Assembly (NCBI GenBank): GCA_014871385.1
Contig: CM026426.1
Span: 80,457,566 to 80,521,565, forward strand
From: Ceratodon purpureus
Taxonomy: Eukaryota > Streptophyta > Bryopsida > Pseudoditrichales > Ditrichaceae
DNA: 64,000 nucleotides
Reading direction: 5' to 3'
Shown: positions 1 through 64,000 of the stretch, one piece after another
How the letters are laid out: every line of letters begins with the position of its first letter
Numbering within the stretch: position 1 is the stretch's first letter
Position numbers and translations under genes: made by a program
Notes under the pieces: model-generated
Seen by the model: the letters and a program-made list of their open reading frames with translations, nothing else
What the model was told of the DNA's origin: nothing
Databases searched by the model: none

Positions 1-247
1 CGTCTATCTCCTCAATGATGTCTAGACCTTGTCTTCTACAATTTCCGTTCATAGACAGTGGATATGGAAAACGATCCTTTCTAGCATCATTGTGAAGAAA
101 TCTGTGCGGTTCTAATCTCATCAATTCTCTAGATTTAGAATATTTCTTGTTCTTATAAATTACTCCGACGGGAACAACAGTATCCTCTGTATAGACTGGG
201 CTATTGTGTTTATTTGGCTACGTGTACTTTGTGGATGGGTTTTGCAG

Positions 248-380
248 AGAGCGTTCAGCTGCAAAAGCTGAACTGGCTGCTCGGCGAGACAAACAGCGCA
301 TTGCTCGCAGAAATATGCAGCTAGCGTTCGAAGAGGCAACTTTGCGAGAAATAACACTCCTACAGGAGCTAGAGAAGTGA
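248..380 (+). CDS. Possible last exon of an unrecognised gene
   Basis: An open stretch follows a good splice acceptor (TTTTGCAG ending at 247) and runs to a TGA at 378-380. It codes for about 43 residues rich in Ala, Arg, Glu and Leu, beginning RERSAAKAELAARRDK and ending LLQELEK, and is likely one long charged helix. The upstream exon was not identified; it may lie before the window. No family recognised. The composition and the acceptor are the only support, so this is tentative. Confidence 0.35.
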
Positions 381-837
381 CTGTTTCCTCCTTTTTAATG
401 CTATGTGCTCATAGTTGAGTTTTTGTGCTCGTTATTCGATTATCGTAGGTGGATTAGTTGACGGTTGTACCATGTGCCGAGGGCAGATTCATACGGTGAG
501 TGTTCAGATAGTTTAATTTTGGCATTTTCGCAATGCATAACACCTCGTAAACATTTATGGGGTTCCATAACATTTTCGCATCTGGGGGTTCGATTTTTAT
601 GAGTCGTACAATTGCTAAACATATAATTTCCTCTGTTTGTGAACCGTTCTGGATCAAATTTCTCAGATTCTAGGCGTACTCCAAAAGTTTTTATTAAATA
701 TATCCGAATTTGACTTCTAACTTTTGTATTGCTGTAGGAAATGCTATCAACTGCCGATCGACACGAGCAGGAATTCGGAGTTTCTGTGATTTCATTCATT
801 CCATGTGTGAATAACATCTGATTCTTTTCTTCCAACA

Positions 838-1149
838 GTGAGGTTGTTAGTTGTGCTTCTATTTAGAGCGATGATGATGTGGCCACGCCTTAGCCAGTTG
901 CATACTGTCTGCACGTGTTCGCCAACTCATATAATACACGTCATGTTCTCCGGGGAAACGCGCCAGAGAGGTTTCATGGCGCCTTGTGTGATGGTGGATG
1001 CCATGGCAGCTGAATTGCAAGTACTGGAAGCCTCGAATGAGGAGAGCTTCCTTCATTGCCGCATTATTCGACAGGTAGAAGAGCTTGGCCAGAATCGCGC
1101 GGAGGGTTATGATGCGCTCAGGCAAGACCAACACACAGGACTCGACAAA
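838..1149 (+). CDS. Possible internal exon, unrecognised
   Basis: Open frame preceded by an acceptor-like CTTCCAACAG and ending in a donor, AAA|GTAAGA at 1149/1150. The second half is the most protein-like part (MAAELQVLEASNEESF, then RQVEELGQNRAEGYDALRQD) and looks helical. It may belong with the exon ending at 380, but the order and phase were not established. No domain recognised. Confidence 0.25.
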
Positions 1150-2019
1150 GTAAGACTCGGTTCTTTAATGATCAATACTCTCGGAAGCTCTGATAGCATT
1201 GTGTGAGACGAATGCGTTTAGAATTGCGAATAGTGACTCATGAACATCGGCTGGTTTTTAGATGTGTCATCGGAAATTAGAATAAGAAGTGCTCCTCAAG
1301 GTTGGAATGTGCTCCCGCTAATGATGCGCTTTTGTGTCCAACAGTACCTGGGAGTATGTCGCAAAGCGAAGGAGTATGTGATTCGGGAAGCGTTGTATCC
1401 GAAGGCGATTGTGTAAGCAAGCATGAAGAGAGCCAATCTTGGAACAGAGGAGGTGATGTAGGTCATGAAGATCGGCACCTGCTTTTTTGACGGAGGAAGT
1501 CTAGGTGGGGAACACTTTGGCAGTCGCCCTCTTTTACGAACTTGATAAATGAAAAGAAGAGAACTTCAGAAATTCTCATTGCATGTCTCTTCTTAAATTG
1601 TCAGTGATATTTTTGGTGCGGATTGATCAGGACTAGTCTTGAGGAGAGTCTGCCGAGTCTTTGAGGGATTACGAGTGCTTCAGTGTGTTATCTTGTTATG
1701 AACACGCGGCCTTCATGGTGCTAAGTTTTGAACTGTTCAAGTTCTGGCCATACGATTTACCGAAGGTCTCAGCACTCACCTCTTGTCCCTGCATTTGCTA
1801 CTTCAAGCATTGTTAGACCTCTTGGAAATGTGTGCTCCCTGCACACGAGTTTTACCATAGATTTGAGCACGGCAAAATGTAAGTGCTTGAATAGAAGCGT
1901 ACGTGGTTAATAGATTTCAAGGAATACGGTATCTTGCTGAAAGAGTGAACTTGGACGGGCTGAATCAACTGTGACTTGAGAAACGACTCCATCGAACCTG
2001 GAACTCGTTCAGAAGATGG

Positions 2020-2095
2020 GAATCCGCACCCAAAATTGAAATCCGCATCCACAATTGAAATCCGCATCCACAATTGAAATCCGCACCCGAAATTC
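2020..2095. repeat. 19-bp tandem repeat, 4 copies
   Basis: Four head-to-tail copies of a 19-bp unit, consensus AAATCCGCAYCCACAATTG, starting at 2020, 2039, 2058 and 2077. The two middle copies are identical; the outer ones differ at a few bases. Confidence 0.9.
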
Positions 2096-2474
2096 CCGCT
2101 GTCAAGAATATAAACTCTATCAGTACAATTCATGGACTTCATAGATTATGGTCCAAACCGTTTTGGAGTGTATACCATTATATTAGTTGTACACGACGGT
2201 GTCAAAAATGTTCTGCATCCTTCTTTAACGAAATTGGGGAAACTCACTGGTACCAAGCTGAAGAAATGATGTGCATAGCTAACAAAAAGGACCAGAAATC
2301 CTTAGAATGAACCACGTAATTTAGTGTGCTATTTTACTCCTCAATCCAGTGCTAAATTTCATTGACTCATCAATATCATGGGATTTTATAATTACAAGCG
2401 CGAGCTTCATAGTACGACCACAGCTTGCTTTCATCGCGTGCAAACACTGGTCGCAATATTACAGCATTCACCCT

Positions 2475-2719
2475 GGACATTGTCTGACGGACGGGCAGTA
2501 GAATCGGAAGTGAAGGGGACAGTGGACATGCTCAGGGAGAGGGGCAGTAGAAAGTGGAGTGAAAGGGACAGTGGACATGCTCAGGGGGAGGGGCAGTAGA
2601 AAGCGGAGTGAAAGGGACACTGGACATGCTCAGGGGGAGGGGCAGTAGAAAGCGGAGTGAAAGGGACACTAGACATGCTCAGGGGGAGGGGCAGTAGAAA
2701 GCGGAGTGAAAGGGGAAGT
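2475..2719. repeat. 49-bp minisatellite, 5 copies
   Basis: Copies start at 2475, 2524, 2573, 2622 and 2671, an exact 49-bp period. The core reads GGACATGCTCAGGGGGAGG followed by GGCAGTAGAAAGCGGAGTG. The first copy is the most diverged; the last three are nearly identical. This suggests recent expansion from the 3' side. Confidence 0.92.
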
Positions 2720-3235
2720 GACACGAGTCTGGGGAAGTGGAAAGTATAGTATAATTACATTACTTCACTGACTCTTACAATACTGTAGCGATTTGGTTTC
2801 GGACATCAACCCGGCTTCAGCTGACACTACGGACTCAACAAACAAAAAAACGTAAAGGATGCCATGAACTGGCTCCGGTCCTGGGAAAAAAACTATACCT
2901 TGCATGTGTATTCAAAGTCTGATCATTCTACATTCCTGCATTCCTCAATCTATATTCACTGAATTCACACCTTCAGGAACATAATCAGCTCAGCGTTTGC
3001 AAGTCAACGGTTGTCCACCCCCACAAATTTAAGGATAGGGGCCTAATTGTTTTCCAAAAAAACACGTTGTCTGTACAGATATCAGCTGTACATGAACTCT
3101 CTCCCTCTCTTGACTTGGGACAACGAATTCGTGCGTAAGTTAGCCTGACTATCTGCCCGTCAGCTGGAAAAACAAGTACAATCTGAAGAACGATGAGCAC
3201 ACAAACGTAAGTTCCGTCCTATGTCTACGAACTCC

Positions 3236-4755
3236 TTAGTGCAGGCTCGCAAGGAAACCACCGAGGGCTTGAAGTTGAGCTAGGGATGTCTCGAGCACTT
3301 CCACCGTCTCCGTCATCATCTCCTCGGCGGCAGCAAGTTCTCCTGATGTTGTCGACACTCGTTCCTTCTGACGCTCCAACTTCGATTCCCAGGACTGGAG
3401 CTCTGTGGACGCCTCGCGAACGCTGTCCATCATCGAGTTGACAAGCTGTTCACACATCCTCGCACCTCCTTTCTGCCCTGCTCCAGCACTCTTGCTGATC
3501 GGATCAACTAGGTCAAGCTTGTTCGCGTTCATAACTTCGCGTGCACGTCGGAATTGTGCTGCGTACCTGTCATGACTACATTTCTTCTCCGTCACTTTTC
3601 GTTCCAATACACTTAGCCGCTGTCGTTGTTTAGTCAGACACTTTCGGAGCCTGTCGACCGATTTCAAGAGATTGCACTTGACCATGGTCAGACGCTCCCG
3701 TTCGTTCTCGATGGTGTTGTTGAAGGTCGGCCGGAGCAGCGCCAATGCGGACATCTGAGCCGCGTCCAGAGTCCCTGAGTGGGGGACATGTTGGTCGTCG
3801 ACGTTTTGTCCCGCAGGGCGAGGTACTCCCGGTGCCTTGTTCTTCTCAGTGCTTTCCGACTTTATGGTTTCCGCGCCTACGAGGGCAAGTTCCATCTCGG
3901 GTGCATCGTCGTCGGCGAGGTTCTCAAAGTCCTGTGACTCCGTCTTCTCCGAGCGAGACAACTCCCTCCCTGTGGAACTCCCTCCCTCTGCGTTCAGGTG
4001 GCGTGCGAGGGCTGTCCCTAGAGGAGACTTCATCTGCATGAAGAAAAGAAACACTCAGTGGTTGCAATCGTTCCTTCGGATTCCATTCTGAAAAATTCGG
4101 GACTGTGATACTGACACTGGTTTTGTAGAACAAACAATTAAGAGGTGAAAGACAAGTAACGAAAAATAACAGGGGAGCCAGACACGTCTTCCATAGCTCA
4201 TCGGCCATTGCCGCCATAGCCAATGAGCCATGGCCAACAGAGGAATTCAATGCCAGCATGGAATAGCCACTTAGTGAAATTTACATATTTAGAAATTGGG
4301 AGTGAAGACGAACATACCGGCAGGTGCGCACGGGGCATGACTACAGACAATGCGCAGAGGGGATCGGAGAGAGCTTTGTACTCGGGAAGGATTCTCGGGA
4401 TGGTGGATTTGGACTGGTGTGGGTGTGTTTCGCGGAAAGCGAAGTCCGCCCAATTCACCTCCACACCCAATGCCTCGACCACCAAACCTCGGGCGTAGTG
4501 GAAGTGCAGCAATCCGGACATAGGCCATGGTAGTTGGAGTACTCGCGAGAACAGCTGACGGACATACACCTCGTACGCTGGGAGCCCCTGGTCGTAGAAT
4601 ATATATCCACGCGCAGTTTTCGGGCCAAAGAAATCCGCCAGAGCGCTGTGGCTGGGCATGTATTCGGTGGGAGTTACTGAAGGAATGGCGCCCCGGTTAT
4701 GTAGTCGCATGAACAGGACATACCACGACACGGTAGATTCTTCGACGACTGCCAT
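3236..4755 (-). CDS. Intact two-exon gene of an unrecognised family (gene A)
   Basis: Exon 1 is 4755-4318 (ATG at 4755; MAVVEESTVSWYVLF). Its donor CCG|GTATGT joins in phase 0 to exon 2, 4033-3236, after the acceptor TCATGCAG. The product is about 411 residues. The N-terminal half has a conserved-looking segment, YVRQLFSRVL then FHYARGLVVEALGVEVNWADF. The C-terminal half is long, charged and coiled-coil-like (ERERLTMVKCNLLKSVDRLRK onward). I do not recognise the family. A paralogue of the same layout lies at 27005-39472, where it is split by a transposon. Two copies with shared architecture, and no frame damage in this one, argue for a real protein. It could still be an undescribed transposon gene. 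Confidence 0.68.
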
Positions 4756-5109
4756 TCTGCAGGGTACAACGGAGGAATAGAGGTGTGAGTACTTCATAGA
4801 GAGAGAGAAGGGTTGAGGAGACGCACAGCTAGGTCGGAGGGAGGGGCAGGAGAAGCAGCTCCCTCCCGATGGAGCAAGAGCGCTTGAACTTGAATCTCAT
4901 ACACATGTGGAGCACAAGTGCAGTAAGAGCCTGCAGTTTAAAAAAATTGGACTGGCGAAACGACAGATTACAAACAGCAAAGGGTGTGCGAAGCGAACAG
5001 AACTGCCGTCAGTTGTACACGAGCAGCTTAAACGCAAATGGAAAGAGTCAGAGATCCGAAATTCTGTACGAAACCCGTAATGAAGAACCTCGAAAGTGTT
5101 TGGAGATGA

Positions 5110-5320
5110 ATGGCAAGAGGAAGACGAGAAAACAAACTGCGCGACCAGAATGGGCGACAAGAGGAGACGGACAATACAGATTGAGAACTCGGGATCGGCG
5201 ACAAGGGGGACAGGACAATACAAAGTGCGCGACTAGGGTGGGCGAGAAAAGGAGACGGAGAATACAGACGGAGCTCTCGGGACCGGCGACAAGAGGAGAA
5301 GGAGAACACACACTCAGCTA
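5110..5320. repeat. 44-bp tandem repeat, about 4.7 copies
   Basis: Unit starts at 5154, 5198, 5242 and 5286 are exactly 44 bp apart, with a more diverged copy before them. The unit begins GCGACAAGAGGAGACGGACA. The period is not a multiple of three, so the long open frame 4869-5360 over this array is probably a by-product of stop-poor purine-rich repeats, although a real reading frame cannot be excluded. Confidence 0.85.
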
Positions 5321-5360
5321 TCACATGTCAACATGTCATGGTACGGTAACTAGAAAGTGA

Positions 5361-8150
5361 ATTAGTCATAATATTAGTGCAAACTAACCTTTACTAAACT
5401 ATGGATTAGTGAGTTACTAACTAACTACTGTACATACGTAGTGACTACATGTCAGAAGCAGAACTAACTACTATACATACGTAGTGAGTACTGAATTCTG
5501 GTATCCATTTGAGATCAGAGATATTTATCTAGACGTTCTTCCAATCTCTGAGTGAAGTGACAACCCACTAATATGCCGTCCTTCTTCAAGGATGCTATAA
5601 ATCAGATGCGACAATTGGCAATTCACGACACCTACAGAACATCCCTTTAGAAAATTGCTTAAACAGATACTATCCGCAGCGAAGCAATATACTTCAAGTG
5701 CAAGTGATTGAGCATAGAGACCAGTAGCATTCACGACGTTATTTGCGCACAAAATAGCACCAACTCCCTTGCCTGCAATGAGGAGATATATAGTACAAAG
5801 TTTCAAAACCATGAAGCAAAGAACCAGATATGCCCATACTTACATGCAGCAATAGTCAATTACGATTCAAGATCTACTCTAGTTCTGCTTAGTGTTGGAA
5901 AGAAACTCTCACACCGCTCAAGATGGAATATGAATGCGCTAATTGTTCAATTGAGTGGTGAGCTTCTAACCAGACGAAGGCATACAGCTTGAATTCGGTC
6001 AATACTACAGGTTGGAGGCTCAACTTGGTCTCCACACGAGCAGTCAAGATTTCAACCCGACAGGACTAAAATATAATCTATACCACACACAAAAAGAAGA
6101 AGTCGCATTTAAAAAGAATAAAGCATTCCTGATAAGTGAGATTGGTGCCAATACTTGTACAGTGGCGGAAGATGGTGTGAGTGTCCGGAAACGGTGAAGT
6201 AGGCAACCACAATGAATTCGAAGGTCGTGATTTGGGGACACCGTGATGAAGGCCATCAGAATGAATTCCGAACACTGCTAGTATGTGGCACTCTGTTTGC
6301 TTGACAGCATGGATACTTCGCTAGCCTCCCTTCCATGCATAGTTCTGCTTGCAACGACAAGACCAGAAACAGCGACAACACAGAGCTTAGTGTTGCTGAA
6401 ACTCCCGGACTCGTCGTGAAATACAGATCAACATTCTGCACGATCTAAAAGTAGTGCATTGAAATCAAACCGTGATTTTAGGTCAAAATCCAGCAGAACA
6501 CGAATTCAAACCCTAATTTTAAATCAAGTACTCGAAAGAAGTCACATTCATTAGAGTATGAGGAAGGCAGCAGAACTGAAATTAGCGGGTACAAATTCCA
6601 GCCCAGCCCAACATAATCCCACCCTAAACTCCACCCCCCCCCCTCTCGAGGTTCGAACAGCCCTTCTCATATTGGATTCACTTCCATTCTACTGTTAAGC
6701 ATTGTCGAACACCTTGCAGTTACCTAGGACTTTGGTGAAACTCAACTCTTCCACTTTTCACTTCACACTGAGCTGCAGTTTCCCTTCTCCACTTCCTGAC
6801 CATTGCCTATGGATTGTACTTCCGCTTTCTCTCTACGGACTCACTTATCCAGGGACGAGGTTACTTCCCGAACACTTTGCCACTGTGGTTCATTTTTCCA
6901 CTGCACTGATGCGGTTTGTGTCTATGCAAGTGTACTGGAAAGGAGGGTCGATGTCCATCAGGGATATGCAAGCTAAGAAAAGTAAACGCCCACTCTCATA
7001 CAGTCATCTGCCCGGATCAAGCGTGCCCCAAGTGAAGTCCTGTATTTTACAAGTGCAAAGCAAAGCAAAGCGATTTGAAGATGCGACAGCAAAGAGGAGT
7101 AGGCACTTTCCTTGACCCGCACACTTGTGCAAGTGTCCGTCAACGCACACAGTAATGTGCAACTGAACGAAGCACTGCTAAAGTGTACTAAACTGAAAGC
7201 GCAGAAACCCTAAACCATGACAATGCTTACCTCAAGTGATTCCGTGATGCTTTCGGTTCCCACCCCCCTTGAAAGCACTTGCACCATGGCCGGTACGTCG
7301 TTACAGTGTCTACAGGCGATTTGAACGTGTACTACACCACTCCGGATGCGAAAACAAAGTGCCGCATCATGAGGTCCACAGTGTGCCCACTTCCCGAGCA
7401 CCTTCGTGTTGTAGGGGCACGGCATTCCTGTCTCCAGGAACATGGTATTCAACTTATTTGATGAATCAAAGACAAAAGCGAAGTAGCGAGTGACGATACG
7501 CAGGCCCCAAAGAAAGGCAGAGAACTCCATCATAAAACTCACCCTCGAGTAGTGTTGCGAAGCCCTGTTTGCGGGTCTCCACGATCCGAGAACTGTTCTC
7601 TTCTCACTGAACATCAAAAGCAAATAAAAAATTTAACGTACAGCTCTTATCATTTCGAAATTATGCATTCACCTGAACAACATCCATCACCAAAACTAAA
7701 ACATTTCCATCCAAGCCTCTGTAGATATCATACAACCATTCTGAAGACTAGAAACAGACATATGTGGAGATCCGACATCGTTAATTATAATTATGGAGCA
7801 CGGGAGTCCAAAGCAGAGCAAACCTATAAGAAGTTTCATTCGTGACTGTCACTCGATTCTCACAATTGAGACAATTGCACCTACAACCCGACAGCCATAG
7901 CCTTTAGAAGGCTCCAACTGGATTTTTCCAGAGCGTGCGAGAATAGTATCTTCTCTTCTCTTTCTTCGTCCTCGTCCCCCTCCATATCCACCACCTCCAT
8001 GCCCGACACCACCATGTCCAACCCCACGTCCACCTCCACCGCCTGCATGACCTGCAAATACTTCTTCAAAAGTATGAAGTAACTAAACAATCTACTTATG
8101 ACTTTTGATGATGTCTACCCAGACAACAATCTTCTCTCTAAGCAAGAAAA
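5361..8150. other. No gene identified; scattered exon-like pieces
   Basis: No complete coding frame was found. Two near-identical direct copies of ACTAACTACTRTACATACGT lie at about 5417 and 5462. Exon-like minus-strand pieces include 5795-5650 (protein-like, ending KGCSV before a GTGTCG donor), 7740-7673 (WLYDIYRGLDGNVLVLVMD) and a Gly/Arg-rich stretch at about 8050-7870. None could be assigned to a family. They may be more captured fragments like those at 8.2-14.2 kb. Confidence 0.4.
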
Positions 8151-8212
8151 CCACATCACATACCCATACATGCAATATTGTTTGCCAAAGGATTCAAAGA
8201 AACGTGACTCAC

Positions 8213-9540
8213 CAAGTCCAGATCCTCTTTGTTACCTATCTCAATATTTGCAATTTGCCCCTCATATCGCCGTCTCAGGTAAGAATCAACTTCTAACTCC
8301 GTGTTTTCCTGCAAGTGTAAACCATTATGAGTATCACACAAATAAGTCCGGATGAACTGAATTAAAGAGGGTATTGAGATATTTCTTGGCTTTCAACACT
8401 TCCTACTGTAACTTTCAATAGTTTGAACTGAATCCCAAGAACGAGTACGCTATTTTCACACATCAACTATATGTAGAACTCGAAAGACACCTAGGTGTCT
8501 CTTCGGGCATTCTGCATAAAATTTGCGAAACAAGGTAGACCGCCTAGCACTAAAAAATACCTTCGTTCCCAGGTAGAAGTAAGGGGCAAACTTGACTTGT
8601 GCCTTGAAGGTAGATCCATCCTGAATACATATACAACTTCATGAGCACCACAGTATGTTCGCTGGAATGATGGCCAGTCTAAACATTCTATCACACTCCC
8701 GTTCCGATGACAACATCCCACAAGTGGACGAGGAATGACTAGACGATGACATACAGCTAGAATCCTGGGAGAAAAAAAAGCACTTGCACTTCAAGGCATT
8801 GCGCACTAAAACGAGAGCTCTTTAGCATAAGAAGTGCAGCATACCTGGCACATGAAGTAGAGATTGACACAGCTATATGTGGTATTATCATTATTGGGAT
8901 CATCCATCGCCGACTGCGCCAAATTCAAGAACAAAAAAGCAATACATCAAGACTCACAAATCCTCACCCGCAAACTCCACACGTTTCATGACAGGGCAAG
9001 GCTAAACAAAATGTAAACTAGAGAAAAAATACACATTGTGCAAATCACTTAATCAAAAGAACCAAAATGTTCCAATCTGCCCAGAGACATAGAGCCAGAG
9101 TGCAGAACCCATGGTTACCGGAAAAAAGAGGACAAACTGTGAAACAACACAGTCTATCTAACCATCTTAGAATGATTGACGGCCAACTAGAAATTGAGGA
9201 TCCCATTCTAGCCTGCAGATGGAAATGTGCAGCAAGAGGCACCGATTAACAGATTGAATTAAGGAGAATAACATACCGAGACCATATTGAGAAGCCATCC
9301 GAGACGAGGCTCGCCTTCGGTGAAAATCTGATACCCGAAGCTTGCCTCCAGCGCGTCCTCGGAGGTCCAGCATACCTTAGACCTGCCGACCCTCCGGACG
9401 CTATCACCCCCGTCCTTGTGACTCTCCACATGTCCTCCTTCCTTCCCAAACTTGCCCCTCCCTCTCCCTCTCCCGCCCCCAAACCTGCCCTGGCCGCCGT
9501 CCCCTTTGCCCCCAATGGGCCCTTGCCCTCGCCCTCTCAT
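8213..9540 (-). pseudogene. DNA polymerase epsilon catalytic subunit, N-terminal fragment (exons 1-4)
   Basis: Four exons join in phase 0: 9540-9277, 8913-8845, 8620-8561 and 8308-8213, each with GT-AG borders. The product starts with an RGG-rich tail (MRGRGQGPIGGKGDGG) and then matches the start of plant POL2/POLE1 by recognisable blocks: FTEGEPRLGWLLNMV, YSCVNLYFMC, KFAPYFYLGTK, and SYLRRRYEGQIANIEI then NKEDLDL. That is about 163 residues of a protein normally over 2,000 long. The next expected exon was not found downstream, and neither the exonuclease nor the polymerase motifs are present. The protein would copy the leading strand in an intact gene; here only the 5' end remains. It sits on the same strand as SPT5-like and TRIM37-like fragments, which suggests transposon capture. 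A truncated local gene is the alternative. Confidence 0.75.
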
Positions 9541-10439
9541 GGCTCCCCTGCCTGGCTCCTTATGTGATCACAACCCTACTGCACGAGCTCGCTCCAACTC
9601 TCCACCTGTTCGCTACACTTATTCCACCCGCTCGGGTATAATCCTAGCATTAGAATGCCCTCTTCTCTATCCACTATCCACCCTTCCTCGCCTTCCTAAT
9701 GCCGACATTGCTCCAGCTTACTCCTGACAATTGCCCATCCTCAAAGCTCCAGAGCCAAATTTCCCTGCCAACACATCCATCGTACTTCAATCCTTTCAAC
9801 TTGAGCTCATCTACTTAGACGATATTCTCTTCAATGCGCTCAATTCCCAAAATATCTCCCCATCAGTAGCATGTGGAAAAACTCATCCTCACCATTTGAT
9901 TCAAAACCTAATTTACATCATTTACTCATAATTCTACCCTCGTCCGCAAACCCACAGCTGCATTCACGTCCACTAAACCCCGGATCACAAACGCTAACCC
10001 ATCCTCAAAAAGCTCCTAAACCTAAACGAACCCAAAACGAGAAACTCAGCCGGTTCTGTAGTCCACCATAGCACACCCAACATGGCATCACATGAAGTAA
10101 ACTTTCCCACTCAAGAGCTAGATGCTCTCTCAACCTTCAACAGAAGAGAAACACTCCCACATCATACAAGACGGCATCAAACATACAAAACAGTCGCAAC
10201 AGCTCTCCATCTGAAACCCAACCTGCAAGAGAAGAAGATGAGAATGTACCTCGCAAATCCGCCCACATCCCACTTCGCTTGCTCTGTGACATCAACAGCG
10301 CGCAACAGCGACAATCGCCATGGAAATGAGCTTGTCTACTGCTGCACCCGGATTTCTGATCCACCTTCCGTCTTCGCGGTCTCGCTCTCCAACAAAGGGC
10401 AGGAAATGGAAGATCTAGTCTTCGTGTAGATGGCCCTCG

Positions 10440-10810
10440 AGCAAAAAAAAGAGCATATGCACATTAGGCCATAACTTTTTAAGTAAACCTCCTACGTGTA
10501 GAGGATGACACTACACTCAGATGTCAGGAGATTTCACCCAATGTTGACAATGGCTACGCAACAGAGTGCAACCTTGTCAGTGCTCGCAATATCTATTTAC
10601 AAAATCGGACAGTACTGCTATTTTTCCACCCACCCACATCAGATCAGATAATGTCAACAGCATACCCAAACCATACAGACACCGCTCATAGCCCGTGGGA
10701 AAAAATGGATTTGGACTCTTCTAGATTGTGGAAAGGACACTACTTTTGCATTTCTTCCAAGTCCCTCAGTTCAAATACATGAACACCATCCTTCACATGA
10801 ATAAATTGGA
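10440..10810. other. Non-coding stretch with a dispersed repeat
   Basis: No coding frame. It contains one copy (10571-10607) of a roughly 37-bp element, core CTTGTCAGTGCTCGCAATAT; a second copy is at 13551-13590. These two direct repeats flank the TRIM37-like fragment. Confidence 0.5.
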
Positions 10811-11091
10811 GAATGACATTGGTAGAAGCAAGAATTAGGGAGTACAAAAATAGGTCACGTTTTCCTTTGGACCGTCACGAAGTTTTCCTTGAATCTTCTC
10901 GACTTCCTGCAATTTATCGTAGAAAGAACGCTCTCATGCCTCCGCAACATCATATAAGATCAAAGCTACATTTAAATGAGATATATCAACTATCCCTTGC
11001 CTTCCAACGAAGGTGACTAATACTTATCACGCATGTTCTGTTGTACTCAAAAATAACATGGAGGTGTAAGGGCCAGAAGGAGAGCTCTCAC

Positions 11092-11733
11092 CAAAGAAAT
11101 TTCGGAAATAAATCGACAACTCACAAGCTGCGAGACAAGGAGGGGTGCACGGCAATGTGGGCACTCCGATTTCTGATCTGTGAGCCATCTCTGTTGGTCA
11201 TACCAAAAACGTTAGTACAAAAAAATTGGACCAAGTGTGTATGAGCGGTGTGAGTAAGACTTCCATGGTCGACTTTCTTTCAGTTGCAACAATCACCATA
11301 GCTAGCAAACATCCTGACTACATAAATTTTCAACCTTTACAATTTTAGCAACGCCTTTGCAATCAGATGGAATATGACACCACTGACCTTGATACATGGC
11401 TGACACACCAGCTTGGAACAACACGGACAAAGCTGGGCGTCAACAACCTGAAGTAACACAGCAAATTGTGAGAAATCATCAAGAAATGCACAATCACCTA
11501 ATTCACGATCATCCCTAATTTGTAATTTGGCAAACGATCCTACATTGTTCAATATAGTGATTTGAGAAAATGAATCAACCAACCTTCCCAAGACAAATGA
11601 AACACCGAAAAATCTCTGCCAATGTTGAAGAAGAATCATTCACGGTGTCCGCCTGAGCGGGTGTGGCCCCATGACATGCCACAAAATCCATCACTCTCTG
11701 GCTTGCTACTTCCTCTACCTCATCATCCGAAGC
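11092..11733 (-). pseudogene. TRIM37-like RING-finger gene fragment
   Basis: Three exons join in phase 0: 11733-11584, 11447-11388 and 11190-11092, all with GT-AG borders. Together they encode a RING finger laid out as in TRIM37: AEIFRCFICLGK, then DAQLCPCCSKLVCQPCIK, then RWLTDQKSECPHCRAPL. The eight zinc ligands are C, C, C, C (in place of His in the second half of the first site), C, C, C, C-type positions that read plausibly for a RING. TRIM37 proteins are E3 ubiquitin ligases with RING, B-box and MATH domains. No B-box or MATH domain was seen. An upstream exon-like stretch (11961-11740, ending DSEPV) and a downstream one (about 10900-10850) may belong to it. Best read as a gene fragment; an incomplete model of a real gene is possible. 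Confidence 0.65.
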
Positions 11734-12290
11734 CTACAACGAAACTGGTTCACTGTCATTCGAAAGGCCTGCTGGAACGTTTATGTAGTCGATGGTGTCT
11801 TCAGGCTCTCCTGCTTGAGGAAAGACAGACAGATGCTCGTTCTGTGGAAGAATCATGTGCTGTGACACCAATGGCTGGTGCACGGCTGTGGAACCAACTA
11901 AGAGAAGGCGCTGTGCCTGAGCCTGCAGGAACTTCACGAACATGAATTCTTTTACTTGCATTCAGATATCATCAAAGAGAGGAAATGGCAAACATGGCAG
12001 GTTAGGTCAAGATATGACTTTCACTCTCAAACAGGGTCCAAATCTCAACCCGGCGCACTTTTTCATAAATAATTCCTATATCTCTAATCCAGGATGGACA
12101 CGAACAGGCTGACCACTAATCAAGGTGGTCTCTAACGACATATAATTACCGTTAACGTTAAATCGCCAACGATCATTGAAAATAGAAGCCTAGGTTACTG
12201 CATCGACATAATCCTTGCCTTCTTCAAGTCAGTCTGCACTCACTCTGTAACTGCAAACAACAGTCCCCTAGAATAAGAAGAGACAAGCTC

Positions 12291-12654
12291 TTACAATGAA
12301 TTGTAACGGTAATGTGGGGGATGGTGATGGTGGCGTACCTGGGCAGGTTTAGGAATGTTGTTGTTTCCTCGAGTTTGGCGATGGCTGCTGCTGCTTTGGG
12401 TGACATGGGGCCGAGGACGGAGCCTGCCGCGGTGACCAAACAGGAAAGAACCGCAGTCTGTGCAGTCGTAGGCCAGATTGTGGGATGGTGAAACAGTGAT
12501 GACAGGGCCCGCCAACAAGCGCGTGCAGGTACTGTTGTTGCTGTTGCTGCTAGAGCTAGAGCTCCTGCTTCCTTGGCCGCTTCCTCGCAGCGTAGCAGCC
12601 GCAACCATTTGGGTAAAATGAGCAAAATTGCAAATGGCGCATAGCCAACCCAAA
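12291..12654 (-). CDS. Exon-like Ser/Asn/His-rich stretch, unrecognised
   Basis: Open frame with an ATG at 12609 (MVAAATLRGSGQGSRS), low-complexity Ser/Asn stretches and a CTDCGSFLFGHRGR segment. It ends near a donor-like CAG|GTACGC at about 12340. It could be a first exon on the minus strand, perhaps of the RING fragment downstream, but no link was shown. Low complexity makes chance openness likely. Confidence 0.25.
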
Positions 12655-13739
12655 AATTTAAATGAAATCCATCACTCTCAGAAGGATCATGAAAGCCACA
12701 ATCTTCTGGCTTCGGAACGCTTCAGAGAGACAAATGCAAAATTGAAGTAGTGTGCAAGAATGGACGGCCTTGACAGAAAAGACCAAAATGAGGAAATAAT
12801 GACAGGTAGGGTGATTGACTACGGAGGAGGCTATGGTGAACGAAGGGTAGCTATGATCACACACAGCGCATAAGCTAAGTGAGTGCAAATCAATCAACGA
12901 AGAACAGCTACCATGACTTTTGTTTCCGCCTACCAAGCTCCCACTGTCGCCATAAGAATTTCTACCCAAACTCCTACGCTTCGGGTTTCCGAACACAGTT
13001 CTCGCTCCGAACAAGCAAGCTCTGACACGACATGCTCATCAGAAACCGAACACAAGAAAATTCAAACCGAACAAAAGCACTAAACCCGTAAACACCAGAG
13101 TCACATTGTCACTCTCAGAAACAGTTGCCAATCCCTCCAGTCCAACTCCGACTTCTCCAAGAGCCCCGACTCCTCAAAAGCTGCCTGCCCCCTCAATCTC
13201 AAACAAAACTTTAGTCTTACACATCGCTACCAACTTGCAAGCAGATGAGAGAAGGCTCATCACTCACTCTAGTCTCACACCACCAACCTCCTCCAACAGT
13301 TACCGTCATGCCAAAAGCCTCCGACTACATCCACTCCCTCAAAGGAATTGAAAATGCACACGCTCAAGGACTCATAAGCCGGTACAAGATCACGACACAG
13401 CAAACCAAATAAAAAAACAGTTCCAAAAGACGTACAACGAACAGGAATATGTCTGAAGCTCAGCCACCATAACCATGATCGTTATGAAGTCAATCACATA
13501 TACACGGCATCAAACATCGAGCATTAGCCTGCATTGCCAGCCTGCCTCCAACCTTGTTAGTGCTCGCAATATTTATTCACAAAATCCTGCCACAAAGCAG
13601 GGATACGATTTGCCAGGTCTTTGCATCCCGTAAATTTTCACCGTCACAAGTAATTTTCAACATATTATCAGGTGATGACAATCACATCAACTTCCTTGAG
13701 TCGGATATATAAAGCCCACGGCCGCAGTCCATGATTTAC

Positions 13740-14210
13740 CTTATACTGTCCATCTGGAACCCGCACTATATCCTTCATGCTAACGACATTCATGTGACGG
13801 TCGTGCGTACTAACTTTATTATCGAAGACGTTTCTGTGGATGTCCCCTGCCTTCAGCGTATCTAATTCAGTCCTTTCAGGATTGCCCTTCAGAATCTGCA
13901 AGATAGGTGATAAAGGAGTGCTTCGCTTCGTTCGCGACACGAAACACTCTGAAAATAACTGCAAGCTCTGGGTGAATTTTCCACCAAGACTCTGATGGAA
14001 CAAAAGTTGACAAAACCGAAAGGGATAAAAACGAAACTCTCCGAATGTCTCATACCAAGAAAGAATCCTTCTCCACTCGGACGATGATACCAACGGATTC
14101 CGCTTGCTGCTCATGCCAATAGCCCCTCCATGATAGCCAGGTATGACCTTAATATCGTCGCCAGTTTTGGAAATCTTCTGAAGTTGTTTCTGTTTGAGTA
14201 CTAGAGTTTC
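13740..14210 (-). pseudogene. SPT5-like transcription elongation factor fragment (KOW region)
   Basis: The clearest exon is 13895-13740: 52 codons with acceptor ATCTTGCAG and donor AAG|GTAAAT. It reads ILKGNPERTELDTLK, then DRHMNVVSMKDIVRVPDG, which fits the KOW-linker region of plant SPT5. An upstream exon from 14210 (acceptor TCTCCTTCAG) contains KTGDDIKVIPGYHGGAIGM, a typical KOW motif. SPT5 binds RNA polymerase II with SPT4 and controls elongation; the whole protein is about 1,000 residues, so this is under a tenth of it. The NGN domain and C-terminal repeats were not seen. Same strand as the polymerase epsilon and RING fragments. Confidence 0.68.
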
Positions 14211-14229
14211 CTGAAGGAGAAACAACGCA

Positions 14230-15170
14230 TAAAATTGATGAACGTTGAGAAAAATGGAAATGAAAGTAGTTGATTCCCGAAAAAGAAATGGGAGAATTGA
14301 TCATCCAATTCTCTGAACATTCACTTTCATGAACTGCGCAGGAATCTTAATTGCTGAGTATGGAGGACCACTAGCATGCATTCCATCTCCATCAGGCTTC
14401 TGGATTTTCTGGAGTTCCTCCACTTAAGGTTCAATACCGTTCGCATCCACAGCCTTCGAAGAGAGGGTTCTTTATGAGTGACCGCCCTCGAACATCATGC
14501 CTCCAAATTGATGGAAGAGCTCCCCTTTTGAGTTCAAAGGCCTAACTCGCATCGTGGCATAGATCTTCTGCTCTCCGCTCCCAATCTTCGCGAACCGCGT
14601 CCCTCCGCCTCTCCCGGTGGCCGCCGCCATGCCTTAATGGAAGCCAAAACCCGGCAACGTGTCCTCTCCTTCAGCCCTGCGACCACCCCTCGCCTTAACT
14701 CCCACACGCACAGAGGGCGCAGGCCTCGTTCGTCTGCCACGGGAGCGCATCCACTCCACTTTCACACTGTGACCTCTCATGTTGAACCGACCAAGTTCCG
14801 CCCATTCCAAACTAACCTCTACCTGAACCACCGAACATAACAATTCTCTTCCTCTCACCAAAACCTGTCGACTGTCCTCCAGCCAACCACAAATCGAACA
14901 ATCCCGTTCCCCCCGCACTGCAACTCGATTCTCATCGTGCACGATTCAATGCAGAGCCGCTGAAGCTCGCATCAATACTCCGCCGACGGGCTGCAGAAAA
15001 CCTCCTCCTCCTCGTCCAATTCTCATGCCTGGCAGGCCATATCAATAACAGAGTACGACGGTGACCCTTCTTGTAGGAGCCAGGAACACGGTGACTCAGC
15101 CTCGAGACTTGGACATTGGCTTCATGTTCGCCTTCTACGTCATGACCCGTAATTTAAATAATCCACGACG
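14230..15170. other. No gene identified
   Basis: GC-rich stretch with overlapping open frames on both strands that look like chance openness. A minus-strand run at about 14460-14330 (GDGMHASGPPYSAIKIPAQF) is the only protein-like piece and has no clear splice borders. Confidence 0.4.
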
Positions 15171-18100
15171 TCAGTGAGCATTATATGTTTGACACTCCTC
15201 AACATTGGAGAGAATTCCTTCCCTTGTCTCCGCTGTCATCTTGAACCTGGGCTTCCGCTTGCCGCTCTTGTACTGTGTCAACTCCACCCTGCATTGGACG
15301 ACAAGATGAGAGTAATTCCACGCCTTAGGCTCGTCCTGTAAGAGCTCATATCTATAGGAGGCCGCGTCTCTGCCAACACTTGGAATTCGGCGGTAGTATG
15401 TTCCACTTATGAGCATTGTATTTGTGGGCCATGTACAGCCCCATCCATCAGTAAACGTGACCCTGTTCTTGTGCACACGCATGTCACAGAGAACCAAGAA
15501 AAAACAGTCTCCGTTTTCAGGTTTGTCGGTGTAGACAACGTAGGTATCTCTTGTCTCCACTCACTCTGCTTCGGTGTCCAGGTCGTCGTCTTCATCGCTG
15601 TCGTCGCCGAGGCCGTCTCCAAAATGGGCCACCCGCTCTACTGCCTGAAGTCCGACCCCGAACCCGAATTCATTCTCAAGATTTGCTTCGTTCTCATGTA
15701 GAGTGAGGACGGGGTTGGCCCACTGTGAGGTCTCCAGTGATTGCTCATTCGCTCTTTGGAACCTCGTCGCGGTCCCCGTGCTCTGCAGAATTGGAATGAG
15801 CTCAAAATCATATAAACTACAAAGTAAATGAAAAGTGTAAACTCACGCAAAGTTAGACATTTGAAGGCCTGACAGTTGAGGGTTCCCAGTCTTCCAGAAA
15901 AGAAAACAAGGTCTCAGCAAAACCAGTGACATGAAGGTTACTTCGCTGCTTCAGATGGACCAAGTGTGTCTACAGCACGTACTTTTAATATTTTGATTCT
16001 ACAAATTGAGAAATACCAAACTCTCTCACATGACCATGGCTATGTTGAGATGGCCCTCTGAACCTAACATCGAGCAAAAAATAGTGAACTCACTACAACC
16101 CGTCAACGCACACTCTAGTCCCTTGCTGAATTGTCCAACAATAACAAACCATTTAGCTCAAACAATCCGCAGACATATGAAGGAAGAACTCACTGGGATT
16201 GGTGTCAGAGGTTGCAGCACTTTTAGGTCCCAGTGCCGCACATGTCCCTGCCGCGCACAGAGCATAGGGTTGTCATCCATACACTCTGCACAGAAGCATG
16301 CTAGTTCCCTAACATGTAGGTACCTCACATCTGTAGGGGACACGGAGGACACGGAATGAACTGATCTACTGCCGGGTATGGCTTCACAATCCAGATCACG
16401 GGACCTATCCACTGCCGAGGGTTCTATGAGGTGGAAGTATCTGATCAGACTTCTCCGGGCTCGCCCATACGCCCGATGCTCTTCCAGCTCTTTGCGATTA
16501 CAGAAGCCAACAACGTCCGCTGCGCTCTGAAGCTTGGTGCGGGATTCGAAATTCATCTCCTCACTTCAAATTGCACACTTGAGCATAGCCCCCGCCCCGT
16601 CATGCAGCCCCTTGCCGTGACCGCTCCCAAAGTAAGACCAAATCATTCGGCATCCATTGGGTAACTCTGGGCTGACCGTGGTGGAAGGATACCTGCGCAT
16701 GCGATTTTGTGAGACGTTTTCTAAAATATTACCAAAGACATTGCAGCAACACTAAATTCAGAAAATACATATAAGAACAGGATGGTTGTCTCATGAGAAA
16801 TACCTGGAGACATGGTACCAGCACCTTCTAGACTTGAACTGAGCTGCACAACCGTCCGACCAAACAATATGCTCGTTCGGTCGGATGTCTCTCTCGGTCA
16901 TATGTCTCCAATGTAACGCAAAGCAGTGTTGCACAAAGACAATATCGTGCTCGGGTGCGTCACTAATATAATATTGGTACTCTGTTAGCAGCTTCGGTGC
17001 ACCACATCCTGGGTCTGCAAGAAACAATGGATTCCAACGATAACATATATGCACAAGAATGGTGATTTGATGCTGCAACCAGTGCATCGACTGCAGCTCA
17101 TGGTACGGCTGAAACGTATAGTTCTCCGCAAAATCCACTGCAGACAAGATCAAATCAGGGGGGAAGGAATCTATAGACTCCTTATACATCTCTGCCTGCC
17201 ACTTCGAAACGTAGTTGTGCAGAATGAAGGGCCGCAGCTTCTTCTCCAAATATTGCAGAAATACTGGCGCTGCAGTGGTCTGATACATCATTCGAAGCAC
17301 CTTGTTTTCTTTTCCCGCTCGCGTTGTACCATGTACCACCATTTCGAAGTTGTGCCATTGGACCTTCAAACCGAGAGCATGGTCTAATTCCCTCGGACAC
17401 AGCAGGAGCATGTCTACACCGCAGAGGTCGCACTCTCCTTTTATGCATTTCTCCGCATGCCAACCATCCTCCTGTATTGGACACATGACGCTATGCCACA
17501 TATAAGTCAATCCTATGAAGTGGCTCAGCTCTGCATGGCATGCGCTTGGCCGATCAGCTATCTCTCCTGCAGTACTAGGCGGACATTTACAAACATCACA
17601 GGTGCAGTCACAGTGCCTTCCATGAATGCCCTTGGATGCGGTTCTCATATTATTCCAGCCGGTTCGTAATTCCGCCATCTTGCAATGGTACCTGCATGCG
17701 CAGGTGTTCCGCTCCAGCAGCCTTCTTACGTAGTATGGTTTCAGAAGCTCGAAGGCCCGCAGCCCCACCTGGCTCTGGGCGTTACTTTCTCTGAATCGCG
17801 TATGGAACTCCAACTGCCAGCAAAGGTCATGACCCACAATCAGAAATCAGTTCTCCTGGATTCTGCCCATCCATCAACCTCTTCGGACCATGACATCCAC
17901 GTAAATATCCCCGAAACATAGCTTGGTACAAGATCTCAGACAGTCACCCTCAACCTATGTCACCGCGAACCATTAAGTAGGCAGCAACTGCCTAGCTTCT
18001 CTGCAGAAATCACTGCCAGTGGCAACCCAGATACCCGGTACGTAGCGGTGCAAATCATGACAATGCATTTATGACCTGGTCATGAAGTATCCCTTTAAAT

Positions 18101-19906
18101 GCGATATCTACAGTTTCGCCATGGTTTGTTTCGAGATTTTGACTGGAGATCTGCCCTTTCAAACAAGCAATTTAAATGATGTGAAGAAGATGGTGTTGGA
18201 TGGTATTCGTCCCTCCTTACCAGATGGATGTCCTTCCTTATTGAAGCATCTGATCGACAGATGCTGGAGCCCAGACGCAGCTAAACGGCCACGTTTTAGT
18301 GAAATTTCCACAGAATTATGCTACATGAAATGTTTATTTCTATCACCAAGTAAGTCTCTTTGTAACTTTTCTTGTTTTCGGGTCATTGCTGAACCTGGCC
18401 CGTGCTTTCCTACGGTTGTTTTTTGAAGTCGCATTTTTTACCCTTTCCTACTTCCAAGTTTAATTGAGACTGAATCCTTTCATAGCTTATCTGTCTTGAT
18501 TAGTGGATGCCATGACACTTTATATCGACCTAATGTAGCAATTAGTACTGCAGTTGCAGCAAAAGTTTGTATTCGTAATACTATATCATGCTCGATGACA
18601 AGCAATTTCAAAGCTAGTTTTGATGGATTCTAAACTACCATGTATTTTACGTCCACAGAATTGACTCGTTGATCCACTAGGAAAGTAGTCAGAAGAGATC
18701 GGCCCATGTTTACATTACCTGTGACACTTGGAGATAGTGAGTTGCATGAGTCTCGCACTCCTTAACTCCAATCCTACGTCTCTTAACGTCTTTTTTGTTA
18801 GGAGAAACAGTAGTCTCCGTCTCCCACCAGGTACAAATTGCTCCTGTCTCCTCTGTTGTCAGGGCGTTGCTCCGTCGTTTTCTGTTCCCCCCGGCCCATA
18901 AATTTTCCCCTGTTTCGTCCACCTAAGCACGCCTTTGGAATGCTTTGCGAACAGAATACCGGGACGCTCCTAATGCCTTGCATATCAATCGCTGTGAATC
19001 GGCTTTGGACACCGCGGCCGTCAGCACAATGTTTCTCACCTTTGATTTGCCCGGTATACTTCCTGATCTTATGGTCTGAAGTGCCCCTCTCAAACTCTGT
19101 ACCGTTGTTGTAGGCACGGAGCGCAACTTCAGAAAAGCAGCGTACAATTCCGGGTCAAGCACGCGGATGCGTTCATCCTGAAAATACCGGTGCCAAACCA
19201 TTCTCTTCTCCTCCTCAGAGAAATCGGAGTCAAACATCCGCATGAGATCATTGACCCCCTTTGAAGCTGCCCAAGAGCACTTACAATTGCGTGGCGTCAT
19301 TCTCTTGCCCTCGACTTCGTCGCCAGCAGCCCATTCACACTCAGTGGCCTCAGTGTTGACGACGTTCTCCTCTAAAGACTCTGTGACGCTTGAAACTCTC
19401 CCACCAGTCTCCACGTCGTTGCGTGGTGCCACATCATCCACACTCTCGGACTCCACGTGAGTCGACTCCTCGTGAACATGTGTACCGGAAGGTCCACCGC
19501 CATCTGCCTCGTCTCCGATAGCTCCAACCCCACCCCGAGCAGTCCAAGTTCTCCACAGCCGATGGTGCTCTTTCTTCTGTCCAGCCCTGCGAATAAACAC
19601 CATCACCGGAATGATAGCTTGTACCAGAATTAACACGCTCTTTCCTGATTGTAGATGTCTCTGCCAATAAAGCAACGTCGACAAACTATGATGCCCTCAT
19701 GTTTCCGTCCTAACTTTGAGCACCCCTTAAGATTGAAATACAACACAGGAGTCTGACATGTAACAGAAGCTGCACCTGTGCTCTCGAGCTCGTTCCTCCT
19801 CAGCCTCCTCCAGTATCTCTAACTCTCGACGGTGCAAATACTCCAGCCTCAGCTCCCGTCGTTGCCCTGCTCCCAATTTTGCATGCTTGTTTCTTTTGTT
19901 ACCCAT
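15171..19906 (-). pseudogene. DNA-transposon gene, five exons, three premature stops
   Basis: Exons 19906-19776, 19586-18719, 17813-16804, 16671-16194 and 15782-15171 have GT-AG borders and consistent phases throughout. They total 3,099 nt (1,032 residues if the stops are ignored). The order of parts is: basic/charged N-terminus (MGNKRNKHAKLGAGQRRE); a DNA-binding-like segment (ICKALGASRYSVRKAFQRR); WWETETTVSPNKKDVKRRR; a Cys-rich block (ERNTCACRYHC, CDCTCDVCKCPP); then a likely RNase H-like core with AVDFAENYTF, HIVWSDGCAAQFKS and FGSGHGKGLHDGAGA; and an acidic linker before a C-terminal domain (TFTDGWGCTWPTNT). Stops interrupt it at 18923-18925 (TAG), 16566-16568 (TGA) and 15561-15563 (TGA). 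I recall similar proteins from transposons of corals, other animals and algae but cannot name the superfamily. It is likely inactive. Confidence 0.72.
18070..18349 (+). pseudogene. Protein kinase C-lobe fragment inside the transposon intron
   Basis: About 90 residues match kinase subdomains IX to XI: KYPFKCDIYSFAMVCFEILT (the invariant Asp of subdomain IX), then DGIRPSLPDGCPSLLKHLI, then CWSPDAAKRPRFSEI with the conserved Arg of subdomain XI. It ends at a donor-like CCAA|GTAAGT. The type is that of plant Raf/MLK-related kinases common in mosses and lycophytes. The catalytic HRD and DFG motifs and the whole N-lobe are absent, so it cannot be an active kinase. It lies antisense in the 899-bp intron (18718-17814) of the transposon gene, which suggests capture of a host exon. 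Confidence 0.72.
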
Positions 19907-19949
19907 CTCCTTAGCCAGGCACAGCCACCATACGAGCAATTTGTAAGTG

Positions 19950-21330
19950 CTGAAGGCAATTACCTCGTTCCCCGATGAGGCATCAATAGCACGATAATTT
20001 AAGGTACACAAAGAACACCAAGAAGTGAATCCATCTCAGCGTAGCACTTGCGGTTCCATCCGCAATCTCCTCTAGCACGCACCGTGAATACTCCAGCGCC
20101 ACCCGTACAAATCCAAAACCCTAGGAAAAACAGAAATACGAACCTTAAATCACCATGCAGCACCTCCCGCACAGTTGTTGACCCTTCCTTGAGGTCCGCA
20201 TGAAGCGTAGCGCCTCCCCCGTCACTGCTTCTCTGCCCCCTACTCCCAATCTCAGAACTCTGTCCCCGCAAGATGTCCCGAACCTGCTCTAGGTGCACCC
20301 TTGCTGCACTGCTTGCTTTTGTCGTCTCAACGCTGTCGGTACAACATCATTGCATCTTCTTCCGAAGCTTGCCTTCCCCACAATCGAGTCCAATCACATG
20401 CATTACGCAAAATTGTTAGTGCTCGAAATTGCACAACCCTAATTACACAGGAACCCTAATTTGCATCCGGAATTCTACACAACATCCTACCATGCATTCG
20501 AAGTACCGCGGGCTCCTCCAAGTCCAATGTTCCTGGAACCGGCATATTTCCGGAATTATTCGATCAAGTGAATTCACAGTAACTCGGACTCTTGAGCAGG
20601 AGTTTGCCTAGTCTCTCAATCCAAAAACCCATGGAACCCGTCGCCATTTGAAATGTAATCAAAAAATTCCCGGCGACTGCACTCAATGACTGACGACCGT
20701 ACCACGTCTGACATGGGCACTTCATTTCTCGCACGAACGAGGCCATCCCAATGTAGCACTCACTGATGACGTTCCCATAGAACCGCTGAACTACCGAGTA
20801 TGGCGTGGCACTCTTCTGGGGCACTTCCATTCCAGTTCCACTTTCCCCACAGTGAATTTCAACTGGAAGCCCATTTTTAAAATTAATCCTTTTGAAATTT
20901 TTTTTTTCCCAAAAAACGAATATCATGCCAATGTTAGAGAAAAAACATTCAGATGCCACAATATTATCCAAAAAGACACCAAAAAGTTCTCTCAAAAGTA
21001 GAGCTCCAAAAACGTCTTGGATATACTTTTCGTCCATCCAATCTTCCGAATGAAGTGAGCGGTGCCCATTTCCAAGACCACAATTCACGAACGGAGTACA
21101 CCATCTGCTCGAAAGTGTTTTCTGACAAAGTTTGCACTCTTTTTTGGTCACTTTTTCAAATGACTGCATTCACTTTGTCGCACTTTGAGGTACTCGTAGG
21201 GCAACGTAAACACCTTACCTTCTTATGCAAATTTCCAGGACTCAAGATGACCGAGTCTATTTTCTATATCCCATCCCACTTTCAACATATCAACAATTTA
21301 TATGGCACTTTTCTTAGAGTTTACGACAAT
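19950..21330. other. No gene assigned
   Basis: Holds one minus-strand open frame (21169-20564, 201 codons; contains GMASFVREMKCPCQTWYG) that I do not recognise and that lacks clear supporting context. The remainder is non-coding, with several CCCTAA-type short runs near 20430-20460. Confidence 0.35.
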
Positions 21331-21511
21331 GGCTGAAATTGGCAACGAGCTAACCACTTTTGTGGTCCACTTTATTGTGCTTCCCCCCGGCGGAGGGGCG
21401 GCATTGATGGCATTGAGGAGAGGCGCAGCAGCAGCTTCGGCATAGAGGGTCGCGGCGCAGGGCACCAGCAGTGGTGAGGTCGAGGGCACTGTCTCTGACG
21501 AGGACGTTCAG

Positions 21512-21991
21512 TTGCTGCCGAACCCGCCGGTCACAGCCTGCCCAAGCCGGCCCCAAGGCAACAAGTCTGCAAAAACCGAGCAACACAAGGCAAATAGGAG
21601 AGACTTGATTCTGAAAACTCAGGCTCAGGCGACTAAACAAATGGCCGCGGCGAATTTGAGGAAGGCGGAGGCCATGGCCGACCACGCCGCGATGTCTCCC
21701 TTTCGGATGCCAATTGACGAGTTGGATGAAGAGGCGAGGGAGTATTTTGGGCTGCGAAGGAAGGAGGAGTTGGAGCGCATCAAAAGACGCATGGACGCAG
21801 AGAAGAGAGTCGCTGAGAAAGACAAATTGGACCACGAGAAGCTGCTGCGGGACAGGGCGGCGGAGGTGCAGGTGTCGAAGAGACAACGTGTGCAGGCAGG
21901 GACAACTGCGGTCGCCACCCCTTCGGCGACTGTGGGCAGCAGCCGTTGCAGTCCACTGCCCCTGCGGAGGAAACTCAACTGGAGGCTGTGA
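21512..21991 (+). CDS. Harbinger ORF1-type protein, C-terminal part (NAM-associated domain)
   Basis: The frame is open upstream from about 21450 and reads PSRPQGNKSAKTEQHK, then AAANLRKAEAMADHAAMS, then LDEEAREYFGLRRKEELERI. This is the RPxGxKxAK plus coiled-coil layout of the NAM-associated C-terminal domain found in PIF/Harbinger ORF1 (Myb/SANT-like) proteins and their plant relatives. In active elements this protein helps bring the transposase to DNA. The Myb/SANT-like part is missing upstream, so this is a fragment. The last 25 or so codons (SSRCSPLPLRRK) look like read-through. Confidence 0.6.
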   Translation: MLPNPPVTACPSRPQGNKSAKTEQHKANRRDLILKTQAQATKQMAAANLRKAEAMADHAAMSPFRMPIDELDEEAREYFGLRRKEELERIKRRMDAEKRVAEKDKLDHEKLLRDRAAEVQVSKRQRVQAGTTAVATPSATVGSSRCSPLPLRRKLNWRL

Positions 21992-22835
21992 CCAACCAGC
22001 CCCCAGCCGAAGTCTCACCACAGCGGACGAACGCTGCAAGCCCCCACGGCGAATTCTCTCAGCCGGGTCCCGAGTTTGGTGAGACCGCAAGTTCGTTTCT
22101 CTCCCTTCAGCATTGTTGTTTTTTGGGCGATGTTTTCTCTCCTCCTCTAGTTGCGGTCACATGCCGATTGCTGCTCCCCTTTTTTTTTGTAGTTCATGCT
22201 GTTGTTTTGCTCTATTGCTGCAGTCGGCTTATTCGTCTTCGGCACTGCTGTGTGTTTATTTTTATTTTTTATTAGCACTCACCTTAAGTCGGCTTCGACT
22301 CATTCTCCCATTTTTTATTTTGTTTTCACCGTTTGCTCCATTCGGCTTTCTCTTCTCGTCAGTTGCGGTCTAGGGTTTTTTGAATTTCTCCTTTTGGTCC
22401 ATTCGGCGTTAACTTCTCAGCACTTGTTTTTTTTTTTTTTCTTTTTTTTTTAATTTCTCTTGCTCCATTCGGTTTCTACCATACAACAATTAATCTCGGG
22501 TTTTTTCTTTCTTTCTCTCGCACCTTTCGGCTTCTACCTCTCAGCAATGCATTCAGATTTTTTTTTTAATTTCTCTCGCTCCATTCGGCTTCCACCTCTC
22601 TGCAGTGCATCTCGTTGTTTTTTTTTTCAATTTATCTCGCTCCATTTGACTCCTCTCAGCACTTGCTCTCGCTTTTTCTTGTTTCCTTCGATCCAGTCAC
22701 AGTCAACTTCTCTCCCTTTGCTGTATCGTTTTTATGTAGTTTGTGATGTTTTGTTGGTTGCGAGAGATCTTTAGCAGATATACGAAATGCGAATTCTTCT
22801 TTGTGACTAATTTATGCAACTCTTAAATCGTGTTT

Positions 22836-23520
22836 ACTTTAGCCGTTCTGTGCCGAACAGTGAATGTCGACTTAGATCAGATTGTTTGGTGTAAATGTAC
22901 TACTCGTCAACGTGGTATTCACAACTTCACAAGGTATTGATCAACACCTTGTCAGTACCAAACACGTATTCGTTTTCAGTTACCGATTGAATTAAGTTGT
23001 TGGATTACTTAGCTCGAAAAGTGGTGGGGTAGTTCTTTAGAATATTTGAGTTTCCTGCCATGGTGGAATGTTGTATCAATTGAGTTGTGATTCAGCATTC
23101 TGTGCCGAACAGTACAAGTAGATCTAATAGAAGAGGGCACTATGCTTCATTACATTGATTGTTCCTTACCGAGTGGCACTTAGCATGAAAAGTGGTAGGG
23201 TAGTTCTTTAGAATATTTGAGTTTCCTGCCATGGTGGAATGTTGTATCAATTGAGTTGTGATTCAGCATTCTGTGCCGAACAGTACAAGTAGATCTAATA
23301 GAAGAGGGCACTATGCTTCATTACATTGACCGTTCCTTACCGAGTGGCACAGCATGAAAAGTGGTAGGGTAGTTCTTTAGAATATTTGAGTTTCCTGCCA
23401 TGGTGGAATGCTGAATCAATTGAGTTGTGATTCAGCGTTCTGTGCCAAACAGTACAAGTAGATCTAATAGAAGAGGGCGCCATGCTTCATTACATCACCT
23501 GTTCTGTACCGAACGGCACT
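22836..23520. repeat. About 170-bp tandem repeat, 3 full copies plus partial ends
   Basis: The marker GTGGTRGGGTAGTTCTTTAG starts at 23021, 23192 and 23361 (spacings 171 and 169). Each unit also holds TTTCCTGCCATGGTGGAATG and ends with TTCTGTGCCGAACAGTACAA. Extra isolated copies of CTGTGCCGAACAG or a variant occur at about 22848 and 23497, so the array once extended further. Upstream, 22260-22700 is a T-rich stretch with repeated CTCCATTCGGCTT motifs. Confidence 0.88.
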
Positions 23521-23897
23521 TTCCGCGTCAATTTCTTCTTATCTTTACTCATTCATGGAATTCAATCAGTCCAAATTAGTGTGTTATGTGCCGAATACCA
23601 CCTTTGTTGTCAATATGTTTTGAGTTTCATCATTCAGTTGTACTTCTGCTTCGACGTCTCTTCTCCTTGCTGTTTGCATTTTTATTTTATTTTTTTTGAC
23701 AGTCACTTCTCACCTCGTCATTGCTGCTCTTTGTAGCAGGTTCAGTTTTTTATATTGCTGCATTTGGTTCCTTCGATCTCTTAGTTTCAGGTCGCTGCAG
23801 TGTCCCGAATGATTTTCTTTTCTCCTCAGCATCGTATGTGCATGCGTCAAGTTCTCTAGGCTGCGGTGTACTAACTACAACTGTGTTGAATGTGCAG

Positions 23898-24151
23898 ATG
23901 ATGCTCAGGGGGGATACTGGACCAATTCACAATGCAACTCTAAATCCCAACCCCAATTTGGAACTCCTCTTAGTCAGGGCAATTCAGATTTTAGGCAATA
24001 TGTGTATGCACAACCTCACCCTGGCATGTACAGTGCACCAAGTGCTAGTACAATAGATGTAAATCAAAATCCCATGTTGGAAACTCCATTGTATGCTTAT
24101 AGAAGTTTTGGACAAGGTTTGATCTTTAATGCCCGATTCTTCTCACAATGA
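23898..24151 (+). CDS. Harbinger ORF1-like N-terminal exon (tentative)
   Basis: After an acceptor (GAATGTGCAG) the frame reads GGYWTNSQCNSKSQPQFG, then QYVYAQPHPGMYSAPSAS, then ETPLYAYRSFGQG, followed by a stop at 24149-24151 or a donor at CAAG|GTTTGA (about 24114). Gln/Pro/Ser/Tyr-rich N-termini like this are usual for plant Harbinger ORF1 proteins. No Myb/SANT part follows. It converges with the transposase gene 20 bp downstream. Confidence 0.4.
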
Positions 24152-24171
24152 ATACATAATTAAATTTTTGT

Positions 24172-25485
24172 TTAAATTGCCCTTCTACCTCTTCCTCTCA
24201 CTAGCCATAAATGATCTATGAGATCATTTCTCAATGCAAAATGCCTCTCTATACTCTCCACATCTCTAGTGGAAGACTGCAAGTCTTGAAATGTGAATGG
24301 TAGTGGAGCACTTTCCATAGGCACTCCCCATGGAACAAATGGCTCTAATTCTAACTCCCTTTCATCTTCAATGATCATGTTGTGCATAATAATGCATGCA
24401 ATCATGATGGTGCTAATGGTGTCCAAATCCCATCGTCTAACAGGATTTTTGATGATCTCCCACCGTGCTTGTAGGACTCCAAAAGCCCTCTCAACATCCT
24501 TACGGGCCCCCTCCTGGCATTTGGCAAAATTCTCCTTCATCTCTCCTATAGGCTCATGTATTGGTTGGACAAAACAAGCCCAAGGAGGGTAGATGCCATC
24601 AGCCAACAAGTAATATCGGGGGTAGACATTGCCATTAACTGTGAAAGTAATGTCATGGCCGGCCCCCCGCAAGAAATTCAAGAGGAATGGAGAGCAATCT
24701 AAAACGTTGATGTCGTTGTTGCCTCTAGGCAATCCAAAGAATGCATGCCAAATCCATAGGCTTTGGTCAGCAATGGCTTCGAGGATAATGCTGCGATTCT
24801 TGTCCTTGTCTTGAAATTGTCCCTGCCAAGCAGCTGGACAATTCTTCCAAACCCAATGCATGCAGTCTATGCTTCCAAACATCCATAGGAAGCCACGAGC
24901 TTCATTGATAGCCACCTGTTTCTCTAAATCCTCTTTAGCACGCTGTCTCAAATACCTACCCTCATAAACACCTCGTATGGCTATCACGAATCTCTTCATA
25001 CATTCCTGAGCAGTGGATTCTCCGAGCCTGCAATACTCATCACAAGCATCTGCTGCCATACCATAGGCCAGCATATGAATAGATGCAGTGCACTTCTGCA
25101 ATGTGGACAATCCCATACGCCCTAAAGCATCCTTCTTGGGTTGAAACCAAGGGTCATATCTCACCACACTATCAACAATGCTAAGGAATAACTCTCTCCG
25201 CATCTTAAACCGTCTACGAAATTTAACCGGCCCATACGTAGGTGAATCAGAAAAATAATCGTTGTACAGAAGGGTGTGGAAATGCTCACGATCACGGAAA
25301 ACAAACTCTCTATCCATAATACTTCCACCAACTTTGGGTGCTGCAGAAGACTCACCCAAAATCTCAGAAGATACAACGTCAAACATTTGCATGAAAAAAT
25401 CATTGTCAAACTCCTCTTCAAGCTCCTCCTCAAACCCCAAATTCAGCTCCAGGCTCCTCTCCATCTCATCTTCCGAGGAATCCAT
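24172..25485 (-). CDS. PIF/Harbinger transposase (DDE, HARBI1-like), intact
   Basis: A single 437-codon frame from ATG at 25485 to TAG at 24172, the usual length for the family. It begins with an acidic tail (residues 1-30). The DDE_Tnp_4 core then has Asp207 in FGSIDCMHW, Asp296 in YYLLADGIYP and Glu332 in DVERAFGVLQARW; the HAFFGLPRGNNDINVLD block between them is also typical. Residues 90-190 hold the helical N-terminal part (RRRFKMRRELFLSIVD). The enzyme cuts and pastes the element at TWA targets. No frameshift or stop was seen, so it may still be functional or recently mobile. Its ORF1 partner in this copy is incomplete. Domesticated HARBI1-type nucleases look similar, but the transposon-like surroundings favour a mobile element. 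Confidence 0.93.
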   Translation of the reverse strand: MDSSEDEMERSLELNLGFEEELEEEFDNDFFMQMFDVVSSEILGESSAAPKVGGSIMDREFVFRDREHFHTLLYNDYFSDSPTYGPVKFRRRFKMRRELFLSIVDSVVRYDPWFQPKKDALGRMGLSTLQKCTASIHMLAYGMAADACDEYCRLGESTAQECMKRFVIAIRGVYEGRYLRQRAKEDLEKQVAINEARGFLWMFGSIDCMHWVWKNCPAAWQGQFQDKDKNRSIILEAIADQSLWIWHAFFGLPRGNNDINVLDCSPFLLNFLRGAGHDITFTVNGNVYPRYYLLADGIYPPWACFVQPIHEPIGEMKENFAKCQEGARKDVERAFGVLQARWEIIKNPVRRWDLDTISTIMIACIIMHNMIIEDERELELEPFVPWGVPMESAPLPFTFQDLQSSTRDVESIERHFALRNDLIDHLWLVRGRGRRAI

Positions 25486-25823
25486 ATTGTGCAGCAGTCT
25501 TGCAAATCACTGCCCTAAACAGGACAATGGAAATACACCTAGAAATCCCCCTACCCTTCTAAACCCAGGCTCTCCCCTCTCACCCACTATGACTCCAAAA
25601 TTTCGAAAACTGAATCTGCAAGGTGGGCGCAGCCCGACTGTGTCCCTGAGTGCTCACAAACCCTGCTGCCGAACCCATCTAGGTCGACAGCCACGGTGGC
25701 CCTCCCTCGCCCACCTGGCAGTGGGCAACCCGCCACATTAGCTGTGAAGCGGTGTACAGGCCGCCCTTGGCGCGGGCGCATTGGGGCCGGGCCTCGCCAT
25801 CTCTCCCCGCAACAGTGGAAGGA

Positions 25824-25861
25824 CCTCGCCAAGTACCGTTTGGAGTGGGTACTTGGCGAGG
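25824..25861. other. Perfect 14-bp hairpin near the Harbinger right end
   Basis: CCTCGCCAAGTACC (25824-25837) and its exact complement GGTACTTGGCGAGG (25848-25861) flank a 10-base loop. It lies seven bases inside the proposed right terminus. The phrase GCATTGGGG occurs both just outside the stem (25865) and at 25780, as if the end had been duplicated. Confidence 0.85.
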
Positions 25862-25869
25862 ATGCATTG

Positions 25870-27004
25870 GGGTTGCTCTAAGGTACATGCTGGTGAAAAC
25901 AATTTTCAAATCGGAGCATGGGAAGGCCCCGAAATACCATGAAATACTATCAGACCGTATAAAAGAAACCGGTCCTCGGAGGGGAAAGATGAGCAACTTA
26001 TGTACCTCACAGTGGAACAGAGGAAGTGGTGAGCGGAAAGATGAGTGATGTGTCCCCCTGGCAGTGGCTCAGTTTATGTCGCAAAGGAAATCTACTATCT
26101 CCATCACCTGTATTTCGAGGAGACCGTAGAGGGGTTATACAAAAATGGCATTCGGTATATACTCCTATTTCCCGAGGCCATCTTATATTGTGAATGTGTC
26201 TAATAAGCGATGGTATTTGAAGACTTGCCTGAAAACTGGACAAGGATGTTGGATCAATTCATGAGAATAATGTGTTGAAATTGCGCACGGGGTTTCCTTC
26301 AATACCGCGGGTGTAGTTCCGTCGACGAGTGTATTTCCATGCCTGACCTCTCTATGTGTTTCAATTTCAGTCTTGCTCTGAGACGATAAGTTGAGGTACG
26401 AGACGATCCATTGTAACCACCGTTAATGTTTGTTTAATTGGATTCTATCCTTCCAATACTCATGGTCCATTATTCCTTTTGTTTCCGACGTCTTTGCAGT
26501 TCCAAATTCAGGTGAGTTGCGTTGGTGGGAGCAGACCATGGCTTAACGAATACTAGTTTGACATCTACAGAGCATGTATTGAAGGTGAGTCACATCAAAT
26601 CATCGAGTACGTTATATTAAGTGATTAGTAGTACAGATTTAATCAGTCATTCATGGTCCCGTAAGAACCACCAATTTCAGCTTTAATTTCAGAAACCTGT
26701 ATATGAATGTAATCATTACACAATAAATTTGACGTGACACTTTACTCTTCCTCGGTTATCTTCACTCATTGGAATCATTTAGTGATCTCTAGAGGATCAC
26801 ATTTATTTTCAGGCCGGATTCTTCATAAAGTATGTCGCCCCTAAGCAGCAGATCTACACCGCCCAGAAAATAAAGTAATCTTGATAAACTGTAATGTCTG
26901 CTCCATTGCCTAAACCTGAATTGCAACTCATCTTAGTCTCATAGTCGTACTGGACATTGGCCTCTCTTTCCTTAGTATTACAAAGCCTGTTTTCTCACGT
27001 CGCC
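25870..27004. other. No gene identified; upstream region of the interrupted gene B
   Basis: No coding frame over 80 codons looks real. The stretch ends in the presumed promoter and 5' leader of the gene starting at 27005. No TATA box could be picked with confidence. Confidence 0.45.
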
Positions 27005-27253
27005 ATGGTTTTGGAGTACAGGAAGCCTTGGTACCGGGATTTCTTGATACTTCCCAGCAAAGGTTTTGTTCCAGGGAAAGGTCCGCGGAATGTGTACCCG
27101 AAGTCGGTCTGCAAGGAACGTCTAGGTCCGTGCAACGAGCATGGTGCGTATAAATGGCGCCACGTCTTCGACCAGGCCTACGAGGGGTACATCGCGGAAC
27201 TATTCGAGCGAGTATACCAAAGGAAATTACGGGAGAACAAAACCCTGCCCATG
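27005..27253 (+). pseudogene. 5' part of exon 1 of gene B, interrupted by the MULE
   Basis: From ATG 27005 the frame runs 83 codons (MVLEYRKPWYRDFLILPSKG onward, then AELFERVYQRKLRENKTLPM) and is cut exactly where the 9-bp target duplication meets the transposon. The same frame resumes after the element at 38349 (HFARGVLAEYDGVAVDWAQY). Across the junction the protein lines up with gene A at 4755: QLFSRVL there against ELFERVY here, and FHYARGLVVEALGVEVNWADF against the resumed part. The gene was therefore probably intact before a recent insertion. Function unknown. Confidence 0.78.
27245..27253. repeat. Left 9-bp target site duplication of the MULE
   Basis: CTGCCCATG, identical to 38340-38348. 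It lies directly against the first base of the left terminal inverted repeat. Confidence 0.97.
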
Positions 27254-27570
27254 CCCTGACTATAATCCTCGCCCACGTCTTAATGGCATTCGCTATTTCT
27301 GTTCCCTTCCGCGGCGGTCCCGCGAGACAGGGCCCACGGCGCGAGACCCTTCTTTCGCTCCAGAATTCTTTCCGTCGCTCCCCCCCTCTCGCGAGCCGTG
27401 CCCGGGCTCGGGATGCCACGTCGGACCCCGTCTCGAAACCCTCCCTGCCACGTCCGCATCCTCCACCCTGTCTCGTCTCGGAACCCAGAAAGACGAGACA
27501 CCCCATGCATGGGCTGTCTCGCGAGACAGCCTCATGGCACCATGGCCCATGGGCATGCATGGAGATTTTC
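27254..27570. repeat. Left terminal inverted repeat of the MULE
   Basis: Matches the complement of 38022-38339 by eye along its length, apart from a C run of 7 against 8. It contains several GTCTCG/CGAGAC copies, including a perfect 20-bp palindrome at 27512-27531 with core GCTGTCTCGCGAGACAGC. Confidence 0.95.
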
Positions 27571-27962
27571 CTACCTTTCCGGGGCTTCCCTCTCGTAGGC
27601 CTGAGACGTGGAATAAGTCTCGTCTCGGTTTCCCGCTCGCGATTCCCAGGCGGGAGTTTGTTGTCTCTAAGTGCTCCATCGATTTCAAATTCTAGGGTTA
27701 CCCGCCGTCTCGCCAGGCCCAGACGAGTGGCATCAGTGTCTGTCTACGGCGGACCCGTTTCGGTGCCCTCCCTGTGTCTTGCATGTTCCCGCGATGCATC
27801 GTCCGATACCGCTCGTTTTTTTGGCCGTCTCGATGCCGAACCCGTGAACGCGAGACCGAAGGTGTCTTCAGGAGTGGCATCGGCTTGTACCGCACCTGTT
27901 TGCGGGACAAGCGCAATCTGTTGTGATGCGTGACGCGTGATACCCCGAGAGGTGCGGTCGGG

Positions 27963-30900
27963 ATGGAGACCCTGCAAGAGGACGCCGCGAGACGAATCCT
28001 GAAGGACGATCTTCCGCGAGACAATGGAGCGACCGTGGCTTCCCATTCTGTCGACGTGAAGGTGGAGGTAGACACCTCCTGGATTGGACCGTGGGAGACA
28101 ATCTACATGCAGAAGAACAGTCACATTCTGCAGGGATACCGAGACGCGGTACAGTTCCCACCTCGCGGTCCCTTCACGTTCAAAGACATCAAGTGGGACT
28201 TCCGCCAACCGAATTCGTATCCTGATGTTGTCGAATACTGTAGACGGAACGTCCCGGAGTCCGGGCTTGGAATCGGGCGCTCCGAGGGTGATGTCTCGGA
28301 GAAAAGGTATCATGTTGCTTACATTCCGTGGGAAAGAGTGGAGGACTTCGTCGAAGGCGAAAGCAAACGAAGGTCCGATGTCCAGACAAGATTCTTGAAA
28401 CGACCCAAGGGGAAGCCGCCTGGTCACGAGCCGAGACACAATACTGGCCTTCATACTTTCTGGTTAGTTCATTTCCGAAACCGAATACTTCTGGGTAACG
28501 TTTTGTATGTTCTTCTATTTGTTTATACGTGATGTCCGTGTCTCGATGTTCTTCGATAACGAGACAGCATTCGCGAAACGGGTTCCGAGACAGTCGATAA
28601 CGGCTCGCTAACTTAGTATTGTATTTTCGGCACAGGTACGAGTGCCAGTACGGGCCGAAGGACTTGTCCGACAAGGTCCTCACAATTACTCCCGAGATGG
28701 AGACGAAGAAACCGAAATACAACGTCAAGGGCAAGTTGATTCCCAACGGGCGTGGGAAGGGGAGGCCCAGAATTGGCGCTGCTGCGACTGGAATGAGCAT
28801 CAAGAGAGGATGCGTGTGCAGATTCCAGGTGAAGCAGCTCTACTATCTCCGAGACGTGGTTGAGATTGTATGTTATAACCCGAGACACGAAAATCCTGCA
28901 TCGCTAGTGGTCCACGGCGCCGTCCTACCCGGCGAGCGTGGTCGTTTCGAAAAACAAATTCCGACGGAGCTCCGGAATTGGGTACTGTCGAGCCTCCGGT
29001 CTGGCGTTTCCAGTAACAAGATTCTTTCTACCCACCGTGCCGAGGTGATGCGTCTCGTAGCCGAGGGTGTTCCGCCTGAACGATGTCACTTTCTACGGGA
29101 GTGGGATGTCCGAAACATCGCCAAGGAATTGAGGAAAACAGAGTATCAGAGAGACGACAACGACGCCGAATCCGTGAAGATGTGGGTGGAGGCTAACCCG
29201 GACGATGTTTTTTTTCTACCGTCTCGTTAAGAAAGGCACTGTCTCGGGAACTCTCACGTCTGCGAATTTGCCGTTTGTCATCGGCATCCAAAACGAGTTC
29301 CAGTTCAAGATGATGCTACAGCACGGCCACGAAAGTATTGTCTCGATGGACGCTACGTTCGGAACAAATCACTGGAAGGTGAGGCCCATATATTTCGACT
29401 TTGTCTCGTTCAGTACTCATTTCGTTTTTCGAGACATTCACATCTGTCTCGCTCTTGCAGTATCCCCTGTACACTCTGATGGTGTTCGACAAGTGGCGGA
29501 ATGGAGTCCCTGTTGCTTTCATTATCGCGCAATCCGCAAAAGAGAAAGACATCACTCCCTGGCTCACCGCAATCAAGCAGAAGCTAGTTTCGAAGATGCC
29601 AGAGTGGCTACCGAGTGCATTCATTGTCGATGATGCATTAGCTGAGATTAACGCCATAATGTACGTATGCTGATATCTCCGTCTGCGTACTGTCTCGTGA
29701 TTTGCCGACTCGCAAGCTGTCTCGTGACATACCGTTCCGCACACTGTCTCGTGATTCCCCATCACGCATACTGCACCTCCACTTCTGTACCCCTGATATG
29801 TCTCGTGCGTTTCATAGGTTGGTATGGCCCAAGATTAAAGTATTCCTATGCCTCTGGCATGTGAGGCGGGCCTGGCAAAAGAACGCCTGTGCCAAAATTA
29901 AAGGAATAATCACCAGAGCGTGGGCGCTGCGGGAAATGGGAGCGCTCATGTACATCGAGGAGTCCCCCGATTCGAGGTTGTCTGTCTTGGACTACGTGAA
30001 GGCTAGGTTCGCGAGACTGAAGACATTAGTGTCCGGCGCTGCTGCTTTCTGGGCGTACATTGAAAAGTACTGGATGATAAAGCCCGAAATGTGGGTGACA
30101 GGGAACAGGCACATACCACATGCTGGTCAAGACACGAACGCAGGAATTGAGTCATATCATGGACACACAAAGGCCACTCTGAAGGCCGAGAAGAGTCGGT
30201 TGGATGGAAGGCGTCTCGATTGGCTCATTCACGAGCTCACAAACGACGTCGTAACGAAATACGACTACAACCAATACATGAAGGAGAATGGCTTCATAAC
30301 AAACAAGAAGGCAGAGCAGATCGTTAGAAACTCCATTATATCGGCGAACAAGATCCCGGACTCCTCTGTCTCGCTGCCGTCTCGACCCGGTGACCCCGCC
30401 ATAGTCACGTCGTCCAAGCGAGCCCACATTAGATACGCCGTGTACAATCCCGATACCGAGTGGGCTGTTTGCGAATGTGTATGGGCCCAGAAAGGAAATC
30501 TTTGCAAACATCAGCTGAAGGTTCTTCGTCTAATGAGGCCTGACCTTGCCGACGGGACGATTGTGAAGGTCTGCGGGACACTGTACGGTACCAAGCTAGG
30601 CGGTGTCTCGGCTCTCCTAAATCCCCCGGGACCGGAAATTCCAAGCGAGACTGAAACCGGACCGTCGCAGGATGTCCCCGAAGACTGGAATGCCAACAGC
30701 GAGACACAGGATGTGCCCACGGTCGACCCTCCACCGAGTCAAGAAGACGAGGTGGCAAGAATGAAGCGCATCATAGACCAGACGGGAAGAGAAATCACGG
30801 AACGAGCTGCGAGACACTACGTCATTCAGAAGCACCTGGCGGCGGAATTGGCAGAGATGAATACGAGACACGCTGCCATGGAAACGAGGATTCTAGCCGG

Positions 30901-31036
30901 TCTCCTTCATCCAACGGAGCGAGACGCCCCAAGATTTGAGAGGAATGACCCGAACAAGCCCAACTCGCTGAAACGGAATAGGGATTTCCTCGACGGGGGA
31001 CGCGTCGGACGTCCGCCCAGATCCACGCAGGAGTGA
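27963..31036 (+). CDS. MULE transposase (MURA-like), four exons, one homopolymer frameshift
   Basis: Exons 27963-28462, 28636-29378, 29461-29660 and 29818-31036, all with GT-AG borders. Phases agree if the T run at 29209-29216 had seven T's; eight are present, which breaks the frame within exon 2. The corrected length would be 886 residues. Parts in order: a Cys/His-rich N-terminal region, possibly WRKY/GCM1-like (CVCRFQVKQLYYL, YNPRHEN); the MULE DDE core with Asp in SIVSMDATFGTNH, Asp in SAFIVDDALAE, the block CLWHVRRAWQKN, and a likely Glu in DTNAGIESYHGHTK; a SWIM zinc finger, CECVWAQKGNLCKHQLK; and a Ser/Pro/Asp-rich tail ending in a basic stretch. It would excise and insert the element. 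The extra T may be an assembly error or a real inactivating change. Confidence 0.9.
29665..29772. repeat. 27-bp tandem repeat in transposase intron 3, carrying GTCTCG
   Basis: GTCTCGTGA starts at 29692, 29719 and 29746, exactly 27 bp apart, with a weaker copy before and a fourth hexamer at about 29800. Each unit ends CGCAMRCT or similar. The intron is only 157 bp, so the array makes up most of it. Confidence 0.85.
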
Positions 31037-31102
31037 CCCCACGTCCCTGTCTCGGATTTCTATATTCGATGTGTCTCGGATCGAGACAGCGGGAACTCTA
31101 CC

Positions 31103-31110
31103 TATAAGTA
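31103..31110 (+). promoter_or_regulatory. TATA-like box for the 31223 ORF
   Basis: TATAAGTA lies 113 bp before the ATG at 31223 and just after the transposase gene ends. The spacing suits a plant core promoter with a short leader. Confidence 0.45.
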
Positions 31111-31222
31111 CACCCGCCACGACTCGTACTTTCTATTTATTTCTGCAAGTGTTGAGTGGGATTCATAATCACGGGGTACCAGTTTCCGTAGTTCCCGTTT
31201 GGCGTTCAATTGGGTTCGCAGA

Positions 31223-31609
31223 ATGGAGTCCATGAACGTTAACTTCTTCAATGGGGGGGAGGACACGGTCCCGGGAGTTCAAATGGAGGGGCCTGTCTCG
31301 GGTGCCAGAGGCTGCTGTGATCTCCAGGAATTGGAGGCCGACGCTTTAGAGGTACTGGAGCAATTGTTCTTGGAGGCATCATATGATATAGCGTTATCGT
31401 CTCGGAGAATGAGCTCTGCGAAACGGAATCCAGTGGACGTGTACCGTATACCGAGACAATACCTTGGCGGGCAGTCCCGAACACGAACTGTCTCGAGGCG
31501 AGACGGGGTCGACTACGAGTCCCTTACGTACGTAGGCATGTGTCTCACCCCTTGGAACCCCACTAGGTCAAGGAGGATGTTAGGACCATCAGCATTCGGT
31601 AAACTGTAG
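31223..31609 (+). CDS. Small MULE-borne ORF, 128 codons, unrecognised
   Basis: ATG at 31223 (MESMNVNFFNGGEDTVPG) to TAG at 31607-31609. The first half is acidic and helical (DLQELEADALEVLEQLFLEA); the second half is basic with RMSSAKRNP and SRTRTVSRRDG. It sits between the transposase and the Ulp1 gene with its own TATA-like box. No domain recognised. A small acidic-basic protein could bind DNA or a partner, but this is only a guess. It contains four GTCTCG/CGAGAC copies in coding sequence, like the rest of the element. Confidence 0.5.
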   Translation: MESMNVNFFNGGEDTVPGVQMEGPVSGARGCCDLQELEADALEVLEQLFLEASYDIALSSRRMSSAKRNPVDVYRIPRQYLGGQSRTRTVSRRDGVDYESLTYVGMCLTPWNPTRSRRMLGPSAFGKL

Positions 31610-32064
31610 CTCTAGATTGTGTTGTAGCGAATTTATTGAAGTTCTGTCTCGGATTGTAGCCTAGGAATTATCGATACTCTTTTATGCTCAATGTAGACAA
31701 GTATCGGATGTAAAAGAATCTTCCGTTTTCTAATTATACGTCACACGGTTTCCCGTGCAAAATTTTGTACAAAAAAATTTCTTCTTTCCTCTCCGACCCC
31801 TGGGAGCCAAGCATCCCACATACGAGACACTGAGCTCTCAACTAGTCACAGGGAGTCCACTACAAACGAGAGGCGAGACAGTCACTTCCCTTCCTTGGAC
31901 TGTCTCGGACTATACCATTCATCTATACACTGTCATTGTGTCCTTCAACTATGCACTACATCTCTACTACTGTACGTCTCCCTCCCATCCCCAAAACTGG
32001 TACTATGTACTGAGCAGTCCTGTACAAGTCTCCTGCCTGTCTCGCCCCAAAACAAAAACGCAGT
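31610..32064. other. Convergent spacer between MULE genes
   Basis: No coding frame of note. It separates the plus-strand small ORF from the stop of the minus-strand Ulp1 gene and should hold both 3' ends. GTCTCG/CGAGAC recurs about five times. Confidence 0.5.
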
Positions 32065-35000
32065 CTACAGCCGTCGTCTCGCCGAGCCTGAAGGAGAGTG
32101 CACCATCTTCTCGAATTTCTCACGCTTAGACTTCCTGGACTTGGTGGCGCTTCCGAGCCTCGCCTTTGTGTCTTCCCCCTCCTCAGAACCTGGTGCTCGT
32201 GGTTCACGGATGTGGAACGCATCCACCTTGTACCCGGTCCGAGACATCGCTGGCGAAATACCGAACACTTGGACCCCGCCTTTTACTGTGACGTAGTCCG
32301 GGACAACGATATCCCCCTCCATCAGGTTAGGCAAGTCATTCAGTCCAGTCCCGCAGATCCTCGGTCTTGGTAATCTGTCGTCCGCACGGGCTGTCTCGAT
32401 GTACAGCTGCTCCAAGAACCACAACTGCATTTGCTGCCCAGTCCATTTCAACCACCGCTTCTTCTTCATTTTCTCCGCAGGCTTCGGGAAACGACAACCA
32501 TATCCACGAGTGACCATGTACTGCCAGAACTGGAAACTCATCGCGTATCCGCACTCCCATGACTCCTTCTGGTTCGGAGCCTTGAGCGAGACACATCCGC
32601 GAGACACTACCTTCCACCAGTCCTGCGATCCCGGAACAATTCCCCTGGAGCTCGCCCACGCGATGTGCACCAACGTGACGAAGTTGTCTCGAGCCTCCGT
32701 GTCGTGTATGTGGAGGAGGGATTCAAGGTGATATGTCGTGTCAAGCTCCACAACAAACAGGGTCCAGTGATCCTTATCGCAATAAGGGATCACCAACGTG
32801 TTCTCCCGGCCATTGCAACCTGAGAGCCACCGGATTCCGAAACTCCCCAGCCATTCCCAGTCCCCGTTGCACTCCAGGATGTGCGCATCCAAGACAGTAT
32901 TGACGTTGGATTCTGCCACCACATACTGTCTCGCGACGTGGTCCGGCGATCTCAGAACCAAGTGCCGCAGGAGGAGGTCCACGAATGGCCCAATCATGCA
33001 CGCCTGTGGTCTGAGTACGCACTCCCACTCTTGGACCAGGACAGGGATCTTCACGGCAATCCGGGGGTCGTTACCAAAGTAGATGATGTAATCCCCGTAC
33101 TCCGTCTCGGCCACATGCCCTTGCCTGAAATAGGAGACAGTGATAATGTTAGATCCGAGACAGGGTAGAACCTGGACAGCGCTATAGGAACATGATATCG
33201 GGACACCGCGAAACATTTTCAAGAATAAAAAACATGGACACAACGAGCCTAAACATACCATGAGTAATAAAACATGCCATTCACGAACTTAAGAACTTAC
33301 TTGAAGCAGCCAACGTGGAATGGAATCATCAATACCCCAAGCACTGCCTTCCAATCCATCTGTACTCCCTCCGAGACAAGCTCCGTCTTGAAATCCTTCG
33401 GGGGCTCCAATGTGTTCGGAACAGGCGTGGCAGGGTCCATGAATTTAAAAATCCAATGGCTCCCCGGTTTCAATTTACTCGGCGGTATTGGTGCGCCAAA
33501 GTCGAGGTCCCAAATCTTGAGTCCTTCCTCTCGTGACCCAATTCCAGAGGACTGTCCCTCGTCTGACTCCGGCTCCTTGTCCTCCTCGACCACTGTCTCG
33601 GACGCCGCCACTGCGTCTAGTAAAGACACAATATTGCAACCCCCGTTAATTAATGTCCCTCTGGACACTGTATGATGAGTTGGTGTGCAAGAAAGTAATT
33701 GCGAGAATCCGAAACAGTCCATCTGGGATGCAGAGGGAATGCCATCGCCCAATGGCAGGGAACTGAACCCGTCTCGCAATTCTTGGGTCCATGTTCCGGG
33801 ACACTCACCTCTGGGTTTCACGGCTGCCACTGTCTCCAATGAGGCAGCCTCCTTTCGCGGACTCTCGTACCGGCGAGGCGAATCCACGGAGGCAATGTCA
33901 ACAACCTCATTCATTTCGTTGTGAAATGGGGATGAAGGGCTCGCTGTCTCGGTCCCTTCCGAGTCTTGTGCAGGTTCGTCGACAGGTATCGCGTGACCAT
34001 GGACGTTCAAGTGCCCGTACACCAACCTGTCTCGCGAAACCCCGTCAACAGCCGTCTCGGCAGCGGACCACCGGTCTTGAGCGACACCATTCAAGAAAGT
34101 GCGCACTGACAACGCACTGCGCAAACCAGAGGCCCAGGCCGGCTCTGCAAAGAAGGTCGAAGCCGTTAGCTTCGGAACGCATGAACTATTTCCGAGACAT
34201 TCTTACTACAAAACATCAGAACATGGCCTCTGTGTCGGATATGAACTTACCATCCGCGAGAGGGATCCAACGGAGATCTAGGTCCTCCCGTCGAGTTAAT
34301 GCTTGCCGCAAAATCTTCAAGCACTCTGGGAATACCTCTTCCGAGACGGGCGCCGTCAACTGCCACGCCGTCATGAAGGATTCCGTCTCGGAAGATGCAA
34401 AGTCCTCCAGTGCCCGAGCCTGGACTGAAAGGAGCCACGCCTGCAGGTCATCCGAGACACCGCTGTGGAGGGACATGCATGCTGCTGTAATGGCGTCCGA
34501 CGTCTCCGTCTCGGCGTTTGGATCAGCACCGAACAGTGTACTCCCAGCGGCCTGAACGAGACACCTCGCTGTGTCTAGAGCTCCAGGCGAAGACAACTTC
34601 TCGTGGACACTCTTGTCCAGTGCTCCTTGCAGTGGGTCCGCTGAGCTGTTATACCAGAGCACGAGGAAAATATGAGGGGCCCGTGACGGTTTTTTTTTAA
34701 TTTTAAATTATGTTGAATTGAATAAAGTACCTCAGGAGGAAAAAATAAAAATAAACAAGTACACAATACTGACCTGTACCGAATATTGTGGACGAGGAGG
34801 AAAACGCGAATGATCTTTGCCTCCAGACCTGCTCCGACTGGCAGCGTCCGTCTCGTACCGAGTGCCTTGACCACGTCTCGCGCCTCCGTTTCGTTGTGCT
34901 TCCAGGGCATGGGAGGTAGCCTCTCCGAGACAGCGGGGTTCTTCGCGCATATGTGGTACAGGGGATTCCAACCCCATGACACTTCCTCCAACTCCCCAGC

Positions 35001-36814
35001 CTTGGACTCCTCCCACGCTGCAACCCTGTCCGCGATGAATTTCTCCTTCAGTCTGGCGTTATGAAGGCGCTGGGCATCTACGGCCTCCTCGTGTTTCTTC
35101 CAGTCGTGGACATTGACGTAGTAGTCCATGGAGGCGTTCGCGAGACGATCCATCTCTGTCTCGGACATTTCCCCGGTGTCCAACACTTCAGAAAGATCTG
35201 CCGCTAGACCGCTATCTCTCTCGGAGTATAGAGAATTCTGCAATTCAGAGAGTACGGCAGTCCTCCCCCGTTAGCAACCTTGAGGCACAGATTGAAGTGC
35301 GAGACAAGTATGAAAGATAGACGGAAATGAATTAAAATATCGCAACATATTCACGACAAGTACAAGTTATTATAAAATAATGAAGTTGAGAACTCCAGGG
35401 AGGAGATGTCGTACCTTTCGATTCAACTTCTGGAATCGGAAGTAGGTAAGCGAGATGATTGTCTCGCGCCCCTCCTTCTTCAAGAACTCCCCCAGTCTGG
35501 TCCGAAGAGTTCCCCTGTCCCACGTGTGGAACTCCCTCTCCTACCCAAAAAGCCCATAATCCATTAAGATGGTGAGGCCCGTGTGTCCCAAGCGTGTCTC
35601 GGGCTGGCGAATTGGATCTATTGTAAACAGGGACTCCGCTGCCTCTTGAGCCTCCTCCACAACCTTCTCCTTGTCTCGCATTAAGGCGGACATTGGGCTC
35701 AGGGGAACCTCCATCGGGGCCTCGTCGACCACCATAGCCACCGCTTCAGTATCCTCTGTGTGGACAGTGGGAGTGGAGACGGCCATATCAGAGCCGTCCC
35801 CGGGACGTATCCGAGACGTATCCGAGGCGTACCCGGCTGTCTCGTCCCGGATTGGGGATGGCGGTTTCTCGTCCGATGGTTTCGGTCGCTTCGCTGCCGT
35901 CGTGTTTGTCTCGCTCCTTGCCGCTGGGACCCTCTGAGGGTGGGTTTCCGAGAGTAAAACTCCCTCTCCTCGGGTTCCTCCTCCGGCTTGGAAGCCTTCA
36001 CTTCAATGTCTCGTCCTTTCTTGTCTCGCTGTCGAGGAGTGAGTCCTGCCCGAGGAAGAACGATGAACGTATCAGGTACAGCTCCCGTGGCGTCCTCTTC
36101 GCCTGCAGATGTGTCTCGCCGGGGCGGTGAGAGGATGATAGGGACAACAGCAGGCGTCGGTGCCGTCTCGGGATTGGGGATGAACGGTCTTCGCTCCACC
36201 ACGGGCGAGTCCGAGGCCACAAAGTCACTGTCTGCCTCTGCCTCGGAATCTGAACTGCTCAGCACCATTTCCAAAGTCCTGACAGCCAACCTATCAGGGA
36301 CAGATTTTCTCTCGGCCTTCATGGGTTTCTTCGTCTGCTTCTTCGGCGATCTATCACTCGGACCACGAATCGCAGGGACGCCTTGTTGGAATTTGACCGG
36401 CTCCCCTCGCCGCAACATAGCCTGTGTCTCGTTCACGTAGTCCCTCACCAACTTCTGGGGCGAGACACCCGCTTGCAGCTTGTCAATGGTAACGTTCTTC
36501 TCAAGCAGATTCGGGTACATCTTCTCCGGGATGACGTTACCGTTCGCGTCGACATTTAGGGGGCACCCGTGCCATCTATGAGTATTTAGACGCGCCTTCT
36601 GAGCACACATGGGCTCCCCATTCTTGCCACGGCATTTGTGCTTGCAGCAGAACAATCGACGTCCTAACATCACCGGCGCGCTATGACACTCCAGGAGCAA
36701 ATTCTTCCACTCCTCCCATGTGTAGTGTTCCGTGAACAACTTCTTGTCGCTTTCGTGGACCTCCGTGACGCCGTCGTCCGTGATCTGGAGGTTCCTCCTG
36801 TACTCGGGAGCCAT
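32065..36814 (-). CDS. Ulp1-type (C48) cysteine protease gene of the MULE, multi-exon
   Basis: ATG at 36814. The later exons are clear and fully in phase: 35540-35415, 35237-34774, 34645-34251, 34105-33301 and 33181-32065, with donors such as GATG|GTAAGT and TCAA|GTAAGT. The 5' part (36814-35544) shifts frame near 35940 and meets an in-frame TAG at 35541-35543, which may instead be the end of an intron (TTTTTGGGTAG). The N-terminus has a Cys/His-rich block (FCCKHKCRGKNGEPMC), then a long Ser/Pro/Glu-rich stretch. The last exon is the protease: His in YCDKDHWTLFVVEL, Asp in LHIHDTEARD, Gln and Cys in NQKESWECGYAM with the exact Gln-x5-Cys spacing. Such genes are known from KI-MULEs and VANDALs; their role in transposition is unsettled, perhaps SUMO removal or chromatin release. 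Confidence 0.82.
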
Positions 36815-37635
36815 GTCTCGCTAACTTGAACCTAAAACAAACAGGGGCGGAGGTTAGTAACCTGGATGCGAAGTTTATAAGACCTTCCGAGACACAGACA
36901 CAGCGCCGAGACTGCGAGACAGCTGCGAAGCAAAAACCGTGCACATCAAATTCGGCAGGAACTGTGGACGACAGGAAGGAGCCTCTACGACGGATCTTTG
37001 TCTCGGCGAAACATGAACGACGAATCGGAACAGAAATTAAGATTCTATGCACAAAATTGGTATACTCAAGAACTCCCTCCCAATTCCAACGCGAGACACT
37101 CCTGTAACGGGGGCGACATCGTCGTCCTCATTTGATTTCGACAATAGCAGCGAGGCCACCCAGAACGACCGCAGACAAGATACACCTGAACAGTATTCCA
37201 CGAGACATGTCTATCCTAAACCCTAAACCCCAGAACGTCGTGACGTATGACTACTAAACCCTAAAACTAATCTCTGTGACAAACTCCGGCAACAAAATCG
37301 CTATCGTCTCTCCGGAACACCATAAAAACAAACACATAGAAGATGATGAACGTATACATACCTCGATTGTCTCTGCGAAATCGCCTCTGCACTCCTCCTC
37401 CGACCAAATCGCACAAACTCCTCGATCGCGGCTCCAGCAACAGACTCCGACTCCTCAGTTCTCACAACACTCTCAAACTCTATCACAACACTCTCCGCCC
37501 ATGAAAGCGCCTCTCGCACAACACTCTCCACCTCACAAACACTAAGCGTAACACATCTAACAATGGCGCGAGACAGCGGAGAAGGAAACGGAGAGAAATT
37601 GGCAGAGAAATTAGCAAACTTTGACAACGCGCGCA
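36815..37635. other. MULE spacer with CCCTAAA runs
   Basis: Upstream of the Ulp1 gene. It holds CCTAAACCCTAAACCC at 37215-37230 and a further CCTAAA copy at about 37256, plus about seven GTCTCG/CGAGAC copies. No long coding frame that looks real. Divergent promoters for the Ulp1 gene (minus) and the 37722 ORF (plus) are expected here. Confidence 0.45.
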
Positions 37636-37641
37636 TATAAA
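37636..37641 (+). promoter_or_regulatory. TATA box for the 37722 ORF
   Basis: TATAAA in GCGCATATAAACCC, 86 bp before the ATG at 37722. Confidence 0.5.
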
Positions 37642-37721
37642 CCCTCGCACCTCCTCTCGAGGGAACACTCTCACCACCCCACGAGACAACTCTCGCAACT
37701 CTCCTCAGGCAATGGCATAAA

Positions 37722-37937
37722 ATGAGTCCGTTTTTCCAGGAGGCTGCCAATTTATACAGGGAGCAGGGGGGAGACGCCATCATCACACCTACAAAACCTC
37801 AGAAATCAAAATCGAGGAAAAGGCTGCAAGAGACGGCGCATGATCTCCACCCACAGAACCCCATCATCACCTCAACACCCGAAACAGCTCCGACGAGACA
37901 GACTGAAAGCAGAAGTGACAGGAGAAAGCAGAAGTGA
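37722..37937 (+). CDS. Small basic ORF near the MULE right end, 71 codons
   Basis: ATG at 37722 to TGA at 37935-37937, a short basic protein starting MSPFFQEAANLYREQGG with a nuclear-localisation-like run KPQKSKSRKRLQE and a basic C-terminus (SRSDRRKQK). A short ATG-TAA ORF lies just upstream (37711). The TATA box and its place near the terminal repeat suggest a transcribed unit, possibly a truncated first exon. Not recognised. Confidence 0.4.
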   Translation: MSPFFQEAANLYREQGGDAIITPTKPQKSKSRKRLQETAHDLHPQNPIITSTPETAPTRQTESRSDRRKQK

Positions 37938-38021
37938 CACCCACGAAAATGAGACATCATACCCTAAAACGTGGAAGGTCATTCGACAGGACGTGACGAA
38001 TTCTGTCCGTCTCGGATGGAT

Positions 38022-38339
38022 GAAAATCTCCATGCATGCCCATGGGCCATGGTGCCATGAGGCTGTCTCGCGAGACAGCCCATGCATGGGGTGTCTCGTC
38101 TTTCTGGGTTCCGAGACGAGACAGGGTGGAGGATGCGGACGTGGCAGGGAGGGTTTCGAGACGGGGTCCGACGTGGCATCCCGAGCCCGGGCACGGCTCG
38201 CGAGAGGGGGGGGAGCGACGGAAAGAATTCTGGAGCGAAAGAAGGGTCTCGCGCCGTGGGCCCTGTCTCGCGGGACCGCCGCGGAAGGGAACAGAAATAG
38301 CGAATGCCATTAAGACGTGGGCGAGGATTATAGTCAGGG
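38022..38339. repeat. Right terminal inverted repeat of the MULE
   Basis: 318 bp, complementary to 27254-27570 with a single-base difference in a homopolymer run. It ends ATTATAGTCAGGG directly before the target duplication. Confidence 0.95.
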
Positions 38340-38348
38340 CTGCCCATG
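38340..38348. repeat. Right 9-bp target site duplication of the MULE
   Basis: CTGCCCATG, identical to 27245-27253. Confidence 0.97.
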
Positions 38349-39472
38349 CACTTCGCTCGTGGTGTGCTTGCCGAGTACGATGGCGTCGCCGTTGATTGGG
38401 CGCAATACGCTGTCTCTCTCCACCGCAAAGGGACACATAACTCTGTGACGAAAAAAATGACGAAGTACAGGAATCCGTGCCGTCCTATACCGTGGAAGAA
38501 CCCGAGGCCAATCCCACAAGCGCCTTCCCCAGATCCCTCTTTCGTACTAATTCTATGAATCCACCAGTCCTTAACTGTATTGCCTCTCGTGTGTACTGCT
38601 TCCTTTCAGTTTTAGTCATGCGCCATTGTGGGGTTTGAATTTTGTTTCTGTGCAGTGATTCTAATTAGGAAGATTTAAATGTCCACTCTTCCGGCTGTAT
38701 GATGCAAGGTTGCAATGTATCGCAGGAGTGGCAACGTGAGTTCTCTCCTCTAGAATCACGAAGCCCCGGCATCAATATACCTCCGACAACACCTGCATGG
38801 AATGTTGAAGCGTCGTCAGGGAGAGAATTACAGTCAGATGTCCATAAGAGAGGGAGCTCTGTTTCTCGAGGCAAGCAGGTGGCGGTGTCCACCGATAGTG
38901 GAGGGTCTTCGCCACCTCCGCTTGCAGTGGAAGGTTTGGTTAAGCTGACCAATGCCATTCGTCATATAGCACACGAGCAAAGACAAGAAATGGCGTTCGA
39001 AGCAGGAGAATTTGAAGAGAAAATACGAGTTGCCAAAGAAAAGTTCGACGTCGCAAGCGCAAAATTAGTTTCTCCCCATCGCATACATCGGTCCTGGGCC
39101 GAAATAATCCCAGGAGCAGAAACTTTGCATTGTATAGCACTTGCTCTACGGGAGAGGTCTCAGACGCACCCCTCGAACATCCCAAAGTCAGTATATGATA
39201 TGGGACAGTATGCGCCGTTACCCACGGTCGACACGGTGTGGGAGGACACTCTTCTAGTTGCCCGCACTAATCTGGAGTTCGTGAAGGATAGAGTGGAGAA
39301 ATTGAGGGAATCGATTATGGAGCAAGAGAAGGCTGTAGGCGACGCAGAAGCTACGTTCAATGCGGTCCGGGTGGAGGCAAATAAAAACCTACTTGCACTG
39401 AAGTCCGACACAGAGAAGATGGACGCACTTATTCAGTTCCTGGGGCACCGAGACTTCTTCGGCAAAGCATGA
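38349..39472 (+). pseudogene. 3' part of gene B (rest of exon 1, then coiled-coil exon)
   Basis: The frame cut at 27253 resumes as HFARGVLAEYDGVAVDWAQY and runs to a likely donor, TTC|GTACTA at 38546. The second exon probably starts at 38726 after TGTATCGCAG and ends at a TGA at 39470-39472; its frame is open from 38699. It has a Ser/Pro-rich start (EFSPLESRSPGINIPP), then long coiled-coil-like helices (RQEMAFEAGEFEEKIRVAKE; DRVEKLRESIMEQEKAVGDA) and ends FLGHRDFFGKA. Layout and exon sizes match gene A (4755-3236). Without the MULE and one target copy the gene would be continuous. The two halves may now be transcribed apart or not at all. Confidence 0.72.
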
Positions 39473-40084
39473 GTGTGGATCTATTTACTTCTGTGCCTGG
39501 CATAGCATTTTGTGCACATTAACTTGATCAACAAATTAGGTTTCCCGTTTTTGTTGTTTTCAATAGGTACATCACGAAGTTACAATTTCACAAAGACAAT
39601 TTCATATTTTCGGTGAAGAGTTAGTGCTACATTTAATTACAAAAACATCCGATTTCCACAGCATTTCAGTTTGCCGATTAAACCTTCTTTCTGTACGGAC
39701 GTACACGGTGAATGTCCATGTAATGTTGGTCGAACATTGCATCGTACTATGTGGCTTTTTGTAAACTAGCTGACATGCTCGGCAATTGTAATTGAAAAAA
39801 AACACCTTCGGTGCTATGTAATGTGTACGCACTCTGGGCAATGGAAGCAACCGTGACCCGGGTATTACTAGAGGTACAATACGAGGGCATGTAATCGTCC
39901 CATGTACCCAAGAAGCCGGGATAAGGGCACAGGTATGAGAGTGGTCGGTACGTCAAGGTCGGCGCCCATATACCCGGACTTACGGATGCATGCCCGGTGC
40001 AGGAGGCTAAAGTCCGGCCTCGACATGGAATCTGGAGGTCATCTGCAGTAGCGGTAAGATGAAATTGCAAATTCAACATTCTCT

Positions 40085-40214
40085 CCGATCATGTTTTTTT
40101 TTTTTTTTTGAAGACACGTAATCGATTTAAATTACTGCAAAGAGAATTACAACTCCAAGGGCCAATGAAGGCCCTGGACTAAAAAATGGTAACACGAACT
40201 AACCGATCATGTTT
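40085..40214 (-). mobile_element. 5'-truncated non-LTR retroposon with target duplication
   Basis: CCGATCATGTTT occurs at 40085-40096 and again at 40203-40214. Between them lie a T run (40097-40109) and about 93 bp that read on the minus strand as AGTCCAGGGCCTTCATTGGC and onward to a poly-A tail. This is the structure of a short, 5'-truncated LINE (or a SINE) inserted on the minus strand. The family was not identified. Confidence 0.75.
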
Positions 40215-41318
40215 AACCGATTGGACTACGTGGCTCCCCAGAATTACAGAAAAGGTGGGCCACACGGGGCCTCCAAACTTTGAAACGCATGGAGTGACTG
40301 TTTCTGTCTGTCGGGCCCTCCATTTACTCATAGGACCAATCAGGAAGAACTGATATCAATGGACGATGACCAGGAAAAAACTTGGTCAGCAAATTTGGTC
40401 ACAAAACACTTAGTTTCCACTAGTGTAGGCATTGCCGCAAGCTTGCACGTTGGAATATTGAATTGAGAAGAGCTGAAATGTTTTATTCTCAAACTAGAAT
40501 AGTGGCCACACAGTTTAGCTTTTGTCATCCTCATCACCATGTTAATCATCTTCCTCCCCGAATGACTCCTCATCCTCTTCAAGGTCGTCTCAAAAATCTC
40601 AAGCTGTGCTCCATCTGATATATGTGTCGTAGCAGGCGAGGAAGCATTGACTTGATCATCACCTGAGTGCAAGGTGCTGCTTGCATGGTGAAAGGTCTAA
40701 GACATTAGGAAAAAAATAGGGCCACTACAGGGCCGCTTGCCTTTAATCAAATCTGTGCAAAAAGGGCGGGCAAGCAACCTTCGAAAATTAGGCGGGCATC
40801 GTGGGTGGCTACGATCAATCTCAAGATTCAAAATTGGGCGGCTGATACTGGAAGTTTGAGTATGGGTCACGAGAGGCAATGATTGTTTGGTCCCAATCAG
40901 TGTTTCCCCCCAAGTTACGTGGCAAGCGGGAACCATTTTCCGGCGGGAGTTCAGCTGACGTCTTGGCACAAGTGGCAGTCTTGCAAATGGCAGTCTGTCG
41001 TCAGTGTCTTAGGAAGTCAGGAACAGTGTTTTGCTCGTGTCATTTTTGCTTGTCACTAATGGCGAATCCGGGTTACAAAATTAGTGCGACAATTAGTGCA
41101 AAGTACGCTCTGCTTATTTCACGTAGTCGCGCGCTTCACGAGCAAACGCCTACGTCCGATTTTGCTCAAAGACGGGAATCAAGTGCATCAAACATCGAAC
41201 TCTGGGTAGAGGGTTCATTATATCCACACAATCCAATCGATAATAGACGCCCGCATTTTAGATCGGTATGTCAGTTGCTTGAATTTTTGCCGAAGAAAAG
41301 AATGGTTTGCTGGGGTAT
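40215..41318. other. No secure gene; one doubtful plus-strand ORF
   Basis: An open frame from 40879 (188 codons) is cut by the CACTA left end at 41322; its last third is transposon sequence. It contains CRQCLRKSGTVFCSCHFC but resembles no family I know. The rest is non-coding. Confidence 0.35.
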
Positions 41319-41321
41319 ATT
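41319..41321. repeat. Left ATT target duplication of the CACTA element
   Basis: ATT directly before CACTACAAGAA; matched by ATT at 51450-51452. Three bases is the standard CACTA duplication. Confidence 0.85.
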
Positions 41322-41764
41322 CACTACAAGAAACCCATGTTTTTGGAGATGTTCTCCAGAAACATGGTTGTGTTTTTGCCATCTCCGCATGTTGGTCATT
41401 TATGTCTCCGAGAAGGTGAGGACGTTAACGTGTTTTTTGAAGTAAACTGGGCTTATCGTGCCCAGACACGGGCATGCTAGCCTGAAAATGCGAAGACGAT
41501 CAGATAAAGAGGTGCGTGTACATGGACATCGCGGAAGACATCCCTGGGAACGCAAAATTGCCACATCGGCAATGGCCTCATTTTTACAGTATGTAAAAAG
41601 AGTGCGAAGTTACTAGGCTGCGAAGTAACTTCTTACCCGGAGTGAAAAAAAGCAGAGGAAGGGCAGGGTCACCGAAAGAAGGGGAAAAAGGCCGAGAGGG
41701 ATTAAAGACAATGTTTTAATTTTTTCTTTGTAAATAAAATTCACAGTATCAATCACAATGACAA

Positions 41765-42340
41765 ATGGCTTATTACGTTCAATGTATCGTGATTTCTATA
41801 ATTTTTTATTAGTGTACTTCGGTTTTATATTAATTTTTAGTATACAAATATTAATGATTCAGTGCGATTACTTTTCTGAATTTATTCAAATTAATTTTGA
41901 AAATCAAAAATGCAAATTAAACTGGAATTAAAGATCATGAAAAAAAAAATATAATGATTAAAAATAATCGACAACTATTAATTTACAATGAGGAAACACT
42001 TATTACGTTCATTGTATTGCAATGTCAAGATTCTTGATTTGTGTAATTCGTTTTCAAAAATAAGTTTGAAAAGTATGATATTAAAATATGGTGCAATTAT
42101 TTTTCTGAATTTATTCAAATTAATTTTCTAAGTAGAAAATGCAAATTAAGCTGGAATTAAAGATTATGGAAAAAAATATAATTAGTAAAAATAATTACTA
42201 TTCGTTAATTTACAATGGGGAAACGCTTATTACGTTCATTGTATTATAACGTCAACATTCTTGATTTGTGTAATTCGTTTTTGAAAATTAATTTGAAAAT
42301 CATAATATTAAAATAATATAGATTATTTTTCTTAATTTCT
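41765..42340. repeat. About 228-bp AT-rich tandem repeat, 3 copies
   Basis: The marker TTATTACGTTCAWTGTAT starts at 41770, 42000 and 42227 (spacings 230 and 227). Each unit also carries GCAAATTAARCTGGAATTAA. It is far more AT-rich than the flanking CACTA sequence. 42340-42600 continues AT-rich without a clear further copy. Confidence 0.85.
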
Positions 42341-42888
42341 TGGAATCAATTTTAATAATAGAGAAGGGTTTAGAGTGAAAGTAAGTACTACAAATTAAAA
42401 ATAATAGTATAAAAAACAAATAATGCTTTTTAATTTGATCTTTATGTTAAAAATATGAAATTTAGACAAAAATGGATTTAAAAAATTTAAGATAAATTTT
42501 GAAAACTAAGTATGGCAGAAACGCGTGGACATAACATACATTTTGTGACATGTAGCAATTACTATAAATAACACAAAAATCCACGTCAGACAAGATGACA
42601 CGTCACGCTGTGTCTACGTAGACATCACCGCAAACATTTGATTGAACGTGGCCACATTAACAATATGATGTCCTCTTTGACATCCTTACAGATGTCCTTT
42701 ATGACGTCCGTGTATGTCCCTATGTATATGCAAGCAAGGAACAACCGTTACATCCCAAATCCTAGAGAGGATGTTTTTGGAGACGGTTGGAACGTTGCCT
42801 ACGTCTTCCAAGACATTTGACAAAGACAAGCAGATGTAGATGTGGACAGCGCTAATGGTAGCACTGTCAGCACTTAGAGGTTCAACAG

Positions 42889-45800
42889 TCATTCTTCCTC
42901 ATCAATTTCAAAAACGCCGTTTGTGATCGTACCGACTATAACATAGGGCCCTCCCACAAGAGCAGGATGACGAGTTGGCTCCGTTTCCAGAACCGGCGGC
43001 AGCAAACCCTGGAAGTCGTTGTCGCTGCCCACTTCAACTACGTTGGCAACTAGATGTCGATGTTGTATTACTGTGCGCCGACCTTTGACGTCTATACAAC
43101 AAATGATCTTCCACTCTCGCCTCGTGGTGTCATCAACAAAAAAGACCTGCTGAGAATGCAACAGAAACGCAAAAGAGTCCGCATGTACCTTGTGGTCCAT
43201 GTGGTTGAAGTTTGCCACGCTGAAACCGCACTTGTCGCGTTCAATGTTGGAGACGCGTGCATCACGGGAGGCTTCAACGCACTTGCATAGCAACAATGTG
43301 GTACAGTGATTGCGGTAATCCAACTCGAGGATCTCGTCAATGTACTCCACATACTCGGTGGTGCGGTCAATGGGCCTCCCATTGCGAATCCCCCAATTTA
43401 GTTGCTGCGTGTATGCAGTAACTACACAGCAGTGACAAGTCCTCCCTCCACTATACGAGGGCGAAAGCGCATTCCAAACGCCTTGAGTAGCCGATGGGGG
43501 TAGTATATTTATCTTCGAGGCACAAGTACTCTACCACATCTACGTCCACTTGATCACCGGCTGCTTGATCTTGCTCCACCCGTGCCCTCAGCCACTCCGC
43601 AAAACGCGGCAATTCGCACAATGCAGGTGGATACGTGACAGGTCTGGAAGGTCGCTGTCGTCTTGATTGTGCTCGATATGCCTCACGCTCCTCTCTGCGG
43701 CGTGCCTTTGCGATTAAATACTCCTTGTAAACAAGACCAAGCACCGCAGTTAAACGCTAGAAAGGCGGCATAGATGGAAACAACACAGTTGAATACACGT
43801 TTGTTAGATCGGATGTCCACAACAACATCTAATACTCCGTTGTGACGTCAGGAATGCCAACTACATTGACATACTCTAAGTTTGGGAAAATACTTGGCGA
43901 TGTCTTGGGAGATGTTATAAAAGACATTCTACGAGACATGCAAACATTTATACGTTTCACTGAAGCACTCCATGAACACGGTTTTGTACTCCTATTGATT
44001 TCTGGAGGCGTCTTTGATGGGTGGCTGTTAGGTTTAGGGGCTCACTCTTGCCATGGTTCTAGGCATAGAGCTTTGTCGATGACGAAGGCATTTGCATAGC
44101 CACGTACTTCGTCAAACAATCTGCGCTTGGTGTTGTCATTATCACGCAAGATTTTGTCATTCATGGTGGCATCTTCAGTGGTGTTCCAAACGCAATGCGT
44201 TGTTGCCCGATGTCGCCTCAGGTACTCTGTGCAGAACCCAAGGGTGTCCTCTAAACGATACCCTTCTGCGATGCTCCCCTCTGGGTGTGCTTGTGTCCTA
44301 ATGTAGTCTTTCAGCGTCGTCATGTACCTCTCAATTGGATACATCCGCCTACAATGGACCGGCCCACATATGAACAATTGCTCTACAGGATGTACGAGGA
44401 GATGTGTCATCACGTTCAGAAACGTGGGAGGAAACTCCTTCTCGAGCTCGCACAACGCCATTGTCACGTGTCGCACGAGCGCGTTGGTGTTGTCTGCACG
44501 TACCTCTTTCTCCCTAGTGCGCTGAAACATCCTACACATTTTGATGATGGCTATGTGCACCTCTTTGCTTAACAAGTTACGGACAACCACAGGGAGTATC
44601 TACAAGATGGACGACATTGAAACATCACATGTTAAATTGTTAGAGGCAGTAAGGTAAGAACAATAGGAACCTAGCAGTCCTTGGGATGTGCTGCCACCTA
44701 TTGCTATTCATGTTTACAGAAACACCAACCATGTCTACCATAACATTGTAATGTCCTGCTAAACAACGCCGCGTAGGCATACACAAAGACGTTTTGTAGG
44801 ATGTCCTTGACTAAACGTGACAACATCTAGGAGTATGTCATTGGCAAAATTGGTCTACTACTTTGCAGCATGCAAGGCGCCTATAGTTGCGGAAATCAAT
44901 ACCGTACTTGTTGCATGAGGACATGATAGTCGTGAGTCTTCATGTATTGCAGTTTTCCATCCGCCAACCGTTTGTGGATTGCCCCCACGTAGTTTGTTGG
45001 AGTGCGGACACTAGTACTATGTGAACAAATTTGCGCTTCTCCTCGGAGTTCAACATGTATGGGGCTTGTGGCATGTAGTATTTGTCTCCTCGGCGTTGTG
45101 GAGGCTGCAACCACAATTATTTATGGATGTTCAAGTCCTCCACGTCTTGGCAACTTCTAGGGCTATCATTCATTCCAAACAAAGTCTTCAGAATGTTCTC
45201 ACATAAGTTCTTCTTAAGTGCATAATGTCCAGGAGGTGTCAAATCTTCAGATGCTGTTAAGATGCCCGCGCACTTTGTTAGCACCACATCGAGAGTCATT
45301 AGAAAGACTACATGTTGCCCAACAGTGGTGACGGTGAGCACATGTTTAGTGCTTGTCAAAACAAACGTCTTGTGAGACATTCTGATGTCCACGAAGACAT
45401 CTACTGGAAACACGACAGTGTAAACACTGTTTGCAACAATGCTGTTATCCTTAGGAAAACATTCAAGGCAGAGCAGTCATTCTCTACTGACCTGCCAATA
45501 AGGGAGTTCGAAGAACACGCTTAGCTGCTTCACGCCCGTGCTATGCACAAGGTCACTTAGGCCTCCTTTCCTGCCGCTGAGATCTAGATATGATTGCCGC
45601 CACGCAGCATAACTAATGACGTCTCATCCTGCCATGATTGTAGGCGCCGTCCGTGTCTCGCGGTTGCCATTGAACCAAGTGTTCTGCCAATACGGATGGT
45701 GACGTGGAAGATAACGACGTGCACCCCGAAACACAATCTTTGAGCCTTGCGTCGTACGATCTTGACGCAAATCTCCTATCTATGCAGATCTAGCATCTGT

Positions 45801-46876
45801 TTCTGGGCTGCAAGAAGGACATCCCTTATATCCCTTACAACATAAATCTGAGATGAGGCCTTTTGCGAGAAAATTTGAAAAATTCCACATGAGCAAACTT
45901 CGTAGATTGAAGCGTCGAGATCCTACGGGTTGAGTGACATCAAGTGCTAGGACACCTTGCCAAACTTGATGCAACTCTTTCAGCAATGGCCAAATGAACA
46001 TGCCAATGTTTGCTGGAGTTGGTGAGCGCTTCCTTGAGATCAATATGCACAACGAAATGAAGAATTTCTTTGTCACAAACCATGGCTCCAAATTGTATAG
46101 CAAGATAAGCACTGGCCAAGTCGACCAGTTTGTGTTGCTTAACTTGAAAGGAGTGACACCGTTTGTCGCTAAAGTCATACGCATGTTCCGCGTGTCTGCT
46201 CTGAAGTTGTCAAAGACGTTGTCTGTGTTGATTTTTTTCTATGCATGGGTGTCAAGTACAGACCGCATGATGCCGTCTTCGCTGACATGCTTTGTGTGAC
46301 CTGTCAACATGCTGGCAATCTTCAGAGACCGCCACATCTGTAGCAAGCAGGGTATGAGAGGAAAGTGGCGTATCACCTTCGAAGGGATAGAGTCCGTACC
46401 CTCCAATTAGCAGGATTTTGAACACTTTCGACATGTCTGCAAGTCCGCATGTTCATCCTCATATAGTACACAGCCATCAAGGCATGTGTGATGTTGTTGT
46501 ACTGCAACCCTAACTTGCAAATTGTTTTTGCGGCGGCATAATGACTACTTGGCAGCTTCTTGCCCTCTAGAAGTAAGTCCACCGCCAAGTATCGCAACAA
46601 TTCCGTGGCAAAACTGTTGCTCACATCAAACACCACACACATGTTCATGATGACAATGGTGGCAGACACGTTGGGTGGATATGCAATGTCCTCTATCCAG
46701 ATACCGTTGGGTGGATATCCTTCCGGTGGGTCGCCACCAATGACTAACTTTTTCAAGAATGGGTCTCTGCCCACAGACGCATGGTGGTCTTGGATGATAG
46801 AGATTAGCTTTCGCCGACCCCTATGACAGTTGCGGCAAGGACATGGATACGCTGTTATGTTCTCCGTTGTAGCCAA
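42889..46876 (-). pseudogene. CACTA/EnSpm transposase (Tnp2-like), decayed
   Basis: Blocks in the correct family order along the minus strand. At 46876-46400: CPCRNCHRGRRKLI (transposase-associated zinc block) and LPSSHYAAAKTICKLGLQYN. At 46378-46250: KVIRHFPLIPCLLQMWRS then EDGIMRSVLDTHA. At 46000-45790: WPLLKELHQVWQGVLALDV then KGYKGCPSC (Tnp2 core). At 45270-45120: LTPPGHYALKKNLCENILKT. At 44980-44900: KLQYMKTHDYHVLMQQ, with 44590-44060 carrying CELEKEFPPTFLNVMTHLLV, GPVHCRRMYPIERYM and PEGSIAEGYRLEDT (DUF4218). At 43350-42889: NFNHMDHKVHADSF and QQVFFVDDTTRREW (DUF4216). Several splice sites are visible, but frames change between blocks and no clear ATG starts the first one (TTG at 46876). 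A heavily spliced but intact gene is possible; partial decay is more likely. Confidence 0.85.
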
Positions 46877-47278
46877 TCATAACTCTGTTTGTAGAATGAG
46901 GTCACCAAGAGGGATGTGACGCAGTGTCCGTCTCTTAGCATCGTGACGGATTCTAGCCCCGCGTCGACGGACGTCTGCGCTCATGGCACCTCCAGTGCTA
47001 GTAATACACACACAATGTACGGAACAACGTCAAACTCAGTTCCCATTACCGAGCACAAGCACAGGGAAAGAGAAAGCAACAATGAGATCATGGTAAGCAG
47101 TATCATGTTGTTTGACAAGACGTCTTTGACCATGTCCGTGCGGAAACAGAGACATTTTCAGAAGCATCTCAATGCTGATTTACTCACACTTTTTATCTGC
47201 GATAACATGTTCATAAACGAAAAAAACAATTAGCACAAAAAGCTGTAAAGCCCAAATGGACAGTGGGTGTAGCGGATT

Positions 47279-47960
47279 GAAGGGAAGGGGGGGGAAGAAT
47301 GAAATTAAAATCGAGATAAGAAGGGAGGGAAAGGCGGGGGGGGGGAGGGGGGGGGGGGGGGGGGGAGGGGGGTGTTTGCTGAAAGGGAATGACAATGGGA
47401 GGAATAAAAAAGTGGCAAAGAGAACAGTGAGGTCGAGCAATTGATATTGGAGGGTGGAGATAAGAAGGAGAGAACCGGACATTGAGGGTGAGAGAGAGGA
47501 ATGGAAGTAAGAGGGGGGAAGGAAAAAGAAAAAGAAAAAGAAAAAACAAAAGAGGAACAGTCAGGTCGAGCAATGAACAATAGAGAAGTCGGATAAGAAG
47601 GAAGGAGTGAGAGAATGAGGGAAGGAGAGGGGAATGAGAGTTAGAGGTAATGGGAAAAAAAATGATCAAATTGGATAGTAGAGAGGGGGGATAAGCAAGA
47701 AAGAAGGGGAGGATGATCAAAGGAAAAAGGAATCATGGGAGTGAATGAGGAAAGAAGAAACAAAAAAAGGAAAAAAAAGGGGGAGAAGGTTGAAATGGAT
47801 ACTGGAGAGGGGAGATTAGAATGAGAGAAGGGGATCAGAATGAGGGAGGGGGAGGAGAGTAAGAGTGAGAGAAAAATAAATAAATAAAAATTGAAGTCAG
47901 GTCGAGATGGATAGCGCTGAGGGGAATGAGAGTGAGCAGAAGGGAAATTAAAAATTTACA
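47279..47960. repeat. Polypurine tract with a 37-base G run
   Basis: About 680 bp in which the plus strand is almost purely A and G. It includes an uninterrupted purine run with G at 47336-47372 broken only by A at 47346 and 47366. Open frames across it (Pro-rich on the minus strand) arise because polypurine DNA lacks stop codons. It may form triplex or G-quadruplex structures. Confidence 0.9.
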
Positions 47961-48292
47961 AAAAGTGCGAACTCATCATGGTAGGCACCGTCATCGTGTC
48001 TGAAGTCACATCTTTGGCCATATCCTAGCAAACGCACAAACGACTAGAAAGGTATGTCGTTGGACACCGCTCATAGACTATGTATCCGAGATCGTTTTAA
48101 TTTGTTCATATCAATTATAGAAGTTAATATATCGTAGGCTTAAAATAGATGCCTAGTACAAAAACCTGGACCACAGTTTCAACTTGCCAACATGGTCGTT
48201 CACCTCATTGACACAATGCAATGGGCCATGTGGATGCATGAAGAAAATCTGCTTATACAACAAAATGTCCTCTACTTAGGAAACCTATATCT

Positions 48293-48634
48293 TCATGATA
48301 CATTATGTCCCTCACTCATGGCAATACAAACTTGCTCATAGAGCCAACAGTCATAGTTGTCCTCCCAATTATCAAAAGGATAACCACCATCATAGAACCA
48401 AGACAAGCTGTATATATTCTTGTTGTACACATCGTCAATAGTCTCAGGCATGAAATCCTTGGTATTGAATAAACCGCGCTTGTAGAAATACATGTGTTCA
48501 CTGTGTAGAAATACTAGCTTCTCAAGGTACGGGGCATATTGGACATCGTACTCTTCAAATGGATAGTGTTCGTACGGGGCGGCGCACTCTCCAACAGACT
48601 CTGCATCGGAGAAGGCCTCCACATGCAACGCCAT
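48293..48634 (-). CDS. Small ORF in the CACTA element, 113 codons
   Basis: ATG at 48634 (MALHVEAFSDAESVGECA) to TGA. It is acidic and rich in Tyr, Trp and Phe: PFEEYDVQYAPYLEKLVF, then SWFYDGGYPFDNWEDNYD. The composition is unlike chance DNA. It lies upstream of the transposase gene on the same strand, where CACTA elements often place a second gene, but it does not resemble TnpA that I can see. It may be an upstream transposase exon. Confidence 0.45.
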   Translation of the reverse strand: MALHVEAFSDAESVGECAAPYEHYPFEEYDVQYAPYLEKLVFLHSEHMYFYKRGLFNTKDFMPETIDDVYNKNIYSLSWFYDGGYPFDNWEDNYDCWLYEQVCIAMSEGHNVS

Positions 48635-48739
48635 GCTAAGGATAGGAGGATCAATGACAAACCCTGTAACCGTGGCACATGGTTGATGAAGATCATGGCT
48701 ACCTCAATGTTAGTGCTGTGCGCACTTACAGGATGACTA

Positions 48740-51440
48740 AGACACGTTGTCGACCATGTGAGAGCACCATGAGAGATGTCCACGTGGACATCTCTAGTGA
48801 CATCAAAAAATGTTAACTTCATGTAACGCATCGGTGCCATGGAAACTCACCAGAGATTAGCCGGTTTTGATTTTGCACTTGCACATCCAGCTTGGAAAAA
48901 CCTGTGCCTTTGTCCACTAACACTTGCAATGTAACCGGCTGCATATGTTCATCCAACAAGCTGAACACACATTATTTGTGAAGCTGGGTAAGATCAAACC
49001 CTAAACCCATGAACTAATCGCCCTAATCATATCGCATATTCTAAGGGAGATGTGCACAGTCCAATGCAGAATATGTATTTCTTTACATTCCACTAAGTAG
49101 GGGCCATCTTGGCAGAGATGTCTCTCTACAGATTAACAGGGACGTCTATGTCTAATGATACGTCTCAAGGACGAAGAATACGACTTCGTCAAGTTGGACC
49201 TACGTTGGACTTTCAGAAGTAACCAATTACATCTCTATGTCATCCACGATGTCAAGGAGGATGTCTCTACAGACATTAGTGTGTCGAAAACAACGCCTAG
49301 ATGGATGTCTCTATCAACATAAGTGTGTCTTTTGAGATGTCTCCAAGGATGTTTCAGAAGACGTTAGTGGATGTCATCAGTGATAAAAAGATATAAAAAA
49401 GATGGAATTCCGGAGACCAGTATTCCACATGTCCCACCACTTCAAGGCTCCGTAGGACAGATTTGGTACAGGGAACGCGCTCATGTACCTCTGCGACATT
49501 ATATCGGTGGGGGTGTCTAGGACCCTAAGGTAGTGTAGTTCATCTGAGTGATTCAAGCATGGGAGTGACCACTCAATGCATAGAACACGATAGACTTGTA
49601 GGGTTTAGAGGCACTGTACCAGAATCGCTGCAGGAGTGTGGGGTGACACAGGCACCACTCCACGTTTTCAACAATTTTGTGGAACAAATTGCAAGGATCC
49701 CGGCACCTAGTGCAACGATGAGGTTGAAGACTGAAATCAACACCACCCAATTGCGACGGAGTGGGCGCTTTCTCAAGCGTGCGGATGCCATTGCTCCCCC
49801 TCCATCTCTTGTGCCAAACCCGAGTGCGGCACAGGTAACTGCTTTCACACACTATACCACCTACTCCCACAGTACAGGGTCCCGATAGGCCACGGTGGCC
49901 AGACCCTGCAGTGGACGGCCATAGCCTCCCCCCTCCCCCCCCCCCCCCTCGCGCATTAAAACCGGCGGCGTGTCCTCTTGTCTACTACAACATGGACGTG
50001 TTCCACGGGAGGCCAGTTCCCGCTGGCACAGCTCAGAGTGAGAAAGAGCTCAAGCAGTCGAGGGCAATCGCGGAGGGGTGTTGATCCTCATAGTCTTTGC
50101 AGCAGGGTCGTAACCCTTTGTCAGCAGCCATCAACCTCCCTTGAGCTCCACATTTTCTAGGCACCGCATTGACGTCGTTGATGTTTTGCCTCCCTTTGAT
50201 ATTAGCGTAGATTTTTTGTTCTCATGGATGTTCTGTGAGGATGTCCCCTATGACATTGGGATGTCAAATAAAGCACATTTGAACCGAGAATGTATCAGCA
50301 TGCAGAAACTTACTAACGTCTTCTATAACATGTCATACATGCATCAAAACATCCTCCTAAACATCACGTAACGTAAAACCATGCATGGCGGGATATCAAA
50401 ACAATCACCCCAATGTTCACAGAGACATTAGCCCTTACATCAATAATAAGAGCTTCCCTACATACATGAGACATGCAAACGTCATCCCGGACATCCTCCA
50501 GAACGACTAATGACTGACGCGTGGATGTTTTCCGGCACGTCTCCATAATTCAATGTGATGTCTGCAATAGCAAGGATACGTTCCCGCTGGATGTTTGTGA
50601 GGACGCCGTCCATGACATTGGGATGTCTAATAAAGCACGTTTGGACCGAGAATGTATCAACATGCTGAAACTTTCTGACATCTTCTATAACGTGTCATGC
50701 ATGCCTCGAAACATCCTCCTAAACATCACGTAACGTAAATCCATGCATGACAAGATGTCAACACAGTCACGCAGATGTTCGCACAGACATAGGCCCTAAC
50801 ATCCGTAATGACAACTTCCTTACGTACATGAGACATGCAAACATCATCCTAACTGTTTGCAAGGACGTACAGGTTGACATGATCATGTCTTATACGCACC
50901 AAATTCACGGGCATAGGGATGTCCACTAAAACATATGCCGAACAGAGTTCACGTCGACATGGACATTGGCGTGGACATCATGCTTTTAGCACATGGACGT
51001 CTTGATTAACAATATGATGTCATGGGCGACGTCAACAGCAACACACCTCTCATTCAAAAATCACCCAAAACTGTGCTTACGTGGCATGCCACGTCACCCC
51101 TTCGCGGCAGACACATCAGATTTTTGAGCCGCCACGTCAGAAAATGGCGGGTCCACGTAGACCGCCACGTCACCACCGGCAGCAATGACACCCTGTCCTA
51201 TGTGGCACTGCCCGGAAAATACTCTGCCCATGTGTCGACGACGTGGCCTCCACGTTGCAAAGTTCATTGCCCCCCGAAATCACCCCAAGACGTGCGTGCT
51301 ACGGAGATGTCTGGACTTTTTGAGCATGTCTGCATTTGTTTTTGCTGTGTCTTAGATGTTTTCATAGCTGCACGACATCCTTTCTAACATCCTCTTGTTT
51401 TTTTGGACATTTTCTGGGATGTCATAAAAAACTCCGGATT
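48740..51440. repeat. GATGTC-rich subterminal repeat region of the CACTA element
   Basis: GATGTC, GACATC and one-base variants (GACGTC, GATGTT, ACATCC) recur every few tens of bases in both orientations, for instance at 48775-48805, 49100-49390 and 50160-50950. A sub-cluster of CACGTC/GACGTG lies at 51075-51260. The left end has a matching cluster at 42600-42850 and 43805-43850. Confidence 0.8.
50200..50925. repeat. 362-bp tandem duplication
   Basis: The phrase CATGACATTGGGATGTC and about 340 bp after it occur twice, the ATGTC marker at 50261 and 50623. Shared blocks include CATCCTCCTAAACATCACGT and ATGAGACATGCAAAC. The copies differ by roughly one base in eight by eye, so the duplication is old. 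Confidence 0.88.
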
Positions 51441-51449
51441 CTTATAGTG

Positions 51450-51452
51450 ATT
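51450..51452. repeat. Right ATT target duplication of the CACTA element
   Basis: ATT directly after the right terminus TTCTTATAGTG. Confidence 0.85.
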
Positions 51453-51469
51453 GAAAGGTTGTGCAGTAT

Positions 51470-52600
51470 GGATAGCCAAATCAATTTTTTTGTTGAACGA
51501 GGCGTAGAGAGAGCTTTCCATCTTGCGAGAGGGTATGCAACAGTTCATGAGCGTGTGCGAAGAGAGGGATCGATTGCTTACGTTTACAAGATCAGAAACT
51601 TCCGTAAGAGAGAGAATTGCAAAAGAGAATTGAACCTTGATTTCATTAAGCGAGAGGTTAAAAAACGAATTCTTAGGTCTCCAGCTTGAATTCAGTAGAA
51701 TGCATGCATCCTATGACAAACGCTTGAGCTACTTACATGCCACAATCGAAGAAAATTGTGAGGCTAGTTTGCAAAGGGAGATTGACTTCTGGATGTACAC
51801 TGAAACTCAGAAAGAAGCGTACGAGAAGAAATTGAGTGAATTATCATCGGAACTAAAAAGGACAAAAGCAACCTTGAAGCCAAGGGAGATTCGTCTGGAG
51901 AAGCTAAGTAAACTCCATATGGTTCTTGTAGTAGTATAAGGGCCACGAAAGGATGTTCGGGCTTTAGCGCCTGGTGGAGGTCAGGCAAAGAGAGCGGTAT
52001 GATTAGCAAGGTCTATACTCGTCTCGAGAACGGCATATGAGATCCAGACTCGAAATGCTGAAAACGGTACGAAGAAACGCCTTTGTGGCAACAAAGTAAC
52101 TCAAGAAGGTACTGCAAAAGTACTTGCATCAATGCTATCAAGGCAAGAAGTCATTGCCATGTGCGAATCATCAAAATTGTGTTCAGTTAGAATTCAAATG
52201 GCTAACCATTACGTCGACCGAATTGGCAAAAGTGTGGGACCTAATGACATCTTGGAAAGGTGTTAGGAATGGTATTAGGCATGTTGGATATGGGGCAATC
52301 TATAAAAAGTTCAAAGGAGCAAACAAGAACGCTGGGAAGGGCTTTTAGGTTGGATATTTGCCAAATCCACATACTGTGTCAGTCGCTAGAAAAATGCTGA
52401 ATCCCAAATTACCAGAATATGTTGGTGACTATTACTCGATCAACAACACACTGGAGGTACAAGCTACAGCCAAGTCAAAAATGAAGGACCCTATAAAGGT
52501 TAGGTTGAACGAGAATAATTCTTTATTTGTCGATTTTGAACATGTTTAGAGGACTATGGTGGAGTTGTACAATGTTACACATGAAGGTAAGCTTCGAATC
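51470..52600 (+). pseudogene. Decayed coding stretch, unrecognised coiled-coil protein
   Basis: Three protein-like blocks on the plus strand. 51470-51690 starts MDSQINFFVERGVERAFHLA. 51660-51915 is strongly helical (REIDFWMYTETQKEAYEKKL, SSELKRTKATLKPREIRLEK). 52190-52600 reads ELAKVWDLMTSWKGVRNGIR, VARKMLNPKLPEYVGDYYSI and VRLNENNSLFVDFEHV. The last block is broken by in-frame TAG codons at 52346-52348 and 52547-52549, and the blocks are in different frames. Likely a pseudogene or a gene with undetected introns; no family recognised. Confidence 0.45.
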
Positions 52601-53900
52601 TGTACTTTGTCATTTCTCTTTTCACTTTCCTTTCATTTTATTTTTTTATTTTACATACTCCCTCCACAAGGTGGCTTAGTTATCATACCTCCACCCTATT
52701 TATACCATATGACTATTTGTGCCACTTTGTAATTACTATGTATTAGTGTCATACATTGAATTTTTTTATATGTACACTATTGATAAATAGTGGCACAAAC
52801 GGGGTGACTTCTAAATTATGGCATAAATAGGGTGACTTCCAAATTGTGGCACAAATAGGTTAGCTTACCCATTTTTTGGCTGTTTGTGAGATGACAATCT
52901 TTGACATGACTTTATCAGTCCCCTCCCACTTAGATTGCTTGGAGGTGAGTATTGAGCTTCTTGGTGTGAATAGGCCATCACTGGACTCTGTCAACTTGCC
53001 TACACAACCCATATGTTAAACCGGTACTCCCCACTCACCTCTGAGGTTACCTCCCCCTTTCTATCTTCGGAGTGAAAATATCTTGATCTATTGCTCTGAT
53101 TGCTTGAGAGCTCCAAGAGAGGTGGAGAGGCCTCACAGGAATAGGGTTTCAAATGGTGAGAGTCTGTCCCCGCTTTATATACCCGGAAACCCGGTTTAAG
53201 TTACAGTATTTAATTATTAGACGTATTTTGCAAGTAGTCCTGCAAGTTAACTAAGTTTTAACCCACCCACCCACCCAGCTGTCAACCTTTTAATTAATTT
53301 ATGCTGGAAACAAATACAATATCAATGACTACAGTAGTCGGTTGCATGATTGCTTTGACTTATCCTAGCAGATGTCATTGCATAGCAAAGTGATTGATTT
53401 CATGCAAACGGATATAAACTTATAAGAGTATCTCCTCTAGCATTATAGATTGCACTCTGATGGCCGGTTCATGACCCGTTCACACCAGCAATTGTTTGTG
53501 AGTATTTTGGCCAGATATGTCATGCGAGCATTTCCGGCCAGATTCTTTGACCATGTTCTTTGACATACCATTCACTGACTAGATTCTTTGATGCCTTTCT
53601 TTCAGCTGTAGAACTACAAGGACAATGGTTGATTTTCGTTTTAAAGCTCGACAAAGCGGAGATCATATACGGGCAGAAGATGGAGCCAGTTAGCATCACG
53701 TTCATGAACCCCGCTTTGAACATGGAGATTGATCCAAACTCAAACGAATATTTCTCAGTTCAGAGTGAAAGGGAAATTTGGCCGATTGCATCTTTTCAAG
53801 TACCTCGGGAAAGATGTTTGATGATATAGTGATACTAGCAACTGCATCTTAAAAGAGTCATCATTACCATGGATTGATTATTGTACCATTAATACCATTG
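52600..53900. other. Mostly non-coding; possible exon at 53590-53810
   Basis: 52790-52860 has 28-30-bp direct repeats of GGGTGACTTCYAAATTRTGG. An open plus-strand frame at 53560-53829 contains EIIYGQKMEPVSITFMNPAL, then DPNSNEYFSVQSEREIWPI; this looks protein-like but I do not recognise it. It may belong with the decayed stretch before it. Confidence 0.35.
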
Positions 53901-53907
53901 ACTTATA

Positions 53908-54345
53908 CCGTAAGTTCATAGCAGCTTGGGCACTCTTTTGCCCAATAATTAATTAAAGTGGAAAAATTGGTTAGGTAGTTTGAAAAATAATATCTCAAAA
54001 GTTGGTCAACTCTAAAGTATAATTAAATATAAGTTAGGCATTCATCCAGTTTTGTAATTAGATAGGGTTTGAAATGGATGACGGCTGCTTATACATTTGA
54101 TTTTACCCTAATCACTTGCATTAGTAACCTTAAGCAGACTTATTGTAGTGTATGCTGTAGTTTTATTGTAGTGTATGCTGTAGTATTTTGTTGGATTTTC
54201 TCTCATGCCACTTGAATTTATGTGGGATTGGGCAGTTTTCTAATTTCATTTATTCATTTCTGAGCAATTACAGTCATGAATTTCCGGAAAATTTGGGCAG
54301 TCTTGTAAATAATTATTTTCTGCCCAAGCTGCTATGAACCTACGG
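53908..54345. mobile_element. MITE, 438 bp, TA target duplication
   Basis: The left end reads CCGTAAGTTCATAGCAGCTT and the complement of the right end CCGTAGGTTCATAGCAGCTT, continuing GGGCA on both: 25 bp with one mismatch. Both ends abut TA (53906-53907 and 54346-54347). The inside is AT-rich and non-coding, with a 26-bp direct repeat (TATTGTAGTGTATGCTGTAG) at about 54143 and 54169. A TA duplication fits a Tc1/mariner-type origin. Confidence 0.82.
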
Positions 54346-54555
54346 TAGCTACAAAGCATTCACAAAGTTTTGAGATGTTGTCAAAAAAGGAGCGTTTCAA
54401 GTTCCATTGAAGTGGAGCGGATACATACTTATCACACGTTGGTGTTATAAGGAGCCACAGAGTTTGGTGTTTTTTCATCTTTTAGCTGCACCAAAACCCC
54501 CATGTTTGTTAAGACTATTCCACTACGTTGTACTAAACAACACTCACTCTTATGA

Positions 54556-56642
54556 TCATGATGGTGTAGTTGGAATTGCTTCACCTGCCGCGGCATTTGC
54601 GATGTTGAGAATATCCCCATACTTTGTACGAGTTATTTCATCTACGATTCCATCCCGCAAGGTTTCCTGTGCATCACTGGGTTCAGTGCGGCCAAATGAT
54701 ACAACGCATTGGCTTGCGTGCATGACAATGTCACTTCCTATTCCCTCAACTGTAATTACACACGGTGCATGGTGCGGGCTAGCACTTGCTACTTCCTCTC
54801 CTACTTCAACTTGTAACTCGCTATGTAGGGTAAGATTGCATGTCACAGCATCAGCGTTGACACCTCCCGCGGCAGCACGTGAAGGGATATCCAGTTCCAT
54901 TTCCAGAAACGTATCCTCTTCAACGTCAGGCTGCTTTGTGAACATACTTGCATGGCAGAGTTGTTTGGAGGAGGAAATTCTGCTTGGAGATGCGTCAATG
55001 ATCTTCCGCTTAGAACTAATAGCCAAGGTCTCGATGCGAGTCAAAGGAGGGGCCTAGCCCGATCTGTTAACGGCCGATGATGCTACCATCGCTGTAGCAA
55101 GGTTTGATTTAAAGCCCCATTGGCCTATCTAGCCTACAGAAGGCTTAGTGTTGCATTGAGGACAACAAGGTTTGGTGGATAAAGCAACTTGGAACATGCA
55201 GCTTGGGTGAAAAGGCAACCGCAAGGTAGGTTCACTAGAGCCATATTAGCCTAGTAGCGAACGCATTCTGCACATGGGAGGTTCATCTTCAGGGGCACCA
55301 TTTCATCAAGGTTTACTAGGAATGTTGAATGGAATTTTTTTGGGCGTATGCAGCTCTCTTGAACCACGAGGACGTCAATTCTGGCGTTGAGTTTGTTAAC
55401 AGACTCCTGAAGCGGGGTCAACTAGGATCGCAAGTTTGGACCTTCTAAAGTCCAGTGCGATATCTCGGTCACCAAGGCTAAGAGCTTTGTTGAGATGGCA
55501 ATCGCATCCTCCATGACAGATCGTAGGCGTGTATCAACCACCTTCTTTGAGGCGTCATCTAGTACCATGCTATGCTTGGATTGCTCGATCCCGGCAAATT
55601 CCTCCCATTTTGATTGCTCTAAGAGCAACAACTCCTGCTGGTTGGTTTCCCGCATAGCGAGCAAGATTTTTGCACGCTCCAGCTCGTCTTTGACCTTGAC
55701 AAATGCGGCCTCTTTTATGAAATGTTGCTTACGCTGTTGTTCAACTCCCCAACATGAAGGCTTCTCTCGCAAAGCATCTACACTCCTCTCCGTGAGCTTC
55801 CTCTCATGTGGTTGCGCTGATGATGTTGGGGGAGACTAATACGTTGCTTCAGTGGGACCCTTCTCCACCACATTTAGTCGGCCGAGCGGGGACTTGTGAT
55901 GGGCTTCCTCCAAGGGCGGTGTACTACGTGGCTGTTGTTGTATGCCTATTGGTCGCGGCACAACTCCCTTAGAAATAGCCTTTGCTGCCGCATTCTTCTC
56001 GCAAACCATCTTGTCGACCACCGCCCTGAAAAACTTCAACATAGCCTGGATATACTCATGTAAGCAGAGTGGGGTGAGCTTCCTTCGATTCAAAACATGG
56101 CTCTTGAGGCGGCTTTGCTTGAGAAAAAATCGCAGTCAGGAAATGGTTGTGTTGAACAAACGTCAAGGCTCACGTAAATTCAAAATGAACAAGACAAAAA
56201 TCATGAATATGCATTGACGGCTGAGATACTGGTTGGAATGTATGCAAAATTGTATGCAAGATCCTTCCTTTGCCATCTCTGCCGCACCTTTAGCCCAGTT
56301 GATCTTCCACCGTTTTGCATCAAGCATCATGCCCCTCACAAATGCGGTCCCAAATTCGCCATTGTTTGGAGCTGTCCCCCCTACAATATCCTCTCTCATA
56401 TGCCGCATCGTATGGCGATTTTCATTCTTGTTGAGCAGATAAGTGCCCACAATTGCATCCAATGGGAGGTTGTGTTCCTCTTTTAATCGCTTGAATGGGA
56501 CATCGCTCATATACAGTCCTCCCACGTTAGCAAAGAATTCCAAGCTATAGAATGCAGCGTCTCCAAGCAAAAATGGAAGTACGGTTGTTAGGTGCTTCCG
56601 CATATTCTCACTTATTCCTCTCAGGTCAAAGACCTCGGCCAA
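54556..56642 (-). pseudogene. Unrecognised minus-strand gene with an in-frame stop
   Basis: Blocks in order. 56642-56250: LRGISENMRKHLTTVLPFLL, NVGGLYMSDVPFKRLKEEHN, RGMMLDAKRWKINWAKGAAE. 56093-55422 is one frame: YIQAMLKFFRAVVDKMVCEK, then after a TAG at 55836-55838 ERSVDALREKPSCWG, VKVKDELERAKILLAMRET and KHSMVLDDASKKVVDTRL (coiled-coil-like). 55044-54556 is acidic (FTKQPDVEEDTFLEMELDIP). No ATG was found for the first block, which starts inside an open frame. The opposite-strand frame 54407-55057 is probably its shadow. It could be one multi-exon gene or the ORF1-like part of an undescribed element. The single stop suggests recent loss or a misjudged intron. Confidence 0.5.
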
Positions 56643-56649
56643 ATTGAAG

Positions 56650-58620
56650 GATTCAAGAAGTTAGAAGAGAGAGGAGCTTCGAAACTAATGGTCTCACTCG
56701 AAGTGGCTTTGACAGGAGGTCTTTGTGCTTTCTTAGGAGCTTGGTACAACAAAGATGTAAAGGACTTTGGGAGAGAGAAGTGGAGTTCGGGTCTGCATGA
56801 AGGTGGGGCGTAGAGAGTAAAGAGAGCAACTGAAGGGTATGGCTCTAATGAGGTGAAGATCCATGAAGGAGGGTCCTGGACTCTAGTCTTGATGTTGTAA
56901 GTTTAATCAATGAATTAGAGTGGTGAATTTCGTAAACTCTCCCGCCCATTCAATATATTCAATACACATCCTTCAACCATCATGATTTGGTGTGTCTAAA
57001 AAACCTAGCCCATGCTCGTGTACAACATGTACAAGTTGATTAAGAAGGTCCTACTTAGTGGAGCCTAGAAAATGCACTCCAAATGTGGGTTCCGCCCTTG
57101 CTAGTTGGGCTCCAACATTATCAAACTTTTTAAGTATGTTGGACTGATTCGCGAATCCTGTTTTGAAAGTCAGCTCTCTTCTTGGAAAGGACATGAAGTA
57201 TTGCTGCTTGATGGAAATGCCTCGATCAATTGGTCTCATGTGTCCTGAACCTGATCTCCTACCCCACTTTTGGGTTCATGCTTATCACATTAGTCAAACC
57301 TTGTACTACGTGATAAAAGGAAGCTGACTCAAAGAAGCGTAGTGGATAATGTGCAACCATTATCACCTCAATCTTAAAGCTGCATTTATGATGCTGACAC
57401 TAGGAAGCTTTGACAATTAGTAAAATTTGACAACGTCCTCGGAATTGTATTTATAATTCTCTTGTAGTAGTGGATTATGTATTGGAGAAGCCGCTGTACA
57501 CAATGGTATTTTTAGGGTAATTGGCATGGTTTTGAGATTGGAATGTCAGAGGTTGAAAATCTAAATGTGACATTGCCATTGATGTATAGATGAGATGCAC
57601 TTGAAGTTCAAATACTCCTTCCATGCAGGTTTGGTATTCTTGGGTGTCATGCACTGTTGATACTGCAAATTCCTAATGTAAAAGTTCTTTAGCTGCTTGA
57701 AACGTCTATACCAATGCATTTAAGCATAGGCTAATTTGTACTGTAAAAATAATGACTCATGATGATACTATCTTTCTCTAATGGCTACTGTCTGCTTTCA
57801 TCATACCAGCTAAATATGTCTGCACTAACAACGTCTTCTGATTTCATATGTATATTTGCTTTCTATACATACTTACAATGAAAGTGACTTACAAATACAT
57901 AACAAAATCCAGAAATTTGTTACATTAAAATCAGTAGTATGCCTACTGACATTTAAATTTTAACCTCCAAAATGAGTGTTCTTGGAATGAATTTACCTGA
58001 GTGGATTAAACTGAATTCTGTGATTCCGCTTGAAGTGATCTAGAACTTGAGAACGTTCTAGCCATTTTGAAGACATACCACCTCTTGCCAGTCCTTTCAC
58101 CGCTTGGCACTGATTGATTTATAGAACTTTATGAAATAGAGAATACAAAAACAAAACCACATAAGTCTACAATACCCTCAATTTCTACGTGTTTGCTTTG
58201 CGGGAACCTATATCTCTTTATAATCCTGACCGAATGATCCTCAGGTTAGGCCCCAGCCATGGTTTTCTGTGAAAACAATATTCCAATCTTTCCATTGCAC
58301 GACCTAAAAGGAAACTCTTGAATCCTGGGAATATGTGTAGATAGGATGAAAATGAAGAGACAGATGAGAGTCGGAGGACCATGGCACATCTTTGCGAAGT
58401 CTGGATGAGAGATTGTTGGAATGTGGATGATGACTCAAATTGCACATGTATGAATACTACTAAGAATACTATACTAGTGGTGAAATATGTACTATTCCTA
58501 AGTGCTTGTAGATTTCACCACCAATACAAAATTCCTAGTAGTTCCTGTTTGTAGAATTTCAAGTTCCACGTTATTGGAATTCAAATTCCGGTAGGAGGTT
58601 GATTAAGAATAATTTGATTG
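56650..58620. other. AT-rich intergenic DNA
   Basis: No coding frame, repeat array or element end was recognised. Confidence 0.5.
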
Positions 58621-58621
58621 T

Positions 58622-59872
58622 CTAACAAGTAGAACATTTCTTCAAATGGTAATATGGGTGGATAATACAAGAAGGAAATAGAGTGGGAGATGAATGGCAT
58701 CATATTCCTCAAAGTATTTTGAGAATAAATAAAAAAAAATAAAAAATAAGGTAACACAATTGATGCAATTGTAGATTAGATAACAAATAGATTTTTTTTT
58801 CAATAAGTATAATATGTGGATAATACAAGACGATGATATAGTGCCAAAGATGACATCATGTTCCCAAGTATTTAATTGAAAATAATAAAGAATAAAGAAT
58901 AAAACAGAGAAGAAAAAGAATGGACATTTGATAATTAGGTTGGCTAACAAATAGAATATTTCTTCAAATAGTAATGACATTCAGATAATACAAGAAGTAA
59001 AAATAGTGTGAAGTATGACATCAAACTCCTTGGAGTATTTTTAAGATTAATATTTAAAAAAATAAAATAAAAAATGGAGGAAATAAAGAAAGATGAAGGA
59101 AATAAATAAAAGAAGGAGAGAAGTGTGAGGTAGTAGAAGAAATTGAAAATGATTAAAAGATGAAGTGCAAGGAAAGGAATAAAGAAAGATGAATGGGAAA
59201 ATAAAAGATGACAGGAATAGAGAAAGATGGAGAGAATAAAGATGAAGGAAAGAAAGAAAGATGAACGGAAATGGAAGGGCGAAGAAAGGAGAAGGGAATT
59301 AAAATAAATCAAAATAAATTGAGGAAGGGAATAAAGAGAGATGAAGAGAATAAAGAAAGATGAAGGAAATAAAGAGAGATGAAGGGAAATGGGAGGTAGA
59401 AGAAAGAAGCAAGGAATAAGAAAAAAGAATAAAGGAGGAGGGAAAAAAAAATATATGAAATTAAGAAAGAAATTTGAAGAGAATAAAGATGAAGGAAGTA
59501 AAGAAAGATGAAGGGAAATGGAAGGTAGAAGAAAGAAGAAGGGAATAAAGAAAAATAAGAAAAAGGGAGGAAGGGAATAAAGATGAAGGAGATAAAGAAA
59601 GACGAAGGGAAATGGGAGGTCGTAGAAAAAAGAAAAAAGAAGGGAAATATAATATTTTTTCTAATAGTAATATACGTGGATAATACAGGAAGAAGATATT
59701 GTCTGAAGGATGACATCTTACTCCCTAGAGTATTTTAAAAACAATAATGATGAAAAAAAATGTGATAATTAGAATATTTCTTTAAATATTAATAAAGGTG
59801 GACAAAGCAAGAAGAATATTTAGTGTCAAAGTAAGATCATACTCCCCAAAGTGATTTGATAATGATTTAAAA

Positions 59873-59916
<44 letters not shown>

Positions 59917-60030
59917 ACTTGATAAAAAGATTGGCTAACAAATAGAATATTCCTACTACTTGTAATATAGATGGATAATACAAGAAAATGATATAGTGTC
60001 AAGGATGACATCATATTCCCAAATTTGCGT
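58622..60030. repeat. About 155-bp tandem array, six diverged copies, split by a purine-rich block
   Basis: Copies begin at about 58630, 58785, 58940, 59645, 59765 and 59935. Each has AATAGAATATTTCTTCAAAT, then GTGGATAATACAAGAAG, then GATGACATCATATTCCC or close variants. Between the third and fourth copies, 59040-59640 is a purine-rich stretch of GATGAAGGAAATAAAGAAA-type repeats. A run of about 40 A's lies at 59877-59915. The long open frames on the minus strand here (Phe/Leu/Ser-rich) are by-products of composition. Confidence 0.82.
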
Positions 60031-61086
60031 TTTTATATTATTATATTGAAAATCTTGTTAGAAAAGCCTAGCAATTCACTACTTGAAGTTACATACTAAT
60101 CGACTTCCTAAAATGTCACTCATTATAAAAACATATGTTGGAATTAAATAAACAAAAAGAAGTCCACAAATCATGAAAGGGCCTTACAACATAGCTTAGA
60201 AGGTAAATATAAAAAGTCTCCAAAAATTATAGCCTAGTCTTTGGAGGTGTCGTGAAGCGATTTATCAGAAATAAAATGAAGGTTATAAGTTATACGATGA
60301 CGTGGAAGTAGGTTTATGCCGTTCCTGTGATTCATAGCAGGTTCTTAAAAATAAACTATCTTCTCTAGAGATGTAGTGCTTGGAAAAAAAAACCTGAATG
60401 TTCTCTCGAAAACCTATACATACTTAAATACCCTAGATATTCTTTTTAAACCCTATAGATTCTCTCAAAACCCTGATCATGATCACAAACCTTACAAGTT
60501 CATATTCAAGCTCTATACCAATGGCCTTGGTGGAGACTGGGGAAGTCCGCGCTAAGTACTTGCTCTCATGACTTCTTATGTTGCAACACAAAATGTCTAC
60601 ATCATCTAATATCCAAATAGTATTGCATAAGTTTTGTAAGGCATGTCATTGTTCTGTTACCTGATGCAAGTTGAAGGCCATAGGGAGGTCCTGTGTCACT
60701 TTCTATAGAAAACAGGGCGTAGGCAGATCTTTTCAATATTGTATTGAAGTACTTCTGCCATTTGGCATATGATGAATGGCTCGAACACTATAAATTACCC
60801 TCTCCTGTAAATCACATTGGAAACATGGGCTCAAAATTAATCTAGCACTAGCACAGCTGATATAATGAAGCAGTTCACATGTCTCATCCAAAGTGTTTTA
60901 GCACTACTAAATTCCCTATGAATACTGGATCCTTGTCACTAGTGGAGGGATGAATTGTAGTTATCCGTTGAGATAGCTGGCTGCAGCCACTAAGTTAATC
61001 ACGGTACGCATCAAATGGGGGCACAGGGATCTTGCATCATTGAAGAATCACCTACGCATGACTTGGCCTTGTTCTACGCATTAAGG
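60030..61086. other. AT-rich intergenic DNA
   Basis: No gene seen. A few CCCTATAGATTCTCT-type short repeats occur at 60400-60500. Confidence 0.5.
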
Positions 61087-61088
61087 TA

Positions 61089-61523
61089 CAATCCGCCGTC
61101 TATAAATGTTACACCTATAAGTGTTAACCCTCTCTAAATGTTAACTTTCTTCTACTCCCCACATATTGCATACTATGAATGTTAAATGTGTTAACGCTTA
61201 ACAAAATGGTACTCATTTCTTTGTAAATTTGACTCTATGAATTTTAACAAATGAAATACATCCATAATATGGATGATAAGATTTGTAAACTTGATATTTG
61301 TAACCCGTTATTTGTAAATTTGATTTTGAATAAAATTTTGATTTGGTTTGCAATTTTGTGAATAGTATTCTCTCACAAGGACTCTTCATAATTGCTTATA
61401 TCTATAAATGTTAACATTTGGATATTGTTCAAAAAAATAACTTAAAATTGTTAACTGTTAACACCTCTATAAATGTTAACTTTGATCCACTCCTAAAGGT
61501 TAAAAGTTATAGAGGGTAGACTG
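61089..61523. mobile_element. pogo/Tc1-mariner-like MITE, 435 bp, TA target duplication
   Basis: Left terminus CAATCCGCCGTCTATAAATG and, on the complement, right terminus CAGTCTACCCTCTATAACTT, flanked by TA at 61087-61088 and 61524-61525. The CAGTnnAnCCTCTATAA pattern is that of plant pogo-like MITEs such as Emigrant/Lemi1. The inside repeats CTATAAATGTTAAC at both ends (about 61100-61150 and 61400-61490) in the same sense, so the subterminal region is itself repetitive. No coding capacity. Confidence 0.78.
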
Positions 61524-61529
61524 TAGAGA

Positions 61530-64000
61530 CACCTAAAACCAACCAATTAAGAGATTTCTCACTAATATTGGAGGTGTATATAAGGTAAGGGAGATTTTTT
61601 CTTTAAGGGGAAATAAATTTAAGGAAGAATGCAACTTCAGATTTCATGTTTACTTCAATATTTAATTTACTATGAATTTCTAACGCCATTTTTTGTGTAA
61701 TACATATAATCGATAAATAAGCCCACCCAAAACCGACCACCATGACACCAAAACTTGATCACTGTACTACTACCAGAATATTCTCATATGGTTCATGTTC
61801 TACCAATCATGCTTCATACTTTCTTCTAGATCTCCCTAGATTTTAAATCTAAAAACTTGTCGGATATAGAGAAGTCTACTAATTGGTTTTGAGGACCCGG
61901 TCGACTATGGATGCCTCAACCTTAGGTGCAGTCCTTACGCTTATGAGGTAGAGAGTGCATACAACAATGAATAGACTGACCTTTTGTGGAAGGCTATTGA
62001 ATTTATGGATATAAACTTCAATATGTAGATGAATAATTTGCATTCTATGAGAAACCTATATCTCTACACGGGAAAATTACACCCCAAAAAATAACCCTGA
62101 AAAAAGGCTCAAAATCTTTAAGTGGGTGGTTTTAAGTGTTTCTACCTTACTATTGTATAACCTTAGATTCTATGTTTGGTCCTCCTACAAAAAGCTTTTG
62201 ATGTGTACTCGACACTTCCTATGCGTCAGGACAAAGACATTCGAATGTTCTTTCGACTGGTGGGCTCTTCATTCAGACATAATGATTTTAATTCCTGAGC
62301 AGGCACCTGGGAGCAAAAGAATGGATTAAGAATAGAACCATTACAAGTCATGACTATTATTTTGAGGGAAAATCTAGAGGTGGTATAGAATACAAATTAT
62401 AGACTTTGAATATGAGATTCTACCCAAATGGTTAAATTCACAAATGATCAATAAATAACGTACATTTTAGAACTTAAACTTTTTGAATTCATTGCTACTA
62501 GATTAAAATTTTGATATTTTGTTATCAAAATTTATTGAAATGGAAACTAAGACAAAGATAATTTTATGGTCGTCATTTTATGTTTATTTTTTTTGTAATT
62601 ATTCAATTTATGACTTTGTTTTTGCAAGATCAACTATGAACCAAAGTCAATACAAGTTTTGCTTGGTTAGAATTTCACATACTTCATTTATACTAATTTT
62701 AATATATTATCCACTAGTAACACCAAATTCAAGTGTTGGATAAGATAATTTACTATACATATATTTATATTTAAACAACATTTTTAAATTGAAGAGGTTT
62801 ATAATAACAGTGAATTTTTAAAGGTTTATATAAAATCAATATGGATCCAAGATTACTTCAAAGGTGGTCAAATGAGGCTGATTCATGTAATCTATAATCA
62901 TTCTCCAAACATTTTAGCACCGTTGCTAAAACAATCTTTCAATTGCAGGATTTTTGCAAAGAATTATTTTCAAATGAGTTCTAAACTTCTTTAACAAAAT
63001 TGGAATCATTTTGTCAAAGTGCAATACACCCAATTCAAAGAGAACCAACACATATGTGCTAACAAGGAAATGGTCATCACTCCTTTTAAAAAAAGACTAA
63101 ATCAACTAGTTATGCAATGAATCAATTATGTTGCATGTGTATTTAGGATTTGCCCTCGCAGGCTCAGTTGCTTGAGGCTAGTGTCCACTCTCTTTTGGCT
63201 GCAAGTTTGATCAGTTATGCTAATTAGTTACGCAAATGTTAATTAGTTGTGCAAAAGTTATGCAATTAATTGGTTATGTTGAAAAACTTCTATGTTTCCT
63301 GACCTTCAATTGCATGTGTAATTTGAATTCGATCCAGGCTCAGAGGTTTTAGCTTGAAGCCTAATTTGCTTGGAACTTGACTAAACTACCTTCCTCAATT
63401 TGGTGTCCGACTCATAACTATGCAATTTGAGATTCGAAATCTTGAAATGCATGTTAGTGATGCGTATGCAAGATTAAGCTTAAAGCATGGTTTGTTTGGA
63501 ATCTAATGTGCTTAATTTGATGCCCACTCTTTGGCTTGGAATGGTGTAAGTTGATAATCCAATTTCAGAATATCAAAATGCTAATTAGTTATGCAAATGC
63601 GACTCAATATATTTTAAAATATTGAGGAACAAGGAATTAGGAAAAACAACGTAAGATATGTGGCAATTACGAAGTAATTGATTTCAAATAAATATCAAAA
63701 ATTGTAGTTGTTATTAAACTTATGCACGAATTCAACAAAGTGTTACTTTGAACGTGAGGTTAAAAAACTATTACACATTTCAAAAAGATTAAATTGATCC
63801 GACTACATTCATCTCAAATGATATAGCTTGACGGATGAATTGAGTCGATCGGTTGTTGGGCCTAGAGAGACGAGTATGGGATATAAGACCGGAACTCTCG
63901 CGAAGACCCAAAAGTGGTAGCGTTGGGGCAGCAAGCCGCGGCAGTGAAGCTCAAGGCTGCGACCACTGGCCTCAAGGCTGCGGCCATGGGGCTGAAGGTT
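61530..64000. other. AT-rich intergenic DNA to the window end
   Basis: No secure gene. 63150-63620 contains loosely repeated phrases (TTAGTTATGCAAATG and similar). The last 130 bp are GC-richer and repeat CTCAAGGCTGCG, possibly the start of a coding or satellite region that continues outside the window. Confidence 0.45.

Follow-up and report, generated by a model that had tools for sequence, protein, structure and literature searches.

The closest described parallels to the locus reported here are the Arabidopsis MULEs VANDAL21 and VANDAL6 with their proteins VANC21 and VANC6. In the two reports on them, each family carries its own dense short motif, different among relatives, which is bound by an element-encoded protein so that methylation is removed over the whole element (PMC5735166; PMC10398659). 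The motifs of VANC21 are described there as noncoding, lying in the same orientation and arising by tandem repeats (PMC5735166; PMC10398659). Recognition of a transposon along its full length, and its change between families, is described from this one system in the literature surveyed. In CACTA elements (Spm/TnpA) and in Ac, terminal and subterminal repeats of a short word are bound by an element protein, and TnpA has a link to demethylation. Bacterial DNA uptake sequences are short words dispersed genome-wide in both orientations, coding sequence included, and are tied to DNA uptake. Fungal DNA transposons that encode TET/JBP dioxygenases are suspected of an enzyme-based route, in which their own protein removes methylation marks (PMC12730594).

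The window, that is the whole stretch of 64,000 nucleotides of Ceratodon purpureus analysed here, contains a MULE in which one hexamer, GTCTCG/CGAGAC, occurs about once per 100 bp on average, genes included. The moss MULEs resemble VANDAL in having a family-private short motif at high density. Unlike the VANC21 motifs, the moss sites also occur in coding sequence, lie in both orientations and are evenly spaced, and most of their differences among relatives are substitutions. The pieces of the moss element scanned against Pfam gave no match to DUF1985/DUF287 (VANC) at single-sequence sensitivity. As in Spm and Ac, there are many copies of one short word and a putative binding protein, but the repeats are not confined to the ends: internal sites are dense and even up to the middle, and their density within coding sequence is 8.4 per kb. 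Dispersal in both orientations and through coding sequence recalls the DNA uptake sequences, whereas the moss words are tied to transposon families. Unlike the fungal transposons, the moss MULE has a family-private DNA word, and no TET/JBP enzyme was seen in it.

The element (family A; 27254–38339, no strand assigned) is a complete MULE of 11,086 bp, as judged from the motif count, the TIRs, the reading of its ends and ten further full copies. Its boundaries are exact because the 9-bp TSD CTGCCCATG is read on the forward strand at both flanks (27245–27253 and 38340–38348). TIR comparison and motif counting place eight sites each in the left (27254–27570, forward) and right (38022–38339, reverse) TIRs; TIRs of about 317 bp and a 9-bp TSD fit the long TIRs and 9–11 bp TSDs of MULEs. 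In a TIR search, C6, which makes up 30% of the assembly, held 16 of the 40 matches listed, an observation made when sex-chromosome specificity was considered. A search of a plasmid collection gave no match.

A transposase is predicted on the forward strand in four exons. Exon 1 (27963–28462) and exon 2 (28636–29378), the latter with a Cys/His domain, follow from the reading frame and its borders (GT..AG in exon 1), while exon 3 (29461–29660) has a weak Pfam match to a MULE catalytic domain and exon 4 (29818–31036) one to a SWIM-like region. The match of PF10551 to the window transposase (E 0.00016, 22.4 bits) lies below the Pfam cut-off of 27.6, and the same domain is carried by nine of 12 database relatives, as expected of a MULE-type transposase. 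Downstream lies a fast-evolving small gene of 128 aa (31223–31609, forward), matched only in family A and its decayed relatives. A convergent Ulp1-like gene on the reverse strand (32065–36814; about six exons in our model) has a Cys-rich N-terminus and weakly matches a Ulp1-like SUMO protease in the PDB (E 0.028). Single-sequence scans of pieces of this gene gave no Pfam match, and no homologue of its protein was found at E ≤ 0.001 among 7988 candidates scored in a large database. In the window copy, both large genes have frame breaks; that of the transposase lies at a T run near 29207, where other copies read through in one frame. The structural model of the Ulp1-like exon (mean pLDDT 33.5) was unusable, and the one made for the Cys/His domain in the transposase was too poor for a fold call, with a mean pLDDT of 66 and values below 50 in part of the domain proper; a single fold search returned nothing at E ≤ 0.001. 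The Cys/His domain was not recognised by Pfam.

The motif occurs 64 times as GTCTCG and 51 times as CGAGAC in the MULE, in agreement with the approximately 115 copies of the first-pass annotation; the half a dozen that it gave for the rest of the window is too low, as the remaining 52.9 kb hold 15 sites, which is the chance level (14.4 expected from dinucleotide shuffles). Base composition does not account for the 115 sites, given a second-order Markov expectation of 13.2, from a model that includes the motif itself, and a mean of 10.0 (maximum 18) in 100 dinucleotide shuffles of the element; with its own sites masked, expectations fall to 6.2 and 6.0. When all hexamers were contrasted inside and outside the MULE, a ranking suggested by the first-pass annotation, GTCTCG/CGAGAC took rank 1 and its overlapping neighbours ranks 2–11, so that no unrelated hexamer is equally enriched. 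The word is sharp, without a degenerate cloud, since near-miss variants number 130 against 103 expected. The context TGTCTCG is present at 78 of the 115 sites.

On our own gene models, the density per kb is 25.2 in TIRs, 12.9 in introns, 12.9 in the small ORF, 10.7 in spacers and 8.4 in CDS. Coding sequence holds 58 of the 115 sites in both orientations and, with the small ORF, 63, which occupy all six frame and orientation combinations (13, 10, 16, 13, 6, 5). Synonymous-codon shuffling with the proteins kept fixed (n = 1000) gave a mean of 12.1 and a maximum of 23 sites in coding pieces that contain 61, which removes codon use and protein composition as a source. Only two short families of direct repeats are present in 26–40 kb, hence the motif set is not a tandem array, and together with the mostly gapless differences between relatives at coding sites (below) this dismisses tandem or local repeats. 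The presence of sites in all these regions and both orientations, and the failure of codon use or a local repeat to explain them, are thus as the first reading had them. The 99 internal sites are spaced more evenly than chance: their gap CV is 0.77, an evenness reached by 21 of 5000 uniform random sets, and the largest gap is 368 bp.

Ten further full copies of family A were fetched, following another suggestion of that reading, and all retain the motif, with 99–111 sites each. Neither of the two outcomes that the first reading had named as refuting it, other hexamers enriched to the same degree or related copies devoid of the motif, was observed. Duplications of 9–10 bp flank nine of the ten (one read by eye); none was seen in L015/L016. 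Sites were compared with local hexamers containing one CpG, and the kept-site count exceeds expectation in all 12 copy comparisons run, which are not independent, given the shared ancestry of the copies. In L049, 26 of 47 sites are kept against 11.6 expected (0 of 5000 simulations as high), in L051 19 of 39 against 12.8 (128 of 5000) and in L044 41 of 41 against 31.6 (1 of 5000); in nine of the 12 comparisons more than 5 of 5000 simulations reached the observed total, the weakest being L048 (1519 of 5000). In the two oldest copies, noncoding sites are kept 2.5–3.5 times as often as matched hexamers (L049, 15 of 27 against 5.9 expected; L051, 11 of 18 against 3.1). Taken by itself, CDS shows weak conservation in several of the comparisons (L051, 8 of 21 against 6.9; L042, 19 of 23 against 18.8; L046, 11 of 14 against 10.9). 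Motif bases 1–4 diverge by 0–10% in L049 and L051 and the flanks by 7–35%. The transposase has a pN/pS of 0.23–0.44 in the same comparisons, therefore much of the divergence between copies arose under function. Conservation above both matched controls and flanks is what a functional site, as first proposed, predicts.

The transposase CDS of a relative, L059, is 62% identical to that of the window and shares only two of 16 sites; 13 of the 16 differ without gaps, which indicates turnover of coding sites by base substitution. Two related MULE families, B and C, known from four loci read in total, have the words GTGTCAC (three loci) and CTGTCCTAA (one locus). At these loci the family's own word is the top 7-mer, in a ranking that left out words of one or two letters, and the words of the other families lie within the shuffle range. 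Genome-wide, clusters of A-pairs lie beside 11 of the 12 transposases of family A and none of the 24 of family B, clusters of B-pairs beside 10 of the 16 of family B and none of the five of family A, and clusters of C-pairs beside all three of family C and none of the 61 of families A and B. Thus, among the matches listed, each word adjoins transposases of its own family and none of another. Also among the matches listed, 27 of 100 A-pairs fall outside known A copies, and 15 of 100 B-pairs lie beside a listed B transposase, the transposase list being incomplete. The 9-kb stretches examined for families B and C yielded no TIRs. A strict TGTC core common to the three words is weakened by L059, where GTCTCG follows T at 15 sites, G at 14, C at 13 and A at 7, so that TGTC is not required; at most GTC is shared.

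We consider it about an even call that GTCTCG is a family-specific binding site for one of the element's own proteins, kept dense by selection and coating the whole element. An element-encoded protein would bind GTCTCG, selection would maintain about one site per 100 bp over all 11 kb including the genes, and such dense sites would let the protein coat the element wherever it inserts. Related families would follow the same design with private words (GTGTCAC, CTGTCCTAA); since each has its own word, each reader protein would serve its own family alone. We infer the binding as well as its payoff, which may be freedom of the whole element from silencing, by analogy with VANC in VANDAL, with a probable added benefit in bringing the transposase to copies of its own element. 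The first-pass annotation had envisaged such an independent motif–protein pair; its interpretation is supported in part, different words in related families of the same genome being what such a pair predicts. The CpG that it noted in GTCTCG is dispensable for this proposal, since GTGTCAC and CTGTCCTAA contain none.

On this interpretation the transposase is the likeliest candidate for the reader and the convergent Ulp1-like protein the second. A transposase must bind at TIRs. The TIRs are densest in sites and the Cys/His domain is the sole candidate seen in all three families, which favours the transposase. For two of the readers first proposed, the Cys-rich N-terminus of the Ulp1-like protein and one of the two small ORFs, that of 128 aa, all matches fell within family A copies and their decayed relatives, so neither can be a common reader of the three words unless it has diverged beyond the reach of this search.

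The same observations could also mean that the sites serve transposition only, either concentrating transposase on its own element or marking self-DNA so as to prevent self-insertion, and have nothing to do with silencing. Their concentration in TIRs (25.2 per kb, compared with 8.4 for CDS) and the Cys/His domain common to all families agree with this, as does L062, which is saturated with its own word and in its 9 kb has no ORF of at least 170 aa besides the transposase and opposite-strand overlaps. However, known terminal and subterminal transposase sites sit at element ends, and end-binding alone needs none of the internal sites, which are dense and even up to the middle; we hold this to be unlikely, though a serious contender. 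That a host transcription factor, for example an auxin response factor, reads the sites and the element borrows host regulation is improbable. The auxin response element TGTCTC is contained in the TGTCTCG found at most sites, but the bases preceding GTCTCG in L059 make TGTC dispensable and oppose this element as the sole cause, the final G outside TGTCTC is conserved, families B and C have different words, and a promoter role needs no sites throughout exons.

It is very improbable that the host profits, the sites being targets of a host system which silences each family. A private word per family would suit such recognition, and in old copies about 37% of the CpGs outside the motif show transitions, as methylation would be expected to leave. 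Under such silencing, however, loss of the sites from the element would be expected, and they are instead conserved above matched controls. A signal acting within transcripts is hardly credible, for although transcribed regions also carry sites, these occur in both orientations (64 and 51) and are found not only in exons but also in TIRs, introns and spacers. Least credible of all is a functionless copying process that spread the word, for which nothing direct was found beyond its enrichment at many places, and against which stand the 13 of 16 gapless differences from L059, the absence of tandem arrays and the greater conservation of motif bases than of flanks.

Binding of the word by the element's own protein may extend to a clade of moss MULEs with a private addressing code, a proposal that we make tentatively and with somewhat less than even confidence. 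Each family would have its GTC-containing word over its full length, exons included, read by its own transposase or a partner protein that spares that family alone from silencing; this would be a VANC-like strategy of independent origin, with sites inside genes evolving by point substitution and at least three codes in one genome. Three related families with three words, in young near-identical as well as older diverged copies, are present in one genome, and co-evolution of word and reader is therefore testable by comparing or swapping domains. An apparent DNA-binding site also seems to be selected inside protein-coding exons, against the constraints of the protein itself. The different words of the MULE families suggest that these transposons mark themselves for recognition by one of their own proteins.

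A complete MULE of family A lies at 27254-38339 of the window, with TIRs of about 317 bp and a target duplication of 9 bp. The word GTCTCG/CGAGAC (the motif) occurs 115 times inside it, in agreement with the roughly 115 copies claimed in the first-pass annotation, and 15 times in the remaining 52.9 kb. When hexamers inside and outside the element were ranked, as proposed there, the motif came top of all hexamers and ranks 2-11 were taken only by its overlapping neighbours. Shuffling of the element gave a mean of 10.0 sites (maximum 18 in 100 shuffles); shuffling of the rest of the window gave 14.4 and therefore the motif is at chance level outside the MULE. The extended consensus is approximately cYGTCTCGs, the preceding base being T at 78 sites and C at 30. 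By eye, the MULE is inserted in an ORF (26945-27253) which apparently resumes on the far side (38340-38470), and 4201-4896 on the minus strand encodes a protein similar to that of the interrupted ORF.

Based on gene models built in this analysis, motif density per kb is 25.2 in the TIRs, 12.9 in introns, 12.9 in the small ORF, 10.7 in spacers and 8.4 in coding sequence, and the motif is present in both orientations and all reading frames. Codon use as the cause, already dismissed in that annotation, is ruled out by synonymous shuffling with the protein fixed, which gave a mean of 12.1 sites (maximum 23 in 1000 runs) against 61 observed. The 99 internal sites are spaced more evenly than uniform random (only 21 of 5000 random sets were equally even), and their largest gap is 368 bp, a value equalled or undercut in 144 of 5000 sets.

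Other repeats are also visible in the window. A CACTA-type element (42892-52000; Transposase_21 at 45783-46238, DUF4218 at 44045-44599) carries GGATGTY 19 times at 49.2-52.0 kb, 13 on one strand and 6 on the other; these are probably its own subterminal transposase-binding repeats. A PIF/Harbinger-type transposon gene (Plant_tran, E 8.4e-83) is located at 24175-25506, and GTTAACA/TGTTAAC is clustered at 61122-61474.

The genome assembly searched comprises 362.5 Mb in 151 contigs, and the window sits on the 110.5-Mb contig, which we take to be the V sex chromosome. A TIR search scored 40 matches among 57 candidates, of which 12, including the window's left TIR, are identical across 317 bp, so family A moved recently. 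Ten fetched full copies contain 99-111 motif sites each by a non-overlapping count (112 in the window element). Frames of the transposase and of the Ulp1-like gene are broken in the window copy; at the transposase break other copies have a single open frame, which in most of the listed ones is 343 aa long. The N-terminal frame of the Ulp1-like gene spans 373 aa in the window copy but 488 aa in nine others. Therefore, the functional unit is the family and not the window copy.

Alignments of diverged copies to the window element allowed every motif site to be set against the other hexamers with one CpG that lie no more than 250 bp away. Motif retention was above expectation in 12 of 12 comparisons, noncoding sequence contributing most of the signal. 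In L049 (81% identical), 26 of 47 sites are retained versus 11.6 expected (0 of 5000 simulations as high), with 15 of 27 versus 5.9 in noncoding sequence. L051 (85%) retains 19 of 39 versus 12.8 (128/5000), comprising 11 of 18 noncoding sites versus 3.1 expected but only 8 of 21 coding sites versus 6.9. All 41 sites are retained in L044 (96%; 31.6 expected, 1/5000), and of the 115 sites the whole copies L019/L020, L021/L022 and L023/L024 retain 102 (92.8 expected, 72/5000), 96 (84.7, 42/5000) and 102 (91.8, 39/5000). L047 (25/29 versus 20.1, 149/5000) and L042 (37/41 versus 32.8, 321/5000) follow, and the signal is weaker in L045 (39/41 versus 36.2, 580/5000), L046 (21/24 versus 18.1, 610/5000), L048 (19/21 versus 17.5, 1519/5000) and the near-identical whole copy L009/L010 (114/115 versus 111.5, 644/5000). 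Since the transposase has a pN/pS of 0.23-0.44 across these comparisons and the small gene one of 0.47-0.80, much of the divergence accrued in still-functional lineages.

Divergence in L049 and L051 is 0-10% at motif bases 1-4, against 7-35% in the flanks and 28% at the cytosine of the CpG. Lost sites now read GTCTTG or GTCTCA in 11 of 21 cases in L049 and 11 of 20 in L051, some of these events possibly being common to both copies. Non-motif CpGs show transitions at ~37%, the mark that would be expected of methylation in old copies. Motif loss is strand-asymmetric, falling mainly on the fifth base (GTCTTG 9 and 8, GTCTCA 2 and 3), unlike at non-motif CpGs, where C and G are lost about equally; GTCTTG may be a variant that is partly tolerated.

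The transposase of L059, a more distant relative, is 62% identical to that of the window in the best-matching exon and 53% across 694 aligned codons. The alignment covers 16 transposase sites, of which L059 and the window element have 2 in common; another 13 differ with no gap, and one coincides with a gap. Yet L059 holds 49 motif sites in 9 kb versus 4.9 by shuffles, so coding sites are gained and lost by base substitution while density is maintained. Shared transposase sites number 7 of 15 in L049 and 5 of 16 in L051, all remaining differences being gapless. Amino-acid identity is lower at motif codons than overall in six of six comparisons (L059 0.46/0.53, L049 0.75/0.80, L051 0.74/0.83; family B loci L060 0.27/0.45 and L062 0.24/0.44; family C locus L063 0.35/0.40), consistent with sites settling where the protein tolerates them.

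In a transposase search of the genome, 82 of 1526 candidates were scored, giving 153 matches, and four loci of other families (three B, one C) were read. In family B (transposase about 50%), GTGTCAC occurs 13 times in L060, 9 times in the 5 kb of L061 that is readable (the remainder being N) and 30 times in L062, versus 0.75-1.4 in shuffles. In family C (43%), TGTCCTA occurs 16 times in L063 versus 0.8, with the extended consensus CTGTCCTAA. In all four, the locus's own word is the top 7-mer after leaving out one- or two-letter words (runs of A or of A and T, higher-ranking in several loci); the top 7-mers of L059 are extensions of GTCTCG. The words of the other families are not enriched in any of these loci, their counts being inside the shuffle range. 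Within ORFs, the words exceed the synonymous null in L062 (7 versus 1.0), L060 (6 versus 0.7) and L063 (6 versus 0.3).

Genome-wide pair patterns versus backward-read controls numbered 194/68 for A, 305/79 for B and 25/2 for C. Among the places listed (the first 100 for A and for B), 11 of the 12 A transposases have an A-pair nearby but none of the 24 B transposases does; a B-pair is near 10 of the 16 B transposases and none of the 5 from A; and C-pairs accompany all 3 C transposases and none of the 61 of A and B. However, counter to family specificity, 27 of 100 listed A-pairs fall outside known A copies and just 15 of 100 listed B-pairs are near a B transposase among those listed. The transposase list is not complete, and chance accounts for some of the pairs. 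Away from known family A copies, CTGTCTCG pairs at C1:22058835, C6:22779030 and C6:32956227 share a similar 43-bp sequence; C6:61451683, C6:69906129 and C6:78333228 are perhaps further such pairs, agreeing with the first three only in the length of that sequence. These pairs are perhaps another repeat with the same word.

The transposase is the leading candidate for the putative reader and the Ulp1-like protein, encoded by the convergent gene, the second, since the Cys/His domain of the former is found in all three families, distant relatives of the latter occur in many B elements, and neither the Ulp1-like Cys-rich N-terminus (33 matches) nor the 128-aa gene (30 matches) was found beyond family A copies and decayed relatives. 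The name Ulp1 is used cautiously, its basis being a weak PDB match. Of 72 weak distant Ulp1-like matches, a set which leaves out L059's own match and stronger ones, 30 are inside the stretch covered by the listed B-pairs, 16 of them within 12 kb of a B-pair versus 1% of random places; 7 of the 72 adjoin a B transposase among those listed. The Cys/His domain presumably resembles WRKY-GCM1 zinc fingers, a likeness matched neither by Pfam nor by fold search.

Searches of the open-access literature, mostly by title and start of abstract, found nothing describing such a moss system, and the main text of PMC6446971 does not contain moss, bryophyte or ULP. In VANDAL21, noncoding regions hold arrays of YAGTATTAY, the motif bound by VANC21; the arrays keep one orientation and grow by tandem repetition, and VANC6 targets have different motifs (PMC5735166, PMC10398659). 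The moss case differs in layout, in the mode of site origin and in having no detectable VANC protein, but is similar in that the moss families have private words at high density.
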